Part shown: one piece after another, positions 1 through 64,000 of the stretch | Position numbering within the stretch: the first letter of the stretch is position 1 | Layout: each line of letters opens with the position of its first letter | Source of the DNA: Gluconobacter aidae | Lineage (GTDB): Bacteria; Pseudomonadota; Alphaproteobacteria; Acetobacterales; Acetobacteraceae | Direction: 5' to 3' | Assembly (NCBI RefSeq): GCF_009547075.1 | Contig: NZ_WIPH01000008.1 | Coordinates: forward strand, 1 to 64,000 | Length of the DNA stretch: 64,000 nucleotides | The notes under the pieces: generated by a model | Database searches by the model: none | What the model was told of the DNA's origin: nothing | What the model saw: the letters and a program-made list of their open reading frames with translations, nothing else | Made by a program: the position numbers and the translations under genes

Positions 1-62
1 TGTTAAGAGGGATCAAGCCCGTTAGGCGTGAAAGGATTTTATTCTGTTCATGGAATCTGTTC

Positions 63-2003
63 ATGCCTCCTCTGCGCCTTCTGGCTGCCCTGACGGCTTT
101 CAGCGGTCTGGTTTCTCCCGCACTTGCGCAGTCCCAGCCCATGCCGCTGCCCATGCCAGCCTCCATTCCCGAGCCGCAGGACCGGCCATTTCCCGGTAAT
201 CTGACGGTTTCGGTCGATGCGACGGATACCGTCCATCACGTGATGTCCATTCACGAGACGGTGCCGGTGCCGAAAGAGGCGCAGCAGAAGGGTGAGATGA
301 TCCTTCTGTACCCCATGTGGATCCCGGGCGATCATTCCCCGACCGGCGTACTCGAACAGCTCGCCAGCCTGCGTGTGCAGAGCGGCGGCCGGACGCTGGA
401 ATGGAAGCGTGACACCGTCAATGTGGCGGCATTCCACATTCCCGTTTCCACCAGCACCCCGACGCTGGATCTGCATTTCCAGCTTCTGACTCCGATTACG
501 CCGGGTCAGGGGCGGATGGTCATGACGCCATCCATCGTCAACGTGCAGTGGGATCAGGTCTCCCTCTACCCGGCTGGCTATTTCACGCGCGGCATCACGG
601 TCCAGCCGTCCGTGCGCGTGCCGCATGGCTGGCAGATCGGCTCCGCGCTGCGGGCCGGAGCCTATGGTGACGAGACGCATTTCAACGCCACGACCTACAA
701 CACGCTCGTCGACTCCCCGATCTATGCGGGGCGCTATTTCCGCAAGTTCGACCTGACCGGGCCCGATCACGTTCCGGTCTCGCTGGACGTGGTGGCGGAT
801 GATCCGGATTCGCTGGACGCCACTCCGCAGCAGATCGCGGCCCATCAGAACCTGGTCCGTCAGGCCACGGCGCTGTTCGCTTCGCATCACTACGATCATT
901 ACGACTTCCTGCTGGCCCTGACGGAAGAACTTGGCGGCATCGGTCTTGAACATCACCAGTCCAGCGAAAACAGCGCGGCTCCGGGCTATTTCACGGAATG
1001 GGACAAGACCTTCCCCACACGTGACCTGCTGGCGCATGAATACACCCATTCGTGGAACGGCAAGTACCGCCGCCCGGCCGACCTGTGGGCGCCGAACTTC
1101 AACACGGCGCAGCGCGGGTCCATGTTGTGGGTCTATGAGGGGCAGACACAGTACTGGGGCAATGTGCTGGCGGCGCGCTCAGGGCTCGTGACAAAGGATC
1201 AGGGTTTTGAAGCACTCGCCTATATGGCGGCCTCTTATGACAACCAGACGGGCCGTCAGTGGCGTCCGCTGGAAGACACGACGAACGATCCGGTGATTGC
1301 ACAGCGCGCGCCGCTGTCATGGCGCGACTGGCAGCGTTCAGAGGACTATTACGTCGAAGGACAGCTCGTCTGGCTGGATGCGGATGCTCTGATCCGCAAA
1401 CTCTCCAACGACCACAAGTCTCTGGATGATTTCGCCAAAGCCTTCTTCGGGACGAACAACGGCAGCTTCGTCGTCAGCCCCTATCAGTTCGACGATGTGG
1501 TCGCGACGCTCAACAGCGTGCAGCCTTATGACTGGGCCAAGTTCCTGCATGACCGTCTGGACACGATCCAGCCGCATGCCCCGCTCGATGGCCTGACCAA
1601 TGGCGGATACAAGCTGGTCTACACGTCCAAGCCCACCTCCTTCATCAAGGCCAGCGAAGCCGCCCGCCATGCTACGGACCTGTCCTTCTCCCTCGGTCTG
1701 ACCGTGAATGGCGCCGGACATGTGGGACGTGAGCACTGGATGAGCCCGGCCTTCAAGGCAGGCGTGGTTCCGGGGATGACGATCCTGGCCGTCAACGACA
1801 TGAGCTTCACGCCGCAGCGTCTGCTCCATGCCGTCACGGACGCACAGAAGAACCCGAAGCAGGATATCCGTCTGATCGTGAAGTCCGGCGACCATGTCAG
1901 CACGGTCTCCATTCCCTATCACGACGGTCTGCGTTATCCGCATCTGGAGCGCATCGAAGGCACGCCGGATCGCCTGAGCGCGATTTACGCACCGCGTCCG
2001 TAA
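63..2003 (+). CDS. Exported M61-family metallopeptidase with PDZ domain
   Basis: A 646-residue protein with an N-terminal signal peptide (hydrophobic stretch, then a cut near PALAQ at about residue 22), so it should act in the periplasm. The zinc-site motif HEYTH lies at residues 325-329, with a downstream glutamate in YEGQTQYWG near residue 359. This arrangement is typical of the M61 (glycyl aminopeptidase) family. The last 100 or so residues resemble a PDZ domain (residues about 540-630), which M61 proteins often carry. The physiological substrate is unknown. The only in-frame ATG near the start is at 63; an ATG at 50 is out of frame. The ribosome-binding site is weak. It faces the RND efflux operon tail to tail. 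Confidence 0.9.
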   Translation: MPPLRLLAALTAFSGLVSPALAQSQPMPLPMPASIPEPQDRPFPGNLTVSVDATDTVHHVMSIHETVPVPKEAQQKGEMILLYPMWIPGDHSPTGVLEQLASLRVQSGGRTLEWKRDTVNVAAFHIPVSTSTPTLDLHFQLLTPITPGQGRMVMTPSIVNVQWDQVSLYPAGYFTRGITVQPSVRVPHGWQIGSALRAGAYGDETHFNATTYNTLVDSPIYAGRYFRKFDLTGPDHVPVSLDVVADDPDSLDATPQQIAAHQNLVRQATALFASHHYDHYDFLLALTEELGGIGLEHHQSSENSAAPGYFTEWDKTFPTRDLLAHEYTHSWNGKYRRPADLWAPNFNTAQRGSMLWVYEGQTQYWGNVLAARSGLVTKDQGFEALAYMAASYDNQTGRQWRPLEDTTNDPVIAQRAPLSWRDWQRSEDYYVEGQLVWLDADALIRKLSNDHKSLDDFAKAFFGTNNGSFVVSPYQFDDVVATLNSVQPYDWAKFLHDRLDTIQPHAPLDGLTNGGYKLVYTSKPTSFIKASEAARHATDLSFSLGLTVNGAGHVGREHWMSPAFKAGVVPGMTILAVNDMSFTPQRLLHAVTDAQKNPKQDIRLIVKSGDHVSTVSIPYHDGLRYPHLERIEGTPDRLSAIYAPRP

Positions 2004-2050
2004 GAAGCGTATCGGGCTGATCTGATCCTGCGAAGGGTCAGGTCAGCCTG

Positions 2051-2164
2051 TCAGGGGCTCTGCCCCAGACCCCGCAAAGGGACACAGTCCCTTTGATCCC
2101 GATTCCTAATAAGCCGGTTTCCAAAGGCCCCCGGCCTTTGGCGGGTTTCAGGGCAGAGCCCTGA
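2051..2164. repeat. Intergenic repeat element, copy 1 (about 114 bp)
   Basis: The spacer between two convergent genes holds an element with near-perfect terminal inverted repeats (TCAGGGGCTCTGCCCC on the left, GGGCAGAGCCCTGA on the right). Inside are two more small hairpins, around AAGGGACACAGTCCCTTT and CCAAAGGCCCCCGGCCTTTGG-like sequence. Copy 2 at 23186-23296 shares almost the whole right two-thirds. It may also act as a bidirectional terminator here. Confidence 0.8.
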
Positions 2165-2167
2165 GTC

Positions 2168-3688
2168 TCACCAAGGCACCAGCGACTTCCCGAGCGCCTT
2201 CTGCGCCGCCGGTGTCATGCCCATGTCATTGCGGTTCCACCAGCCGCCACCCAGAGCCTGAAACAGCCCCACGCTGTCGGAGAAACGCGCGCCCTCGGCC
2301 TGCACATAGGCCAGACGGGCCTGCGCATTGGTCTGCTGGGCCTGAAGCAGGACCAGTTCGCTGACATCGCCAAGCCGAAGCTGCCCGTGGGCAATCTTCA
2401 GGCTCTGCGACGTTGCCTTCAGCGTATTCTCATTGGCCGTCAGGGCATCGGCATCGAAGGTCACGGCATGCAGACTGTCCGCCACGTCCTGAATCGCGGA
2501 CAGGACCGTGGCCTTGTAGGTCTCGTTGGCCTGAAGCAGGTTGTCGCGCGCCTGACGCTCGGCATGCAGGAGCGAACCGCCCTGAAAGATGGGCTGCATG
2601 ACGGTCGCGGCGATCGTCCAGTTACCGTAGCCGGGTTTAAAGAAGTCACTCATGACTCCGACAGCCTGTGCGGGTGTGGCGCTGAGCTGCACATTGGGCA
2701 GACGGTTGGCGATGGCCACGCCGATCTGCGCGCTGGCGGACTGGATCTGTGCCTGCGCGGCGCGGATGTCAGGCCGCTGGTTCAGCAGGTCCGAGGGCAG
2801 CGAGACGGGAAGCGTCTTCGGCAGGGTGAACTGCTCCAGCCGGAACTCCGGCAGCGGCGCATTGGGCGTCACGCCGACCAGCACGGCCATCTGGTCCCGC
2901 GTCTGGGCCAGTTGCAGATTCAGACCCGGCAGCGTCGCCTCAAGCAGGGCCACGGATGCCAGTTGCTGGGCCATGTCCTGGCGCGACGCATTGCCGAGAC
3001 CCTGCTCGGCCGTCACGGTCTTCAGCACGGCGCGCTGGCTGCGGATGAGCTCGTTCGTTGCGTCGATCTCGGCGCGGATCGTGGCTTCCTCGATCGTCGC
3101 GTTCACGAGATCGGAAATCATGGTCAGCGCGGTGGCCTCAAGCTGGAACTTCTGTAGATCCGCCTGCGCCCCGGCTGCCTCGATCGCCCTGCGCGTGCCG
3201 CCCCACAGATCCGGCACATAACCGATATTCAACTGTGCTGTATGGACGTTATAGAGCCATGTGTTCGAGTTTGGGACCGGCGAATAAACGCGCGAGGTCT
3301 TGTTGCGCGTCGGGTTGAACGATGCGGAAAGCGTCGGATACAGCCCCGCCCCCTCGATCCGGCGCTGTTCCCAGGCGGATTTCAGCCCCTGCTGCATGGC
3401 ACGCAGGGACTGGTTGTTCGCCAGCGCCTGATCGACGAGCGCATTCAGGGACGGATTGCCGAACACCGTCCACCACCGGCCCGGAATATCCAGACCCGCC
3501 CGGAACTGCTGCTGCACGGTCGCACCAACCACACCATGACCGGCCGTGGCTGTCAGGGGCGCGCCCTGATAGGCCATGTTCTTCGGCAGGTCCGGACGAT
3601 GGAAATCCGGGCCGACCGCGCAGGCTGAAAGCGCGGTCAGGCCCAGCAGGACCGCAGCCCGGCGGAAAGAAACAGAGCGCAGCATCAT
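2168..3688 (-). CDS. RND efflux outer-membrane factor lipoprotein (NodT/OprM type)
   Basis: A 506-residue outer-membrane channel of the TolC/OprM/NodT class, the exit duct of a tripartite efflux pump. The N-terminus has a lipoprotein signal ending in LSAC, with Cys23 as the predicted lipidated residue. This is followed by the usual AVGPDFHRP start of NodT proteins and two long helical repeat halves rich in Ala and Gln. Its start overlaps the stop of the permease gene by 4 bases, so the two are translationally coupled. It is the last gene of the adaptor-permease-channel operon. Confidence 0.92.
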   Translation of the reverse strand: MMLRSVSFRRAAVLLGLTALSACAVGPDFHRPDLPKNMAYQGAPLTATAGHGVVGATVQQQFRAGLDIPGRWWTVFGNPSLNALVDQALANNQSLRAMQQGLKSAWEQRRIEGAGLYPTLSASFNPTRNKTSRVYSPVPNSNTWLYNVHTAQLNIGYVPDLWGGTRRAIEAAGAQADLQKFQLEATALTMISDLVNATIEEATIRAEIDATNELIRSQRAVLKTVTAEQGLGNASRQDMAQQLASVALLEATLPGLNLQLAQTRDQMAVLVGVTPNAPLPEFRLEQFTLPKTLPVSLPSDLLNQRPDIRAAQAQIQSASAQIGVAIANRLPNVQLSATPAQAVGVMSDFFKPGYGNWTIAATVMQPIFQGGSLLHAERQARDNLLQANETYKATVLSAIQDVADSLHAVTFDADALTANENTLKATSQSLKIAHGQLRLGDVSELVLLQAQQTNAQARLAYVQAEGARFSDSVGLFQALGGGWWNRNDMGMTPAAQKALGKSLVPW

Positions 3689-6600
3689 GATCCGGCTCCG
3701 TCTGCGGCAGGTTTCGGACGCTTCTTCGCATCCCGGCGTTCAACCCACATTTCAAGCTCGCTGAAATAGACCGGCAGCGCGAACAGCGTCAGCAGCGTGG
3801 CAATGCCCAGACCGCCCACCACGACCGTCGCCAGACCGCGCTGCACGTCCGTGCCCACACCCGTGGCAAGGGCCGCGGGGAACATGCCTGCTGTTGCGAC
3901 CGTGGCGGTCATCAGGACCGGGCGGAAGCGTTCGGCCGCACCGGAGATGGTCGCATCGCGCACGCCCAGACCTTCCACGCGATGACGGTTGATGCTGGCG
4001 ATCATGATGATACCGTTCTGCACAGCCACCCCGAACAAGGCGATGAAGCCCACGGCGGTGGCGATGTTCAGCGTCTCGCCCCGGACATGCAGCGCGATCA
4101 GGCCACCCAGCGTCGCCAGCGGCACGACGCTGAGGATCAACAGGGCCTGACGGATCTTGCGGAACTCCGCGAACAGCAGCACCAGCATGACGGCGAACAT
4201 CACGCCCAGCGCAATCATCAGGCGCTTTTGGGCCCGCTCTTCCTGCTGGAAAGAGCCGGCCCATTCGAGCGTGTATTTTTCCTTGTCGTAGTGCAGCTGC
4301 TGATCGATGCGACCCTGCGCATCTGCCAGATACTGCGAGAGCGGTCGTTTGCCGTTATCCACACGGATGGTGATCTGGCGATGGCTCATTTCATGGGCAA
4401 TGTTGCTTTCACCCATATGCAGCCCGACATGCGCGACCTGTGACAGCGGGATATAGGCCCCTTCCGCATCCAGAAGCGGAATCTGCGACAGGGCCTGCAT
4501 GTCCTGCAAATCCTTGCGGCGGATATGCAGCGTCGCATTGTAGAAGCGATCATCTACATAGACGGTCGTGATGGGAGCATCGCCGATGGCATTCGATACC
4601 ACGTCGGAAATATCCGAGATGTTGATACCATACCGGGCCGCAGCCAAACGGTCGGCCACTACGTCGATCTGTGGGATGCGCGGCTCCTGAAAGATCGACG
4701 CTTCGGCCGTCCCCGGAACCTGATGGAGAATGTCCACGATCTGTTGGCCGATACGGCGCAGTTCCTGGAAATCATTGCCATAGACGCGCAGGACGAGCGG
4801 ACTGTGCGCACCGCCGACCAGATCGCTCATATTGTCCTGGATCGGCTGGCTGATGCCGAAATCGATTCCCGGAATTTTGGACAGACGGGCGCGCAGACGC
4901 TCGACGAACTGCGATTTTGTCTCGCCGGACGGCCACTGGTCATACGGCTTGAGCCCGACCGGCATTTCGATATGAGACGGCGTCCAGGGATCAGTACCGT
5001 CATCAGAGCGGCCAAGCTGAGTAATAGCGTAGGACGTCTCGGGGAACTCGCGGATCGCATGCCGTAGTTCGTTGGCAATGGATTCGCCCTTTTCCAGCGA
5101 AATACCCGTCGGCATCTGGACCTGAAGCCAGAGCGACCCCTCGTCCAGATCGGGCAGGAATTCACGTCCGATCGTCGCGCCCAGGATCACGACCGCGACC
5201 ATGGCGGCAGCACCGGCACCATAGGCGATCAGTGGACGGTCGATGAAATGGCCGAGCCAGTGCGTATAACGCGCATGCAGCCATTCCAGCGGTCGATTGT
5301 GCCAGATGTGTCTGGGCTTGTGCAGAGCCAAATAGGTCAGGGACGGAATGAGCGTCAGGGCGCAGAGCAACGCACCCAGCAGCGCGAAGCTGACGGTATA
5401 GGCCATCGGACGAAACAGCTTGCCCTCACTGCCCTCGAAGGCAAAGAGCGGACTGTAGGCCACGATGATGACGAGCGTGGACGAGAAGATCGCCCGCCCC
5501 GCGCGCTGCGCGACCGGCAGGACCTCGGCCGGAACAAGTGCCTCGGTCGGGCGCTCCTCGCGGATGCGGAGGATCGTCTCGGTGATGACGATGGCGCCGT
5601 CCACGATCACGCCGAAATCGATAGCACCGAGCGAAAACAGGTTCGCCGACATCCCGAAGCTGTGCATCAGCACGAACACGACCGACAGCGCCAGCGGGAT
5701 GGTCACGGCCGTGACGATAGCGCTGCGGGGGCTGCCGAGGAACAGGGTCAGGATCACGCCGACGAGGGCGATGCCCTCGATCATCGTTTCCGTGACCTTG
5801 TGGGTCGTGGACAGGACAAGATGGTCACGGTCCATATACGGCACGATACGGACATGACTTGGCGCGAGCTGCTGCTGGAGCTTCGCCACCGTGCTGTGAA
5901 GGCCGTCGAGCACGAGCGAGGGGTTTTCCCCGCTCAGCATTGTCACAACGCCTTCAATGGCGTCGGGGTTCTTGTCCTTGCCAAGGATGCCCTGCCGCAC
6001 CTGATGCCCGAACTGGACCTGTCCCAGATCCCTGACAAAGACCGGTACGCCCCCATGGCTGGCGACGACGACGTTGCCCATATCGTCCAGCGTATGGATC
6101 ATGCCGATCCCGCGGATGATGTAGGACTGTTCACCCCGGCTGACGCGACCGCCGCCGGCATTGACGTTACTGTTGCGGATGGCCGTCAGAACGTCTTCGA
6201 GGCCGACGTGGTAGCGCATCAGGGAGGCGGAATCGAGAACGAGCTGGTATTCGCGTGTCAGGCCACCAAAATTGTTCACACTGACAACGCCGGGCACATG
6301 CTGGATCGCCGGGATGACGGTCCAGCGCTGGAGATCGGACAGTTCCAGCAGATTCTTGTCGTCGGATTCCAGCGTGTAGCGGTAGATCTCGCCGCTTGGG
6401 CCGGAAATCGGGCCGAGTGACGGCATGGCGCCATTGCTCAGCGGGTTGTTGGCAAGCTGCGTTTCAACAAGCTGGCGGGCCGCGTAGACATTCGTGCCCT
6501 CACGGAAGATCAGTGTGATCAGCGACAGACCGAAAGTACTGGTGGAGCGGCTGTCCGTCACACCCGGAACGCTGGCCAGTGTCCGCTCGAGCGGGATCGT

Positions 6601-6795
6601 GACCTGCTGCTCCATTTCCTCGGCGGCCAGACCCTCCTGCTGCGTCATGATCGACACACTGACCGCGCCCAGATCCGGATAGGCCTCGACCGGCAGGATT
6701 TTCCAGGAAAATCCGCCAAGAAGGGCAAGGATCAAGGCGGAAAAGAAAACAATGTTCCGGTGATTGAAGCACCAGGAGATGAAACGTTCGATCAT
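3685..6795 (-). CDS. RND efflux permease, heavy-metal (CzcA/CusA) subfamily
   Basis: A 1036-residue inner-membrane proton-driven pump. It has the normal RND length, a TM helix near residue 15, a large periplasmic loop, a TM bundle around 335-530, a second periplasmic loop and a final TM bundle. The motif DFGVIVDGAIVITE at residues 393-406 carries the two Asp and the Glu typical of the HME (metal-exporting) branch; drug-exporting AcrB relatives differ here. This suggests export of divalent cations such as Co, Zn, Cd or Ni, but the specific metal cannot be read from the sequence. It lies between the adaptor and channel genes in one leftward operon. No metal-responsive regulator gene is adjacent. 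Confidence 0.92.
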   Translation of the reverse strand: MIERFISWCFNHRNIVFFSALILALLGGFSWKILPVEAYPDLGAVSVSIMTQQEGLAAEEMEQQVTIPLERTLASVPGVTDSRSTSTFGLSLITLIFREGTNVYAARQLVETQLANNPLSNGAMPSLGPISGPSGEIYRYTLESDDKNLLELSDLQRWTVIPAIQHVPGVVSVNNFGGLTREYQLVLDSASLMRYHVGLEDVLTAIRNSNVNAGGGRVSRGEQSYIIRGIGMIHTLDDMGNVVVASHGGVPVFVRDLGQVQFGHQVRQGILGKDKNPDAIEGVVTMLSGENPSLVLDGLHSTVAKLQQQLAPSHVRIVPYMDRDHLVLSTTHKVTETMIEGIALVGVILTLFLGSPRSAIVTAVTIPLALSVVFVLMHSFGMSANLFSLGAIDFGVIVDGAIVITETILRIREERPTEALVPAEVLPVAQRAGRAIFSSTLVIIVAYSPLFAFEGSEGKLFRPMAYTVSFALLGALLCALTLIPSLTYLALHKPRHIWHNRPLEWLHARYTHWLGHFIDRPLIAYGAGAAAMVAVVILGATIGREFLPDLDEGSLWLQVQMPTGISLEKGESIANELRHAIREFPETSYAITQLGRSDDGTDPWTPSHIEMPVGLKPYDQWPSGETKSQFVERLRARLSKIPGIDFGISQPIQDNMSDLVGGAHSPLVLRVYGNDFQELRRIGQQIVDILHQVPGTAEASIFQEPRIPQIDVVADRLAAARYGINISDISDVVSNAIGDAPITTVYVDDRFYNATLHIRRKDLQDMQALSQIPLLDAEGAYIPLSQVAHVGLHMGESNIAHEMSHRQITIRVDNGKRPLSQYLADAQGRIDQQLHYDKEKYTLEWAGSFQQEERAQKRLMIALGVMFAVMLVLLFAEFRKIRQALLILSVVPLATLGGLIALHVRGETLNIATAVGFIALFGVAVQNGIIMIASINRHRVEGLGVRDATISGAAERFRPVLMTATVATAGMFPAALATGVGTDVQRGLATVVVGGLGIATLLTLFALPVYFSELEMWVERRDAKKRPKPAADGAGS

Positions 6796-6813
6796 CAGCT
6801 CAGGGCCACCGGA

Positions 6814-7989
6814 TCAGTCATCATTCAGAAGAATGGCACCGCTCGTCACGACGCGTTCACCAGCGGAAAGCCCCTTGAGCACACGGACACTATCACCTTC
6901 ATCATAGCTGATGACGATGTCACGCCGCTGGAATGTCCGCGGGGCGACCTCGATGAAAACGGAGACCTGATCGTTGTTCATGAGAAGAGCAGACTTGGGA
7001 ATGATGATCTCATTGCCTTGGGGAACATTCAGCGTCGCATCCACGAACATGCCGGGACGCAGGGCGCCGTCCGTGTTCGGACAGGCGACATAAGCATTGA
7101 CGCGGCGCGTATCGGCATGAAGCGCGGGATCGAAGCTGACGACACGGCTGGAGCAGATCCGCCCCGGGAATTCATCGAAGCTGACCGAGAGCACATTGCC
7201 GTCGCTGATCTGCGCCAGACTGTCCTGCGGGATGGCGGCTGCAATCCAAACTTCCGACAGGTCCAGAACCGTCATCTGGACCGCGGTCGGGTCGGTGATG
7301 TTCTCGCCCGGCGCCATGGTCGTCATGGACACCACACCATCCATCGGCGAGACAAGCGGTGCCTGTCCCTGGGCTGAATAGCCCGGACGCGCGCCAAGAA
7401 CCTGGAGCCTGCGCCGCGTCCGCTCGGCTTCCGCCTGAGCCTGCGCCAGATCGTTGCGGGCGGATTCAATATCCTTGACGGCATTGCCGCCGATCGCCTG
7501 AACACCCTGGGCGCGGGCATAGGCCCGGCGGGCGAAATCGAGAGCCGCGCGGGCACGGGTATCGTCAGCCCAGGCCTGATCCAGATCGCCGGCAGCAATC
7601 GTGGCGAGGACCTGTCCACGCTTGACCCGCTGGCCAAGGTGGACCGAAACACCCGTGATCCGCCCGGTGACGGGCGCGTAGACATTCACCTGCCGGTCGG
7701 GTTCCGTCATGACCTGTGCGGGGAGCACGAGGCCATGACCGCGAGAAACGCTGGCAACCTCCTGGACGATCAGGCGTTTCTCAAGCGGGCTGCCTTCGCG
7801 CACGACAAGACGGCCCTGCGACTGCGTCACCATGGGGGACTCGACCGCTGCAACGGGTGAATGCGGGGTTCGGAACCGCAGGACGACGACGAGAAGAATG
7901 GCCAAGCATAGCAGGCCTATGGCCAGCGCGCCGACGCGTGAAACGCGCATGCTGATAGAAAACCCCGTAGTTCTGTTAGGTACAGACAT
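6814..7989 (-). CDS. RND efflux periplasmic adaptor (membrane fusion protein)
   Basis: A 391-residue adaptor linking the permease to the outer-membrane channel. An N-terminal TM anchor (GALAIGLLCLAILLVVVL) is followed by a barrel-sandwich hybrid half (VNVYAPVTGRITG), a coiled-coil hairpin (about residues 125-175 of the mature part), the second lipoyl half and a beta-barrel domain. No His-rich metal-binding N-terminus of the CusB/CzcB kind is seen. The open frame extends to 8118, but the upstream residues are not signal-like. ATG at 7989 or 7950 are the likely starts; neither has a strong ribosome-binding site. It is the first gene of the efflux operon. Confidence 0.88.
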   Translation of the reverse strand: MSVPNRTTGFSISMRVSRVGALAIGLLCLAILLVVVLRFRTPHSPVAAVESPMVTQSQGRLVVREGSPLEKRLIVQEVASVSRGHGLVLPAQVMTEPDRQVNVYAPVTGRITGVSVHLGQRVKRGQVLATIAAGDLDQAWADDTRARAALDFARRAYARAQGVQAIGGNAVKDIESARNDLAQAQAEAERTRRRLQVLGARPGYSAQGQAPLVSPMDGVVSMTTMAPGENITDPTAVQMTVLDLSEVWIAAAIPQDSLAQISDGNVLSVSFDEFPGRICSSRVVSFDPALHADTRRVNAYVACPNTDGALRPGMFVDATLNVPQGNEIIIPKSALLMNNDQVSVFIEVAPRTFQRRDIVISYDEGDSVRVLKGLSAGERVVTSGAILLNDD

Positions 7990-8166
7990 CCCGTTTCGTC
8001 CGAAACGTATGGAAAATGCTATATCCGCCATCAATCGGACGTTTGAATGGCAGACGGTCTTACCATGCCCGTGGCAGGATGCCAGATGTCCCATAAGGAA
8101 ACGAAGGGACTTTTGCACTTCCTGAGTAAGCGCGTTGCAAAAGTTTTATGAGATTGCCACAAAAAT

Positions 8167-8204
8167 GAAAAAAAGCAGCCCTTCCAGGGAAGGGCCGCTT
8201 TTCT
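8167..8204 (-). terminator. Rho-independent terminator after ompW
   Basis: Read on the minus strand, a GC-rich stem (GCGGCCCTTCC against GGAAGGGCTGC, with small mismatches) is followed directly by a run of seven T residues. It lies 26 bases past the ompW stop codon. Confidence 0.8.
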
Positions 8205-8229
8205 CAAGATCCGGATCCTGATCGGAAAA

Positions 8230-9033
8230 TCAGAAACGGTATTCGATACCCGCGCCGACGACGGTCGGGTCGAGGGAATCATGCGCCGTGATTTTCGTCG
8301 TCTCGGCATTGTTCTGCGCCCATGCATGGACACGCATGAACATCTGTTTCACGTCGAAGTTGAAGAACCAGTTGCCGACGACCTGATAGTCAAAACCGAC
8401 ATTGACGGACGGACCACCGGTCACGCCGATGTTCACCTTCTGGGTCAGGCCGTTATTGGCCGGAGAGATGTTGTGGAACCATGCCAGCGTCGCACCGACA
8501 CCAACATACGGGTTGAAGCGCTTGTGCGGGCGGAAGTGCCAGGCGAACGTGACCGTCGGCGGCAGGACCCAGGCGCTGCCGACATCGACCTTGCCCAGAC
8601 CCGGAACGCCTTCAGCGGCGATCTCGTGACGGGTGCTGGCGGCGATCAGGTCAACCGACAGGTTGTCCGTGAAGAAATATTCGAACGTCAGTTCCGGCAT
8701 GACCTGACGCGTCGTCTTCACGCGGCCACCAAGATGGGCGCCGTTCAGGGACAGGCTGCTGTCACGGTCTTCCGGCAGGACGCCGAGAGCGGACAGACGG
8801 ACAATGAAGTCGCCCTTGCCGAGTCCGATGCGGGTGTTGGCGCAGGTCTGGAACAGGCCGCAGCGACCCGAAGCCGGCGCATGGATGTTCACGGAAGGCA
8901 CCGGAGCCGCCGTCATGGGCGCGCTGACCATGACCTGCGGCGCGGCAGGAGCGGCGGCGGGGGCTGTCTGGGCAAACGCCGGAGTGGCAACGGCACCGAC
9001 TGCGGCAGCCAGCGCGAAAGCGTTAAATTTCAT
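8230..9033 (-). CDS. ompW: OmpW-family outer-membrane beta-barrel protein
   Basis: A 267-residue protein with a clear signal peptide (FALAAAVGAVATPAFA) and an eight-strand-barrel pattern of alternating aromatic residues ending in a C-terminal phenylalanine (IEYRF), as outer-membrane proteins do. Blocks such as PELTFEYFFTDNLSVDLIA, LPPTVTFAWHF and NPYVGVGATLAWF are typical of OmpW, a narrow hydrophobic channel. It diverges from the FNR-type regulator, with an FNR box in between. E. coli ompW is itself FNR-responsive, so oxygen or redox control is plausible here. The N-terminal insert after the signal peptide (proline/alanine-rich, with a two-cysteine CGLFQTC motif) is not typical of E. coli OmpW. 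Confidence 0.92.
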   Translation of the reverse strand: MKFNAFALAAAVGAVATPAFAQTAPAAAPAAPQVMVSAPMTAAPVPSVNIHAPASGRCGLFQTCANTRIGLGKGDFIVRLSALGVLPEDRDSSLSLNGAHLGGRVKTTRQVMPELTFEYFFTDNLSVDLIAASTRHEIAAEGVPGLGKVDVGSAWVLPPTVTFAWHFRPHKRFNPYVGVGATLAWFHNISPANNGLTQKVNIGVTGGPSVNVGFDYQVVGNWFFNFDVKQMFMRVHAWAQNNAETTKITAHDSLDPTVVGAGIEYRF

Positions 9034-9091
9034 ATGGATGTTCCATCAACATTTGTTGAGCCTCACAAAGCACTCCTCCCCCCCCATCACC

Positions 9092-9105
9092 TTGACCTGA
9101 ATCAA
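9092..9105. promoter_or_regulatory. FNR/FixK-type operator between ompW and goxR
   Basis: TTGACCTGAATCAA matches the FNR consensus TTGAT-N4-ATCAA at 9 of 10 conserved positions. For the rightward regulator gene it overlaps a possible -35 (TTGACC), with ATTATG 17 bp downstream as a weak -10, a geometry suited to autorepression. For leftward ompW its centre is about 65 bp before the ATG, which suits activation from -41.5 if the 5' leader is about 24 nt. Confidence 0.75.
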
Positions 9106-9178
9106 GTCTGGTAAATTATGTGGTAGTGTGGCTGAAAGTCTTCAGGCTGAGATCAGCATAACGCAAACGGGGTTCATC

Positions 9179-9901
9179 ATGTCAGCGTCACATAATCCAG
9201 AGGATGTCCATGATCGATGCGCCCATTGCGTGGGGCGGCGTCTGAGTATCTGTAGCAGCATTGACGACTGTGACCTGGCCATCCTTGCCAATGAATCTTC
9301 CCGCATGACAGTCGCGGACGGCCGTTCCTTTATCGAGGAAGGCGCGCCAGCCAATGATTTCTTTGTCGTGACCGGCGGGCGGGTCAAGCTCTTCACCCTT
9401 CTTCCGGATGGCCGGCGTCAGATCACCGGCTTTGCGGAAGGCGGGGACTTCCTGGGACTTGCCGCCTCCACCAGCTATGCCTTCGGCGCCGAAGCGCTTG
9501 GCGGTGCAACACTCTGCCGCTTCCCCCATGCCGGCATGCAGCGCCTGACCGAACGCTTCCCCAGCCTCGAACACCGCTTGCGCGAGGAAGCCTCCCGCGA
9601 GCTGGCCCTGATGCAGGCTCGCATGACGCTTCTGGGACGCAAGACAGCCCGCGAGCGCGTAGCGACCTTCCTGATCGAACGCTGCTCCCGTCTGGACAGG
9701 GCAGGCCCGTCCCACCCGGTCGAACTCGATCTGCCGATGCCCCGAACCGATATCGCGGATTATCTCGGACTCACTATCGAGACAGTCAGCCGGATCCTCA
9801 GCGCATTCAAAAAAGAGAAACTCATCAATATCAGAAGCATCACCCATATCACGTTACTGACTCCCGAGCGGATATCGATGATCGCCGAAGGCATGGAATA
9901 G
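9179..9901 (+). CDS. goxR: FNR-type Crp/Fnr transcriptional regulator (GoxR-like)
   Basis: A 240-residue protein with an N-terminal cyclic-nucleotide-fold domain, a dimerisation helix and a C-terminal winged helix-turn-helix (about residues 175-235). The recognition region reads YLGLTIETVSRILS, with the E..SR pattern used by FNR to read TTGAT half-sites. Cys14, Cys17 and Cys25 (C-x2-C-x7-C) plus Cys113 match the four ligands of an oxygen-labile [4Fe-4S] cluster in FnrN-type proteins. G. oxydans GoxR is a described regulator of this kind; identity with it is inferred from features and context. The frame is open from 9128, but ATG 9179 places the Cys motif at the usual distance from the N-terminus. 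Confidence 0.88.
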   Translation: MSASHNPEDVHDRCAHCVGRRLSICSSIDDCDLAILANESSRMTVADGRSFIEEGAPANDFFVVTGGRVKLFTLLPDGRRQITGFAEGGDFLGLAASTSYAFGAEALGGATLCRFPHAGMQRLTERFPSLEHRLREEASRELALMQARMTLLGRKTARERVATFLIERCSRLDRAGPSHPVELDLPMPRTDIADYLGLTIETVSRILSAFKKEKLINIRSITHITLLTPERISMIAEGME

Positions 9902-9974
9902 CCATTTTCGAAAAAGGCCACATTCCCGCCATCAGGGCGTGCTCTGTTTTACTGTTCCGTTTACAGGAGATTTT

Positions 9975-10430
9975 ATGAATTTCACTCTCTTTTCCCGTTC
10001 GTTGCTTGCCACGGGACTGATTGCCAGCGCGGTTTCCCTTGCGCCGCAGGCCCATGCGGCGGACAGCACGACTTCGAGCACATGCCAGCAGACCGGCCAG
10101 AATGATCTCATTGGTCGTCTGGCACAGCGGGAAGACTGCCTCAACAGCAGGGTCCAGAACTACCAGAAGCAGTCACAGGAAGCACAGGCCGCCCGTGAGA
10201 AGCGGATTCAGGACCTGAAGGACAAATATACGAATGCCCCTGCGAACGAGAAGGCCCGTCTCCAGAAGCAGATCAGCAGTGAGCAGAGCAAACTGACGGA
10301 TCTGCGCGATCAGCAGAGCCAGCGCCTTCAGCAGTTGAAGAACGCTCCCAAGGAGCAGCGCGACCGCCTTAACAATCTGGGGGCCAAAACCCGTGGCGAT
10401 GTCAGCAATTTCCTGAATGGCGGCCTCTGA
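9975..10430 (+). CDS. Small exported coiled-coil protein of unknown function
   Basis: A 151-residue protein with a good signal peptide (SLLATGLIASAVSLAPQAHA) and a mature part dominated by Gln, Lys and Glu heptads from about residue 60 to 135 (repeated QKQ/QRL/LKD patterns), which predicts a long coiled coil. Two cysteines near the mature N-terminus (STCQQTG and EDCLNS) could form a disulfide. I do not recognise the family. ATG 9975 is chosen because AGGAGA lies just upstream; the frame opens at 9939. A terminator follows directly, so it is probably monocistronic. Confidence 0.75.
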   Translation: MNFTLFSRSLLATGLIASAVSLAPQAHAADSTTSSTCQQTGQNDLIGRLAQREDCLNSRVQNYQKQSQEAQAAREKRIQDLKDKYTNAPANEKARLQKQISSEQSKLTDLRDQQSQRLQQLKNAPKEQRDRLNNLGAKTRGDVSNFLNGGL

Positions 10431-10439
10431 ACTCCTCTG

Positions 10440-10466
10440 CCGCCCCGCTCTGGCGGGGCGGATTTT
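10440..10466 (+). terminator. Rho-independent terminator
   Basis: CCGCCCCG and CGGGGCGG form an 8-bp perfect stem with a six-base loop, followed by ATTTT. It lies ten bases after the coiled-coil protein stop and between convergent genes. Confidence 0.75.
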
Positions 10467-10481
10467 CAGGCTTTCAGGGGG

Positions 10482-11921
10482 TCATAATCTCCTGAAAGCC
10501 TGAAGAGCCCGATCCCGTCCTTCTTTCAGGTCGATGATCGGATACGGATAGGTTTTGCCAAGCCGGACGTGACCTTTCCGCAGATCCTCTTCATTCGCGG
10601 CCCATGGCTCGAACAGGGCGCGGCCTGAAAGCCCACGCAGTTCCGGCACCCACTGACGGATGTAATCGCCATCCGGATCGAATTTTTCCGCCTGTCTGGT
10701 CGGGTTGAAAATCCTGAAAAAAGGCGTGGCTTCGATGCCCGTTCCAGCAACCCATTGCCAGTTCATGGCATTGTTGGCGAAATCCGCGTCCACCAGCGTA
10801 TCACGGAACCAGGCGTCTCCCTTTTTCCAGTCCATCAGAAGGTGCTTCGTCAGGAAAGACCCGACAATCATGCGCGCCCGGTTGTGCATCCAGCCTGTCT
10901 GCCAGAGCTGGCGCATCGCCGCGTCCACGATTGGCACGCCTGTCCGGCCCTGCTGCCATGCCTTGAGATCCGCAGCACTGCTCCGCCATTTCAGTCCTGA
11001 GAACTTCGGATTGAGGTTTTCGAACGGAAGCTTCGAGAAATGATACAGGGTGTAGCGTGCAAACTCCCGCCATCCGAGTTCCGACAGGAAGATCCTCGGG
11101 CCTTCCGCATGGGCGCCATGTTTCTGAAGGGCCGCCCAGACCTGCCGGGGCGAGACTGCTCCCGAGGCGAGATAGGGCGACAGGCGGGATGTTCCCTCCT
11201 CCGCCACCTGGTCACGCCCCCCAGGATAACGGGAAACGGACTGTCTGAGGAAATCCTCAAGATGTTCCTGCGCTTCAGCCTCCCCCGGCTCCCATGTTTT
11301 TCTGAAACCCGCCGCCCAGTCCGGAGCATGGGGGCAGAGATCATCCTCTTTCAGTCTTGCGTCGGGCAGGGTGGAGGAGGGAACAGCATGAAAGGACAGA
11401 CGGACGGGCGCCTCAAGCGGTTCTGGAACGATATGCGTCTGGAGCGCCTTCCAGAACGATCCGCAGATCCTGTAAAACCCATCCTGTTTCGTCCGCACGG
11501 CTTCGGGATCCACCAGAACCGTGCCCCAGTGAGGACCAACCTCGCATCCCTGCTGTTCCAGCGTTTTCCGGATACGCTCGTCCTGCGCCCGTTCCTTCTC
11601 GTGCAGTCGATGATGCCAGTAAACCGAGGTTGCGCCCGTCAGCGTCGTGAGTTGAGGAAGCAGCTTTTCGGCGGACCCCGAAAGTGTCAGCAGCGTTCCA
11701 CCCTGTTTCTTCAGGTTCCGTCGCAGATCGGCCAGCGCCCCATGCAGCCACCAGCGGGCGGCGGCTCCCAGAGGATGAAGGGCTGGTGTAATGTCATCAA
11801 GGATATAGAGGCAGATCAGCGGCTGGTCTGAAGCCGCCGCTTCATGCAGGGCAGGATGGTCTGCCATGCGCAGATCGTCTCGAAACCAGACGATGGCAGG
11901 GCGGTTGCAGGAACTGGACAT
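10482..11921 (-). CDS. phrB: Deoxyribodipyrimidine photolyase
   Basis: A 479-residue flavoprotein that uses blue light to split cyclobutane pyrimidine dimers. The N-terminal alpha/beta antenna domain starts with IVWFRDDLRMADHPAL. The C-terminal FAD and DNA-binding helical domain carries WREFARYTLYHF, the signature W-x-T-G-W-M-H-N-R-A-R-M (LWQTGWMHNRARM), and DADFANNAMNWQWVAGTG. These are the class I CPD photolyase motifs, and length is normal. GAGG upstream of ATG 11921 supports the start. It stands alone and converges on the coiled-coil protein gene. Confidence 0.95.
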   Translation of the reverse strand: MSSSCNRPAIVWFRDDLRMADHPALHEAAASDQPLICLYILDDITPALHPLGAAARWWLHGALADLRRNLKKQGGTLLTLSGSAEKLLPQLTTLTGATSVYWHHRLHEKERAQDERIRKTLEQQGCEVGPHWGTVLVDPEAVRTKQDGFYRICGSFWKALQTHIVPEPLEAPVRLSFHAVPSSTLPDARLKEDDLCPHAPDWAAGFRKTWEPGEAEAQEHLEDFLRQSVSRYPGGRDQVAEEGTSRLSPYLASGAVSPRQVWAALQKHGAHAEGPRIFLSELGWREFARYTLYHFSKLPFENLNPKFSGLKWRSSAADLKAWQQGRTGVPIVDAAMRQLWQTGWMHNRARMIVGSFLTKHLLMDWKKGDAWFRDTLVDADFANNAMNWQWVAGTGIEATPFFRIFNPTRQAEKFDPDGDYIRQWVPELRGLSGRALFEPWAANEEDLRKGHVRLGKTYPYPIIDLKEGRDRALQAFRRL

Positions 11922-12120
11922 GGATCCTCACAGCAGGGGAAAACATTTCATAAAGCGCGTGACGGCGCAGGTCGTTCAGAATGAGTCCCATCAGAACGGC
12001 ATCAAGTCATTTCCCCGGTCTGAACGGCTCATTACCTGAAAAAAATTTCTCTTCCTGTTGTGAACCATTGTCATCGGATGTCGTTTACAAGGCAAAACGC
12101 TCTTTAGAGGATTTTTACCT

Positions 12121-12312
12121 ATGTCCACCAAATCCATCACACGCATTGCCCTGTCTCTGGCTCTTCTGTCCGGTGCCGGTGTTTCGCTCTCGGCCTGCAA
12201 TACCGTTCATGGCGCCGGTCAGGACGTGAGTTCGGTCGGGCATGATGTTTCCCGCGGTGCCGATGCCACGCAGAACGCCATTCAGCGTAACACCCCGGCT
12301 TCCAGGAACTGA
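12121..12312 (+). CDS. Entericidin-type small lipoprotein
   Basis: A 63-residue lipoprotein with signal peptide LALLSGAGVSLSAC, where Cys25 or so is the lipidation site. The short mature part (NTVHGAGQDVSSVGHDV...) matches the GxGxDV-G-DVS pattern of entericidin A/B proteins. In enterobacteria EcnA and EcnB form an antidote/toxin lipoprotein pair; here there is a single gene, as is common in alphaproteobacteria, so a toxin role should not be assumed. AGGA precedes the ATG and a strong terminator follows. Confidence 0.88.
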   Translation: MSTKSITRIALSLALLSGAGVSLSACNTVHGAGQDVSSVGHDVSRGADATQNAIQRNTPASRN

Positions 12313-12347
12313 GCCTCTCCTCCGGGCTATCGGGTCTATCGGGCAGG

Positions 12348-12377
12348 CCGCCAGATCTTCGGATCTGGCGGTTTTTT
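12348..12377 (+). terminator. Strong Rho-independent terminator
   Basis: A perfect 10-bp stem (CCGCCAGATC/GATCTGGCGG) with a TTCG tetraloop and six T residues. It follows the entericidin-like gene. Confidence 0.93.
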
Positions 12378-12478
12378 CGTATCTACCCGGCAGACCGGAT
12401 CTGTCCTCACTGGAATGCGAATGCATTTTTGCTTGTCATTCACCGCAGGACAGTCCCATAGTTTCCTTTGAACAAAGA

Positions 12479-12630
12479 CGTTCTCAGGGCGGGGTGAAAT
12501 TCCCCACCGGCGGTATTGGCGGTTTTCTCCGCCTCAGCCCGCGAGCGCCTTCCGGATTTCGGTCCGGAAGGGACAAGCAGATCCGGTGAGACTCCGGAGC
12601 CGACGGTTAGAGTCCGGATGGAAGAGAACG
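12479..12630 (+). promoter_or_regulatory. FMN riboswitch (RFN element)
   Basis: All conserved RFN blocks are present in order: TTCTCAGGGCGGGGTGAAAT, CCCCACCGGCGGTA, AGCCCGCGAGCGC, then AGATCCGGTGAGA, CCGACGGTTAGAGTCCGGAT and the closing GAAGAGAAC that pairs with GTTCTC. It sits about 120 nt before the first riboflavin gene and should shut the rib operon down when FMN is plentiful. The 12631-12750 stretch, rich in G/C inverted segments, is the presumed expression platform. Confidence 0.97.
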
Positions 12631-12750
12631 CAGCACTTGTCCGGTCACGGGCAGGTCAGGGCGCGTGTTGTCCTGCCTGTTTCCCGTACCGGCTGAGGGC
12701 GGCGTGCGCCTTGCGGGCGTCCCGACTGTAACGGGACCAGAAGACGCAAC

Positions 12751-13800
12751 TTGGCTGACCAGACTACTCTTTCCGACACAGTTTCGCTGACCGCGATCCG
12801 CCATGGCTTTCGTTCGGCCATCGCACAGGCTGTCGACACTTTCGGCGCTACGGCCCCCAACCCGTCTGTGGGCTGCGCGCTGCTGGATGCGGAGGGCCGT
12901 ATCCTCACGGTCGGCGTGCATCCTCGCGCGGGGCAGCCCCATGCCGAAGCCATGGCTCTGGCTCAAGCCAAGACGGCAGGCGTGCTGGATCAGGCGCGCG
13001 TGGCCCTCGTCACGCTGGAGCCCTGCAACCACACCGGGCGCACGCCGCCGTGCAGCGAGGCTCTACGCAGCAGCCCGGTCCGCGAAGTCTGGATCGGTGC
13101 GGCCGATCCGAACCCGCAGGCCACGGGTGGTGCGGCACGACTGCGCGAAATGCCGGGCGGCAAGCGCTTGGTCATGCTGGCTGATCGGCCGGACATGGCC
13201 GGTCTGGAGCGGGACTGCCGCGCCCTTCTGGCCCCTTTCGCAAGCCGCGTCGTCCGGCACCGCCCCTGGATCAGCGTCAAACAGGCGCTGGACGAACAGG
13301 GCTCCATGGTGCCGCCGCCGGGACAGAAAACCTTCACATCCCCGAACTCGCTCACCCTCGCGCATCGTCTGCGCCGGGCGACGGATGCGATCATCACCGG
13401 CGTCGGCACCGTTCTGGCGGACCGGCCGCGCTTCACGGTCCGCCATGTCGCGGACCATGAGGACCGTTCGCCGCGCCTGCTCGTCGTCTGTGACCGTCAC
13501 GGCCGCCTTCCGGCAGACTGGGCTGCCGGGATGACGCAGGCCGGGTTCGAAGTTCTCACCAGTTCCGATCTGCTCTCCGTCCCCGCCATGCTGGCGAAGC
13601 GGGGCGTGAACTGGGCGATGATCGAAGCCGGCCCGGCCCTGCTGGCATCCGTGGCCGAAGCCGGGCTGTGGGACGACTGGCTCACCATTCACAAAACCCC
13701 GGGCCACAACATTGCGGGCGCTGACCGCATCGACCTGAAATCGCGGGACGAGAGCCCGCTGCGACTGCTGAGGGAAAACGCATGTTCTCTGGAATCATAG
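12751..13800 (+). CDS. ribD: Bifunctional riboflavin deaminase/reductase RibD
   Basis: A 349-residue enzyme doing two riboflavin steps: deamination of the pyrimidine from GTP, then reduction of the ribosyl side chain. The N-terminal deaminase domain has the zinc site HAEAMAL and PCNHTGRTPPC. The C-terminal reductase domain (from about residue 150) has VRHRPWISVKQALDEQG and the TDAIITGVGTVLADRP motif. The likely start is TTG at 12751, because the deaminase fold begins within 15 residues and no ATG fits. Its end overlaps ribE by 19 bases. First gene of the operon after the FMN riboswitch. Confidence 0.95.
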   Translation: MADQTTLSDTVSLTAIRHGFRSAIAQAVDTFGATAPNPSVGCALLDAEGRILTVGVHPRAGQPHAEAMALAQAKTAGVLDQARVALVTLEPCNHTGRTPPCSEALRSSPVREVWIGAADPNPQATGGAARLREMPGGKRLVMLADRPDMAGLERDCRALLAPFASRVVRHRPWISVKQALDEQGSMVPPPGQKTFTSPNSLTLAHRLRRATDAIITGVGTVLADRPRFTVRHVADHEDRSPRLLVVCDRHGRLPADWAAGMTQAGFEVLTSSDLLSVPAMLAKRGVNWAMIEAGPALLASVAEAGLWDDWLTIHKTPGHNIAGADRIDLKSRDESPLRLLRENACSLES

Positions 13801-14420
13801 AGCGTCTGGGAACCGTCCGCTCCGCGTCCGTCCGTGACAGAGCGATGGACCTGACCGTGGAGACAGGCTTTCCAGATCTGGAACTCGGCGAGAGCGTGGC
13901 GGTCAACGGCGTGTGTCTGACGGTCGAGACCTTCGATGCGGCAGGTGTGGCGACGTTTCATCTCAGCGGCGAGACGCTGTCCCGCACGCCGCTGGATCAA
14001 CTCAGGGCCGGATCACGCGTCAATCTGGAACGCGCCGTCGCCGCCAGCACGCGCCTTTCGGGCCATATCGTTCAGGGCCATGTGGATGGCGTGGCGACCC
14101 TCGCCAGCGTTGAAAAAGCGGGCGATTCCTATGCCCTGCACGTGTTCGTCCCACAGGTGCTGCGCCAGTATGTCGTGGAAAAGGGCTCCATCACCTTCGA
14201 CGGCATCAGCCTGACGGTGAACGATCTGCATGATGACATCACGCGCGGCAGTCAGGCTGGTTTCGAAGTCGGCCTGACGATCATCCCGCACACCTGGGAA
14301 CACACCAACCTCTCCACACTGTCGGTCGGGGACCGGATGGATGTGGAGGTCGATGTGCTGTCCAAATATGTTGAGAACCTGCTGCGGTTCTCCCCCAGCC
14401 TTGGAAAGGTGGCCTCATGA
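13782..14420 (+). CDS. ribE: Riboflavin synthase alpha chain
   Basis: A 212-residue enzyme that dismutates two 6,7-dimethyl-8-ribityllumazine molecules to riboflavin. It has the family N-terminus MFSGIIERLGTV and two lumazine-binding barrel repeats, each with a VNGVCLTV/FDGISLTVN-like block and SGHIVQGHVDGVA in the first repeat. Length is normal. It overlaps ribD upstream and ribBA downstream (ATGA), so the operon is tightly coupled. Confidence 0.95.
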   Translation: MFSGIIERLGTVRSASVRDRAMDLTVETGFPDLELGESVAVNGVCLTVETFDAAGVATFHLSGETLSRTPLDQLRAGSRVNLERAVAASTRLSGHIVQGHVDGVATLASVEKAGDSYALHVFVPQVLRQYVVEKGSITFDGISLTVNDLHDDITRGSQAGFEVGLTIIPHTWEHTNLSTLSVGDRMDVEVDVLSKYVENLLRFSPSLGKVAS

Positions 14421-15670
14421 AGCCGTCCCTGAAAGCAGCCATCGAGGCCATCCGCGCCGGCGGGATGGTCGTCATGGTCGATGACGAAAACCGGGAGAAC
14501 GAGGGCGATCTGGTCATGGCGGCGCAGTTCGCCACGCCGGAAGCCATCAATTTCATGGTCCGCGAGGCGCGCGGGCTGGTCTGCCTGCCGCTGGAAGCCG
14601 AACAGGTGGACCGCCTTGGCCTGCCGCCCATGGTCACGCGCAACCGCGACCCGCGCGGCACGGCCTTCACGGTTTCGATCGAAGCGGCAACAGGTGTGAC
14701 GACCGGCATTTCCGCCGCCGACCGCGCCCGCACGATCGTCGTTGCCGCCAATCCGGCCGCCATGCCGGAGGACGTCGTCTCGCCCGGCCACATCTTCCCA
14801 CTTCGCGCCCATCCGGAAGGCGTGCTGGGCCGCAACGGCCATACGGAGGGCTCCATCGATATCGCGCGTCTGGCCGGGCTGGAACCGGCTGGCGTGATCT
14901 GCGAGATCATGGCCGATGACGGCAGCATGATGCGCCTGCCGGAACTTCGGAAATATGCGGCAAAGCACAACATGCCCGTAGTCAGCATCGCAGACCTTCA
15001 GGAGTGGTGCCGCGAGCATGGCCGTGGCCCCGTCGTAGGCCATGACCTGATCTGCACGCCCGTCCCTGCGGCTGGCGAGATGGTAGCCGAATCCGCCCTT
15101 CCTAGTATCTTTGGGGGTCATGACCTGAGGATTCATGCTTTCCGCGCCGTCGATGGCGTGGAGCATGTCGCGCTGGTGAAGGGCGATCCGTCCAAAGGCG
15201 TGCCGCTGGTGCGTCTGCATTCGGAATGTGTGACGGGCGATGCGCTAGGCTCCCTGCGCTGCGACTGCGGCGCGCAGCTCCGCGAGGCGCTGGAGCGCAT
15301 TTCGGCGTCGGAGTCCGGCGTGCTGGTCTATCTGCGCGGCCATGAAGGACGTGGGATCGGACTGGCCAACAAGATCCGCGCCTACGAGCTTCAGGATCAT
15401 GGCATGGACACGGTGGAGGCCAACGAGGCCCTCGGCCTGCCCGCCGATGCCCGCGAATGGGATGCGGCGGCCGATCTTCTGCGGCATCTGGGGGTGAGTT
15501 CGCTCCGCCTTCTGACGAACAATCCGGACAAGGAATCCAACCTCGTCCGCTTCGGCTTTGACGTAAAATCCAGCGAGCGGCTGGAAATCGAGGCCAATCC
15601 TTTCAACCGCGCCTATCTTGCGACCAAACGCACACGGATGGGCCATTTCCTTCAGGAACAACCGGCATGA
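14417..15670 (+). CDS. ribBA: Bifunctional DHBP synthase / GTP cyclohydrolase II
   Basis: A 417-residue fusion making both riboflavin precursors. Residues 1-205 are 3,4-dihydroxy-2-butanone-4-phosphate synthase (DDENRENEGDLVMAA, then HTEGSIDIARLAGL). Residues from about 215 are GTP cyclohydrolase II, with the zinc cysteines in CVTGDALGSLRCDCG and the RGHEGRGIGLANKIRAYELQ active-site region, both intact, so both halves look functional. The start overlaps the ribE stop and the end overlaps the ribH start. Confidence 0.95.
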   Translation: MKPSLKAAIEAIRAGGMVVMVDDENRENEGDLVMAAQFATPEAINFMVREARGLVCLPLEAEQVDRLGLPPMVTRNRDPRGTAFTVSIEAATGVTTGISAADRARTIVVAANPAAMPEDVVSPGHIFPLRAHPEGVLGRNGHTEGSIDIARLAGLEPAGVICEIMADDGSMMRLPELRKYAAKHNMPVVSIADLQEWCREHGRGPVVGHDLICTPVPAAGEMVAESALPSIFGGHDLRIHAFRAVDGVEHVALVKGDPSKGVPLVRLHSECVTGDALGSLRCDCGAQLREALERISASESGVLVYLRGHEGRGIGLANKIRAYELQDHGMDTVEANEALGLPADAREWDAAADLLRHLGVSSLRLLTNNPDKESNLVRFGFDVKSSERLEIEANPFNRAYLATKRTRMGHFLQEQPA

Positions 15671-16146
15671 GCAAGCACATCCCCGTAGCCCCCGACCTGC
15701 GTCTCTCGCCTGCGCCGAAAATGGCCATCGTGGTCAGCCGCTTCAACACGAACATCACGGGCGGCCTGAAGAACGGTTCGCTCGAATGGCTGGAAGAACG
15801 GGGCATCACGGATGTGGACGTCTATGATGCGCCCGGCGCTTTCGAACTGCCGCTTCTGGCGCAGCGTCTGGCGAAGTCGGGCAAGTATGAAGGCGTGATC
15901 TGTCTGGGTTGCGTCATCAAGGGTGACACCGCGCATTTCGAGTTCATCTCGCTGGGCGCGACCATCGGCATCATGCAGGCCCAACTTGCGACCGAAGTGC
16001 CGATCGCCTTCGGAATCCTCACGACCTACACCGAGCAGCAAGCCGTGGACCGCTCCCGCAAGGATGCCGAGAACAAAGGCCGCGAAGCAGCAGCTGCCTG
16101 CGTTGAAAGCGTGGCCTTCCTGCGGAACGTTCCCGGCCAGCCCTGA
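15667..16146 (+). CDS. ribH: Lumazine synthase
   Basis: A 159-residue enzyme condensing the RibA- and RibB-derived precursors to 6,7-dimethyl-8-ribityllumazine; it forms 60-mers or pentamers in other bacteria. Motifs seen are VVSRFNTNITGGL, DVYDAPGAFELPLLAQ, CLGCVIKGDTAHFEFI and GILTTYTEQQAVDRS (the usual form is GVLTTEN-x-EQA). It overlaps ribBA by four bases and ends the operon. In many alphaproteobacteria nusB follows ribH, but not here. Confidence 0.95.
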   Translation: MSKHIPVAPDLRLSPAPKMAIVVSRFNTNITGGLKNGSLEWLEERGITDVDVYDAPGAFELPLLAQRLAKSGKYEGVICLGCVIKGDTAHFEFISLGATIGIMQAQLATEVPIAFGILTTYTEQQAVDRSRKDAENKGREAAAACVESVAFLRNVPGQP

Positions 16147-16165
16147 ACGGAGTGTGCTCCCGACG

Positions 16166-16187
16166 GTCGCGGTCTGTTTTCCGCGAC
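16166..16187 (+). terminator. Inverted repeat after ribH, possible terminator
   Basis: GTCGCGG and CCGCGAC make a 7-bp stem around an eight-base loop, 20 bases past the ribH stop. There is no T tract, so termination is only possible. The remaining spacer to 16412 turns AT-rich and holds no gene that I can support. Confidence 0.4.
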
Positions 16188-16412
16188 TGTTCGGGACTCT
16201 TCTTCTGGACAGACACTGCGATGACGAAGCAGACGACAGGCTGAATATTCCGTCAGACTTGCAATCGAACGCAATTTTTGATACATTTACCCAATGTAGA
16301 AGGGTCTTCAAGTCATCCCTTCACGACATTCCTGAAAATATATCAGATATTCCTTCCCGATGCCATCGGGCCAAGGTCGTTTACATTTTCTTCCTGAAAA
16401 TCGAGGAATTTA

Positions 16413-18533
16413 ATGTTGAAGAAATTAATTTTCTTTTGCGCATTGCTGTCCAGTCCGGCCCTGGCATCGGACGTAATCCCACAGACCTATCGCGCTACCG
16501 ACAACCAGTACCATACCGTTAATATTACTTCGACTCTTGATGCGACAGGAAAGCCGGTCGTAGGAGCCTATCAGGATCTGACCGGACAGTGGCATGCCAC
16601 GACGGTCTCCGTTCAGACCTGCGGACTTGATGCAGACAACCATCCCCTCCCCTGCACGGCCACCGCAACTGACAGCACCCTTGAGAGCTATCTCCAGAAA
16701 TCCGCCATCAGCGTAGCCAATGGCGTTGCCGGACTCGACTCATGGGGAGATGTCACCAGCCCTCTGACATCAGGAGCCGACTGGCTGGGCGCCTGGCAGA
16801 AAAATGTCCAGTCAGTCGATGCCTATGCTCAGGGCTACGAAAGCGCGCTTTTCGGCGGACAGGTGAAGACCGGCGAAAATAACGGCACCTATATGCCCCG
16901 CTCCCTTCTGGTCCAGAGCGATCCTTACGGTCCCTATTCAACCGGATGTGGCGTGGGTGTGGCCATGACCGGATCTGTCTATAACTCGCAGTATCCGATT
17001 TCCGAGCAGGACCCCCGCGTGGGGGCGGCCGCCGTGGTCGGCGTTGGCGGCTATGACACCGTTGCGAACTGTATTCTCGTCAGCAACATGCCAGCACGCC
17101 TCATCCTGACGGCAACAGGCTATACGGCAGCCTCCGTGCAGCTTGCGACGCCACTGACTGCGGCTCAGGCCGCACAGATCCACCCCAATATGTACATCAC
17201 GACGAACAGCCCCAATCCGGCCCTGACGCCAACAGCGACGGCAGGACAGCTTTCTCCGAAAAATCTCTATGCGGGGTTTGTAAGCGCGCAGCCGGCGACC
17301 GGTGCCACATCAATCAGCGTCTACGCCTGGGACGTTCCCGGAATCGGGACCAAGGCCAGTGGCCAGATTCCCCAGACAGAAACGCTTGATACCGTCTGGA
17401 GTGCGCGCTCAGCCCCGACGGTCTTTCTCGGTGGAGGTGCTGCGGGAAGTGCTTTTGGAAACAACCTGTTCTTCAGCCTCAATGCGGCCGATCTGACGCC
17501 CTCCACGACAAACCAGTCCCTGATTCATCAGATCACACCTACTGAAATCGATCTGGACATCATCAACGGAACGGCTCCAGCCAATTCCATCGACTGGCAG
17601 GGCATCAGCATGAACGCGGGCAATCAGCCTGCGGCCCTGACAACCGACAGTCGCCAGATCTTTCTGGGCGGCAACATCAATCACCACCTTCAGTTCGATG
17701 GTGGAAGCGGAAACTGGCTGATCGACGGCGACAATATTTCTGTCCCTTCCACGAAAAATCAGTCCATCTCATCCACGAACACGGCCCAGATCTATCAGGA
17801 ATGGGACCAGTGGGTCAGTTCCGCCAACAAGATGCGCTTCCTTTTGTGGAACGCCTTCGGCAACCCGTCCGCTACTGCGGGCTGGCAGCAGAGCGTTGTA
17901 CATCTGGGGCCTTCCGTGGACGGAGATCCTCAGGTGGCAGGAGATCCGGGAGGCTCCAAACAGGCCGACCTGGAATGGAATGTCGCAGGCAATTACGGCA
18001 GCCTGTCAATCTGCGGGTACGCGTCCGCCTGTGGCTTCCGGGTTAATGGCAACGGATCCGTCGCCATCTCCAACGGTCTGGATGTGGCTTCCGACAGCTA
18101 CCTTGAAAACGGCCATACCTTCTACATCAAGGCGGCTACCCTCTCGAATAATCTCCAGGCCGGATGGTGCGCTCCCGGAAGTTACATGATGGCCCTGTGT
18201 ACAAATGTCGGGGCCGGGGTAGCGTTGGCCGCATCCGGCGACCTGGAAAGCTCCGGAGGTTCCAGCAGCAGCAATTTCAGCACGACAGGGAATCTCTCGG
18301 GGCTGCACGCGGACGGGCACGGAAACTGGAACACGACGACGGACACTGCTGATGGTGGCGCGTTCCGTCAGGCGTCATATACCCTGGCATCCCTGCCCAC
18401 CGCCAACGAGACGGATGGCAATCACCTGTGGTGCTCGGACTGCAAACTGAACAGCATCACAGGCGTCGAAGTCTACTGGCACGCTTCAGCAGCAAAATGG
18501 ACTGACAGCCAGAACAATACTCTCGCAAACTGA
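16413..18533 (+). CDS. Large exported protein with phage tail-fibre-like C-terminus
   Basis: A 706-residue protein of unknown function. The N-terminus is a compact signal peptide (LKKLIFFCALLSSPALA). The body is rich in Ser, Thr, Asn and Gly with many short beta-type blocks (for example GSGNWLIDGDNISVPS) and no catalytic motif that I recognise. The C-terminal block, with HLWCSDC followed by a VYWHASAAKWTD-type ending, resembles the closing module of tail-fibre or adhesin proteins in prophages of acetic acid bacteria; this is from memory and unverified. The first 60 bases are AT-rich compared with neighbours. No other phage genes are nearby. It is probably a surface or extracellular beta-helical protein. 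Confidence 0.7.
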   Translation: MLKKLIFFCALLSSPALASDVIPQTYRATDNQYHTVNITSTLDATGKPVVGAYQDLTGQWHATTVSVQTCGLDADNHPLPCTATATDSTLESYLQKSAISVANGVAGLDSWGDVTSPLTSGADWLGAWQKNVQSVDAYAQGYESALFGGQVKTGENNGTYMPRSLLVQSDPYGPYSTGCGVGVAMTGSVYNSQYPISEQDPRVGAAAVVGVGGYDTVANCILVSNMPARLILTATGYTAASVQLATPLTAAQAAQIHPNMYITTNSPNPALTPTATAGQLSPKNLYAGFVSAQPATGATSISVYAWDVPGIGTKASGQIPQTETLDTVWSARSAPTVFLGGGAAGSAFGNNLFFSLNAADLTPSTTNQSLIHQITPTEIDLDIINGTAPANSIDWQGISMNAGNQPAALTTDSRQIFLGGNINHHLQFDGGSGNWLIDGDNISVPSTKNQSISSTNTAQIYQEWDQWVSSANKMRFLLWNAFGNPSATAGWQQSVVHLGPSVDGDPQVAGDPGGSKQADLEWNVAGNYGSLSICGYASACGFRVNGNGSVAISNGLDVASDSYLENGHTFYIKAATLSNNLQAGWCAPGSYMMALCTNVGAGVALAASGDLESSGGSSSSNFSTTGNLSGLHADGHGNWNTTTDTADGGAFRQASYTLASLPTANETDGNHLWCSDCKLNSITGVEVYWHASAAKWTDSQNNTLAN

Positions 18534-18546
18534 CCCGTTCCGCCAG

Positions 18547-19617
18547 TCAGAAACGCCGGTACAGAAGTTCCGGCTTTTCCGACAGTCCGGTCGCAACCCC
18601 TTCTACAATGTCGTGAAATGGCGACAGGCTACAGACCGGATCGGCATTTGCCGCATTTCCCGTAAGCGCAAGTGCCTGGCAGCGGCATCCACCCCAGTCC
18701 TTTTCCTTGCGTTCGCACGACCGACAGGGCTCGGGCATCCAGTTCGTCCCGCGGAACATGTTGAACAGGGGCGAGCAGTTCCAGATCTCGGACAGGCTCG
18801 CATCCCGCACGTTGGGGAATGCGACATCCGGGATGGTTTCAGCCGCATGGCAGGGCAGTACCCGTCCCGAAGGCGTGACATTCACGAAACGCTGGCCCCA
18901 GCCCCCCATGCAGGGTTTGGGCCGGTCCGCATGATAGTCCGGTGTGACATAATCGATGGACAGGTCCCCCTTCGCGCGCTCCGCTTCCACGGCGCGCGTC
19001 GATTCTTCCAGCTGTTCCCGGCTGGGGAGAAGCGCATCGCGGTTTTTCAGCCCCCAGCCATAATACTGGGTATGCGCGATCTCCACCCGCCCCGCCCCGA
19101 GTTCCCGCGCAAGAGTGAACATCTCGGGGATACGGGCGATATTTTCCCTGTGAACGACAAAATTGAGCGTCATCGGAATGCCGGAGGCGCGAATGAGGCG
19201 CGCAGCCTCGATCTTGCGGGCCTGCGCGCTCCTGAGCCCGCCAATACGCTCGGCGCCTGCTTCGGTCACGTCCTGGAAGGAGAGCTGGATGTGATCCAGC
19301 CCCGCCCTGTCCAGGGCCTCCAGTTTCGGTTCATCCAGCAGCACCCCGGACGTAATCAGATTGGAATAGAGGTTCAGTCTGCGCGCGACAGAAACCAGTT
19401 CGACCATATCAGGCCGGGCCATGGGCTCGCCACCGGAGAAATGAACCTGCAGGACGCCAAGTTCAGCCGCCTGCTCCAGTACGGAACGCCAGTCGGCAGT
19501 GTCCAGCTCCGCGGTTTTTCGCTCGAGTTCAAGCGGATTGGAGCAGTAGGGGCAGGCGAGTGGGCATCGATGCGTCAGTTCAGCCAGAAGGCTCATCGGC
19601 GGCGAAGGCAATGTCAT
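18547..19617 (-). CDS. pqqE: PqqA peptide cyclase, radical SAM/SPASM enzyme PqqE
   Basis: A 356-residue enzyme that forms the first carbon-carbon bond of PQQ, crosslinking Glu and Tyr of PqqA. The radical SAM cysteines are Cys18, Cys22 and Cys25 in [10 protein letters not shown]. The SPASM region near the C-terminus has cysteines for auxiliary clusters ([32 protein letters not shown]). It works with the chaperone PqqD, whose stop overlaps its start. Last gene of pqqABCDE. Confidence 0.96.
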
Positions 19618-19904
19618 GTGTGCAGGACGTTCTTTTCTGTCAGTTCAGAAAGAAGCGCGAGGACATCCTTCGCAATGACCTCACGCGGGGCGGAAAACTC
19701 TAGTGCAAGCTGCTGGATGATGTCGCCGACGCTGCGCTTCCCATCCAGCAGCCGCAGAATATGCGGCGCGGCGCCCTCAATCACAAATGCTTTTTCAGGC
19801 GCCTGCACAATCCACAGGTCCCGAACGCGATCGTGCTGGAGCCGGTAGCCGCGGGCAAAGGAGAGAACCGTCTCCTCCGTTACGGTATGGGGGGCTTCCG
19901 TCAT
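19614..19904 (-). CDS. pqqD: PQQ biosynthesis peptide chaperone PqqD
   Basis: A 96-residue protein that binds the PqqA peptide and presents it to PqqE. It shows the winged-helix RRE-type pattern ([18 protein letters not shown], then a helical half). The open frame extends to 19985, but ATG 19904 overlaps the pqqC stop codon (ATGA) and gives the normal family length, so it is chosen. It is separate from both pqqC and pqqE, unlike methylotrophs in which pqqC and pqqD are fused. Confidence 0.94.
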
Positions 19905-20620
19905 GGAACGAAAGCGCCTGGCGGAATATGGCCTTCCACATAGGCGTAGTCGAGCGCATCCAGCATCGTCCACAGGACGGAGCACTTGAACTCGAGCGCC
20001 CCCAAAACCTCTTTCTGCCGCTCGGGCGTACGGGCGTTTTCGCGCACATAGGCCAGCGCGAAATCGGAATCCCGGGGGGCCTGCGTCAGGCGGGGCGTAA
20101 AATAGGCCAGCGTTTTTTCCGACACGAAGTCGTAGTGTCGCAGCATGCCCGACACACGCTCGCTGATGATCGTCGGCGAGAACAGTTCCGTCAGCGATGA
20201 CGCAATGGCCGCCAGAATCGACTGGTCCCGCACGAAGTTCACATAGGCATCGACTGAAAAGCGTGTGGCCGGGAGCAGGCCGTCAAGACTTTCCACATAG
20301 TCCCGATCCAGCCCCAGACCATCCGTCAGCATCAGCCAGCGCGCGACACCGCCCGTCCCGGGTTCCGTGCCGTCATGATCTTCGATCCGGCGACGCCATT
20401 CGCGGCGCAGTTCGGCCGTCGGAAGGCGTGCGAGAAGTGTCGCATCCTTGGCCGGGATGCGGGCCTGATAATAATAGCGGTTCAGCGCCCAGGCCTGAAC
20501 CTGAGCCTTGTCGAGCCTGCCGTCATGCAGCTTGCGATGGAACGGGTGCCGGTTGTGATACCGCTCAGCCCCGATCTGGCGAAGCTGTGCTTCAAGCTGG
20601 TCAGGTGTGAGGAGCGTCAT
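19901..20620 (-). CDS. pqqC: Pyrroloquinoline-quinone synthase PqqC
   Basis: A 239-residue all-helical, cofactorless oxidase doing the final ring closure and eight-electron oxidation to PQQ. Family blocks seen are YHNRHPFHRKLHDGRL, NRYYYQARIPAKDA and ELFSPTIISERVSGML, including active-site His residues. The frame is open to 20773, but ATG 20620 overlaps the pqqB stop and begins MTLLTPDQLEAQLR, the usual start. Confidence 0.95.
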   Translation of the reverse strand: MTLLTPDQLEAQLRQIGAERYHNRHPFHRKLHDGRLDKAQVQAWALNRYYYQARIPAKDATLLARLPTAELRREWRRRIEDHDGTEPGTGGVARWLMLTDGLGLDRDYVESLDGLLPATRFSVDAYVNFVRDQSILAAIASSLTELFSPTIISERVSGMLRHYDFVSEKTLAYFTPRLTQAPRDSDFALAYVRENARTPERQKEVLGALEFKCSVLWTMLDALDYAYVEGHIPPGAFVP

Positions 20621-21531
20621 GGTGTGTCCAGTCTGAAAGTCATGCCGTCTTCCGCAACCGTCCATCCGGCGCGTTCGACGTCTTTGCGTTCGGGGCTGTC
20701 TTCGAACAGAATTGGGTTGGAGTTGTTGATATGAATCAAGACCTTGCGAGGTTTTTCGCATGTCGTGAAACATTCGACCGGCCCGCCGGCATCATTCACG
20801 GACACATGCCCCATCCGCTGTCCGCTCTTCGGGCTCAGCCCGGCGCGGATCATCTCGTCATCCCGCCATAGCGTTCCATCAAAGAAGACGAGATCGGCGG
20901 CGGCCACCCGTTCGACGATCTCCGGCGTGATCTGCGCGCAGCCGGGAATGAAGAGCAGTGTCCTGCGACCATCCGTAATGGACAGGCCCAGAGTCTCGTC
21001 CGGGCGTGAGCCGGAGGCTTCGGCGTAGAGGGGAGCCTTGCCCGGAACGGCGAACGCGGTAAGCAAAAGCCCGGACGGAATCCCGTCCTTGTTCATCAGG
21101 GACGTGGCTTCATCGAGAATGAGCGGGACACGCGGCACGATGTCGGGATCGAGTGCGCCGAAAATCGGATTTTCCGCGAGTTGCTGAAGGGTCGATTCGC
21201 TCCCCATCAGCGTGAAAGGCTCACGCTCACGCAAGGTCAGAAGCCCGGTTATGGCATCGATCTCGCCACAGGTCAGGACAACGCCCTGAATGGGCGTGCC
21301 ACGCAGGCTGCCCTGATGATGCAGGGCTGGCGTATCGATGATCTGCTGGCGCAGATCAGGCGAGGCGTTGAGAATGAACCAGCGCTTTCCGTCGGCGCTG
21401 ACGGCGATGGAGGCCTGGGTCCGGGCTTTCGCGCCCTGTCGCGTGCGGGCGGCCACACAGCCGGGCGCCGCGGAGTTCCACTGCGGAAAACCGCCCCCTG
21501 CCGCCGCGCCGAGCACGATGACATCAATCAT
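20617..21531 (-). CDS. pqqB: PQQ biosynthesis protein PqqB
   Basis: A 304-residue metallo-beta-lactamase-fold protein, proposed to oxidise the PqqE-derived tyrosine intermediate. The N-terminus IDVIVLGAAAGGGFPQWN is diagnostic, as are GSLRGTPIQGVVLT and GHVSVNDAGGP. ATG 21531 is chosen over the frame opening at 21594 because it starts directly at the conserved beta-strand. It is separated from pqqA by about 115 bp containing a hairpin. Confidence 0.95.
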   Translation of the reverse strand: MIDVIVLGAAAGGGFPQWNSAAPGCVAARTRQGAKARTQASIAVSADGKRWFILNASPDLRQQIIDTPALHHQGSLRGTPIQGVVLTCGEIDAITGLLTLREREPFTLMGSESTLQQLAENPIFGALDPDIVPRVPLILDEATSLMNKDGIPSGLLLTAFAVPGKAPLYAEASGSRPDETLGLSITDGRRTLLFIPGCAQITPEIVERVAAADLVFFDGTLWRDDEMIRAGLSPKSGQRMGHVSVNDAGGPVECFTTCEKPRKVLIHINNSNPILFEDSPERKDVERAGWTVAEDGMTFRLDTP

Positions 21532-21582
21532 TTTATCACAAACCGTCTGGCTGGGGCACCACAGGGCACCCATGAACGAAAA

Positions 21583-21607
21583 CGGCCGCTCCATGGGGGA
21601 GCGGCCG
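21583..21607 (-). terminator. Attenuator hairpin between pqqA and pqqB
   Basis: CGGCCGCTCC and GGAGCGGCCG form a perfect 10-bp stem with a five-base loop. On the transcribed strand it is followed by TTTTCGTT. It resembles a partial Rho-independent terminator placed to give more pqqA than pqqB-E message. Confidence 0.8.
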
Positions 21608-21646
21608 TGCCATTATTCCTCAAGGACGGGTCCCTGGGAAAGCAGC

Positions 21647-21727
21647 TTATTTCTTCTCGCCGCAGACATACGAGTTGATTTCTGCGCCCAGCGGGATTTC
21701 GGTAACTTTCGGTGTGTTCCAGGCCAT
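21647..21727 (-). CDS. pqqA: PQQ precursor peptide PqqA
   Basis: A 26-residue peptide, the substrate from which PQQ is made. Glu16 and Tyr20 in EINSY are the two residues crosslinked by PqqE. A strong AAGGAG ribosome-binding site lies eight bases before the ATG. No peptidase gene of the PqqF/G type is next to the operon; in G. oxydans a TldD-type protease has been implicated instead. Confidence 0.97.
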   Translation of the reverse strand: MAWNTPKVTEIPLGAEINSYVCGEKK

Positions 21728-21921
21728 GATTTTTCTCCTTGGTCTCCGATAACCAGCGAACGCAACAGACAATAATCCAGTCGCATCCGCAGGCGCACCT
21801 CATGATTTAGTGACCGGATGGCACTGGAGTTCAAGGGGGTTTTTGGGCAGAACACGCAACTGTGTCCTTTCGCGGATCGTTTTGGTCCGCATGCTCCGTC
21901 TCCGTTGCAGGCAAAAAAAAC

Positions 21922-23181
21922 ATGTCCGGCCGTCCCACCGCGTCTTCCGCCGACCCTGCCTGTAGCGACAGCCCTTCCGCCTCCGGAACACCGGGAGAAA
22001 GACTGTTGCCAGACGGTGATTTTCCGGACCCGACCCTCGACCGGAATCTCCTGCGCGAACACCTGAACATCCGCGATATGTGCGTGCTGATCCTGACGAT
22101 TCTGGCCGTATTCTATTCGCTGTATTTCACCGCGCCCATCCTGCTGCCTTTCGTCTTCGCGCTCGTCCTGAACCTGCTCATGATCGCACCCATGCGATTT
22201 CTGACACAGCGCCTGCACCTGCCCCGACATCTGGCGGCCCTCATGCTGATCGTCATGATGTTCGGAATCGTGGGCGGAATCGCCACGACCATTTCCGTCC
22301 CGGCCGCCGGCTGGATCACGCGCGCGCCACAGACGCTCCCTGCCCTTCAAAGCAAGCTGGCCCTGCTCAGAGGGCCGATCGACGTGGCCCAGCGCGACTA
22401 TATGCGCCTTTCCGCCATGTTCAGCGGCCATTCGGGCAGCACGCACACCACGCACGGTGTGGGCGGGACGATCGGGGGAGAAACGGCCCTTTCCCGCCTC
22501 GGCTCCTCCGTCCTGGCCGGAACGCGCGAACTGGCGGGCGGCTTTTTCTCGATGCTGCTGATGCTGTTCTTCCTCATGACGGAAGGCGACACGCTTCTGC
22601 GCCGCTGCGTCGAGATCATGCCGACCTACGCCAAGAAGCGCCGCCTCGTGGAGATGGCCACCCAGATCGAGCAGAACGTCTCGCTCTATCTCGTGACGAT
22701 CACGATGATGAATCTGGGTGTGGGGCTGGTGAACATGATCCAGTGCTGGGCCACCGGCATGCCCAACCCGCTTCTGTGGGGCGTGCTGGCCTTCCTGCTG
22801 AACTACATTCCCATTATCGGGCCGCTGACGGGTGTGGTGGTCTATTTCGTGGTTGGCCTGTTCAGCTTTCCGTCCTTACTTTACGCGCTCCTGCCGCCGT
22901 CGATCTATCTGCTGATCCATGTGCTGGAAGGCGAAACCATCACGCCCATGCTGCTGGCCCGGCGCTTCACCCTCAATCCCGTTTTCGTCATGGGATCGCT
23001 GCTGTTCTGGGACTGGATGTGGGGCATTTCGGGCGCGTTCCTGTCCGTGCCGATGCTCGCGGTCTTCAAGATCGTCTGTGACCATATCGAAGTGCTGGCG
23101 CCGCTCGGCCATGTTCTGGGTGGCCCGACGCGCAGGACGATCAGCAGTGCCATCGTCGCGCAGCTTCAGTCCGAGCCTTGA
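21922..23181 (+). CDS. AI-2E-family (PerM/TqsA-like) membrane permease
   Basis: A 419-residue inner-membrane protein with about eight predicted TM segments: two near residues 60-105, one near 125-145, one near 215-235, then the conserved LLWGVLAFLLNYIPIIGPLTGVVVYFVVG block and ALLPPSIYLLIHVLEGETITPMLLARRF. These are the signatures of the AI-2E transporter family. The substrate is unknown; autoinducer export is only one documented role. ATG 21922 is preferred to an upstream GTG at 21862 because the extra residues look unrelated. The 50-residue N-terminal extension is polar and low in complexity. Confidence 0.9.
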   Translation: MSGRPTASSADPACSDSPSASGTPGERLLPDGDFPDPTLDRNLLREHLNIRDMCVLILTILAVFYSLYFTAPILLPFVFALVLNLLMIAPMRFLTQRLHLPRHLAALMLIVMMFGIVGGIATTISVPAAGWITRAPQTLPALQSKLALLRGPIDVAQRDYMRLSAMFSGHSGSTHTTHGVGGTIGGETALSRLGSSVLAGTRELAGGFFSMLLMLFFLMTEGDTLLRRCVEIMPTYAKKRRLVEMATQIEQNVSLYLVTITMMNLGVGLVNMIQCWATGMPNPLLWGVLAFLLNYIPIIGPLTGVVVYFVVGLFSFPSLLYALLPPSIYLLIHVLEGETITPMLLARRFTLNPVFVMGSLLFWDWMWGISGAFLSVPMLAVFKIVCDHIEVLAPLGHVLGGPTRRTISSAIVAQLQSEP

Positions 23182-23185
23182 GGAT

Positions 23186-23296
23186 CGGGGCGTTGCCCCG
23201 CACCCCACAAAGGGGCTCGCCCCTTTGATCCCGATTCCAAATAAAGCGGTTTCCAAAGGCCCCCGGCCTTTGGCGGGTTTCAGGGCAGAGCCCTGA
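23186..23296. repeat. Intergenic repeat element, copy 2 (about 111 bp)
   Basis: From TTTGATCCCGATTCC to its right end CAGGGCAGAGCCCTGA this matches copy 1 at 2051-2164 with only a few changes. The left third differs (CGGGGCGTTGCCCCG) but still folds as a hairpin, and the middle pair changes together (AAGGGG/CCCCTT for AAGGGA/TCCCTT), so stems are preserved. It begins a few bases after the permease stop codon. Confidence 0.82.
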
Positions 23297-23390
23297 GCAG
23301 GCTCCGAATATCTGGCCAGAACAGCCCCTTTCACGCTAGACGCTTCGGCAGAACATTTCCGTCCGGTTCATTATTCCAAGGAGACACCCC

Positions 23391-24017
23391 ATGACCCAAC
23401 TGCCCCGCCGTGGCGTCTGTCTGGTGATCTCGGCCCCGTCTGGCGCGGGCAAGTCCACCATTGCCAATGCCCTGCGCGCTTCGGAGCCCACGCTGCGCCA
23501 TTCCGTCTCGGTCACGACGCGCGGGCCCCGTCCGGGCGAAGTCGAGGGTGTGCATTACCATTTCCGGGACATCACCGAGTTCCGCCGCATGGCCGCGGAT
23601 GGCGAACTTCTGGAATGGGCGGAAGTGTTCGGCCGGGGCTATGGCACGCCGCGCGCGCCGGTCGAGGAAGCGCTGGATGCCGGGCATGACATGGTGTTCG
23701 ACATCGACTGGCAGGGTCATCGCCTTCTGCGCGCCGCCCTGCCCGATGATGTGGTGAGCCTGTTCGTCCTGCCGCCCTCACTGGAAGAGCTGGAGCGCCG
23801 GCTGAACAAGCGGGCTTCGGACCATCCGGAAGAAATCGCCAGACGCATGAAGGCCGCGCTGGACGAGATTTCCCACTGGTCCGAGTTCGATCACACGATC
23901 ATCAACTCGGACCTCGACACTGCCATTTCGCAGGCCCGTTCCGTGCTCACGGCCGCGCGGCTTGCCACGCGACGTCAGCGCAACCTGCTGGACATGGTCG
24001 CCAGCTTCAGCCGCTGA
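23391..24017 (+). CDS. gmk: Guanylate kinase
   Basis: A 208-residue kinase converting GMP to GDP. The P-loop is SAPSGAGKSTI near residue 13, followed by the GMP-binding SVTTRGPRPGEVEGVHYHF segment and DIDWQGHRLLR. Length is normal. AAGGAG lies eight bases before the ATG. It stands between the repeat element and a convergent slipin gene whose end overlaps it by 11 bases. Confidence 0.96.
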   Translation: MTQLPRRGVCLVISAPSGAGKSTIANALRASEPTLRHSVSVTTRGPRPGEVEGVHYHFRDITEFRRMAADGELLEWAEVFGRGYGTPRAPVEEALDAGHDMVFDIDWQGHRLLRAALPDDVVSLFVLPPSLEELERRLNKRASDHPEEIARRMKAALDEISHWSEFDHTIINSDLDTAISQARSVLTAARLATRRQRNLLDMVASFSR

Positions 24018-24957
24018 CCTCACTCTCGGCCGCCGGGGCACCCGCATCCGGCTGGACGGTCTGCATCGCGGCGGCGAAGGCCGTCGCGGATGTCATGGCA
24101 TCCGCCATGGTGGTCGGCATCAGGATGGTGGTGCCGCGGTTCTTGTTCATTTCAAAAATACGGTTGATCTGAAGGATCTGGAGCGCGATCGGCGAGGCTT
24201 CGTAAGTCTTGGCCGCCTGCGCCAGTTCGTGCGCCACGTCCCGCTCCGCCGAAGCCAGCGTAACGCGGGCAGCACGTTCGCGCTCGGCCTGTGCCTGACG
24301 GCTCATGGCGTCCTGAAGGCTGTCGGGGAGCTGCACGTCACGGATCTCGACAGCCTGAACCGTAACGCCCCATTCGCGCGTCTTGCTTTCGATGAGGTCG
24401 CGCAGTTCCCCGTCAATGCGGCGGCGGTCCTCCAGCAGCGTGGCCAGATCCGAACTGCCGACAACCTCGCGCAGCGTCGTGAGCGCAACCATTGAGACCG
24501 AGCTTTCATAATTGTCGAGTTCCGTGATGGCCCGCAGCGGATCATGCACCATCCAGAACACGACCGCATCCACATCCACCGGCGTCGTATCGCGCGTCAG
24601 GGTCTGGCGCGTATGGACGGGCACCGTGCGGATACGCTGGTCCACGACGGCGTCGATCTGATCGAGGAACGGCACGATCAGGAACAGGCCCGGACCTCGC
24701 AGTCCCTGAATTTTTCCCGCCCGCAAAACGAGAACACGCTGCCAGGAATTGCACATCCGGAGCGACATATGCACGAGCACCGCCAGCACGAAGCCACCGA
24801 TGACCCAGCCGGGTTGCCGCGTCAGAGCCGTCAGTCCGGCCGAGATCAGGACGATAGCCCCCGCAATGGAGGCGGAAATCGTGTTGAGGGGCAGTTTCCG
24901 ATTCATGGACGGCACCAGCGACATGGAAGGAAGGACGGGAAAATCCGGCATGGACAT
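24007..24957 (-). CDS. SPFH/stomatin-like (slipin) membrane protein
   Basis: A 316-residue protein with two adjacent hydrophobic segments near residues 25-70 that anchor it in the inner membrane. A band-7/SPFH domain follows (RVLVLRAGKIQGLRGPGLFLIVP, then DTTPVDVDAVVFW, about residues 75-230) and a C-terminal helical tail. Slipins form large membrane oligomers and scaffold other proteins; the partner here is unknown. Its ATG overlaps the stop of the GntR gene (TGATG), so the two are likely co-translated. Confidence 0.9.
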   Translation of the reverse strand: MSMPDFPVLPSMSLVPSMNRKLPLNTISASIAGAIVLISAGLTALTRQPGWVIGGFVLAVLVHMSLRMCNSWQRVLVLRAGKIQGLRGPGLFLIVPFLDQIDAVVDQRIRTVPVHTRQTLTRDTTPVDVDAVVFWMVHDPLRAITELDNYESSVSMVALTTLREVVGSSDLATLLEDRRRIDGELRDLIESKTREWGVTVQAVEIRDVQLPDSLQDAMSRQAQAERERAARVTLASAERDVAHELAQAAKTYEASPIALQILQINRIFEMNKNRGTTILMPTTMADAMTSATAFAAAMQTVQPDAGAPAAESEVSG

Positions 24958-25397
24958 CAGCCTTTGGCAGAGCCGCTCTCGGGCTCGGAGGGGGCGGGAG
25001 GCAGAGCGAGAAGATCGCGCATGGCAATGACGACCGCTTCGGGATCAAGACCCGCGGCCTGACTGCGGGCGATGGTGGAGGCCGCGAGCGCCCGGGCTTC
25101 CGCCGCTTTGAGCGCGCCGTCCGGGTGTGGCGGCGTGTCGCTGACGAAACTGCCCCGGGCCCGCAGTGTCCGGATCGCGCCCAGCCGCTCAAGCTCCGCA
25201 TAGGCCCGCTGGACGGTGTTGAGATCCACCCGCAGATGAACGGCGAGCGCGCGCATCGTCGGCAGGCGGTCGTCGGGCTTCAGCAGCCCCGAACCGATGG
25301 CGGCCAGCACGCGCTCGCGGATCTGCACGCGCAGCGGCAAGGCGCTGGCGTCCGAAAGCGGGGTGGGGAAGAGGTATGTTTTTATGTCAGCAGACAT
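24957..25397 (-). CDS. GntR-family regulator, short YtrA-like type
   Basis: A 146-residue protein with an N-terminal winged helix (about residues 20-90; RLPTMRALAVHLRVDLNTVQRAYAELERLGAI) and a short C-terminal helical tail in place of a large ligand-binding domain. This fits the YtrA branch of GntR proteins, which often control adjacent membrane-protein genes. Coupling to the slipin gene supports such a role. It is divergent from hisG. Confidence 0.88.
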   Translation of the reverse strand: MSADIKTYLFPTPLSDASALPLRVQIRERVLAAIGSGLLKPDDRLPTMRALAVHLRVDLNTVQRAYAELERLGAIRTLRARGSFVSDTPPHPDGALKAAEARALAASTIARSQAAGLDPEAVVIAMRDLLALPPAPSEPESGSAKG

Positions 25398-25557
25398 GCA
25401 TACAAAACTGATCTGCTTTCAGAACATCCGTCAAGAAGATTCCGCGTCAAAGCCTCATTGGAGCCGTTTGAAACCGCGCAAGGCTTGGGAAGACGCCGGC
25501 TTCGTGATATGCGCTGCCGTTCCCAGTGCCTGCGGACAGCCAAGGATCAGACGTCGC

Positions 25558-26283
25558 ATGACAGCGCTCCAGACCGACCCCCCGATCGTAAACCGGAACG
25601 GAACGGACGTGACCGCGCATCATCACACGCCACTGATCCTCGCCCTTCCGAAAGGCCGCATCCTCAAGGCGCTCGCTCCGGTCCTGACGCGCACGGGTAT
25701 CGAACCTGATCCCGACTGCCTGACCGAAAGCAGCCGGCGCCTGCGCTTTGGAACTTCCGATCCCAATCTGGACGTCGTGCGCGTCCGTTCCTTCGATGTC
25801 GCGACCTTCGTGGCCTATGGTGGTGCCGATATCGGCGTCTGCGGCGCGGACGTGCTGATGGAGTTCGATTATCCGGACATCTATGCCCCGCTCGATCTGG
25901 GGATCGGCGGCTGCCGCATCTGTGTGGCGCGTCCAAAAACCATGACCGAGGACCCGTCCGACGGTCAGTCCCGCCTGCGGGTCGCCACGAAATACCCGAC
26001 CATCGCCCGTCGCCATTTCGCATCCCGCGCCATCAACGCCGAGATCGTGCATCTGAACGGTGCAATGGAACTCGCGCCGACGCTGGATCTGGCGAGCGTC
26101 ATCGTCGATCTGGTCGATACCGGCTCCACCCTGCGCGCCAATGGCCTGATGGAAACCGAGACCATCGCCCATGTCACGAGCCGACTGATCGTCAACCGCG
26201 TCGCGCTCAAGACCCGGCCTGAAGAGATCAGTGCCCTGATCGAGCGCTTCCGTACAGCCCTCGCCACGGAGGGTGCGGTCTGA
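25558..26283 (+). CDS. hisG: ATP phosphoribosyltransferase, short form HisG
   Basis: A 241-residue enzyme for the first step of histidine synthesis. Motifs include LALPKGRILKALAPVL, GGADIGVCGADVLMEF and the PRPP-binding DLVDTGSTLRANGL. It lacks the C-terminal ACT-like domain of long HisG, so it belongs to the short form that normally works with HisZ; hisZ is not in this window. The frame extends upstream to 25297, but ATG 25558 removes unrelated residues. The stop overlaps the hisD start. Confidence 0.93.
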   Translation: MTALQTDPPIVNRNGTDVTAHHHTPLILALPKGRILKALAPVLTRTGIEPDPDCLTESSRRLRFGTSDPNLDVVRVRSFDVATFVAYGGADIGVCGADVLMEFDYPDIYAPLDLGIGGCRICVARPKTMTEDPSDGQSRLRVATKYPTIARRHFASRAINAEIVHLNGAMELAPTLDLASVIVDLVDTGSTLRANGLMETETIAHVTSRLIVNRVALKTRPEEISALIERFRTALATEGAV

Positions 26284-27575
26284 TGAAACGCCTCGATACG
26301 TCCGCAGCCGGTTTTTCCGCAGACTTCGCCACGCTGCTCGCCGCCCGTGGAAGCGACGAGCGCAGTGTTGCCGAACCGGTCCGTGCGATCCTCGCAGACG
26401 TCCGCAGCCGGGGCGACGAGGCCCTGTGCGACTATACCGCCCGGTTTGATCGCCTGACACTGCCGGCTGAAAAGCTGCGGATCAGCGCCGAAGAAATCGC
26501 CTCCGAAGCCGCGCGCGTCCCGGCGGACCTGATGGATGCCCTGCGCATCGCCGCACGCCGGATAGAAACCTTCCATGCTGCCCAGATGCCAAAGGATCTG
26601 GACTTCACGGACGAAGACGGCATCCGCCTCGGCATGCGCTGGACCCCGCTGGATGCGGTCGGACTTTATGTTCCGGGCGGCAAGGCGGCCTATCCGTCTT
26701 CCGTGCTGATGAACGCCCTGCCCGCCCGCGTGGCCGGCGTGAAGCGGCTGGCCATGTGTGTGCCATCTCCGGGCGGCGTGCTGAACCCGCTGGTTCTCGC
26801 GGCAGCGCAGCTTTGTGGCGTCACGGAAATCTACCGGATCGGTGGCGCGCAGGCCGTGGGCGCCATGGCGTTCGGCACAGACCTCATCGCCCCGGTGGAC
26901 CGCATCGTGGGGCCGGGCAATGCGTATGTCGCGGAAGCCAAGCGGCAGGTCTTCGGACATGTCGGCATCGACAGCATCGCCGGGCCGTCCGAAGTCGTGG
27001 TCGTGGCCGACGGGCAGAACGATCCCCGTCTCGTAGCCCTCGATCTGCTCGCACAGGCCGAGCATGACGAGCAGGCCCAGGCCATCCTCATTACGACGGA
27101 TGCCGACTTTGCCGATCGCGCCGCCAAAGCCGTCCGCACGGAACTGAAAACGCTGCCCCGCGCCGCCATCGCCACGAAAAGCTGGGACGATCATGGTGCG
27201 GTCATCATCGTGCGCTCGCTTGAGGAAGCCGCCGAGATCGTCAACGCACTGGCACCTGAACATCTGGAAGTCATGCTCGACGCGCCGCGCGACTTCTCGG
27301 CCATGATCCGCCATGCGGGCGCGATCTTCATGGGCCGCTACTGCCCCGAAGCCGTGGGCGATTATGTCGGCGGCCCGAACCACGTCCTGCCGACCAGCCG
27401 AACGGCGCGGTTCGCCTCCGGCCTGTCGGTGTTCGACTTCATCAAGCGCACCACCACCATCGAAACCGATGAAGCCGGTCTGCGCCGGATCGGCCCGGCC
27501 GGGGTGGCGCTGGCAAAGGCCGAAGGACTGGACGCCCATGCGCTCAGCCTGTCGGTCCGGCTGGAAAAGAACTGA
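26283..27575 (+). CDS. hisD: Histidinol dehydrogenase
   Basis: A 430-residue zinc- and NAD-dependent enzyme doing the last two oxidations of histidine synthesis. Conserved blocks are VGLYVPGGKAAYPSSVLMNA, GPGNAYVAEAKRQVFG, IAGPSEVVVVADG, DLLAQAEHDEQAQA and APEHLEV. It starts within the hisG stop (TGATG), forming a two-gene hisGD unit. Length is normal. Confidence 0.95.
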   Translation: MKRLDTSAAGFSADFATLLAARGSDERSVAEPVRAILADVRSRGDEALCDYTARFDRLTLPAEKLRISAEEIASEAARVPADLMDALRIAARRIETFHAAQMPKDLDFTDEDGIRLGMRWTPLDAVGLYVPGGKAAYPSSVLMNALPARVAGVKRLAMCVPSPGGVLNPLVLAAAQLCGVTEIYRIGGAQAVGAMAFGTDLIAPVDRIVGPGNAYVAEAKRQVFGHVGIDSIAGPSEVVVVADGQNDPRLVALDLLAQAEHDEQAQAILITTDADFADRAAKAVRTELKTLPRAAIATKSWDDHGAVIIVRSLEEAAEIVNALAPEHLEVMLDAPRDFSAMIRHAGAIFMGRYCPEAVGDYVGGPNHVLPTSRTARFASGLSVFDFIKRTTTIETDEAGLRRIGPAGVALAKAEGLDAHALSLSVRLEKN

Positions 27576-27622
27576 TCCAGCCTCCAGCCGGGCGGTTCTG
27601 ACACCTCCCGGCACATTCCGCT

Positions 27623-29254
27623 TTACCGGAGCGAACCCGTATCCGGGTCCAGGACCAGAGGCGTGGTGTTCGGCGTCTGCGTGAAGTCGAACATCATATT
27701 GATCTGGCCCGAAGCCGCATCAAACGAGCCGCCACCAAGGCGCTTTCCGCCCAGCCAGTTGTCTTCGATGAAGCGCACCACGGAAGCCTGACTCGTCAGG
27801 TCATGACTGACGAAGTTCCGGCGGGCATACGGAGAGATCACGATGAGCGGGATGCGCGTCCCCGGCCCGCAACGTCCATTGACCGGCTTGCCCGCCACAC
27901 CTTTCGGAGCAGACCCCACGATTCCGCAGATTCCGGCGCCGTTGAGCTGGTCGGCGGTGCTGTCGAACGAGCCCCGGAGCGGTTTGTGGAACGCATGGTC
28001 ATACCAGCCATCGGAGTCATCATAATCGATGATGATCGCCGTGCTGGCCCATTCCGGCTGGCTCTGGATGAAGTTGACGAGCGTCACGATCCCGCTCTGT
28101 TCATCCAGCGGGTCCGAGTTGCCAGGATGACCGTCCTGATAGGCGGGCATCTTGATATAGGAGACCGCAGGGAAATTTCCCGCCTTCACGGCCGTATAGA
28201 AATCCTTGATATCATACTGATGGTTGGCTGGGTCCCGCGTCGAGGTTCCTGGGATCGTGCTGAAACCGATCGAAGCCGTGGAGTTCGGCCGGGCATGCGT
28301 CGGGTTGGACGTGCTTGCGAAATACTGGAACCAGGCATGATGCGGAACATAATCCGTGCGGGTTCCCACCGTCTCGGAATAGGTACTGCGACGACATCCT
28401 GTGGTGTTATTCGCGTTCGTGAGCGTCAGGTCGAAGCCGCCCATGAAACCACCCCAGGAGATCCCCTTCTCATTCAGCAGATCGCCGATATTTTTGGCAT
28501 TGATCCGCACCTGTGACGGGGTCGAGCACCTGTCGTAAGCCGGATCCTCATCGTTAATCAGGGTATATCCGCCCTGCCCGTCATGGATGTAGGCACTCCC
28601 GAGCATATTGCCCGCGATGGGCTGAAGACCATTGGTCTGGCCGGCCACAACCTCAAGCGCACCTGGCGTGGACGGGCCGTACGTATCGCTCCAGTTATTG
28701 TCGCTCATGGCGTAATGCTGGGCGTAATTCCAGAGTGCGGTGACCGTGTTGCCGTCAAAATACCCCAGCACCTGGCCTTTCGTCCCGAAAGCACCCTCAC
28801 TGCCAGATGAGGCAGATCCGGTATATTTTGGAAATAGATCCATCTTTCCGCCATCGTAAGCCTGCTGTTCCGGCGTATAGCTATGGTTCTGATCCGCGGT
28901 ATTCGCCTGCGTCCGATCGAGACGGAACGGAAGTGCTGCTCCGGCTCCGTTCGCCGGACCGGAATTCGGATTGCTCGCAAGGAGATTGGCGCTCGTGAGA
29001 TTGTTGACGAAAGGCGTATCAGCCAATGCCGTGAAAGCAGGTTCACCGCTCACATTCGCCGCTCTGGGATAAGTTGCGAAATAATGGTCGAATGAACGGT
29101 TTTCCTGAAATATCACCACGACATGCTTGATGGGCGTCGCAGTCTGATAGGACCCTGCCGCAGGGGGAGACGCCGCCAGCCCCATGGATGGAAAAAGAAT
29201 GGAGCCGGACAGAAGGACTGCCAGGCCGGATTTTGCTCGTTGTACGCTCTTCAT
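27623..29254 (-). CDS. Exported phosphoesterase (AcpA / phospholipase C-like)
   Basis: A 543-residue secreted enzyme of the phosphoesterase family that includes acid phosphatase AcpA and non-specific phospholipase C. The signal peptide is followed by IKHVVVIFQENRSFDHYF, the family start with the metal-binding Glu-Asn and the His/Tyr region. Later come MSDNNWSDTYGPSTPG, the IIIDYDDSDGWYDH metal site and GPGTRIPLIVISPYA. It should hydrolyse phosphate esters or phospholipid head groups outside the cytoplasm. ATG 29254 has GAGG upstream and the signal peptide; the frame opens at 29419. It lies 103 bases downstream of the cytochrome c peroxidase-like gene. Confidence 0.9.
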   Translation of the reverse strand: MKSVQRAKSGLAVLLSGSILFPSMGLAASPPAAGSYQTATPIKHVVVIFQENRSFDHYFATYPRAANVSGEPAFTALADTPFVNNLTSANLLASNPNSGPANGAGAALPFRLDRTQANTADQNHSYTPEQQAYDGGKMDLFPKYTGSASSGSEGAFGTKGQVLGYFDGNTVTALWNYAQHYAMSDNNWSDTYGPSTPGALEVVAGQTNGLQPIAGNMLGSAYIHDGQGGYTLINDEDPAYDRCSTPSQVRINAKNIGDLLNEKGISWGGFMGGFDLTLTNANNTTGCRRSTYSETVGTRTDYVPHHAWFQYFASTSNPTHARPNSTASIGFSTIPGTSTRDPANHQYDIKDFYTAVKAGNFPAVSYIKMPAYQDGHPGNSDPLDEQSGIVTLVNFIQSQPEWASTAIIIDYDDSDGWYDHAFHKPLRGSFDSTADQLNGAGICGIVGSAPKGVAGKPVNGRCGPGTRIPLIVISPYARRNFVSHDLTSQASVVRFIEDNWLGGKRLGGGSFDAASGQINMMFDFTQTPNTTPLVLDPDTGSLR

Positions 29255-29357
29255 GAACACCTCACGGAACCTTTCCTCACTACGATCAACCGGTTTGACA
29301 AAAACCCTGAACACCACGCCCTTCGTCCGTCCTGATGTTTCCGGCTTGTGGAACATG

Positions 29358-30761
29358 TCATCCATCCTGTCGCTTCCCTGTCTGTCCCGTGACGGCGTCC
29401 GCCGCAGGAGCCGGAGCATCCGCGTCTGTCAACGTGCCAAGAAACGCGATGATCGCGCGGCGTTCGCTTTCGGTTAATGCGGGCGTCTCTCCGCGCCTGC
29501 GGTCAAACGGCGCGTCTATCGTGTCAAGATTGGAGCGGTATTTTTCCGGGATATCGTCATACACCTCGATGTTCCCATCTGGTGCGCGGGGATAGAACTT
29601 CTCAGGTTGAAGATCCCGGAGCACATAAAAATCCAGAACAGCTTCGAGCGTGTGAAAAACACCGTTATGAAAAAAGACATGACGCGTCGCGACATTGCGC
29701 AGGGTCGGTGTCACAAACATTCCGCAATAAGCCGCAAAGGCTTTCCGACCGTCGGGCCGACTGTCGCACACCCCGAGATCGTCATAGCTGGCGACGGCAT
29801 TGCGGCTGATCGCCATGTTGCGCGGGGCACCCAGCGCTTCATACTGATGATCGGTGAAAAGCGGCGGCAGACCATCGCGAGTGATGTGATCAAGGTGACA
29901 CGCCGCACAGTTGCCTTTCCGCGGATCGTTGAACAGAAGATATCCCTCGCGTTCGAGCGGCGTGAACCGGGCTTTCCCTTCCAGCCAGGCATCAAACCTG
30001 CTGGAATATTCGTGAAAATGACGGTCTTCCAGCTCATAGCGCCCAATCGCGAACAGCGCCTCTTCCCGCAGGAAGGCAGGATTCGTCTCTCCGCGCGCAC
30101 CAGCCAATGCAAGAAGGGCCTCACGGTAAGGCGCCATGTTCAGCCGCGCGGTGACGCGCTCCGGCGTGGATGCCATTTCATCACGGTCAAAAAGGGGGCC
30201 TCCAGCCTGTTGCTGAAGCGTATCGACCCGACCATCCCAGAAAAATCCGCCCTGTGGAACGATATGCGCGGCGGATGACGCCGTATCCGTAGCGCTTTTG
30301 CTGCCACGCCGGTTTCCCGTACTCGGCACACTGATGACGCGCGGTGCAACATCGTCATCTCCCAGATCCGGCCCGATACTGAACGGCGGCATGCGCTCCA
30401 GATAGGTCAGCGTGGGAATTGCGCGCCGCCCCTGCCGGTGCAGATCCGCCCCGCCTTCGAAAACGGACGCATCGCCCGTCGGCCCGTAATGGTTCGCCGG
30501 ATCATGACAGGACGCGCAGGACAGTTTACCCGAACCCGAAAGCGCCCTGTCGTAAAACAGCATGCGCCCGATCTGCGCCATCTGCGACAGAGGTGCCTGT
30601 CTGGGACGATGAAAGATCTGGGGGCAGGGATTGCGACCATCCGGCGCGGGGTCACAGACATCCTGAGACACCAAAGGCGATACAGGTGAGGATTGCGCCT
30701 CACAACCGGCGCCGAACACCGTCAGGCCAAGGACTGCACTGACACACCGGATGGTCCGCAT
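29358..30761 (-). CDS. Di-heme cytochrome c peroxidase-like lipoprotein
   Basis: A 467-residue protein with a lipoprotein signal (VLGLTVFGAGC) and two CxxCH heme sites, CASCH near residue 80 and CAACH in the C-terminal half. The layout matches the CcpA/MauG family (two c-type heme domains), acting in the periplasm. Whether it reduces peroxide or oxidises another protein cannot be told. ATG 30761 has GGAG just upstream. It is the first gene before the phosphoesterase; this pairing recurs in proteobacteria, as I remember, but the link between functions is unclear. Confidence 0.88.
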   Translation of the reverse strand: MRTIRCVSAVLGLTVFGAGCEAQSSPVSPLVSQDVCDPAPDGRNPCPQIFHRPRQAPLSQMAQIGRMLFYDRALSGSGKLSCASCHDPANHYGPTGDASVFEGGADLHRQGRRAIPTLTYLERMPPFSIGPDLGDDDVAPRVISVPSTGNRRGSKSATDTASSAAHIVPQGGFFWDGRVDTLQQQAGGPLFDRDEMASTPERVTARLNMAPYREALLALAGARGETNPAFLREEALFAIGRYELEDRHFHEYSSRFDAWLEGKARFTPLEREGYLLFNDPRKGNCAACHLDHITRDGLPPLFTDHQYEALGAPRNMAISRNAVASYDDLGVCDSRPDGRKAFAAYCGMFVTPTLRNVATRHVFFHNGVFHTLEAVLDFYVLRDLQPEKFYPRAPDGNIEVYDDIPEKYRSNLDTIDAPFDRRRGETPALTESERRAIIAFLGTLTDADAPAPAADAVTGQTGKRQDG

Positions 30762-31151
30762 CACGCTCCTCACAGGAAACGCGTTCATTCTCCACCGCGC
30801 ACATGCACCGTTTCCTGATCCCGTCATAACCAAAGGTCGTACCATACTGAAATGCGGGTGCTTCCTTAATTGCCGGTCCTGAGCCAGTTTTCCCGATCAG
30901 TTCCGACCAAGGAGTCATGGCGGCGTCCGGGACAAGGGCTGATAACGGATTCAGCAGGGAGGGGGATGTGACAGTTTCATGAACCTCAACCTGTGGTTTT
31001 TCGCTCCCTTCTCCTATGACCACAGCGCTGATGCAGTCCGCACGACGCTCGCATACGCCTTTCGGATCTGAAATCAGGCAAAGGACGCAGAAAGTTTTCA
31101 CCCACGATCCGGAATTACTTTAGGCTCCGTCCTGAGAAGGAGAAATCAGTC
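30762..31151. other. 390-bp divergent spacer, no supported gene
   Basis: A 133-codon minus-strand frame here runs into the peroxidase signal-peptide region in another frame and has no family features, so it is not called. The stretch is the promoter region for the leftward peroxidase/phosphoesterase pair and the rightward 146-residue gene. A possible Pho box is noted separately. Confidence 0.6.
30968..30985 (-). promoter_or_regulatory. Possible Pho box upstream of phosphoesterase operon
   Basis: On the minus strand GGTTCAT-GAAA-CTGTCAC fits two 7-bp PhoB half-sites (consensus CTGTCAT) spaced by four bases. The second half matches 6 of 7 positions and the first 4 of 7. It lies 207 bp before the peroxidase start codon. 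Confidence 0.4.
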
Positions 31152-31592
31152 ATGGCCCAGTTGTCGATCGGTGATCGTGTTTCGGACCTGAAGGGCACGC
31201 ATGACGGCAGGCTGGTCGATATCGACGGCACCACCGGCTATGTGGAGCAGGCCAATGGCGTGGAGATCGAGTTTCCGCTGAGCCAGCTCAAGCCTTACGA
31301 GCCCCCGAAAATAGCGCAAGAGCGCACGCTCTCCGGCCCCCTGCGGGACCGGCTTCTGAATCCCGCGCAGAGAGCCCTTCTCGCCTCGGTCCCCGCCTCC
31401 CTCCTTGCCGCAATCGCCAAAAGCTACGATGCGGGCAGTGAGGGCCCGGGATCGCGGCCACCCTTCGCGGCACTTCCGGAGTCCAAACGCCTTGAGGCCA
31501 TCCGGATCTATCTGCCCACGCTGCCGCAGCGGCTTCTGGCGTCACACATGTCTCTGGTCGTAGCCATGCGCGATATTTCAAAACTCTCCTGA
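31152..31592 (+). CDS. Conserved hypothetical protein with small beta-barrel N-terminus
   Basis: A 146-residue cytoplasmic protein with no signal peptide. Residues 1-50 (IGDRVSDLKGTHDGRLVDIDGTTGYV...) read like a KOW/SH3-type small barrel as found in nucleic-acid-binding proteins. The rest is helical, with no motif I recognise. An AAGGAG site lies before the ATG. Function is unknown. It is followed by an RNA helicase on the same strand, separated by 127 bp. Confidence 0.75.
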   Translation: MAQLSIGDRVSDLKGTHDGRLVDIDGTTGYVEQANGVEIEFPLSQLKPYEPPKIAQERTLSGPLRDRLLNPAQRALLASVPASLLAAIAKSYDAGSEGPGSRPPFAALPESKRLEAIRIYLPTLPQRLLASHMSLVVAMRDISKLS

Positions 31593-31719
31593 CAAACCGG
31601 GCCGGCACGCTCTTTCATTACGTTGACCGCGGGCAGCATCATTCGTACAAGCCCGTTTTCTGAATCCGCGAAGCCCGATCAGGCGCAGCTCTACTCAGCG
31701 CCGGAGGCGCCGTTTCATC

Positions 31720-33048
31720 ATGTCCCCGACTTCCGCTACGCCTTCTGACGTGACTTTTGCCGATCTCGCCCTGGCGCCCACGCTTCTCCGCGCGCTGGAC
31801 GAAGCGGGTTACGTCAAGCCTACGCCCATTCAGGCCCGGTCCATCCCGCTGCTTCTTGAAGGCCGCGATCTGCTCGGCCTGGCCCAGACAGGCACCGGCA
31901 AGACGGCCTCTTTCGCGCTGCCCCTGCTGCACCGGCTCGCCGCAACGCCCCGCCCCGCGCCCAAGAACGGCGCGCGCGTTCTGGTTCTCGCACCGACACG
32001 CGAACTGGTCTCCCAGATCGCGGACGGGTTCGAAAGCTTCAGCCGTCACCAGCCAGTGCGCGTCACCACGATTTTCGGTGGTGTCAGTCAGGTGCATCAG
32101 GTCAAGGCGCTCGAAGACGGCGTGGACATCATCGTCGCCGCACCGGGCCGTCTGCTGGACCTGATCGAACAGGGCCTGTGCGACCTCTCTCAGCTTGAGG
32201 CGCTGGTGCTGGATGAAGCCGACCAGATGCTGGACATGGGCTTTGCCAAGCCGATCGAGCGCATCGTCGCAACACTCCCCGCAGACCGGCACACGGTGCT
32301 GTTTTCCGCAACGATGCCGAAATCCATCGCAGCCCTCGTCGAGAGCCTTCTGCGTGACCCGGCAAAGGTCGAGATCGCACCGCCATCGAGCACGGTGGAC
32401 CGGATCGCGCAGTCGGTCATGTTCCTGAATGCCTCCGACAAGAAGGCGGCTCTTCTGGCGCAGCTTCAGACGCCGGGCATCGGTCAGGCCGTTGTCTTCA
32501 CATTGCAGAAGAACATCGCCAACGAGGTCTGCACCTTTCTGACGGAATCCGGAATCACGGCCGAGGCCCTGCACGGCAACCGGTCGCAGGGCCAGCGCGA
32601 GCGCGCTCTGAACGCCTTCCGCGAAGGCGAGGTGCAGGTTCTGGTGGCGACCGACATCGCCGCGCGCGGCATTGACGTCGATACGGTCACGCATGTCATC
32701 AACCACGATCTGCCGAGCCTGCCGGAGAGCTATGTGCACCGGATCGGCCGCACGGGCCGCGCGGGCCGCAGCGGTTTTGCCATCACGCTGTGCGATGCCG
32801 AACAGCGCGCCTGGCTGCATGCCGTGGAGCGCGAGATCGGCCGGACGCTGGACGTTCATGACAGCCATGAATGGCACTCGGAAGAGGCGCGGAACTCCAC
32901 CCTGCGCCCGCCCGTGCTCGGGGGTGGTCCAGTCAAGCAGGTCAAGCCGCAGAAGGTGCGCGAGCGCCGCGTCTGGACCGAAGAGGAAAAGATGGCCGCC
33001 CGGGCGGCGGCTCAGGCCGGAGCGCAGGGTGTTGGCAAAGCCTCCTGA
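31720..33048 (+). CDS. DEAD-box ATP-dependent RNA helicase (RhlE-like)
   Basis: A 442-residue RNA helicase. All core motifs are present: the Q motif (FADLALAPTLLRALDEAGY, PTPIQ), AQTGTGKT, PTRELVSQI, DEAD (VLDEADQMLDMGF), SAT, and in domain 2 DIAARGIDVDTVTHVINHDLP with HRIGRTGRAGR. A basic tail of about 70 residues follows the core. It probably unwinds structured RNA in ribosome assembly or mRNA decay. GGAGG lies about 12 bases before the ATG. Confidence 0.95.
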   Translation: MSPTSATPSDVTFADLALAPTLLRALDEAGYVKPTPIQARSIPLLLEGRDLLGLAQTGTGKTASFALPLLHRLAATPRPAPKNGARVLVLAPTRELVSQIADGFESFSRHQPVRVTTIFGGVSQVHQVKALEDGVDIIVAAPGRLLDLIEQGLCDLSQLEALVLDEADQMLDMGFAKPIERIVATLPADRHTVLFSATMPKSIAALVESLLRDPAKVEIAPPSSTVDRIAQSVMFLNASDKKAALLAQLQTPGIGQAVVFTLQKNIANEVCTFLTESGITAEALHGNRSQGQRERALNAFREGEVQVLVATDIAARGIDVDTVTHVINHDLPSLPESYVHRIGRTGRAGRSGFAITLCDAEQRAWLHAVEREIGRTLDVHDSHEWHSEEARNSTLRPPVLGGGPVKQVKPQKVRERRVWTEEEKMAARAAAQAGAQGVGKAS

Positions 33049-33214
33049 AAACCACGCCGGGCCAGCATAAAAACCGCAAGAATCCCGGGACAGGGGCCGG
33101 TCGCGCTTGACCTTTCGTCTGACAGTCCGCACATAGCGGGCTGGATTTTCTGGCTCCGCACCGGAGCCACTGCCGCGCGCAGATCATTACCCTGTCCCTG
33201 AAGCAAGGATTCAC

Positions 33215-33433
33215 ATGTCAAAAGAAGACCTGATCGAGTTTACCGGCACCGTCATGGAACTGCTCCCCAACGCCATGTTCCGCGTCACGCTCGACAACGA
33301 GCACACCATCCTCGCCCATACGAGCGGCAAGATGCGCAAGAACCGCATCCGCGTTCTGGCCGGTGACCGCGTCAACGTCGAAATGACGCCCTACGACCTG
33401 TCCAAGGGCCGGATCACGTTCCGATTCAAGTAA
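33215..33433 (+). CDS. infA: Translation initiation factor IF-1
   Basis: A 72-residue OB-fold protein that binds the ribosomal A site during initiation. The sequence [36 protein letters not shown] and SKGRITFR is fully typical. AAGGA precedes the ATG. It heads an infA-maf-RNase-yacG cluster on one strand. Confidence 0.97.
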
Positions 33434-33446
33434 GACAGTCCGCCGC

Positions 33447-34103
33447 ATGACCGCATCCCCGTCTTCCGCAGAAGGGTCATCCGGCCTTTTGGACCGTCCG
33501 AAGCTCGTTCTGGCCTCCGCCTCCCCGCGCCGCCTGAGCCTGCTGGAACAGATCGGCATCGTGCCCGACGCCGTCGTGAGCGCCGATATCGACGAAGAAC
33601 CGCGCCCCGGTGAACTGCCGCGTCCGCTCGCGCAGCGTCTCGCCCGCCAGAAGGCGGAGCATGTGGCCGCGCAGCGCACGGATGCGGCATTGGTCATCGG
33701 CGCGGATACCGTGGTTTCGGTCGGTCGGCGCATCCTGCCGAAAGCGGAAGATGAAAAGACGGCCCGTGCCTGCCTGAAGCTGCTGTCGGGCCGCCGCCAC
33801 AAGGTGCTGACGGCCGTGGTCCTGCGCCCGAGCGCGGGCTGGCCACAGGGCGCACCCTGCGAGCGGCTGGTGGAAACCTCCGTCATCTTCCATCGCCTGA
33901 CGGACGCGCAGATCGACGCCCTGATCGCGCAGGGGGACTGGAAGGGCAAGGCGGGCGGTTATGCCATCCAGGGCGCGGCGGCCGCCCATATCCGCCAGAT
34001 CGGCGGCAGCTATTCCGCCGTCGTGGGACTGCCCCTGTTTGAAACGGCCCAGCTCCTGCGCGGCCAGCCGGTCGGCAAGCCCTCAGGTGGCTGGATCGCA
34101 TGA
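33447..34103 (+). CDS. maf: Maf-family nucleoside triphosphate pyrophosphatase
   Basis: A 218-residue housecleaning pyrophosphatase acting on non-canonical or excess nucleotides such as dTTP, UTP or m7GTP. Motifs are LVLASASPRRLSLLEQIG, VIGADTVVS and GKAGGYAIQGAAAAHI. The 14-base gap from infA and the ATGA overlap with the next gene mark an operon. Confidence 0.94.
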   Translation: MTASPSSAEGSSGLLDRPKLVLASASPRRLSLLEQIGIVPDAVVSADIDEEPRPGELPRPLAQRLARQKAEHVAAQRTDAALVIGADTVVSVGRRILPKAEDEKTARACLKLLSGRRHKVLTAVVLRPSAGWPQGAPCERLVETSVIFHRLTDAQIDALIAQGDWKGKAGGYAIQGAAAAHIRQIGGSYSAVVGLPLFETAQLLRGQPVGKPSGGWIA

Positions 34104-35143
34104 CCGAAATCCGCGCAGCCTGTTCCCCGGGCGAAATGCGGATTGCCGTCACGGACCATGACACATTGCTGGATGCCGCGATCTGGCGTCCCGGCTGCCC
34201 GGATGGTCTGGAAGACTGGCATGTCGTCCGCGTCCAGAAAGCTGCTCCCGCCCTGGGGGGAGCGTTCGTCCTGCTCGAAGACGGCCAGAGCGGCTTTCTT
34301 TCCACCCGCGACACCCTGGTCGAAGGGGCTCTAACCGCAGCGCGTGTCAGCCGCGCCGCCCAGAACGGCAAGGGCCTGCGCCTGCGCCGGGCGGACATGC
34401 CCGTTGAAATCCCTTCCGGCCCCAAGCTGCTCGAACGCGGACCAACCCCGCTCGACGAACTGGCGGACCGCTATCCGGAGGCTCCGGTTTTCGTGGACGA
34501 TCCGGGCATTGCCGCAAAACTGCCCGTCCGGCTGCGTCCGCGCCTTCAGCGCTGCCAGCAGGCATTCGATGGCGCGCTTGAGGCCGATTTCGACAGTCTC
34601 GGCAGCCCCGAGGCCGATCTGGGGCTCCTGACCGCCAGCATTTTCCCGACCCCCGCCCTCGTCGCCATCGATCTCGACAGCACCGGCGCCCCGGACTTCA
34701 AGGGCAATGTCGCAGCCTTCCCCGAACTGGCCCGTCAGATCCGCCTGCGAAATCTTTCCGGCACGATTCTGTTAGACCCGGCGGGAGTGAAAACGCGCAA
34801 ACGCCCTGCCCTGATCCCCTTCCTGCGTGAGGCTCTGGCGGGCGATCCCCTGAAACCGGATGTCCTCGGCGCCACACCGTCCGGCCTGCTGGAACTGACG
34901 CGCCCGCGCCGCCGTCCCCCCTTGCATGAACTCCTGTCCTCCCCACATGGGCAGGCACTGTCCATCCTCAGGACGATCCTGCGCGAAAACCGCCCCGGCC
35001 GGACGCTGACCGCCTCGATCGGACTCGTCACGGCGCTGGAAAACGACCCCGACGCCCTGGCGGATTTCACATCCCGCCGCGCCCGGCCGCTGGACCTTGT
35101 CCTTGATCCCAATGCCCCACCCGCAAGCTGGAGCCTGTCATGA
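34100..35143 (+). CDS. Short RNase E/G-family protein
   Basis: A 347-residue member of the RNase E/G family, much shorter than RNase G (about 490) and lacking the zinc-link CPxCxG region and C-terminal part. A weak S1-like segment (GGAFVLLEDGQSGFL) is followed by the DNase-I-like core. Two aspartates in VAIDLDSTG and TILLDPAG correspond to the magnesium-binding pair of RNase E, so catalysis is possible. A maf-rng-yacG order is common in Rhodospirillales. Substrate range is unknown. Confidence 0.85.
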   Translation: MTEIRAACSPGEMRIAVTDHDTLLDAAIWRPGCPDGLEDWHVVRVQKAAPALGGAFVLLEDGQSGFLSTRDTLVEGALTAARVSRAAQNGKGLRLRRADMPVEIPSGPKLLERGPTPLDELADRYPEAPVFVDDPGIAAKLPVRLRPRLQRCQQAFDGALEADFDSLGSPEADLGLLTASIFPTPALVAIDLDSTGAPDFKGNVAAFPELARQIRLRNLSGTILLDPAGVKTRKRPALIPFLREALAGDPLKPDVLGATPSGLLELTRPRRRPPLHELLSSPHGQALSILRTILRENRPGRTLTASIGLVTALENDPDALADFTSRRARPLDLVLDPNAPPASWSLS

Positions 35144-35319
35144 GCAACGCCGCCTGCCCGATCTGCCATCGCCCCACCGACCCGCAGTTCCGGCCTTTCT
35201 GCTCCCGCCACTGTGCGGATGTCGATCTGGGCCGCTGGTTCAGCGGGACCTACCGCGTTCCGTCCTTCCGTCAGGACAATGATGAAGAACCGGACGAATA
35301 TCGCGACAGGGAGGGTTGA
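35140..35319 (+). CDS. yacG: DNA gyrase inhibitor YacG, zinc-binding
   Basis: A 59-residue protein with Cys6, Cys9, Cys21 and Cys25 as a C-x2-C...C-x3-C zinc finger (CPICHRP, FCSRHCADVDLGRW). E. coli YacG binds GyrB and inhibits gyrase. The ATG overlaps the RNase E/G stop, and the acidic tail (NDEEPDEYRD) is family-like. Confidence 0.93.
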   Translation: MSNAACPICHRPTDPQFRPFCSRHCADVDLGRWFSGTYRVPSFRQDNDEEPDEYRDREG

Positions 35320-35379
35320 TCCCGCCTCAATCATCAGTTAAACCCCATCTCCGCAACGGGGTCCGCCCTGAAGCTCGGT

Positions 35380-35455
35380 GCCCAAGTAGCTCAGTTGGTA
35401 GAGCATGCGACTGAAAATCGCAGTGTCGGTGGTTCGATTCCGCCCTTGGGCACCA
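35380..35455 (+). tRNA. tRNA-Phe (anticodon GAA)
   Basis: A 76-base tRNA with acceptor stem GCCCAAG/CTTGGGC and encoded ACCA end, D arm AGCTCAGTTGGTAGAGCA, anticodon loop CTGAAAA in a GCGA/TCGC stem, and T arm GTGG-TTCGATT-CCGC. Its last 16 bases are the attachment core used by the neighbouring integrated element; the tRNA stays intact. Confidence 0.97.
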
Positions 35456-36587
35456 CATCATTTCCGTTTCCTTTGAAATCAATACCTTGAGTGGCACTTT
35501 TGCCCCACTGGCTATTTTTGCCTGTTGAGTGGGACATTCCGCCTTCTACAATTCGGGCAAATGCGCGCTCGGCTAGACGCTTCTGATCGACGGCAAGCGT
35601 GTAGCGCTGGACCTCTTTCAGAGACCTATGGCCCGTCACCGCAGCAATCTCATGAGCAGTGCAGCCCATCTCGGCCAAACGAACCGCCGCCGCCTTCCTG
35701 AGTCCGTGTGACGAGCATTGCGGCAACCCCGCCGCATTGCACCAATCCCGAAATTTATTACCGAAACTCTCAGGAGTGTAAGGCTTGCCGCCTATTCCCT
35801 GAATGAACGTCTCTCCTGACATCGCGCCTGGCGTCGCCTCAATAATCCGCCGAAGTTCAGGGATCACCGGCAACGTCAGAAGCACCGGCTTGCGCTTGCC
35901 GTTTTTCACTTGCGTAAAAGTCAGCGAGCCGTTGCGCATATCTTTCATTCCAAGACGCACAGCATCGCTCCGGCGCTGGCCCGTATAGAACAGAACAGCA
36001 AAGGCCAGACGCGCAGGAGAGCCGATATGATAAAAGGCCTCGAACCTCTCAATTTCCGCCGCCGTCCAGCTATGAAAGCCTGTTCCGGCACTTGGAATAT
36101 AAGACACTTCTCGCGCCGGATTCTTGTCCAGCATTCCGCACTGTACGCCATATGCAAACAGCGCCCGCAACGCCTTGAGAATACCGTTTCCGGCCTCCGG
36201 CCGACCTGCTTTAGAATCTCGCAAAGCCGCGACATGCTTTGGCTGAAGAGTGCTGATTAAGAAAGCGCCACATCGCTCGCACAAATTGTCCAGAATGCCT
36301 CTACGAACATACTGAGTTCTTACGTCGAGCCGACCGAACACCGCCGACTGATAGTATTGGACGCACAGATCCCGAAGGCTTCCAGGAACCACCGTTTCCC
36401 GCCTTGAAGGAACAGGCTGGATCTCGCCTGCCATGGCACGCCGGTATTCTTCATCAAACTCTGGTGTGCCAAGCATCTGACGTAACCTGATCTTTCGATG
36501 ACCCGGACGCCGCAGATACAACCTTACATTTCCATGCCGATCCGTATCTTCTGAGAGATATTTGTAGTGTCGGACGACCTTCATCAT
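35391..36587 (-). CDS. int: Tyrosine recombinase (integrase) of the tRNA-Phe element
   Basis: A 398-residue phage-type integrase. The N-terminal arm and SAM-like domains are followed by the catalytic domain with Arg in LFYTGQRRSDAVRL, HGLRKAAAVRLAE (H-x-x-R), and GHRSLKEVQRYTLA with the nucleophilic Tyr. The stop codon lies inside tRNA-Phe: about the last 20 residues are antisense to the tRNA, so in the excised form the tail would change (see findings). The start is ATG 36587 or the adjacent codon; the frame opens at 36605. The AlpA-like gene overlaps it upstream. Confidence 0.93.
   Translation of the reverse strand: MMKVVRHYKYLSEDTDRHGNVRLYLRRPGHRKIRLRQMLGTPEFDEEYRRAMAGEIQPVPSRRETVVPGSLRDLCVQYYQSAVFGRLDVRTQYVRRGILDNLCERCGAFLISTLQPKHVAALRDSKAGRPEAGNGILKALRALFAYGVQCGMLDKNPAREVSYIPSAGTGFHSWTAAEIERFEAFYHIGSPARLAFAVLFYTGQRRSDAVRLGMKDMRNGSLTFTQVKNGKRKPVLLTLPVIPELRRIIEATPGAMSGETFIQGIGGKPYTPESFGNKFRDWCNAAGLPQCSSHGLRKAAAVRLAEMGCTAHEIAAVTGHRSLKEVQRYTLAVDQKRLAERAFARIVEGGMSHSTGKNSQWGKSATQGIDFKGNGNDVVPKGGIEPPTLRFSVACSTN
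35440..35455. repeat. Attachment site core, left copy (attL)
   Basis: CCGCCCTTGGGCACCA, the 3' end of tRNA-Phe, is repeated exactly at 44628-44643. It marks the left boundary of the 9.2-kb element. Confidence 0.93.
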
Positions 36588-36853
36588 TTCAGCACCGCAT
36601 CCCACTCATTACCGCCGTCAGACGGGCTTGCAGCACTATCGGTTTCCATCTTCACGCCGCTTAAACGCGCAGCAGAAGCCACAAGCGCCGGCCGGAACCA
36701 CAAGACAATCTTGCCGAAGCGAGCCGGGCGCGGCGCATGGCCTTCCTCGACCATCCGATCAAAGGTTGATTCACTCACCCCCCAGAACGCCGCCGCCGCG
36801 GATCGCCGGAGAAAAATAGGCACCAAACCGGGCGGGAGATGATCGTATTTCAC
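36584..36853 (-). CDS. AlpA-like helix-turn-helix protein / putative excisionase
   Basis: An 89-residue protein with a winged-helix MerR/AlpA-type DNA-binding core: FLRRSAAAAFWGVSESTFDRMVEEGHAPRP then FGKIVLWFRPAL. AlpA activates integrase or acts in excision in P4-type elements. It overlaps the portal gene stop (ATGA) upstream and the integrase start downstream, so it is in the same transcript as the capsid genes. Confidence 0.82.
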   Translation of the reverse strand: MKYDHLPPGLVPIFLRRSAAAAFWGVSESTFDRMVEEGHAPRPARFGKIVLWFRPALVASAARLSGVKMETDSAASPSDGGNEWDAVLK

Positions 36854-38178
36854 GCGCTTGCCCCTTCATTTTGATGCGTGCCAGGAGCCGGAAGACCGTC
36901 ACCAGTATGACCGGGTTTCGGCGCGAGAGATGGCATACCAGGCGCATCCGCAGGCCAGTTCGGTGCGCTACCCGTTCGCAATGCATCACCATCAGCATGC
37001 GAAGACAGGCCAACCGCGCTGCGTGCTTCATTGGCTGTCATGATGCCGCTCTGCACCTGAGCGCAGTTAGCCGCTGCCACCGCGCTATAATTGCCACGCA
37101 ATAGGCCGCCCATATCAATCAGAAGATGATACCCGGCAGGTAAGACCGCTTGGTCAAATTCAGCCTCAATCGCAGACACGATAGGCGCCAGCGTGAGCTG
37201 AGCGAAAGCCGCCAGATAAGGCGACAAATCCGCAGGAAGCCGGTCCCCTAATTGAATCAGAGGTTCTGGAACACGAAACAGACGGCAGATTTCAGCAACG
37301 CCAAATTGGCGGCTTGAAAGAAATTCCGCATCCGCGCTGTTCAAACTGGCCTGCTTAAACGACCATCCACCTTCGAGAAGTGGAACCTTGCCCGCGTTCA
37401 ATGCGCCGGAGTAATCTAGAAGAGATGCCTTAGCCAGCTTGCGCTGTTCGTCTGTTAGGTAGGAGGGCGACGATAGATAACCTGAAGGCCGCATCCCGTT
37501 GCGCCAGGTCTTTTCCGCTACCTTGGACATCTCAAGGCTTTCGCGCACGACACCAGCCGCCCGCGCCAGCACGCTTCGACCGATGAGGCCATTATCCGAC
37601 CGGGCCTTAATGTGAAGCACTTCCGTATCGAGCAGACGCGGCGGCAAACCTAGAAGCTGAGTTTCAGGCGTCGAGGTCACAAGGTCGAACACAAGCCGAG
37701 AATGCGCGCCTACACCAACGACTTGCGGACTAAGCCACGTCCAGGGAATAGGTGTGAGGCTGACGACAGCCCCACGCGCATCTTTCTTGATCCAAGAAAC
37801 GGAATTGCCCTGCATCTGCAAATCAGCGACGACCTGCATACAGAATGACGGCCAGCTTTGCCTTATGTTCGGGCGTGAGATCAGTTTGACGGCTGGCAAC
37901 GTGCCCTGAGCGGCCTGTCGTCCATCTTCAGCATCCGCGACGATAGAAGCAGGAAGGCTTGCAATCGACGCGGTTATGATTTCAAGGCAAGCAGTAACAG
38001 CGGACAGGCTTTCAGAGAGCCATGCAGGCACCGGACCATGCGCCGTCTGCGTCGCCCCCAAACCTACGCTCACAGAACCCCAGCCGTCAGAATACCGGCC
38101 TGAAACCCGGCTTTCTATCGACAAAACAGGTTCTTTCCGCGCACGACTCCGAGGCGTTGAATTCGTGAAAAAGCCCAT
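36850..38178 (-). CDS. HK97-family phage portal protein
   Basis: A 442-residue portal, the dodecameric ring through which DNA enters the capsid. Family traits are the stem/wing pattern with PAWLSESLSAVTACLEIIT, the QGNSVSWIKKDARGAVVSLTPI block, LHIKARSDNGLIGRSVLARAAGVV, and AEICRLFRVPEPLIQLGDRL. Length is normal. Its ATG overlaps the protease stop (TGATG-type junction at 38178). The C-terminal tail is Pro/Gly-rich. Confidence 0.92.
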   Translation of the reverse strand: MGFFTNSTPRSRARKEPVLSIESRVSGRYSDGWGSVSVGLGATQTAHGPVPAWLSESLSAVTACLEIITASIASLPASIVADAEDGRQAAQGTLPAVKLISRPNIRQSWPSFCMQVVADLQMQGNSVSWIKKDARGAVVSLTPIPWTWLSPQVVGVGAHSRLVFDLVTSTPETQLLGLPPRLLDTEVLHIKARSDNGLIGRSVLARAAGVVRESLEMSKVAEKTWRNGMRPSGYLSSPSYLTDEQRKLAKASLLDYSGALNAGKVPLLEGGWSFKQASLNSADAEFLSSRQFGVAEICRLFRVPEPLIQLGDRLPADLSPYLAAFAQLTLAPIVSAIEAEFDQAVLPAGYHLLIDMGGLLRGNYSAVAAANCAQVQSGIMTANEARSAVGLSSHADGDALRTGSAPNWPADAPGMPSLAPKPGHTGDGLPAPGTHQNEGASA

Positions 38179-38720
38179 TACAGCCTCAACATCGTCAGAA
38201 CGCGGTCCCGGTATCGCTCTACCTGGTAAATCTCACCAAGCGGACGACTACGCGGCTCCACGAAAGTTTCGGCATAGGCGGGATGCGAAGAGATGATGGA
38301 AATCTCGTGCAGCCGCGCCCCGTGAATGATCCGGGTTTCTCGCCCGTGCCATTCGTCAACAGCATCAGAAAAGCCAATGCTTACGCCGCCAAGATCGCCA
38401 CGCTTGGCCATGGCATGCACATCCCGGCCACGTTCGGTATCTGGCAGATCAAGAGCAAAGTGCAGCCCATCGGCCCGGTCTTCGAGTTGCAAGGTGCCAG
38501 AGCGCGTGCGCCCTAACAGCTTGGCAGCATCATGATCCTGCAACGCCAGAATGTCCTGACCATCGCAGGCCGACCGGAGCGCATGGGCTGTAAATCGTTC
38601 GGAGAAATTGCCGATCTGCGCGGGCTTGTCATAAGGCACCGCCAGACCCCGGAGAGTAAGGCCATTTCCGGCAGGCGTCACACCTGCCGAAAAGCGCATT
38701 TCCATTATCCCGCGCGGCAT
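38178..38720 (-). CDS. HK97-family prohead protease
   Basis: A 180-residue U35-type serine protease that trims the capsid scaffold domain. Visible are the barrel start TLRGLAVPYDKPAQIGNFSERF, the His of LALQDHDAAKLLGRT, the nucleophile region LGGVSIGFSDA, and LHEISIISSHPAY. It lies four bases after the major capsid gene in transcription order and overlaps the portal gene. ATG 38720 is followed by other possible starts a few codons on. Confidence 0.92.
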   Translation of the reverse strand: MPRGIMEMRFSAGVTPAGNGLTLRGLAVPYDKPAQIGNFSERFTAHALRSACDGQDILALQDHDAAKLLGRTRSGTLQLEDRADGLHFALDLPDTERGRDVHAMAKRGDLGGVSIGFSDAVDEWHGRETRIIHGARLHEISIISSHPAYAETFVEPRSRPLGEIYQVERYRDRVLTMLRL

Positions 38721-38723
38721 GGA

Positions 38724-39968
38724 TCAGCCCCCAACCGCAGCTTTAGGGGTAAGAGTCGAGAATGCCTGCGGACGGCGAACCGCCACATCGGCGCTCTGGA
38801 TCACCCGGATCTGCACGTTGCCGCGCTGGAAGGCTTCGGACGCATATGGATTGACCAGGATTTCCACGACACCCCACATGCCGATCAGGAGGTTCGTCCA
38901 ATCACCCAGGACAAGAGAACCGGCCGGAACGTTGGTGCTCCATTGTGCAGGTAGGCCCGCCAGCGTTCCATCATCCATGATGAACCCAGCACCGACCGAC
39001 GCAGCCTTCGGAGTCGCCATTAAGGATGCGCGAACACCTGCACCAATCGCCCACCCATTCGGCACCGCATTGGCCGTTTCCAGATCCGTTAGGCGGGCAA
39101 GAATTTCCGGCCAGGACAAACTTCCTGCCGTGTAATCGGCATTATGTGCAGCCTGCGGAATGACACCTTTAGGTGTGAAATTGGTGCCGTCACCTGCCAA
39201 GGCCGCAGCATCCAGCGCCTGCGCCATGACTGCCAACAGATCAGATTGGACCAGTTCCTGAGCGGCGGGGCTGGAAAGCATCAGCGTATTTCGGCTGATT
39301 TCAGCGATTGATCCGCATGTCTTCGGACTCATGACGATGCCGTCATAGGTCGGATTTCCCGCAGGAAGAGGCTGGTTTTCCCCAACCCATGCCGCCTGCG
39401 CCGCAGCCGTCTGGCGGGGAATTCCGATATTGCCGGAAAGGCCATCCAGCACGACCGCGCCAAGCTGTTGTGTAATCAGGCGCGCCCGCAGAAGGCTGAC
39501 GAACTGGTCCGGGCGCTGTTGTGTCGGGATCAGGCTCGCAGCTTCACCAGCAGTCCCCTGAGCACCAGTCGTCAGCGTTGCTCGGGTTTCCAGATTAGGC
39601 GTGAGGTCCACCAGAATGCCGCCTGCCTGCGGCTTCTGGCCTGTACGACGCTCGATCTCGGCAGACATTTCACGCGCACGCCCGGTCCGATCATCATCCG
39701 TGATCCCGCGCACCTGGGCACGGACCGCATCGACCAGAGTGAAGCTGTTGCGCGCCCGCTGGTAATGAGCATCGCCAGACAGCGAAACACCCGGTGCCGA
39801 ACGCGCTAGATCGTCCAAGGCGCGTTGACGGGTTTCACGGGCCTTGAGCGCATTGGCTTCCGTTTCCAGGTCAGACCAACGCTTGTCGATCTCCGGGCCG
39901 CTCTGGCCCTTGATCGCTTCCATGTCCGCCAAAACGGCGGAAAGAGTGCGGGTTGCAGAGCTATTCAT
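38724..39968 (-). CDS. HK97-fold major capsid protein
   Basis: A 414-residue capsid subunit. Residues 1-100 are a charged helical delta (scaffold) domain (SDLETEANALKARETRQRAL) likely removed by the adjacent protease. The mature fold begins near ETRATLTTGAQGTAGEAASLIP and includes VVLDGLSGNIGIPRQTAA, EISRNTLMLSSPAAQELVQSDL and ALDAAALAGDGTNFTPKGV, standard for the Phage_capsid family. It is the second gene of the leftward capsid transcript. Confidence 0.93.
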   Translation of the reverse strand: MNSSATRTLSAVLADMEAIKGQSGPEIDKRWSDLETEANALKARETRQRALDDLARSAPGVSLSGDAHYQRARNSFTLVDAVRAQVRGITDDDRTGRAREMSAEIERRTGQKPQAGGILVDLTPNLETRATLTTGAQGTAGEAASLIPTQQRPDQFVSLLRARLITQQLGAVVLDGLSGNIGIPRQTAAAQAAWVGENQPLPAGNPTYDGIVMSPKTCGSIAEISRNTLMLSSPAAQELVQSDLLAVMAQALDAAALAGDGTNFTPKGVIPQAAHNADYTAGSLSWPEILARLTDLETANAVPNGWAIGAGVRASLMATPKAASVGAGFIMDDGTLAGLPAQWSTNVPAGSLVLGDWTNLLIGMWGVVEILVNPYASEAFQRGNVQIRVIQSADVAVRRPQAFSTLTPKAAVGG

Positions 39969-40537
39969 GCCACACCGCCAACATCGTGAGAGTGAGGGCC
40001 AACATTCGCTTCCAGCGCCTCGTCCATACGCTGCACAACGGCATGCACGTTGATAACGTGGAAAGCGTTGAGAGCCGACACGTCTTGCTCACCGGCAGCG
40101 GCAGCTAGTTCCAAGTCAGAGAGACCAGCCAGCACCGAGGCTGTTTCAGAACCATCGAAATGGACCAGATACGTGCGACGGCCGCCCTTGAGCAGTTCCC
40201 CAGGCACGAAGCCGGGAAGCGGACCAATTTCGGAACGTCCGACATAGGCAAAGCCAGCAGCAACCTTTGCCGCGAGAGCCACGGGCATGCCGAGGCGCTG
40301 CCCTTCGGCCACAAGACCCGTCTGGATAGCCTGACGCCGTGAGAAAATGATCGCGCCGCCACGGCCAGAAGTTTCTTTCTGGTCCAGATCGGCAAAGATG
40401 ATGTTGTCTTCTCGTTTGACCCAGCCAAGCAGAGTACCGCGAGAAATCTTAGCGCCCGCGCATAGATGAGGCAGGCGGTAGAGATGTTCGTCATTATCGA
40501 CAGACATTGAGCGTCCTTTCAGGTGGAGGTTATTCAT
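39965..40537 (-). CDS. Helix-turn-helix protein preceding the capsid gene
   Basis: A 190-residue protein with an N-terminal MerR-like helix-turn-helix (LPHLCAGAKISRGTLLGWVKRE, then SRRQAIQTGLVAEGQRLGM) and an alpha/beta second half (GRRTYLVHFDGSETASVLAGL). The stop overlaps the capsid gene start (ATGA). I do not recognise a characterised family. It may regulate the capsid operon, or replace the small terminase as a DNA-binding packaging factor; neither is shown. ATG 40537 or Met11 at 40507 could start translation. Confidence 0.75.
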   Translation of the reverse strand: MNNLHLKGRSMSVDNDEHLYRLPHLCAGAKISRGTLLGWVKREDNIIFADLDQKETSGRGGAIIFSRRQAIQTGLVAEGQRLGMPVALAAKVAAGFAYVGRSEIGPLPGFVPGELLKGGRRTYLVHFDGSETASVLAGLSDLELAAAAGEQDVSALNAFHVINVHAVVQRMDEALEANVGPHSHDVGGVA

Positions 40538-40601
40538 CCGATAACTTTTTCGGTTTATCGTGAACCCAAACCTAAAAACAAGAACAAAGGTGGGACATTC
40601 G

Positions 40602-41030
40602 TCAGACCGTCAGCAGGTCGCGCAAAATAGAGGCCGTCAGGCTTTCATCCCAATATTCGCTCTCGACAGATGGTGGATCGCCATCCCAGACCGTGAGTGC
40701 GTGAGCCTTTGCTTTAAGTCCCGTAACGCTCCTTGATTTGGTCCGTACAATTTCTCGCAAAAGCGGACCTTGAGCGGCAATGATCGGCGCTAGCGCGGTA
40801 TCTTGAGCGTTGTCATCACCCTGAATTGCATACACGACCTCGTGAAAGGCTTGATCAAGTCGAAGGAACTCGCTGCACAGCGCAATCAGATGCGCGTCCG
40901 ATTTATGACCTTCCGGCTTCGCAGGTGCGGCGGACAGGCTTTCGGGATTTGCGAGGGATGCGGTAGCGATGCCGCCAAGCAGGACGGTCCCGAGGGCCGG
41001 GAAAATGTCACGGCGATTTACTGAGCGCAT
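40602..41030 (-). CDS. Exported protein of unknown function in the element
   Basis: A 142-residue protein with a twin-arginine-like export signal (NRRDIFPALGTVLLGGIATASLA). The mature part is helical with DAHLIALCSEFLRLDQAFHEVVYA and VTGLKAKAHALTVWDG. Similar small exported proteins occur on phage-like islands of alphaproteobacteria, as I recall, but no function is established. The frame opens at 41087; ATG 41030 is chosen for the signal peptide. It is probably cotranscribed with the downstream capsid genes (64-bp gap). Confidence 0.7.
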   Translation of the reverse strand: MRSVNRRDIFPALGTVLLGGIATASLANPESLSAAPAKPEGHKSDAHLIALCSEFLRLDQAFHEVVYAIQGDDNAQDTALAPIIAAQGPLLREIVRTKSRSVTGLKAKAHALTVWDGDPPSVESEYWDESLTASILRDLLTV

Positions 41031-41289
41031 GATATGCGGCTCCTGTAGCTTTCGTTGCCGAAAATACCTGCTGTTGAAGGCAAGCACTCCGGGGGTTCAA
41101 CACCTGGCTACAGTCAGGCCGGTAGGGCTTTAAGGTTGCCCTCTGGACATACCCCTAACGCCCCCGGAGCGAATTTATTTTGCGGATTAAGGCGTCCGTG
41201 CCATGCCCGCTGTAGCCATTCATGGAGTGTTGAAGCTCCTCTTGCACCGTGCCAACCTAACTTCAAACTGTCAATCAAAAGGTAAGGCC

Positions 41290-41910
41290 ATGCAAAAAGT
41301 TCAGGTCGCTAGAAGCCTACTCGGTACAGCTCTAGACCTTTTTATCCAAGACCTTGATCCAATCTCAGTGCATTCTCTGGCTTGTGGAGGATGTGAAATA
41401 ATTGAAGGACTCGCCACTCACGAACAAAGAAACTCTTTTTCATCTCAAATGATAGACGCAAACCCTCAACTGACATTGCGAAATTTTCGAACACAAAGGG
41501 GATCAATATGGAACGCATTCAAACATATTACACAACTAGACCGAAAAACATTACGTGACGATAAATCTATACTTGAGAGTTTTTCAGATAAAGAAAATGA
41601 CGCCGTTTTATTAACAGGATGGCTTGATTACGCTGAATACAATAAATCTCTACCAAAAGAAGCTAAAGTTTTTATACTGTGGTTCTATTCAATAAACAAA
41701 GAACACTTGGATAAAGAATTATTTGAAACAATAATTAGAAATTCTGAATTTTTGTTTCCACAAATTAACAGAAAACCGCGAAAAGAGCAAAAAAACATAC
41801 TTTTCGATAAATGCTCGGAAATTTCAGACCCGTTTAACGCTATTAAATACTTAAAAGGATTTAATGTAATATCTGAAACAATCCCCCTTTCTTCAGAAAC
41901 TCAATATTGA
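41290..41910 (+). CDS. AT-rich accessory gene, uncharacterised protein
   Basis: A 206-residue cytoplasmic protein on the strand opposite to every other element gene, with far lower GC and many A/T-ending codons, so it was probably acquired separately. Segments that stand out are ISVHSLACGGCEIIEGL, SIWNAFKHIT (with a conserved-looking W-N-A-F-K-H), ENDAVLLTGWLDYAEY and KEAKVFILWFYSI. From memory these resemble a group of uncharacterised alphaproteobacterial proteins. There is no signal peptide or TM segment, and no catalytic motif I can name. ATG 41290 follows AAGGTAAGG; the frame opens at 41203. Confidence 0.72.
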   Translation: MQKVQVARSLLGTALDLFIQDLDPISVHSLACGGCEIIEGLATHEQRNSFSSQMIDANPQLTLRNFRTQRGSIWNAFKHITQLDRKTLRDDKSILESFSDKENDAVLLTGWLDYAEYNKSLPKEAKVFILWFYSINKEHLDKELFETIIRNSEFLFPQINRKPRKEQKNILFDKCSEISDPFNAIKYLKGFNVISETIPLSSETQY

Positions 41911-42017
41911 ATTTTTGATTTATTTGATTGTTTTCAAAGATCTGCAAAAAATCCACGCGTGAGCCTGACGCGGTGCCGGTGCCCGCCCCTCGGTCATTGC
42001 TCACCCTCCCCCCGTTT

Positions 42018-42371
42018 TCAGTGCCCGGTCCGAATTCTGCGCGCCAGGCGACGGATGCCCCAGACTGCATCCGCTTTCGCCAGGTGAAAGGCTTCCGGGT
42101 TTCGATGGCCAGGCAGAAGCCGACAAACGGCCTCTGCAATCGCGTCTAATTCATCGCCTTGTGTCGGATGTGTCGGATGTGTCGGATTTTCCCTATAACC
42201 CTTATATGCGCGCACGCGTGTAGGGCGATAATAGGTTTTATCCGACACATCCGACACACGTGACACACCATCCAATGAAAAACGGCGGTTTCCCGTCATT
42301 TCTTCATTTCGTTCTTGTGTCGCATCGACTTTCTTTGTGCTGGGCTGCATCATGGTTATTGATCCGCCCAC
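42018..42371 (-). CDS. Doubtful small protein after the primase
   Basis: A 117-codon frame whose start overlaps the primase stop. Its middle translates an iteron palindrome into VSDVSD and PTHPTHPT, a sign that DNA constraints shape this stretch. The C-terminal part (AIAEAVCRLLPGHRNPEAFHLAKADAVWGIRRLARRIR) looks more protein-like. Either a real small gene overlaps an origin, or the frame is fortuitous. Confidence 0.4.
   Translation of the reverse strand: MGGSITMMQPSTKKVDATQERNEEMTGNRRFSLDGVSRVSDVSDKTYYRPTRVRAYKGYRENPTHPTHPTQGDELDAIAEAVCRLLPGHRNPEAFHLAKADAVWGIRRLARRIRTGH
42162..42265. repeat. Iteron palindrome, possible replication origin of the element
   Basis: Three tandem 9-mers TGTCGGATG/T at 42162-42188 face two inverted copies CATCCGACA and ATCCGACA at 42240-42256, plus a degenerate CACGTGACA at 42257-42265. 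The arms enclose about 50 bp with an AT-rich part (CCCTATAACCCTTATAT). It lies about 90-190 bp beyond the primase gene end, the sort of position where P4-type replication proteins have binding sites. Confidence 0.6.
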
Positions 42372-44512
42372 GACATCGGTTTGACTTCCAAACCACGAAA
42401 ACCGCGTTGACCGCGTGCTCCTTTTGGGTTGCGACAGAGAACAAACCCACGCTTCTGCAAAGCAGAACTGAACCGCTTTGCGGACCCGATCTCTTCCCCC
42501 GAACGCTTGGCGAATTCAGACCAACTGGCAAACAGTGCCTGCGTCGTGTCCTCATGCTCTGGCGATACATTGCAGGCTGTATCGAGCCACTGACCAAGCA
42601 CGTCCTGCTCTGAGAAGTATTCCGCCGTAGCATCCACGACAGCACGCGGACGGACCAAGCCATTCATCTGCCAGTCATACGCGCCCTCAATCATCCAGCG
42701 CAGAATTGCAGGCCATTCATCACGCAGCCTTGCCTCAAGACGCGGATCAGGCATTTCTGGCCTTCGTTCAAAGCCGAGAATGTTGAACCGCCGCCGCATG
42801 GCTTCATCGACCGTGTGCAGGATCGGTTTATGATTCCCGACGATCATCAGCTTGAAGGTAGGCCGGTACTGAAAGAAGTCCTGACGCATGAAGCGTGCCG
42901 TGATCGTATCGCCGCCCGTCAGCTGTTTGATCCGTGCTTCAGCCCATGGGCGACCTTCTTCGGTTTCGGAAGCCGTCACCAGACGCGCACCACGCAACAT
43001 AGCCAGATCCGTAGGGTGACGATCCACGCCAGAAGCAACGAACGTCTCCATCGCCGCATTGCTCGCATAATCACCGAGGATGCCTGCAACGGTATTGATA
43101 AACACTGACTTACCGTTTCCACCTGGGCCATAAATGAACAGCAGCGCGTGTTCCCTAGTATCGCCCGTTAGGCAGTAGCCACACCAGGCACGCAGAAAGC
43201 GGATCATCTCATGGTCACCGCCTGTCGCATCAAACAGAAAGCGGTCCCAGATCGGACAATTTGGCTGTTCTGCTGGTCGCACAGCAACATGCCGTGTGAT
43301 ATAATCTTCCTGACGTGCTGTTCTTGATTGCGTAGTACGGAGGTCAACGGTTCCGTCAGGCGTGCCAAGCAAGAGCGGATCGGTGTCCCAGATCGCGGAA
43401 GTTACCGCAAAGGCGCGTGCAGTCTGAGCAAAAGTCTCGACACCTCTTGCCGCACTTGCACGCGCCATGATCGCCGCAGTCTTTCCATCCGAATTTGACG
43501 ACACCAACTCACGGGCAATCGTTCGGCACCAGTGATAGGCCAGCCGGGTTTCTTCACGCTTCCAATGAGAGCCAGCCCATTCAAACCATGCCCCGACATT
43601 ATGATCGTAGCGCAGTTGGTCTGCGAACCGGGCTTCAAAAGCCAATGCAATGCCGTCTTCTGTCGGTGGGAATGCTGAAATATCCACCTGAGCAGCAGGA
43701 GCCTTTTGCTCGACCTTATCCGCCAGCCTCTGCAATTCCTGAGCCGTGCCGCCTTTCCGCAGCCAGTCCACAACATCGCCTTTGATCGGCAGATCAGGCA
43801 GCGTGAGCACGCGCAGACGCTCAACCAGCCCTGACAGAGACTTGCAAACCTCGTCTGCATGCTTCCGGCCGGGATCATCATTATCCGGCATGACGACCAC
43901 GCTCGCACCCTTCAAGGCCGTGCCGTAATCATCATTCCACTTTCCAGCGCCACCAGGCGAACAGGTTGCCGTCAGGCCGATAGCTTCCAGAGCATGCACG
44001 CTCTTTTCGCCTTCGACGATCCAGACAGTTTCTCCCGCTTCCATGGCCTGCAAGACACGCGGAAGACGATAGAGAACGCGCTTTGCACCCTTAGCGCCCC
44101 ATTTCCAGCCGCCTCGACCGTCAGGGGTCTGCTGTCGGAAGTCCTTTGGCTCAAGCCGGACGACACGAAACAAGACTTCTCCATCCGCCGACACATAGGC
44201 GTAATTTTCGACCACGCGAGGCTTCGAGCGCGGCTGTTGGTCCCGTTCAGGCAAAAACCCACCGTCTCGCAGCCACTTTGCCGCTGCTGACTTGTCCAAG
44301 GACTTTTGCCGCATGACCAGTTCGATCATGCCGCCGCCAGTCCCGCTTTCATGGTCCTGCCAGACGCCCTTCTGCACATCGACAGCGAGGCTACCCCGTG
44401 AGCCGAAGCGCAACTCCTGAGGTTTGGAGAGCTTCCGATTCGGGCCACCTAAAAGAGCCAGCGCAACATCTCTGGCGTTCGCTTGAAAAGGCGAACTTTG
44501 AACGCTGTTCAT
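42356..44512 (-). CDS. P4/D5-type primase-helicase
   Basis: A 718-residue replication protein. The N-terminal region resembles a primase zinc/DNA-binding part without obvious cysteines (GVWQDHESGTGGGMIELVM). A Toprim-like domain starts near residue 160 (VWIVEGEKSVHALEAIG, then VVMPDNDDPGRKHA). A D5-N region follows, then an SF3 helicase with the P-loop GPGGNGKS at about 461-468, and a C-terminal winged-helix part. Such proteins prime and unwind DNA for autonomous replication of satellites and phages. It is the rightmost element gene, 115 bp from the attachment core, transcribed toward the integrase. Confidence 0.92.
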   Translation of the reverse strand: MNSVQSSPFQANARDVALALLGGPNRKLSKPQELRFGSRGSLAVDVQKGVWQDHESGTGGGMIELVMRQKSLDKSAAAKWLRDGGFLPERDQQPRSKPRVVENYAYVSADGEVLFRVVRLEPKDFRQQTPDGRGGWKWGAKGAKRVLYRLPRVLQAMEAGETVWIVEGEKSVHALEAIGLTATCSPGGAGKWNDDYGTALKGASVVVMPDNDDPGRKHADEVCKSLSGLVERLRVLTLPDLPIKGDVVDWLRKGGTAQELQRLADKVEQKAPAAQVDISAFPPTEDGIALAFEARFADQLRYDHNVGAWFEWAGSHWKREETRLAYHWCRTIARELVSSNSDGKTAAIMARASAARGVETFAQTARAFAVTSAIWDTDPLLLGTPDGTVDLRTTQSRTARQEDYITRHVAVRPAEQPNCPIWDRFLFDATGGDHEMIRFLRAWCGYCLTGDTREHALLFIYGPGGNGKSVFINTVAGILGDYASNAAMETFVASGVDRHPTDLAMLRGARLVTASETEEGRPWAEARIKQLTGGDTITARFMRQDFFQYRPTFKLMIVGNHKPILHTVDEAMRRRFNILGFERRPEMPDPRLEARLRDEWPAILRWMIEGAYDWQMNGLVRPRAVVDATAEYFSEQDVLGQWLDTACNVSPEHEDTTQALFASWSEFAKRSGEEIGSAKRFSSALQKRGFVLCRNPKGARGQRGFRGLEVKPMSWADQ

Positions 44513-44627
44513 CTCCGCCTTCCGATCAAAAAAGGTGAGACAAACAGAAGAGAATTTTCAATAGAAGCGCAGGAAGAAAGATCGCCCACTCTCGAATAAC
44601 TATTTGATTTTGGGGCCTTTATCGAGG

Positions 44628-44643
44628 CCGCCCTTGGGCACCA
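44628..44643. repeat. Attachment site core, right copy (attR)
   Basis: Exact repeat of the 16-base tRNA-Phe 3' end. The flanking bases differ from the left copy, so the core is 16 bp. Confidence 0.9.
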
Positions 44644-44906
44644 TTTACACATCCGCCAGAGTGCGGGAAAGCCTGAAAATCCCCAGAAATCAGCCAATGT
44701 TGTTTCCGCCCATGTGCGGTGACAGACAGCGACAGGCTGTGTCTTCTGGTCACACCCGTCCATCCAGACCGCTGACCGGTAAAGGGAACACGAATTGTCC
44801 CTTGAGATGTGCATCCGAACCGGGGTCGGAGGCGTTGTCTCTTCAGACGTCAGTCCGCCACCGGCTCTCCCGGGGGGACTGACTATGAAAACAGACAGAA
44901 GGTTTC
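44644..44906. other. Right chromosomal flank of the element, no gene seen
   Basis: This would lie directly downstream of tRNA-Phe in the empty site. Short frames exist, but none has family features or a good ribosome-binding site. It may hold the tRNA transcript end and the promoter for the next gene. Confidence 0.5.
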
Positions 44907-45371
44907 ATGATGTCTTTCAATATCAGCCGCCGTGGTCTTGCCCTCGCCACCGCTCTTTTCGGAGCCGGTCTTGTCGCAACCCCCGCCGTCCGCGCTGAAG
45001 ATACGCTTGGCGCCCCGGTCGGACACATCACGCTTGCCGCTCATTCGGCGGATATCGGCGTTGGCTATACCTGGGGTGACGGAACCCTGACCTATGGCCA
45101 TCACACCTATCATTTCAAGGTCAGCGGCGGGAACATCGCCGCTGTCGGCTACTCCGCCCTGAAGGCCGAAGGCACCGTCTACAACCTGAAGCACCTGCAT
45201 GATTTCGACGGCAGCTACGGCTCCCTCGCTGGGGAAGCGACGCTGGACAAGGGTCTGGGCGGCGCGGTCCTGTCCAACAGCAACGGCGTGCGCATCAAGA
45301 TCGAGACGGCGACGAAAGGGGCACGTCTGGCGGCGGGTGCGCAGGGTCTGACCTTTACGCTGAGCCGGTAA
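44907..45371 (+). CDS. Exported beta-rich protein, possibly DUF1134/EipA-like
   Basis: A 154-residue protein with a signal peptide carrying a twin-arginine-like start (ISRRGLALATALFGAGLVATPAVRA). The mature domain is glycine-rich and beta-type: HITLAAHSADIGVGYTWGDG, YHFKVSGGNIAAVGYSALKA, ASYGSL-like turns and AVLSNSNGVRIKIETATKG. It may be related to DUF1134 proteins (Brucella EipA, envelope integrity), but this is a weak impression. Translation may begin at either of two adjacent ATGs (44907 or 44910). Confidence 0.7.
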   Translation: MMSFNISRRGLALATALFGAGLVATPAVRAEDTLGAPVGHITLAAHSADIGVGYTWGDGTLTYGHHTYHFKVSGGNIAAVGYSALKAEGTVYNLKHLHDFDGSYGSLAGEATLDKGLGGAVLSNSNGVRIKIETATKGARLAAGAQGLTFTLSR

Positions 45372-45387
45372 TCTGGTGTCCTCCTGC

Positions 45388-45412
45388 CGCAGCCTTCCGG
45401 GAAGGCTGCGGT
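45388..45412 (+). terminator. Perfect inverted repeat, likely terminator
   Basis: CCGCAGCCTTCC and GGAAGGCTGCGG flank a single G, giving a very stable hairpin 16 bases after the stop codon. The T tract is absent, so it may act in mRNA stability or Rho-assisted termination. Confidence 0.6.
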
Positions 45413-45485
45413 GACAGGCCGGACACTCCCCCGCGTGCCCGGCTCTTCCTGCATTTTTTCGCGGGGGAGCGGAGCGTGACAGATC

Positions 45486-46115
45486 ATGGATACCAATATT
45501 CTTGTTCTCTCCTTTACCGAGCAGAGCAAGGCCTTCCAGGCGTTTTCCGAACTGCGGGAACGGGCTGCGGACCAGAAGCTGGTCGTCATCAACGAGGCCG
45601 TCGTTGAGCGCGATACGGCAGGCAACCTCACTGTTCACGATAACTGGGCCAACGGCTCTTCCGGCGAGCAGGTTCTGAACGGAACGCTTCTGGGTTCACT
45701 CGTCGGGCTTCTTCTGGGACCGCTGGGCGTGCTGCTCGGGGCGTCGATGGGCGCTCTCGTAGGGTCCAGCCTCTCGGTCGAGGACGCGGCGATCCGCAAA
45801 AGCCTTCTGGCGCAGATCGCATCCGTCATTCCCGTGGGGACGACGGCCGTGATCGCGACGGTTCAGGAATATGTGCCGCAGGTCGTGGACGATCTGGCGG
45901 CGTCGCTGGGCGCATCGCTGGTGCTGCGTCGGCCGATCGAGGCCGTGGAGCGCGAGGTTCTGGTCCAGCAGAAGGCCCAGGCCGCCGCGGCAGCCGAAGC
46001 CGAGCGTGTTCTCGTGCAGCAGCATTCGACCGAATGGCACGAACGCATCAGCGAGTGGCAGAAGCAGGTTTCGACCAGCCTTCACAATCTGAAGAACAGG
46101 ATCACGGGCGGCTGA
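45486..46115 (+). CDS. DUF1269-family membrane-associated protein
   Basis: A 209-residue protein with an N-terminal alpha/beta domain (MDTNILVLSFTEQSKAFQAFSELRE), a glycine-rich hydrophobic hairpin at about residues 70-98 (GSLVGLLLGPLGVLLGASMGALVG) and a long Ala/Gln/Glu helical C-terminus. This is the DUF1269 layout, with a hairpin like glycine-zipper proteins. The function of the family is not established; it is often stress-related. Likely monocistronic. Confidence 0.85.
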   Translation: MDTNILVLSFTEQSKAFQAFSELRERAADQKLVVINEAVVERDTAGNLTVHDNWANGSSGEQVLNGTLLGSLVGLLLGPLGVLLGASMGALVGSSLSVEDAAIRKSLLAQIASVIPVGTTAVIATVQEYVPQVVDDLAASLGASLVLRRPIEAVEREVLVQQKAQAAAAAEAERVLVQQHSTEWHERISEWQKQVSTSLHNLKNRITGG

Positions 46116-46187
46116 GACCGTTACGCTCTTGATCTGAGCCTATGATGCGGGCCATCGTGACGAAACATTCCCTTGCAGGATGTCGTC

Positions 46188-46560
46188 ATGATGGCCCGTT
46201 TTCGTATGCTTTTCCTGCTGGCCGGTCTGAGCACGTTTTCAGCAGCGTCCGCCGCTCTTGCGCCACCAGCCGTTCTGGCGCCGTTTATTCATGACGGCAG
46301 TTTCGTGCCCGGCGATTACGGGTTTGTCCGGGGTGCTTTCTGGTACAGCACGCAGATGTTGATCCGGTTTTTCAGGTCATGGCGCTTCGTCAGCTTGAGC
46401 CGTTTGCACGGTCGGGTCAGTTTCCGAAACAGGAATATGCGCTACTGACGGACCGGGTCATGCTGGCGACGACCGGAAAGCAGCATTATGGCTCCCAGCT
46501 TTCATGTCAGAACCACCATTATGCGCCCTATTCTCTGGATGCGGGCGGGTGCAGGGCAGC
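46188..46560 (+). pseudogene. Broken DUF6624-like exported protein
   Basis: An N-terminal part with signal peptide (FLLAGLSTFSAASAALA) and FIHDGSFVPGDYGFVRGAF reads in one frame to about 46340. The continuation LVQHADVDPVFQ, then EYALLTDRVMLATTGKQHYG and SQLSCQNHHYAPYSLD, reads in another frame. Together they match the DUF6624 pattern (QHAD-x-D-x-x-FQ ... LLTDRV ... YGTQ). A frameshift near 46340 and a degraded 3' end after 46530 indicate a pseudogene, unless the frameshift is a sequencing error. Confidence 0.7.
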
Positions 46561-46568
46561 GCCCCGCC

Positions 46569-48509
46569 TCAGACGGCAGTTGGACGATCCATGGTCTTGC
46601 GTAGCGGATACAGCGCCAGTTCCTCGATTGTCGCGCCGGTATTGGTTGCCTGAAGGCCCAGCGTCGTCAGCGGATTGGCCGGGAAGACCAGAGCCGTGGC
46701 GACAGAGAGGCCGTCATTGGCGAAGAGTTCCAGTGCGCAGGCATCGAGCACCAGACGCAGGGAGAAGCGGCGGCTGTTGGCGATCAGGGGCGTGGAAAAG
46801 CGCTCCGTGAAGAACGGCTGGGAGAAGCCATGCAGATCACCGCGGTCGAGCCAGAGCTGACTTGAGAAAGCGTCGAAGCCGATGGAGAGGGACTCTCCCT
46901 GCCCGTTCGAGAACATGATGACGAAGCGGCCCGCGCGGCCCTGTTCGCCGTCCGGCTGCGGGTTGCTGCGTTCATCGACGGTGACGGTCAGGAGCAGTTC
47001 GATGGCGGTGCCGGTGGGGAGCGCGACCTGCACACCGCTCTGGGCGGCGATACGGCCCACTTTGAACGGGATCTTCTCGCCCCGGAAGGCTTCGAGCCCA
47101 TAGGGGCGCTGGACCAGACGCAGCCAGTTCATTTCGTCGCGGCGCAGGGACATGCGGCGCGGCAGCGTCATGAGACCGCGCCAGCTCCGGTTCGGGACTT
47201 CCTCGCAGTACTGCCAGTTGCCAAACCAGGCGAAATAGACCGCCCTGTTGTCCGGCATGCTGTCATAGACCTGCATGGCGTAGCTGTCCTTGGCGAAGTC
47301 CGTCAGGCCAATCACCGTGTTGTCGGGCGTAAAGCGTTCGCCGTCGAAATCCCCCACGAAATACTGCGTGACGCTACCGCCCAGCGGACCGCCCGGATTG
47401 ACGGAGACGAACAGGACCCATCGCCTGCCTTTCTCATCGCCTTCGATGTCGAGTTCGATGAGATTGGGACATTCGTAGTCCACGCCGAACAGCCCGGCGG
47501 GGCCGAAGCTGCTGAGATGCATCCAGTGCAGCAGGTCGATGGAGCCGTAGAACAGCACCTTGTGAGCCCGCGCGCTGGCCACGACCATGATCCATTTTCC
47601 GCTGGGCTCATGCCAGAAGACCTTGGGGTCGCGGAAGGAATTCACGCCGATATTCAGGATCGGGTTGTGGTCATAGTCGATGTAATGCTGGCCGCCATCG
47701 GGGCTCCAGGCGATGTACTGCGTCTGGCTCTGCGGCGTGGCACGGGTATAGATCGCGACCAGTCCACCGGGCATGGGCGGGAGCGCGGGCGGGGCGGCAT
47801 GGATTTCACTGCCGTTCGAAGGCGCATAGACCGAACCGAACGGGGCAGAGGCGTTCGGGCCGAGCGCGGGTATGTGGTCGGGAGCGTAGGGCGTGTCGGA
47901 TGTGGTTTTCCCGAGTTCCGGGGCGAGCGCCTGCACTGCGGCCTGCGTGGCCGTCGGGGTTGCCGGAATAGTGGCGGGGGCGGCCGGTTTGCGGGGCGGG
48001 AAAAGGCCCGAGACGTTGTCGCGGTCCAGCACGACACAGCCGGTATAGGCCTCGCCCGCTGCCGTCTGGTCGATGGCGATGGGCTGATCCTGCCAGGTGT
48101 AGAGATCCGTGCTGGTGGCGTGGCCCCAGTGGACGCGGCCGGCGTAAGGGGCGGTCGGGTCATACTGGTAATAGAGATGGTAGGTCTGACCATCGAAAAT
48201 CAGGCCGTTGGGATCATTCATGAAGCCGGTGGGCGGCGAGAAATGAATGGAGGGACGGTAGAAGTAGTCGCTCTGGGTACGGATGACGGGCCTGTTATTT
48301 GCACCGGGCTGATCGGCGGGTTCGATATGCGCATTGCTCGGCTGATGGCCGTGAGGCGTGAGCGCGTCTTTCGGCGGTTCGTCGGCGGCGCTGGCATTCC
48401 CCGTCAGACGCAGGCTGCTGCCGACGGTTCCGGCAACGGTTCCGGCGGCAAGAAGGGATGTCAGGGCCCGGCGGCGGCCCGGGACTAGCAGGTCATTATG
48501 GTCTGTCAT
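46569..48509 (-). CDS. Tat-exported GH32 enzyme (levanase/invertase type)
   Basis: A 646-residue secreted fructan- or sucrose-hydrolysing enzyme. The N-terminus has a Tat-type signal (RRRALTSLLAAGTVAGTVG). GH32 catalytic motifs are present: nucleophile Asp99 in FMNDPNG, Asp294 in FRDPK and acid/base Glu346 in ECPNL. A C-terminal beta-sandwich module starts near residue 480. A Pro/Ala-rich insert of about 75 residues (about 170-245) interrupts the propeller. The frame opens at 49190, but ATG 48509 gives the signal peptide; the upstream residues are antisense to the next gene. Exact specificity cannot be set. Confidence 0.9.
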   Translation of the reverse strand: MTDHNDLLVPGRRRALTSLLAAGTVAGTVGSSLRLTGNASAADEPPKDALTPHGHQPSNAHIEPADQPGANNRPVIRTQSDYFYRPSIHFSPPTGFMNDPNGLIFDGQTYHLYYQYDPTAPYAGRVHWGHATSTDLYTWQDQPIAIDQTAAGEAYTGCVVLDRDNVSGLFPPRKPAAPATIPATPTATQAAVQALAPELGKTTSDTPYAPDHIPALGPNASAPFGSVYAPSNGSEIHAAPPALPPMPGGLVAIYTRATPQSQTQYIAWSPDGGQHYIDYDHNPILNIGVNSFRDPKVFWHEPSGKWIMVVASARAHKVLFYGSIDLLHWMHLSSFGPAGLFGVDYECPNLIELDIEGDEKGRRWVLFVSVNPGGPLGGSVTQYFVGDFDGERFTPDNTVIGLTDFAKDSYAMQVYDSMPDNRAVYFAWFGNWQYCEEVPNRSWRGLMTLPRRMSLRRDEMNWLRLVQRPYGLEAFRGEKIPFKVGRIAAQSGVQVALPTGTAIELLLTVTVDERSNPQPDGEQGRAGRFVIMFSNGQGESLSIGFDAFSSQLWLDRGDLHGFSQPFFTERFSTPLIANSRRFSLRLVLDACALELFANDGLSVATALVFPANPLTTLGLQATNTGATIEELALYPLRKTMDRPTAV

Positions 48510-48605
48510 GGCGGACAGGATACATGAGACGTCCGTTTTCAAAAGAGCGGGCGTGAGCCGGGGCAGCACGTTGCATGTCCGGCCCGGATACGGACATAGT
48601 GCGGC

Positions 48606-49628
48606 ATGAAGCGTCTCGACCCTTTTCTCCTCTCCCTCATCGCGGCGATCGCGCTGGCCTCTTTCCTGCCCTGCCGGGGGCAGATGGAGCACATTCTCCA
48701 GCATGTCGTAACGATCCTCATCACGTTCATGTTCTTCTTTCAGGGCGCGAAGCTCGAACGTCACGCCATCGTGGACAGCATGAAGGACTGGAAACTTCAG
48801 GGAAGCGTGCTGCTCTGCACCTTTGCGTTGTTTCCGCTGCTGGGGATCGGGCTGCACCTGCTGTTTCGCAGCGTCTTCCCGGATGCGCTGTTCGGAGAGG
48901 ACCTGTGGTCGGGCATTCTGTTCCTGTGCTGCCTGCCCTCCACCGTGCAGTCTTCCATCGCGCTGACCTCCATCGCGAAGGGGAACGTCCCGGTCGCGAT
49001 CTGCGCGGCAACGGTCTCCAACATCGCGGGCATCGCGCTGACGCCGCTTCTGACCGGGCTGGTGCTCGGGCATGCGGGGGCGGGACATTCGCCGCTGGAG
49101 TCCATTCTCGATGTGGGCAGGGAACTGCTGCTTCCCTTCGCGCTGGGGCAGATCTTTCAGAAATGGGTCGGACCGATCGTACGTCGGCACAAGATCCTGA
49201 TCTCATTTACCGATCGCGGGTCCATCATCGTCGTGGTCTACACGGCGTTCAGCTCGGCCGTCGTGAAAGGGATCTGGCACCGGGTTTCGGGCGCGCATCT
49301 GCTGGAAGTGGCGCTGCTCGACAGTTTCATGCTGGCGCTGGTTCTGTTCCTGTCGCATCTGATGGGCGAGGGCCTGGGGCAGACGACGGAAAACAAGATC
49401 GCGCTCCAGTTCTGCGGATCAAAGAAATCGCTGGCATCCGGCGTCCCGATGGCGAGCGTCATTTTCCCGGCGGCATCGGTCGGTATCATCGTGCTACCGC
49501 TGATGATCTATCACCAGATCCAGCTCTTTACCTGCACGCTTCTGGCGCGGCGTTATGGTCGTCGCGCGCTCGACACCAGTGACCAGGGCACGGCAACCTC
49601 GCCGCAGCGTCGCACGGCCACGCCATAA
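48606..49628 (+). CDS. SBF-like (bile acid:sodium symporter family) transporter
   Basis: A 340-residue inner-membrane protein with about ten hydrophobic segments. The SBF-like signature is clear in FMFFFQGAKLERHAI, ILFLCCLPSTVQSSIALTSIAKGN, ATVSNIAGIALTPLL and the SKKSLASGVPMASVIFP block. YfeH-like members have no firmly known substrate. Its 3' end overlaps the convergent ABC ATPase gene by 76 bases. Confidence 0.9.
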   Translation: MKRLDPFLLSLIAAIALASFLPCRGQMEHILQHVVTILITFMFFFQGAKLERHAIVDSMKDWKLQGSVLLCTFALFPLLGIGLHLLFRSVFPDALFGEDLWSGILFLCCLPSTVQSSIALTSIAKGNVPVAICAATVSNIAGIALTPLLTGLVLGHAGAGHSPLESILDVGRELLLPFALGQIFQKWVGPIVRRHKILISFTDRGSIIVVVYTAFSSAVVKGIWHRVSGAHLLEVALLDSFMLALVLFLSHLMGEGLGQTTENKIALQFCGSKKSLASGVPMASVIFPAASVGIIVLPLMIYHQIQLFTCTLLARRYGRRALDTSDQGTATSPQRRTATP

Positions 49629-50323
49629 ACTTCGGCGAACAGGGCGTCCGTCAGGACGTCAGCGGGCGTGCCAATACTGACGATCCGGCCCCGCGACAGA
49701 ACCGCGATGCGGGTGCAGAAGCGGGCCGCGAGCGCCAGATCATGCAGGACGACGGCGATGGCCTGACCCTGAACAGCGCACTGGCCGAACAGGTCCATGA
49801 CCGTCAGGGCCTGCGCGGGATCGAGGGCCGCGACGGGTTCGTCCGCCAGCAGGATCGGGGCCTGAACCGCGAGCGCGCGGGCGAGCAGGACGCGGGCGCG
49901 TTCGCCGCCTGAGAGACTGGCGGAAGAACGGTCGGCAAAGGCAGTCATCCCGACCGCTTCGAGGGCCTGCTGCACGGCTGTTTCATTCTGTGCCGCCGAG
50001 GACGTGCGCCGATGGGGCAGACGCCCGAGCATTGCGACATCCCGCACACTCATGCCAACAGCAGCGGGAGCTTCCTGCGGGAGATAAGCCAGATGGCGGC
50101 CGCGCTCTTCGGGCGGCATGGTGAACAGGTCCTGCCCGTCCAGCAGAACGCGGCCGGTCTCGGGGCGGAGTAGTCCGGCCATGATGCGCAGGAGCGTGCT
50201 CTTGCCCGCACCGTTGGGTCCGATCAGGCCGAGGACTTCACCGGGGAGAACTTCCAGTGCGATATCGTCGAGAAGTCTGTTGCTCTGAAGGGTCAGGCTG
50301 ATCGTGTCTGTCTGGAGGATCAT
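49553..50323 (-). CDS. btuD: Cobalamin-type ABC transporter ATP-binding protein
   Basis: A 256-residue ATPase energising import. Walker A GPNGAGKST is at about residues 35-43, the signature is LSGGERARVLLARAL, Walker B is PILLADEPVAALD, and the switch His lies in IAVVLHDLALAARFC. The family (FecE/BtuD) also serves siderophores and heme. Assignment to cobalamin rests on the riboswitch at the head of the operon. Last gene of btuBFCD, 10 bases after the permease. Confidence 0.87.
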   Translation of the reverse strand: MILQTDTISLTLQSNRLLDDIALEVLPGEVLGLIGPNGAGKSTLLRIMAGLLRPETGRVLLDGQDLFTMPPEERGRHLAYLPQEAPAAVGMSVRDVAMLGRLPHRRTSSAAQNETAVQQALEAVGMTAFADRSSASLSGGERARVLLARALAVQAPILLADEPVAALDPAQALTVMDLFGQCAVQGQAIAVVLHDLALAARFCTRIAVLSRGRIVSIGTPADVLTDALFAEVYGVAVRRCGEVAVPWSLVSSARRP

Positions 50324-50333
50324 GGCGCGCTCC

Positions 50334-51320
50334 TCATACAGGTCGGCCGCGCAGGCGCCAGACCTGCCAGAAAAAGACCGGCGTTCCGATCAGGGACGTG
50401 ACGACGCCGAGTTGCAGTTCGGCACCGCTGACAGGCAGGCGCACGAACAGGTCGGCTGCCAGAAGAAGCGCCGCACCACCCAGCGCAGACGGCAGCAGAA
50501 GACGGGACGGGCGCGCGCCTGCAAGCGGACGCAGCAGATGCGGCATGACGAGGCCGACGAACCCGATCCCGCCCGCGACGGCGACGCCGCTGCCGACCGC
50601 GAGCGCCGTTCCGAGCACGACGCGCCACTGCACCGCACGCAAGGGGAAGCCCATCGTCTGGGCAACGTCTTCGCCAAGGGTCAGGGCGTCGAGGGAGCGT
50701 GCGGTGCTGAACAGCAGGGCCGAGCCGATCAGGAGACCGGGGGAGGCAATCAGCACGTCATGCAGGCTGGCGCGGGACAGGGAACCCATGAGCCAGTGCA
50801 TGATTTCGTAGGACGCATAGGGGCTCGGCACGAGATTGAGCGTCAGGGCCAGAAGGGCGGCGCTCATGGAGCCCAGCGCCGCACCGGCGAGCACCAGAAC
50901 GAGCGTGCCCCCGCGCGTCAGGGCCAGAAGCAGCAGCGTGGCGAGTCCGGCGCCGGACAGGGCCGCCAGTGGGAGCGCGGGCGCCCAGACTGCCGAGATG
51001 CCGGTATAGAAAACCAGCACGGCGCCGAGCGCGCCGCAACCCGAAATGCCGAGCACGCCCGGATCGGCGAGCGGGTTGCGGACCAGTCCCTGAAGTGCCG
51101 CGCCGGACAGGCCGAGCGTTCCGCCGATCAGCAGAGCGAGGATCATGCGCGGCAGACGGATCTGGCCGATGATGGTCGCGGCGATCGTCTCGCGGCCATG
51201 CAGCATGTCGGACAGGCCCTGAATGACGCCGATCCCCGCCGGGCCCGCAACCAGCGACAGGGCGGCGAGGGCCAGAACCACCACACTTAGTACGGCGACG
51301 GTCAGGATGTAGCGGCTCAT
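50334..51320 (-). CDS. btuC: FecCD/BtuC-type ABC transporter permease
   Basis: A 328-residue inner-membrane permease with about ten TM segments. Family blocks are RLPRMILALLIGGTLGLSGAALQGLVRNPLADPGVLGISGCGALGA (read across residues 50-100) and VAVAGGIGFVGLVMPHLLR. It should form the dimeric channel with the ATPase. ATGA overlap with btuF upstream. Confidence 0.9.
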   Translation of the reverse strand: MSRYILTVAVLSVVVLALAALSLVAGPAGIGVIQGLSDMLHGRETIAATIIGQIRLPRMILALLIGGTLGLSGAALQGLVRNPLADPGVLGISGCGALGAVLVFYTGISAVWAPALPLAALSGAGLATLLLLALTRGGTLVLVLAGAALGSMSAALLALTLNLVPSPYASYEIMHWLMGSLSRASLHDVLIASPGLLIGSALLFSTARSLDALTLGEDVAQTMGFPLRAVQWRVVLGTALAVGSGVAVAGGIGFVGLVMPHLLRPLAGARPSRLLLPSALGGAALLLAADLFVRLPVSGAELQLGVVTSLIGTPVFFWQVWRLRGRPV

Positions 51321-52189
51321 GGCGAAGGCTCCGTGCCGGTCAGACGGTCATGCGCGGCGATCAGGGCGGTCAGCGCATCGAGAGTGTCGGGCGTGCCGCA
51401 CATGGTCAGGCGGCCGGGAAGCGCCAGAAGATGCGCACCCGTGAAGCGGTCCCGCAGGGCGGGATGATGCACGGCATCTTCCGCCAGGGACGCGCCTTCG
51501 GAAATCAGGCCGGTCACCAGAAGGTCCGGTGGATGGGCGATCAGTGTTTCGAGCGCGATGGTGCCGTCCGGGCGTTCGGAAGCGGACAGGCGGAATCCGG
51601 CGCGCTTCAGCAGATCGGAAATCAGGCCCCCCTCTTCTCCCGCAAGGTTCGCACCGATGACCGTGGCCGTCAGGATCTGGTCCGGACGGGCTGGACGAAG
51701 ACTTTCCAGACGGTCCGCGAAGGCGCGGATCATGTCCTCGCCGCGCGTATCCTCGCCGATGGCATGGGCGACTGTACGGATCTGAACGGGAATGTCCGCC
51801 AGGGAGGCGATGGACGGAAGCTGGACGAACGGGACGTGCAGGGCATTCGTCACGAGCGGGACGGTCGGGCGGTGCCATGTTCCGTCCAGCACGACGTCCG
51901 GGTGGGTGGCGACGAGGTTCTCACCGTCAGGGCGCTGGACGGGATATGTCGCTGCGATCTCGCAGCGGACGGATTCCGCGCAGTCCGTGGCCAGTGGGCT
52001 GAGACCGAGGATATGGGACGGGTCTGCCAGTTCGAGCAGCAGTTCATCCGTGCACAGGTTCAGGGAAACGATACGGGTGCGCACCGGACCGGCACAGGCC
52101 GATCCAGCGATCACACCCGTCATCAGGCCCGACAGCAGAAAAACTGCCATCGGGACTGCAAAGACGTGAAAAAGCGCCTTAAAGGCCAA
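51317..52189 (-). CDS. btuF: Periplasmic cobalamin-binding protein (BtuF-like)
   Basis: A 290-residue class III substrate-binding protein with a signal peptide (VFLLSGLMTGVIAGSACA). It begins RIVSLNLCTDELLLELADPSHILGLSPLA, the normal pattern for BtuF/FecB folds, with VVLDGTWHRP and LETLIAHPPDLLVTGL later. Its start overlaps the end of the receptor gene by 11 bases. Confidence 0.88.
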   Translation of the reverse strand: MAFKALFHVFAVPMAVFLLSGLMTGVIAGSACAGPVRTRIVSLNLCTDELLLELADPSHILGLSPLATDCAESVRCEIAATYPVQRPDGENLVATHPDVVLDGTWHRPTVPLVTNALHVPFVQLPSIASLADIPVQIRTVAHAIGEDTRGEDMIRAFADRLESLRPARPDQILTATVIGANLAGEEGGLISDLLKRAGFRLSASERPDGTIALETLIAHPPDLLVTGLISEGASLAEDAVHHPALRDRFTGAHLLALPGRLTMCGTPDTLDALTALIAAHDRLTGTEPSP

Positions 52190-54176
52190 ACGTCACACCA
52201 CCGTAAAAAGACCGGCCCGGCTGGAGATAGCCGACCGGGTTTTCATAATACCGGTTCCCCAGATTGTCGCCGCGAGCGAACAGGGTGACGAAATCGGCCA
52301 GCTTGTACTCGGCGGCGATGTTTACCGTGACGTAGTCATGCCCGATCGTACTCATGGACGTGTAGCGGTCGAGATCGTGCCAGCCGCTGACATAAAGCAG
52401 GCTCGGCGTGATGCTCAGGCGCCTGGTCGGCGTCCAGATGACGCTGGCCGTAGCCTTGTGGCGGGGCCGGCGCACGAGAGCGGCGCCCGTGCTGCGGTTC
52501 GTGGCATCCGTCCAGGTATAGGTGCCGCGCAGATCCACGCTCTTGATGATGCGGTAATCGACGAAGGCTTCCACACCGTGCGTCTGGGCGCGGGCGACGT
52601 TCACATAGGTATAGTTATAGCCCGACAGTGCGTAATTAATGAGATTGCGGACATGGTTGCCGTAATAATCGGCACCGAAGGTCAGCCTGCCGTTCAGAAG
52701 ACGCTCTTCAAATCCGGCATCGAAGCCTAAGAGGCGCTCGGCCCGCAGGTTCGGATTGGCAAGCGAGTAATAGGCCGGGTAGCTGACGAAGAGCTGGTTC
52801 AGGGAAGGTCCGTGGAAGCCTGAGCCACCACTGGCCTTCAGGGTCAGGCCGGTGCCGGGGATTTTCACGGCCGGAGCGATGCGCCAGGTCACGTAATTGC
52901 CGTAACGGGAATTGCTGTCGTATCGGATATTGGCTGAACCGAAGAGGATATCGTGCCAGTGGCCTTCGAGCTGTCCCCAGGCGGCGTTCGTCGTGGTCTG
53001 GGCTGCGACCGGGGTCATGATCCGCTCGCGGATATAGTCGTAGCCGACGAGGAAGGAGCCATTATGGCCGAGATGGGTCAGGCCCTGCCAGTCCACTTTC
53101 AGGCGGTCGCCACGGTTGGAGGTAATTTCCGGATCGCCAGCCGTGATGTCATGGCGGCGATAGGTGATATAGCCAACGCCCAGCGTCTGCTCGAAGACGC
53201 CCTTGAAGGACTTCAGGTGAGCGGTACCACGCAGGATGGCCTGTTTGAGGTCGCTTTCGTTCCGCTGGGCTGACGGCAACGTCGGGTAGGAGCTGTAATC
53301 GTCGGCGACGTATTCGTAGTCCGCCTGCGTCAGATGAGCTGTGAAGCCGAGATCGAAATTGTCCGTCACGTCATAGCCGAGGCGCACATTGGCGGTGCGG
53401 TTGTCGTTGCGGTTGGACGCGACGTCATGGTCGTGAACCTGTGCACGGATGGCTTTCGGCACGGCCTGATAGTCGCCGACATGGTTGTGCGAAACTTCAA
53501 CCATGTAATGGAAACGGTGCAGCGAGCCTGAGAAACCGGCCGTCTGGTTCTTGGTGGAATAGCTGCCGCCTTCGAGACGGACGAAGCCGTGCAGCGGCCC
53601 CTGCCCCTGTTTGGTTGTCATGTCGATGACACCGCCCATCGCATCCGCACCGTACAGGCCGCTCTGCGGGCCGCGCAGGATTTCCACCCGGGCCAGACCA
53701 TCGGTGAGGAACTGCGCCGTATCGAATGCCCCTGCCGGCGTGGACGGATCGTTGATGTCCATCCCGTCCAGCCGCACCTTGACTTCGTTCGAGTTGACGC
53801 CGCGCATGAAGATCGAACCCGTGCCGCCGGGGCCGCCCGTGCGCACCATGTTCAGGCCCGGTTCACGCGCCAGAAGGTCCGCAAGGTCGCGCCGCTGGAG
53901 AAGTTCAATGTCACGCTGGGTCACAACCGTAACCTGCGAGCCCACCTTGCTGATGTCCTGCGGAATACGGTTGGCCGTTACGGTGACGGTCTCGGGGACG
54001 GTGGCGGTCACGGCATCAGAAGTGGTCTGCGGGGCACTCGTGGCTGTCGTCCGGGGAGCGGCCGGGGGGGTCTTGGGCTTTTGCGACGGTGCCGGTTCCT
54101 GGGCCGGGACGGACGCCAGCGCGGGAACGGCGACAAGCATGCTCGTCGCGAAAAGAAGGCAGGAAATACGGGGCAT
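52179..54176 (-). CDS. btuB: TonB-dependent cobalamin receptor (BtuB-like)
   Basis: A 665-residue outer-membrane receptor. Signal peptide (LLFATSMLVAVPALA), a Pro/Thr-rich linker, then the TonB box region and plug (ETVTVTANRIPQDISKVGSQVTVVTQ, RDLADLLAREPGLNM), then a 22-strand barrel ending in Phe-Gly-Leu. The plug block RVEILRGPQSGLYGADAMGGVI is typical. Placement behind a cobalamin riboswitch and before a btuFCD set supports vitamin B12 or cobinamide as substrate. Confidence 0.93.
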   Translation of the reverse strand: MPRISCLLFATSMLVAVPALASVPAQEPAPSQKPKTPPAAPRTTATSAPQTTSDAVTATVPETVTVTANRIPQDISKVGSQVTVVTQRDIELLQRRDLADLLAREPGLNMVRTGGPGGTGSIFMRGVNSNEVKVRLDGMDINDPSTPAGAFDTAQFLTDGLARVEILRGPQSGLYGADAMGGVIDMTTKQGQGPLHGFVRLEGGSYSTKNQTAGFSGSLHRFHYMVEVSHNHVGDYQAVPKAIRAQVHDHDVASNRNDNRTANVRLGYDVTDNFDLGFTAHLTQADYEYVADDYSSYPTLPSAQRNESDLKQAILRGTAHLKSFKGVFEQTLGVGYITYRRHDITAGDPEITSNRGDRLKVDWQGLTHLGHNGSFLVGYDYIRERIMTPVAAQTTTNAAWGQLEGHWHDILFGSANIRYDSNSRYGNYVTWRIAPAVKIPGTGLTLKASGGSGFHGPSLNQLFVSYPAYYSLANPNLRAERLLGFDAGFEERLLNGRLTFGADYYGNHVRNLINYALSGYNYTYVNVARAQTHGVEAFVDYRIIKSVDLRGTYTWTDATNRSTGAALVRRPRHKATASVIWTPTRRLSITPSLLYVSGWHDLDRYTSMSTIGHDYVTVNIAAEYKLADFVTLFARGDNLGNRYYENPVGYLQPGRSFYGGVTFGL

Positions 54177-54295
54177 GGCGATGGTAATGTCTCGTCATTC
54201 TGCGTTGCCCTCAAGAAGGAGGCAGACCCGCGCCAACAGGATCTGACCCGGCGTCCCGATGCACCCCGCCCGGACCGTCCTTCGGACAACTCATG

Positions 54296-54480
54296 CTGAC
54301 GGCAGGTCTCCTGGCTCGCACTCCGGTCTCAGGCCCCTTCCCGGCACCTGGCCAGTGGGTTCTCTCCTGAAGCCTTACTGTTCACCCATTACGGAGCGAC
54401 AGTCAGCGCTTACAGTTGCGGGGGCAGCCGCAGTTTTGCACTGCGTTCCCTTTTCACCCGGCAGACCGGGCACCGTCAGG
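54296..54480 (-). promoter_or_regulatory. Cobalamin (AdoCbl) riboswitch
   Basis: Read on the minus strand it has the B12 box GAGCCAGGAGACCTGCC near its 3' end, GCCCCCGCAACTGTAAGCG in the core, GGGAACGCAGTGCAAAACTG upstream and AACCCACTGG between them. The flanking CTGACGG/CCGTCAG segments pair as the closing stem. It sits 120 nt before btuB and should repress the operon when cobalamin is bound. Confidence 0.96.
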
Positions 54481-54651
54481 TGTCATGAAGCGCCCCGGAC
54501 GGCACAAGTCAAACACAAACATCCATTCATGGCTGATTTGATGCCGCACAAGTCTGCAACATTTCTTTCATTCCGTTACAATCTGCTCTTTGCCTCGAAT
54601 ATCCCCGGACGTCAGTGTTCCTGCCATCGGATACAGGATCAGGACGCGATC

Positions 54652-55419
54652 ATGACGACCCCCTCTGCTGCCCAGACGGTTCACCACGACCGTGACCTTC
54701 CGGCAGGACATGATGGCATGAAAGCAGACGGGCCCGGTCTTCCCCAGCGCCTGTTGTGCAGCACTTTTCGGGTCCGGCAGTATAACGACGTCCATGCCCG
54801 CGCCGCCGATCTGAGGCTGCGGCTGCCGCTGGGCCGCAAACGCCTTCAGCGGATCGAACGCATCCGCGAAGCCGGGGCGCTCTTCATCCATGTTCCCAAG
54901 AACGGCGGCACGTCGATCTGTGACCTGTTGTATGGCGGGATCATGATGCATGAGACCTGGCGGTATTATCAGCATGTCGCCCCCGATCTGTGCCGGACCC
55001 TCCCCAGCTTTGCGATCTGGCGCGATCCCGTGAAGCGTTTCGTTTCCGCATGGGCCTTTGCCCGTCGTGGCGGCACGTCACGGGTGAAAATCCATCCTTC
55101 CGTCAACGCGCTCTACCGCTCGTTCCACACGCTGGACCATGCCATCGACCACGTGGAATCCTGTTCGTCCGTTTACGAGATGGATCATGTTTTCCGTCCG
55201 CAGACCCTGTATGTCTGCGACCGTAATGGCCGGCTTGCCGTCGATCACCTGTTTTCGATGGACCGGATCTCGTCCCTGCCCGATCTGGTGCCTGCCCTGA
55301 AAGGCAAAACCATTCCTCATCTGAACGGCAACAGCCATGATGTGGTACCCACCGCCATGCAGGCAAAAAGGATTCGGCAGATTTACAGCGCCGACGAGGT
55401 CCTGCGTCCGGCAGGATGA
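54652..55419 (+). CDS. Sulfotransferase-family protein
   Basis: A 255-residue cytoplasmic protein. The 5'-phosphosulfate-binding motif HVPKNGGTSICDLLYGG and the 3'-phosphate-binding block AIWRDPVKRFVSAWAFA mark a PAPS-dependent sulfotransferase of the type acting on carbohydrates or other small acceptors. The acceptor is unknown. The frame opens at 54259 across the riboswitch; ATG 54652 is the first with a GGATCAGGA-type ribosome-binding site outside it. It diverges from the cobalamin operon. Confidence 0.85.
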   Translation: MTTPSAAQTVHHDRDLPAGHDGMKADGPGLPQRLLCSTFRVRQYNDVHARAADLRLRLPLGRKRLQRIERIREAGALFIHVPKNGGTSICDLLYGGIMMHETWRYYQHVAPDLCRTLPSFAIWRDPVKRFVSAWAFARRGGTSRVKIHPSVNALYRSFHTLDHAIDHVESCSSVYEMDHVFRPQTLYVCDRNGRLAVDHLFSMDRISSLPDLVPALKGKTIPHLNGNSHDVVPTAMQAKRIRQIYSADEVLRPAG

Positions 55420-55528
55420 TCTTTTGAAACGACCGGCCTCAGAAAAACGGGATATGTCTTGCAAATGTCACAATCCACGGGGATTTTCCTGCCATTTCTC
55501 GCCGTTACGAAAGAGAAATGTGACTAAA

Positions 55529-55556
55529 TTGCCATACCCCTTTAGTGTCATACTAT
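55529..55556 (+). promoter_or_regulatory. Possible sigma-70 promoter for the TonB receptor
   Basis: TTGCCA at 55529-55534 and TACTAT at 55551-55556 are spaced by 16 bp, 88 bp before the receptor start codon, in the only AT-rich stretch of the spacer. Confidence 0.4.
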
Positions 55557-55643
55557 ATCAACCTACATCTGATTGAAATCGGGCCGTCACTCATGCTTTT
55601 TCTCGGTTGAAAGTTCCCCTGACCGAGAAAGACCGAAAATACG

Positions 55644-58160
55644 ATGCGCCTTGCTCGCCTGCTTTCGACTTCGGCGCTGTTTGCATTTGGCACGGTGTCG
55701 GCTTTTGCCGCACCCGCGAACAGCACGGCTCCTTCGTCCAAGAAGAGCCCTACGAAAGTCGCCGCCGCCGCCCCGTCCATGATGGGCAACACGGCTCCAA
55801 CAGACGAACACGAAGAACATATCTCCGTCAGCGGTCGCCGCTCCTATTTCGATGGCGTAACACGTCGCGATGTCGGCGGCGGACTGATGCAGAAGCAGGA
55901 CGCGGCAAAGTCCGTTTCGGCCATCTCCCGCGATTACATCGAAAAACAGGCTCCGGGCCAGGACCCGATGCAGTTGATCGCCCTTCTCCCAGGTGCAAAC
56001 GTTACGTCTTCCGACCCGGCCGGCCTGACGGGAAGCCACATGAGCACTCGTGGCCTCGATCAGTCGCAGATGGGCTTCACGCTTGAAGGCTTCCCGATCA
56101 ACGACATCGGCAATTTCGCGGTCTATTCCCAGGAAATCGCAGACTCCGAGAACCTGCGCAAAGTCAGCCTCGCACAGGGTTCCGCCGATCTCGACAGCCC
56201 ACATCTGAGCGCCACTGGTGGCGTGGTCGATATGTATATGATCGACCCGAAGATGAAGAAGGGCGGCGCGTTCGACGTGTCCTACGGGTCGTACGCCTAT
56301 ACACGCGGCTTCATGCGCCTCGATACCGGCAAGATTGGCAACACCAATCTGCGTGCCTACTTCTCCGGCTCCTATGCCACGGAAGACGCCATCCATTCCG
56401 AGGCCACGAACCGCAAACTGCACGCCGAAGCGAAATTCGTGAATGACTGGGGTGATGGAAACCGTATTTCGCTCGCCATCGTCGGAAACCGTCTTTACAA
56501 TTACCTGTCGCCGAGCGTGAACCTGGCTTCCTGGAATGCCTATGGTTTCGGTGTCAAGGATCAGTATATCGCTCCGTGTTATTCTGGAGCCACCTGTACC
56601 GGCGCGAATGGCACAACATTCAAGAACACAAGCAATGCCACAATAAATAATACCGTTTATAATGGCGTTTACAAAGAAGGAAATAGTAACTACTATAAAC
56701 TTCACCAAAATCCTTTTACCAATATCTATGCCAGTGCGCCATCCACTTTCAAACTTACAGACCATCTTGTTCTGACAGAAACGCCGTATTTCTGGTATGG
56801 TGATGGTAGCGGTGGTGGTGCCTACACCACACCGACAAGCTGGGGCGCCACAAGCATGAGCGGCACCCTCAATGGCAAGGCGACGTCCAAAAGCACCCTG
56901 CTTTACGAACCGTCTCTCACGACAACCTATCGCCCCGGTGCGGTCACGAAGTTGACGCTGACCACCGGCGTCAACCGTCTGATGGTTGGTTACTGGTTCG
57001 AATACGCCAAGCAGCTCCAGACAGCTCCGGCAACTGGCATTGCCTCGAACGGAACACCATGGAACATCTGGGGCAGCGGTCCGAACTATGTCTTTAACGA
57101 CGGTACGACCTATCAATATCGGGCCAGTCTGACCCAGACACGCACACATGTCATGTTCATCGGTGACAGCCTCTCCCTGCTGAACAACAAACTCACCATC
57201 GATGCCGGTCTGAAATATGCGATCGTCACCCGTGACGGTCACAACATGCTGCCTGACACGTCAACAGGTCCTTACATCGACAAAACCTATTACGAACCTC
57301 TGCCGACCGCATCGATCCGCTATCAGATCAACCCTGAAATGCAGGTCTTTGTCTCGGGTGCGACGAACTTCCGCATGCCGACGAACTACTCTCTCTATGA
57401 CGCCGGCACCTACTACAAAAACGGTGGCTACAGCACGCAGGCCAATGCCAACCAGAAACCTGAAATCTCCATCTCGGAAGAAGCCGGCTGGCGATACACG
57501 GGCCCCACGGTCATGGCGTCGGTGACTTACTTCCACTACAACTTCACGAACCGTCTCTTTTCCCAGACGGAGTGTCTGAACGCATCGTGCAGCAACTACG
57601 CAACCACAAACATCAACGCGGGTGGCCAGAGCACAAACGGTGTGGATGCAGAAATCGGAACGCGTCCGATCTTCTATCATATCCGTCCTTATGCCTCATT
57701 CGAGTATGTCGACGCCCGCACAACCAGCAACCTGCGCGCCGGCAGCGGATCATCGAGCGATTATCTGCACACCAAGGGCAAGTTTGCTCCTGAAACACCC
57801 AAATATCAGGTCGGCTTCAACCTCGACTACGATGATGGCAATATCTTCGGCACCTATAGCCTGAAATACGTTGCCAAACAGTATTCGACTTTCATGGATG
57901 ACCAGCACATCCCCGGTTATGTGAAAATGAATATCGCGGTCGGCTACCGCTTCCACAATCTTGGCTTCCTTCAGTCGCCAAACATCAAGTTCAACCTGAC
58001 CAACATTACAAACAAGCACTATCTCGGTTTCCCAACCGGCGTTCAGACCAACGCGCAGACACAGCGCGGCATTTTCGGAAATACGGTCAAAGGAACGGCT
58101 CCGACCTACATGATCGCTGCGCCGTTTGCCGTCACGGGAACCATCAGCGCCGGTTTCTGA
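55644..58160 (+). CDS. TonB-dependent receptor, substrate unknown
   Basis: An 838-residue outer-membrane receptor with signal peptide (STSALFAFGTVSAFA), a linker and a TonB-box-like EEHISVSGRRSYFDG. The plug has KSVSAISRDYIEKQAPGQDP and GSHMSTRGLDQSQMGFTLEGFP. The barrel ends in GTISAGF with terminal Phe. The plug resembles receptors for siderophores or other large ligands in acetic acid bacteria, but the ligand is not evident and no transporter genes are adjacent. Positions 56590-56770 encode an Asn/Thr/Tyr-rich surface-loop region with lower GC than the rest. A strong terminator follows. Confidence 0.92.
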   Translation: MRLARLLSTSALFAFGTVSAFAAPANSTAPSSKKSPTKVAAAAPSMMGNTAPTDEHEEHISVSGRRSYFDGVTRRDVGGGLMQKQDAAKSVSAISRDYIEKQAPGQDPMQLIALLPGANVTSSDPAGLTGSHMSTRGLDQSQMGFTLEGFPINDIGNFAVYSQEIADSENLRKVSLAQGSADLDSPHLSATGGVVDMYMIDPKMKKGGAFDVSYGSYAYTRGFMRLDTGKIGNTNLRAYFSGSYATEDAIHSEATNRKLHAEAKFVNDWGDGNRISLAIVGNRLYNYLSPSVNLASWNAYGFGVKDQYIAPCYSGATCTGANGTTFKNTSNATINNTVYNGVYKEGNSNYYKLHQNPFTNIYASAPSTFKLTDHLVLTETPYFWYGDGSGGGAYTTPTSWGATSMSGTLNGKATSKSTLLYEPSLTTTYRPGAVTKLTLTTGVNRLMVGYWFEYAKQLQTAPATGIASNGTPWNIWGSGPNYVFNDGTTYQYRASLTQTRTHVMFIGDSLSLLNNKLTIDAGLKYAIVTRDGHNMLPDTSTGPYIDKTYYEPLPTASIRYQINPEMQVFVSGATNFRMPTNYSLYDAGTYYKNGGYSTQANANQKPEISISEEAGWRYTGPTVMASVTYFHYNFTNRLFSQTECLNASCSNYATTNINAGGQSTNGVDAEIGTRPIFYHIRPYASFEYVDARTTSNLRAGSGSSSDYLHTKGKFAPETPKYQVGFNLDYDDGNIFGTYSLKYVAKQYSTFMDDQHIPGYVKMNIAVGYRFHNLGFLQSPNIKFNLTNITNKHYLGFPTGVQTNAQTQRGIFGNTVKGTAPTYMIAAPFAVTGTISAGF

Positions 58161-58188
58161 TCTCTTCAGATCCTGCTGAACCTGAATG

Positions 58189-58218
58189 CCCCATGCCGGT
58201 CTTCGGCATGGGGTTTTT
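58189..58218 (+). terminator. Strong Rho-independent terminator
   Basis: CCCCATGCCG and CGGCATGGGG form a perfect 10-bp stem with a five-base loop followed by TTTTT. It lies 28 bases past the receptor stop. Confidence 0.93.
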
Positions 58219-58315
58219 CATGTCCAAAAGGCACGTCTGGAGCGCTGATAGCCCTCTTGCACTCCCCCTGCCGATATGGCCATTTACACTGCACCAAAGA
58301 TGAAAAGGATCAACG

Positions 58316-58834
58316 GTGGGCAGAACGAGAACGACGGTCAGATCAGGTCCGGATATCTATCTGGGCGCCCTTCGGAATCACCTGTCCATTGAGTCCAAGG
58401 CGATCGAGACGACGCTGTCGGAGCTGTTTGTCTGCGAGCAGTATCCGGGACTGTGCCACCGCATGGAAGAGGATCTGGCCATGAGCCGGAACCATGCTCG
58501 GGAAATCACGACGCTTTTGTCCCGACACGGCCACCCTGCCCCGGTTCCTCATGAAACGGTCTCGTCCATTCTCAGCACGGTCTCGGGCCTGTTGCATGGC
58601 GGCGAAGATCATGACGTCCTGAAAAACGTTCTGGCGGCGAGCGGGTATCGCGCGCATCAGATCGCTTCCCTGCGATCTCTGATCGTCATGGCACGCCAGC
58701 TTGGCTTTACGCAGGACGCGGCCGTTCTGGACTGCCTGAAGGATGAGGAAACGGCTTCTTCTGATGCTCTTGCGGGCCTGATGCCGGAGATCGTGTCGCA
58801 ATATCTGTCTGCGAGCCAGAAGACGGCATCCTGA
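58316..58834 (+). CDS. DUF892 ferritin-like protein (YciE/YciF type)
   Basis: A 172-residue, almost wholly helical protein. YLGALRNHLSIESKAIETTLSEL, ARQLGFTQDAAVLDCLKDEE and a central DVLKNVLAASGYRAHQIASLRSLI fit the four-helix DUF892 pattern, often linked to stress and sometimes binding metals in a ferritin-like core. Here the Glu/His set looks incomplete, so metal binding is uncertain. Start is GTG 58316 with AAGGA nine bases upstream. Confidence 0.7.
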   Translation: MGRTRTTVRSGPDIYLGALRNHLSIESKAIETTLSELFVCEQYPGLCHRMEEDLAMSRNHAREITTLLSRHGHPAPVPHETVSSILSTVSGLLHGGEDHDVLKNVLAASGYRAHQIASLRSLIVMARQLGFTQDAAVLDCLKDEETASSDALAGLMPEIVSQYLSASQKTAS

Positions 58835-58923
58835 AACTGCCCTGGGATCCGGTCTTTCGAGAGTGACCGGCCGGGATCGGCGAACCGGCTTGCAAGACAT
58901 CCGTGACGGCGTAAACTTCCCGT

Positions 58924-60162
58924 ATGTCTTCATTCCGCTTCCTGCATGCTGCTGACATTCATCTCGACAGTCCCTTACGGGGGCTGAGCCGATACGATGG
59001 TCTTCCGGAAGCGGAAATCCGGGGCTCCACACGACGTGCTCTGGACCGGCTGGTCGAGACGGCGCTGACGGAGAAGGTTGATTTCGTCGTTCTGGCTGGC
59101 GATCTGTATGACGGGACCTGGCAGGATGTGGGGACCGGGCTTTACATGGTCCGGGCGCTGAGCCGGCTGGTTCAGGCGGGCATCCGGGTCGTGACGCTTT
59201 CGGGCAATCATGATGCCCAGTCGGTCATTGCGCGCGAACTGCCGCTGCCGGAAGGGATCGACCATTTCTCCTATGATGCGCCGCAGACGCTGCACTGGCC
59301 CGAACTGGGCGTGGCGCTGCATGGGCAGAGTTTCCGGGACCGGCATGTCACGCAGGACATGACGCGATCCTATCCCGCGCCGATGGCGGGGTGTTTCAAT
59401 ATCGGGGTGCTGCATACGTCGCTCTCGGGATATGGAGAACATGAAACCTATGCCCCCTGCTCCGTCGAGACGCTCTCGGCCAAGGGGTATGATTACTGGG
59501 CGCTGGGCCATGTCCATGCGCGCGAAATCGTCTGCGAGCATCCGTGGATCGTATTTCCGGGCGTGCTTCAGGGACGTCATGCGCGGGAGACCGGGGCGTG
59601 TGGCTGTGAGCTGGTCACGGTTGAGGACGGGATCGTCCGGTCCGTTGAATTCGTGGAATGTGACGTCGTGCGCTGGGCCCGGCTGGAGCTGGATATCAGC
59701 GGGATGCAGACCATGGATTCGGTTCTGGGCACGGCGCGTCAGGCGATGGAAAACGCGCTTTCCGATGCAGGCGGCCGGACGGTCATTGCGCGGATCGTGC
59801 TGACGGGGCGGAGCGTCCTGCATGACCGGCTGTGCGCGTCGCAGGCGTGGAAAGAGGATCTGCGTGTCATTGCGGCGTCGATGACACCGGGAGGAACACA
59901 GATCGGTCTGGAGAAAATCCGCAACGAAACGTCCGCGCCGGTGCATCGTGCCGGAGTGGCGGAGACGCGAGAGCTGGATCTGGCACTTGAGGGGCTCATG
60001 CAGGACGAGGATTTTCTGGCGTCCCTGCCCGAGGCGTTTGAAGGATTTTTCTCCGCCCTGCCCTCCTGTGTCGAGCGGGACAGTCTGATGCCGGACGGAC
60101 AGTTTCCGCTTGAAGAGGCGCGGGCGGCGTTGCGGGCGAGACTGGTGGGGGAGACGGAATAA
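58924..60162 (+). CDS. yhaO: SbcD/YhaO-like DNA exonuclease subunit
   Basis: A 412-residue calcineurin-like phosphoesterase. The metal-binding motifs are ADIHLDSPLRG, VLAGDLYDG, SGNHDAQS and GHVHAREIV, in normal order. Together with the following SbcC-like ATPase it should form an SbcCD/Mre11-Rad50-type complex that processes DNA ends. The YhaO type is distinguished by pairing with YhaN. The stop overlaps the ATG of the next gene by one base. Confidence 0.92.
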   Translation: MSSFRFLHAADIHLDSPLRGLSRYDGLPEAEIRGSTRRALDRLVETALTEKVDFVVLAGDLYDGTWQDVGTGLYMVRALSRLVQAGIRVVTLSGNHDAQSVIARELPLPEGIDHFSYDAPQTLHWPELGVALHGQSFRDRHVTQDMTRSYPAPMAGCFNIGVLHTSLSGYGEHETYAPCSVETLSAKGYDYWALGHVHAREIVCEHPWIVFPGVLQGRHARETGACGCELVTVEDGIVRSVEFVECDVVRWARLELDISGMQTMDSVLGTARQAMENALSDAGGRTVIARIVLTGRSVLHDRLCASQAWKEDLRVIAASMTPGGTQIGLEKIRNETSAPVHRAGVAETRELDLALEGLMQDEDFLASLPEAFEGFFSALPSCVERDSLMPDGQFPLEEARAALRARLVGETE

Positions 60163-63100
60163 TGCGTTTCGAACGTCTCGATCTTCTGCGCTATGGCGGG
60201 TTTCAGGATGTCACGCTGAGCTTTCCGAAAGGGAAGCAGGACCTGCATGTCATTTACGGGCCGAACGAGGCTGGGAAATCGACGACGCTCTGTGCGATCC
60301 GGGATTTCCTGTTCGGGTTTCCGCATCATATTGCCGGGGACTGGATGACGGCGGCGCCGCTGCTGCGGGTCGGGGCGTGTCTGGAGCAGAACGGGACGGT
60401 TTTTGAAGGTGTGCGACGTCGGGGGCGGAACCAGACGCTTTTTGCCGCCGATGACAAAACGCCTCTGGATGATCTGCCGCTGCGGACCTGGCTGGGCGGA
60501 CTGGATGCAAAGGGGTTCGAGGCGGCCTGGGCGCTGGATCATGCGCGGTTGCGGGACGGCGGCGAGGAAATGCGTCGGCTGAAGGACGATGCGGGGCTTC
60601 AGATCCTGGCGGCTGGTCTGGGTCTTGAGGGTGTCGGGAAGCTGGCTGCGACGCTTCAGGACGATGTCAATTCGGAATGGAAATCCGGACGCGCGCGCTC
60701 GGCGTTGCAGCAGGCGAAACTGAAGCTGAAGGAGTTGCAGCAGACGCTGCGTCAGGACACGACGACGGCGCGGCAGCTTTCCACTGCGAACCGGGCGCTT
60801 TCAATTTCTGAATCGGAACGGTTTTCTTGTGAGCAGGAAGCGCAGGCTCTTGGGGTGCGTCGCAGAACCAACTCGCGCCTGAGAATGACATCCGTTCCGG
60901 TTCAGAAACTTATGGAAACGGAAGCGGAGATCGCCACATTTCCGCACTGGGATCTGACGGTTCAGGACTGCGCGCGGATTGAAAAAATCCTGGAAAATCT
61001 GCACCGGGAAGAGGAAGCGCTTTCGGCCGCGCGCCAGAAACTTGCGGCGGTGTCCGGGCAGGTCCGGGACTGTGGCGAACCACATCCCGTTCTGGCGGAG
61101 CAGCATGCCATCCGCTCACTTCTGGGTCGGGGTGTTCTGGTTGAGCGTCTTGAGACGGCGGCGGGAGATCGTCAGGCGCGGCTGACGCGGGACGGAATCT
61201 GGCTTGAGCAGTTCTGGGCGCGACATGACTATGAGCCGGGTATGTTGCCAGACCTGTCGGAGCTGGATGATCTGGACCGGCGGCTTCAGGAGCGCGCGCT
61301 GCTGCACACGCAGGAGCAGGATCTGCGGGACAGGCTTCGGGAGACGGAGCAGGCGCTGAATGCGCTTCATCCGAAGTCCGTTTCGGAAACGGATGAAAAT
61401 GTGGATGGGGAGCGTCTGCGTCTGTTCCGGCTGGAACTGGATGAGGCGCGGAGCCTTGGTCCGCTGGATGAGCGGATCGACAGTCTTTCGGAGGCGATTG
61501 CGCGGCAGGAAGACGTCACGGCTTCTGCTTATGGGGCGCTGTTGCCCTGGCGTACGACAGGCGCGGACCGGAAGGCCGAACTGACGACGCTTGCATTGCC
61601 GGACATGGCGGCACTCGAAGAGGAAGCGCGGCTCCGGGCGGGGCTGGAAGAGCAGCGCCGGATGGCGCGCGAGGACGAGCAGGCGGCGGAGACGGAACGC
61701 GCGCATCTGGAACAGCAGCGTCGGCGGCTTGAGGAAGGCGGACAGGCCGTTTCACGGGAGCAGCTTTCCGCGGCACGGCAGGAACGTGACCTGCTGTGGC
61801 AGGAAATGGAGCGTCATTTCCAGTCGGGGGCGTGTCCGCCTCCGGCGATGCGGGAGGCATTTGGCGTTCTGGTCCAGAACGCGGATGGTCTGGCGGATCG
61901 GCGTCATGACCATGCCGAGCAGTCGGCGCAGCTTGCGGCGCTGTCGCGTCAGGTTGAGGATCTGGCGCTGAAGGCGGCAGATGCCGGGCGCAGGGCAGCG
62001 CATGCGGAAGCGGAACTGGATCGGCGTGATGCGGCATGGGCGGCTCTGCTGGGGACGTTGGGCGCGCCGGTCCTGCCTCCTGCTCCGCTTCAGGTCTGGA
62101 TTACGCGCCGTCAGGCGGCACTTGCGGCCGAGGAGCATTTGCAGGGCGCGCGGGCGCAGTTGCAGGCCGCCATGCAGACCCGGGCGGATATGAGCCGGCG
62201 ATTGCAGGCTTTCGTGACGGCATGTCCGTCCGAACGGCTGGCGGTTCAGATCCGGCAGGCCGCATCGGTTCTGGAACGCGACGAGGCCCTGGCAAGGCAG
62301 AATGAGGCCCGGAATGCGGATCAGCGCCGGTTGCAGGAGGCCGTGGCGAAAGACAGGGCGGCGCTGGCCGGACTGGAACGCAAACTTGCACAGTGGGACG
62401 AAGACTGGGCGTTGGCCTGTCAGGCCTGTCGTTATCCGGGGCGGCCGGACCGGGCGGATCTGCGGGATGTGCATGATGCGCGGGTGATCCAGACGCGGAT
62501 GGAAAGCGAGCAGAAGGAACAGGCCGCCGAAACGCGCGATATTGCGGCGTTCCGCACGGAACTGGGGACTTTCCTTCAGCGCCACGGGCAGGGGTCGGCG
62601 GCCGAACTGGAGGCGTTCCTGGCGCAGGCGCTGACCCGCGAGCAGAAACGGCAGAATGTGGTTCAGGCTCATGCGGCGCTTGAGGCCGAGATTGCGCAGA
62701 AGAATCTGAAGATTGCGGCGCTGGTGGCGGAACTGACGCCTGTGCGCTCAACGCTGGCTCTGGGGCCGGACGATGATCTGCGTCATGCACTGTCTCGGGC
62801 GTGCGAGCGGGCTGCATTGTGCGACAGGCGTGACGAGTTGCGCGATCAGATCCTTCAGGCCGGAAATGGCCGGCCGATCGATGTTCTTCTGGAAGAGGCT
62901 CGCGAGACGGCTCCGGCGCAGCTTGAAGAGGAGTTCGAGGCCATCGAGGCGGAAATAATGGCACTGAACGCCCGTAGGTCGGAGGTGGACGAGCGTCTGT
63001 TTACCGCGCGCAAGGTTCTGGATGATCTGGAAAATGCCCGGGGCGTTCATGAGACGGCCGAGGAAATCCAGGAGACGGAAGCGGATATTGCCGAGCGGGC

Positions 63101-63572
63101 CAGCCGCTATGTCTCACTCAGGCTTCAGCAACTGATGCTGTCTCGGCTGGTGGAGCAGGGGCGGCAGCAGGCTCATGGGCCGTTGCTGTCCCGCGCCGGA
63201 GCGCTGTTTTCGCGGCTCACGCTTGGGCGTTATGTGGGGCTTGCGACAGAAGAGGACGGGTCGGACGGTCTGGTTCTAGCGGGATGCCGGCCCGGGAATA
63301 CGGCGCTTGTTCCGGTTCATACCATGAGCGAGGGCACGCGCGACCAGCTTTATCTGGCGTTGCGCCTGGCCTCGGTCGAGCAGGCGCTGGAGCGTGGAAT
63401 CCGTCTGCCTTTCCTTTCGGACGATCTGTTCGTGACGTTTGATGAAGAGCGCACGGAAGCGGGTCTGAAGATTCTGGCGGAGGTTTCGGAGAAGACGCAG
63501 GTTCTGTTTTTTACCCATCATGGGCATATATTAAATCAATCTAAAGAAATTGGTTTCCTGACGAAACTATAA
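60162..63572 (+). CDS. yhaN: SbcC/YhaN-like AAA ATPase with long coiled coil
   Basis: A 1136-residue SMC/Rad50-like protein. The N-terminus RFERLDLLRYGGFQDVTLSF and Walker A GPNEAGKS at residues 33-40 are YhaN traits. Residues about 180-990 are charged heptads forming coiled coils, without a clear CxxC zinc hook that I can find. The C-terminal ATPase half has LTLGRYVGL, signature TMSEGTRDQLYLALRLA and Walker B LPFLSDDLFVTFD. It is the partner of the nuclease just upstream, likely in DNA double-strand-break or hairpin processing. Confidence 0.92.
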   Translation: MRFERLDLLRYGGFQDVTLSFPKGKQDLHVIYGPNEAGKSTTLCAIRDFLFGFPHHIAGDWMTAAPLLRVGACLEQNGTVFEGVRRRGRNQTLFAADDKTPLDDLPLRTWLGGLDAKGFEAAWALDHARLRDGGEEMRRLKDDAGLQILAAGLGLEGVGKLAATLQDDVNSEWKSGRARSALQQAKLKLKELQQTLRQDTTTARQLSTANRALSISESERFSCEQEAQALGVRRRTNSRLRMTSVPVQKLMETEAEIATFPHWDLTVQDCARIEKILENLHREEEALSAARQKLAAVSGQVRDCGEPHPVLAEQHAIRSLLGRGVLVERLETAAGDRQARLTRDGIWLEQFWARHDYEPGMLPDLSELDDLDRRLQERALLHTQEQDLRDRLRETEQALNALHPKSVSETDENVDGERLRLFRLELDEARSLGPLDERIDSLSEAIARQEDVTASAYGALLPWRTTGADRKAELTTLALPDMAALEEEARLRAGLEEQRRMAREDEQAAETERAHLEQQRRRLEEGGQAVSREQLSAARQERDLLWQEMERHFQSGACPPPAMREAFGVLVQNADGLADRRHDHAEQSAQLAALSRQVEDLALKAADAGRRAAHAEAELDRRDAAWAALLGTLGAPVLPPAPLQVWITRRQAALAAEEHLQGARAQLQAAMQTRADMSRRLQAFVTACPSERLAVQIRQAASVLERDEALARQNEARNADQRRLQEAVAKDRAALAGLERKLAQWDEDWALACQACRYPGRPDRADLRDVHDARVIQTRMESEQKEQAAETRDIAAFRTELGTFLQRHGQGSAAELEAFLAQALTREQKRQNVVQAHAALEAEIAQKNLKIAALVAELTPVRSTLALGPDDDLRHALSRACERAALCDRRDELRDQILQAGNGRPIDVLLEEARETAPAQLEEEFEAIEAEIMALNARRSEVDERLFTARKVLDDLENARGVHETAEEIQETEADIAERASRYVSLRLQQLMLSRLVEQGRQQAHGPLLSRAGALFSRLTLGRYVGLATEEDGSDGLVLAGCRPGNTALVPVHTMSEGTRDQLYLALRLASVEQALERGIRLPFLSDDLFVTFDEERTEAGLKILAEVSEKTQVLFFTHHGHILNQSKEIGFLTKL

Positions 63573-63783
63573 TTCCGTTTATAAAAAAATATTTACTTTA
63601 TAACATTCCGATGTTCCCAGGTTTTATAAATGACACCGGGTGACGAAATAGTATGAAATACCGTCTGGCTATTTTCCTTTGATGTGATTTTCCATATAGC
63701 CATCCTGATATGGGCATTTTGACTGGTTTACTATTAAAAATGGTGTTTAACGGCATTCCCACTTTCCTTCACGGAGTACCGTC
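63573..63783. other. AT-rich spacer before the right-edge gene
   Basis: Distinctly richer in A and T than the rest of the region, with TATAAAT- and TTTATAA-like stretches. It probably holds the promoter for the next gene. No coding frame is supported. Confidence 0.5.
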
Positions 63784-64000
63784 GTGACTGAAAGCCCCCG
63801 CGGTAGCCTGAATGCGCAGCGGATTATCCCGCTCGCGACTCTTGCGACACCGCCTCGTGGAATGGACCCGATCGTCGTTCGTCTCAACACGGCCCTGTCA
63901 GCAGGTATCGCGGAGATCCTGGAGCAGGAACGAGCAGTTCTGGTGCTGTCACGGCGGTCCACGGGCAGGCTTTATCTGGATCGACACCAGTTCTCGACGC
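63784..64000 (+). CDS. Partial protein cut by the window edge
   Basis: From GTG 63784 the frame stays open for 72 codons to the end of the window. The visible part starts MTESPRGSLNAQRIIPLATL and includes DPIVVRLNTALSAGIAEIL. A CACGGAG sequence lies just before the GTG and could serve as a ribosome-binding site. There is no signal peptide. I do not recognise the family from this fragment. Confidence 0.5.
   Translation, partial: MTESPRGSLNAQRIIPLATLATPPRGMDPIVVRLNTALSAGIAEILEQERAVLVLSRRSTGRLYLDRHQFST

Follow-up and report, generated by a model that had tools for sequence, protein, structure and literature searches.

Gene content and boundaries of the element

The window analyzed here, a 64,000-nucleotide stretch of Gluconobacter DNA, contains a 9.2-kb element (35456-44643; all element coordinates are positions within the window) whose insertion point is the 3' end of a tRNA-Phe (GAA) gene identified by ARAGORN on the forward strand (35380..35455). 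The final 16 bases of this tRNA gene constitute the attL core repeat (35440..35455), and the 16-bp attR core repeat lies at 44628..44643; both read CCGCCCTTGGGCACCA, with a repeat-to-repeat spacing of 9,188 bp. The element is a site-specific insertion at tRNA-Phe bounded by attL and attR, and the 16-bp direct repeats of the original prediction are thereby borne out.

The genes of the element lie on the reverse strand unless otherwise stated. The tyrosine integrase gene (int, 404 aa, 35391..36605; PF00589, Phage_integrase, E 4e-19; phrog_1, E 2e-36) has an ORF that extends through attL into the tRNA-Phe gene. By position it is followed by genes for an AlpA/excisionase-like HTH protein (89 aa, 36584..36853; phrog_25900, E 7e-6; phrog_66, E 4e-4; no match in a Pfam search), an HK97-type portal (442 aa, 36850..38178; PF04860, E 2e-64; TIGR01537 above cut-off), an HK97 prohead protease (180 aa, 38178..38720; PF04586, E 8e-31; TIGR01543 above cut-off) and an HK97 major capsid protein (414 aa, 38724..39968; PF05065, E 3e-31; phrog_617, E 3e-67). 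A P4/D5-type primase-helicase of 718 aa is encoded at 42356..44512 (PF08706, D5_N, E 6e-25; TIGR01613, E 6e-83; phrog_6088, E 3e-144). All of the functions first proposed for these genes are recovered by profile matches, the AlpA-like one weakly and from PHROG only. The int-alpA-portal-protease-capsid-HTH-primase set looks intact. The claim that all genes overlap holds from int through the HTH gene and for the primase gene and its neighbor, which overlap or nearly do so, but gaps are present around the genes for the 161-aa and 235-aa proteins.

The HTH gene (190 aa, 39965..40537) overlaps the capsid gene by 4 bp, and 61 relatives of its product were found within the loci searched. It was considered as a Nu1-like small terminase (TerS) because it adjoins the capsid gene and combines conservation with diversity. 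This idea was set aside since both profile and fold matches are to MerR-type regulators: the profile of the protein recovers the MerR-type chain 7xn2 (E 1.4e-7) and the top Foldseek match of its AlphaFold2 model (pLDDT 79.5) is again 7xn2, CvkR (E 3.2e-4), with a terminase small subunit appearing only at E 0.63. On these profile and model matches the protein is probably a MerR/CvkR-like regulator.

Three further genes have no assigned function. The 161-aa protein (g161, 40602..41087), which has relatives in several family members and whose N-terminus by our reading resembles a Tat signal, recovered no family match in Pfam, PHROG, NCBIfam or PADLOC searches. The 235-aa protein is encoded on the forward strand (41203..41910) by a low-GC accessory gene (36%, versus 54-61% for the other measured element genes), which by comparison with relatives occupies the slot that in them holds an HNH-(connector)-TerL cassette; it has no Pfam, NCBIfam or PADLOC match and a single PHROG match (E 0.012) to a family of unknown function. 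A defense role for the slot genes was considered and dropped, since PADLOC gave no match. The 117-aa ORF (g117, 42018..42371), downstream of the primase gene, shows weak coding constraint (dN/dS 0.87 against the relative L031).

An inverted array of iterons with TGTGTCGGA repeats is present at 42160..42267, with exact arms of 19 nt and a loop of 61 nt, and was matched by 0 of 100 shuffles. It is a putative replication origin and may also serve as a packaging site.

Profile searches with the ten proteins of the element revealed no gene for a terminase, a connector, a tail protein or lysis; TerS, HNH and connector families gave no match, and tblastn of TerL proteins from three relatives against window positions 30000-50000 likewise gave none. 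The absence of terminase, tail and lysis genes noted in the original prediction was confirmed in these searches.

A family of related elements with an optional TerL cassette

Searches for the same gene set at tRNA genes of other Acetobacteraceae recovered it both with and without a terminase, which supports the earlier reading of a small capsid-forming satellite in acetic acid bacteria. The element thus has a family of 9-11-kb relatives, situated at tRNA ends of Acetobacteraceae and also represented by many IMG/VR contigs. The family is typified by the gene order capsid-protease-portal, seen in the window and 90 of 92 IMG/VR loci, and by an inverted iteron array that follows the primase gene, seen in 17 of 18 elements tried (the window and 16 of 17 others). 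A scan of genome contigs recovered one relative, an intact terminase-less copy in G. thailandicus. Near-identity searches of phages and plasmids recovered no relative of the element, the plasmid matches being to the tRNA only. Two observations go beyond the original prediction: the family is large, and its TerL-bearing members, judged by their gene content, resemble capsid-forming PICIs (cf-PICIs).

Among 17 repeat-bounded genomic elements TerL occurs in 9, all of which also possess HNH, and 8 have neither (9/9 versus 0/8 for HNH co-occurrence); some relatives thus carry an HNH-(connector)-TerL cassette and others lack the whole of it. Of the 12 IMG/VR contigs that carry primase and integrase together, 6 lack TerL (one of the six being identical to the window), as do 3 of 5 IMG/VR contigs with terminal repeats. 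When 47 selected elements are placed on a tree, the TerL label requires 5 changes versus 14.7 for shuffles, and a single TerL-less clade is rejected (AU p 0.0038). Hence TerL absence is clustered on the tree, yet does not define one clade, and TerL presence has changed more than once in the family, a further point beyond the original prediction. The iteron layout is kept in TerL-bearing and TerL-less elements alike. The motor-less relatives, which occur in several separate lineages, probably borrow both motor and tail from a helper virus.

Some individual loci required reassessment. L108 was dropped as independent support because it is identical to the window over 9,122 bp. L166 had been taken as tandem copies, but consists of two different adjacent elements with 69% identity over about 850 bases. 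L157, a TerL-less contig with terminal repeats, had been considered to have a broken TerL; a six-frame reading of the gap instead revealed an HTH gene and a terminase small subunit, with no recognizable large one.

Selective constraint and the question of decay

The portal and capsid genes are under purifying selection: dN/dS is 0.053 and 0.040, respectively, against the G. thailandicus copy, and 0.080 and 0.082 against a copy from another genus, both of these copies also being without TerL. Between the two Gluconobacter species, the core has diverged far less than the two flanking host genes that form the reference for host divergence, with dS of 0.07-0.46 for protease, capsid, primase, HTH and portal genes and of 1.39 and 1.51 for those host genes. 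The int, alpA, g161 and g117 genes fall outside this young divergence or strong constraint (int dS 2.28; g161 dN/dS 0.43). Given the purifying selection on capsid and portal and the low interspecies divergence of the core, the copy without a motor does not appear to be a decayed remnant.

These data bear on the reading that the element arose by deletion from a TerL-bearing capsid-forming satellite and was left stranded, its cassette lost and its remainder decaying or hitchhiking. TerL-bearing elements (L061-L064) do occupy the same tRNA-Phe site in another genus, with integrases 69-73% identical to that of the window; the cassette slot is now filled by unrelated low-GC genes; and decayed members of the family exist, such as L033 with a stop in its capsid gene. 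However, the capsids of L061-L064 are only about 27% identical to that of the window, which argues against a recent deletion from them, and this reading is further opposed by the intact ORFs in the window and G. thailandicus, the young interspecies divergence, the TerL-less groups on the tree and the low capsid and portal dN/dS, the last from comparisons among TerL-less copies only. Of the observations that the original prediction had named as damaging to it, a full-length prophage at the site was not encountered: among 24 other Gluconobacter genomes, the 6 in which the site could be resolved have their host right flank beginning within about 0.4-0.7 kb of the tRNA gene, with no integrase there, and the other genus carries TerL-bearing versions of the small satellite rather than full prophages. 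Nor are the homologs all decayed, as the G. thailandicus copy shows. Overall, we regard a deletion derivative as unlikely.

Potential functional mechanism

On balance, the element is more probably than otherwise a mobile phage satellite with genes for a head of its own but none for a packaging motor, a helper terminase filling that head. Upon induction of or infection by a helper phage, the element would excise by means of Int and the AlpA-like protein and replicate from the iterons using its own primase-helicase. Small proheads would be built with the capsid, protease and portal that it encodes itself; the helper terminase would then dock on this portal and pump in satellite DNA via a site that it recognizes, with connector and tail also supplied by the helper. 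This scheme assumes that the motor of another phage fits the portal of the element. The known work of a portal is to dock motor and tail, and the missing TerL alongside a constrained portal counts in favor of such a scheme, as do the young core divergence between two species, the recurrence of the TerL-less state, the coming and going of TerL with HNH, the iteron layout shared by both kinds of element, the possession of TerS without TerL by L157 and the presence of other TerL genes in the host genome. Counting against it are the lack of a recognizable TerS or connector in the window copy, the departure of int, alpA, g161 and g117 from the core pattern and the primase of the TerL-less copy L032 from the other genus, which aligns to residues 276-717 only.

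Alternatively, the head proteins might act as decoys or poisons of helper head assembly, with the element moved in helper capsids or otherwise. The absence of TerL and connector fits this, and interference with helper capsids by known satellites is described in PMC10690885 and PMC10945586; but a complete portal, protease and capsid set is retained, the portal is under selection, and TerL-bearing family members, with HNH, connector and TerL, look self-packaging, making this a rather improbable role. A variant of the own-head, foreign-motor reading would draw the motor from a contractile-phage-like locus that every one of the 26 Gluconobacter genomes searched carries, rather than from a visiting phage. 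This locus has kept genes for TerS, TerL (26/26 genomes), portal, capsid and tail sheath, and is collinear between the two host species; against it, its portal matches PHROG families other than those of the element portal, elements without TerL are found in further genera as well (the search for the locus covered Gluconobacter) and another TerL gene lies on host contig C93, so that we consider it very unlikely as the source. A terminase of an unrecognized kind among the 161-, 235- and 117-aa products is hardly credible, as none has the length that an ATPase-nuclease motor would need, TerL-bearing members carry g117 and g161 too, and the HTH protein resembles MerR-type regulators.

Returning to an own head filled by a foreign motor, there is about an even chance that it extends to 9-11-kb capsid-making satellites forming a widespread and so far undescribed family, in which the motor is an optional cassette and several lineages have long been without it, their portals being filled by the terminases of other phages. 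If true, this would mean that the motor and portal of different systems routinely cooperate in nature.

Comparison with known satellite systems

The element is reminiscent of the cf-PICIs in possessing an integrase, AlpA-type protein, primase and its own HK97-type capsid, protease and portal, with no tail genes; its TerL-bearing relatives have HNH and TerL as well, and frequently a gp6-like connector (PF05135 in L064). Induction by, and tails from, a helper phage also characterize cf-PICIs. The element differs in lacking its own TerL, TerS, HNH and head-tail connector, where terminase, HNH and connector belong to the definition as given in PMC10690885, and in its size of 9.2 kb versus the 14-kb average stated in PMC10803314, whose list of hosts does not include Acetobacteraceae. 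Its head genes run capsid-protease-portal. The Klebsiella record MK433583 was rejected as a cf-PICI because it has tail genes.

P4-like satellites have no capsid genes of their own and remodel the helper capsid (Sid). The element shares with them a size of about 10 kb, a P4-type primase-helicase, an AlpA-like protein, tRNA insertion and, presumably, the need for a foreign terminase, but encodes capsid, protease and portal, whereas P4 remodels P2 capsids (PMC10690885). The classical PICIs and SaPIs likewise show tRNA-type insertion, integrase, primase and redirection of packaging to a foreign motor, the last probably shared by the element; they steal or remodel the helper capsid, in contrast to the capsid made here. 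The PICMIs of Vibrionaceae are comparably very small and reduced in gene content, with an integrase and AlpA-like gene, but as described in PMC10803314 insert next to fis, lack genes for a capsid and are packaged as concatemers that fill the capsids of the helper, unlike this tRNA-Phe element with capsid genes. The Streptomyces phage satellites MulchRoom and MiniFlayer also encode their own capsids; according to the account in PMC10690885 they possess small and large terminase genes and no obvious replicase, the reverse of the situation in the window.

No satellite known in Acetobacteraceae was found in the literature searched; this family includes the hosts of vinegar and cellulose production.

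To our knowledge, known satellites either steal or remodel the helper capsid or make both capsid and motor. The present family would repeatedly show a state in between, with its own head and a presumably foreign motor, and bears on the limits to which dependence can shift and on the minimum size of a capsid-making genome. Its natural pairs of motor-bearing and motor-lacking elements allow one to ask what lets a terminase accept a foreign portal.

Gene content of the element

The 9.2-kb element (window 35456-44643) is flanked by a 16-bp repeat, the left copy of which is the 3' end of tRNA-Phe, and codes for an integrase, a small AlpA/excisionase-like protein, an HK97-type portal, protease and capsid, an HTH protein, two small unknown proteins and a P4/D5-type primase-helicase; its low-GC gene lies on the opposite strand to the remaining genes. 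Searches with Pfam, PHROG and NCBIfam recovered no terminase, connector, tail or lysis gene among its ten proteins, and tblastn with the large terminase (TerL) proteins of its relatives against window 30000-50000 likewise gave no match. The protein encoded at window 40602-41087 is found across the family and has a Tat-signal-like start, which is odd within a head operon; it is perhaps an envelope protein, e.g. for exclusion.

Sequence profile analysis of the 190-aa HTH protein, relatives of which (61 in the loci searched) occur in both TerL-bearing and TerL-less elements, recovered MerR-type proteins (7xn2, E 1.4e-7; CarH, GlnR and CueR more weakly). A Foldseek search with its AlphaFold2 model (38 sequences, pLDDT 79.5, pTM 0.78) yielded 7xn2, the MerR-type regulator CvkR, as the sole match under E 0.001 (TM 0.53/0.65). 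CvkR controls CRISPR-associated transposons. The HTH protein is thus likelier to be a regulator of the element than a small terminase.

Adjoining the primase gene is an inverted array of short repeats (TGTGTCGGA units, 19-nt exact arms). In regions hand-picked around the primase gene end, 17 of the 18 elements tried, L180 being the sole exception, showed exact arms of 13-30 nt with loops of 47-118 nt, beyond all 100 shuffles of each, and the repeat sequence varies between lineages. By analogy with P4, the array is likely to serve as the origin from which the element is replicated by its own primase-helicase; a packaging site is a less probable role.

Distribution and the two forms of the family

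The element's host is a Gluconobacter. A capsid match (E <= 0.001) was present in 5 of 26 genomes of this genus. Only two of these matches are near ones, at 100% and 99% identity, the closest relative being the G. thailandicus copy (99%); the other three lie in ordinary prophages with TerL (L068-L070). Among 24 element-free Gluconobacter genomes, 6 had the host right flank 0.4-0.7 kb past the tRNA, with no integrase gene, the remaining 18 giving no resolved site. One of these 18 (G307) carries fragments of a related integrase gene at this tRNA-Phe (L096, ~930-1250), likely the remnant of an earlier element.

Beyond the genus, the capsid search matched 33 of 299 Acetobacteraceae genomes, and the profile search 47 of 397 genomes at family level and 49 of 395 at order level, every listed match falling within the same family; all these counts include ordinary prophages. 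Among the better matches, which were taken for comparison, 13 of 14 elements tried had tRNA 3'-end repeats, spanning about 9.0-10.9 kb at tRNA-Phe, Asn, Ala, Thr, Gly and Ser; a wider set of 23 stretches added tRNA-Glu and lengths up to 11.3 kb. Seventeen of these 23 are repeat-bounded, nine with TerL (L037, L038, L046, L061-L064, L193, L195) and eight without (the window element, L031, L032, L034, L035, L040, L191, L192), while six (L036, L188-L190, L194, L196) are cut or had no detected repeat. An HNH gene occurs in all nine TerL-bearing elements, whereas none of the eight TerL-less ones has it; a gp6-like connector profile matches five of the nine. Pfam or PHROG confirmed TerL, HNH and connector on example elements. 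L040 and L191 have the most divergent layout of the repeat-bounded set. Eight prophage loci of the same genomes (L045, L047, L048, L065, L066, L068-L070) show the order TerL-portal-capsid.

In IMG/VR, 100 contigs picked by capsid similarity (the best 80 of 171 from a capsid-alignment scan and 20 from two further scans), many of them partial, included 53 with TerL; the 12 with both primase and integrase divide into six with and six without it, one of the latter (L108) being identical to the window element. Of the 92 contigs that carry capsid, protease and portal genes together, 90 have them in that order; the other two are L157, with the portal split across the contig ends, and L166, on which two different family members adjoin. 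Five contigs have terminal direct repeats of 97-127 bases, two with TerL (L143, L214) and three without (L131, L157, L159; 10.0-10.6 kb). L157 has a gene for the small terminase subunit (PF05119, E 7e-19), and no large terminase was found in it; L159 has a head-tail adaptor. The family profile detected no integrase in these three, which are perhaps circular or packaged, non-integrating satellites. Cargo in TerL-less relatives includes a Mom-like DNA modification protein (L131, 305-1279) and a PemK/MazF-like toxin domain (L130, 4438-5370).

Phylogeny and selection

In a joint capsid, portal and protease tree of 47 selected elements (29 with TerL, 18 without), the TerL label requires 5 changes, against a shuffle mean of 14.7 (none of 500 shuffles came as low). 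Branches with good support alone demand three changes or more, and a single TerL-less group was rejected (AU p 0.0038, quick tree). Thus, the trait has been inherited over long times and has changed more than once, the tree being compatible with either loss or gain. The window element, L031 (G. thailandicus), L032 (another genus) and L109, all TerL-less, form a fully supported group.

Between the window and G. thailandicus elements dN/dS is 0.040 for capsid, 0.053 for portal, 0.050 for the HTH gene, 0.135 for primase, 0.081 for integrase, 0.22 for protease (few changes), 0.30 for alpA, 0.43 for the 161-aa gene and 0.87 for the 117-aa ORF downstream of the primase. Synonymous divergence is low in the core (protease 0.07, capsid 0.19, primase 0.22, HTH 0.41, portal 0.46) against two host genes beside the site (maf 1.39, rng 1.51), and the integrase (2.28) and alpA (0.69) are older than the core genes. 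This implies that the head and replication core has moved or been exchanged between species, and has been combined with integration modules that differ. Genome G372 provides another such case: a TerL-less head module occurs there as 97-98% identical DNA in three places (L189, L190, L196), of which two are separate tRNA genes, and the integrase ends differ. When the window element is compared with the copy from another genus, dN/dS is 0.080 for the portal and 0.082 for the capsid, with synonymous sites near saturation. As all compared copies are TerL-less, the constraint on the portal has acted without a motor in cis; since the known work of a portal is the docking of motor and tail, it is chiefly this constraint that argues for a motor in trans.

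Candidate motors and comparison with known satellites

The host genome has no TerL of phrog_9 or PF20441; its TerL genes lie on contigs C24 and C93. The latter, a 5.4-kb contig, has a TerL ORF (L208 3592-5276) preceded, on sequence reading only, by a small-terminase-like ORF, and is part of another prophage, a possible helper. The C24 gene, present in 26 of 26 Gluconobacter genomes, belongs to a contractile-phage-like cluster (L079 10319-19605, continuing into L210; L080/L212 in G. thailandicus, contig C177) with TerS, TerL, portal, scaffold, capsid, tail sheath and further collinear genes, adjoining genes read from sequence as trpB-, accD-, folC- and dnaB-like; it may be a fixed prophage, a tailocin or a gene transfer agent. 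Among the hosts of related elements, two TerL genes are present in G. thailandicus, one in two pieces in the L032 host, and one in the L034/L035 host. Each of these would be no more than a candidate motor for the satellite.

In the mostly open-access literature searched, no report was found of phage satellites in Acetobacteraceae, nor of phage satellites said to 'lack terminase'; for satellites, Alphaproteobacteria, capsid and terminase together, only a Streptomyces satellite paper was recovered (PMC10690885). A study on acetic acid bacteria describes mitomycin C-induced particles that are all myovirus-like (PMC8566455).

The most likely reading of the window element is a functional satellite that builds its head itself and relies on others for motor, connector and tail. 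In this it works in the manner of the capsid-forming PICIs; however, it lacks the terminase and connector that characterize them, and is thereby set apart as a variant.
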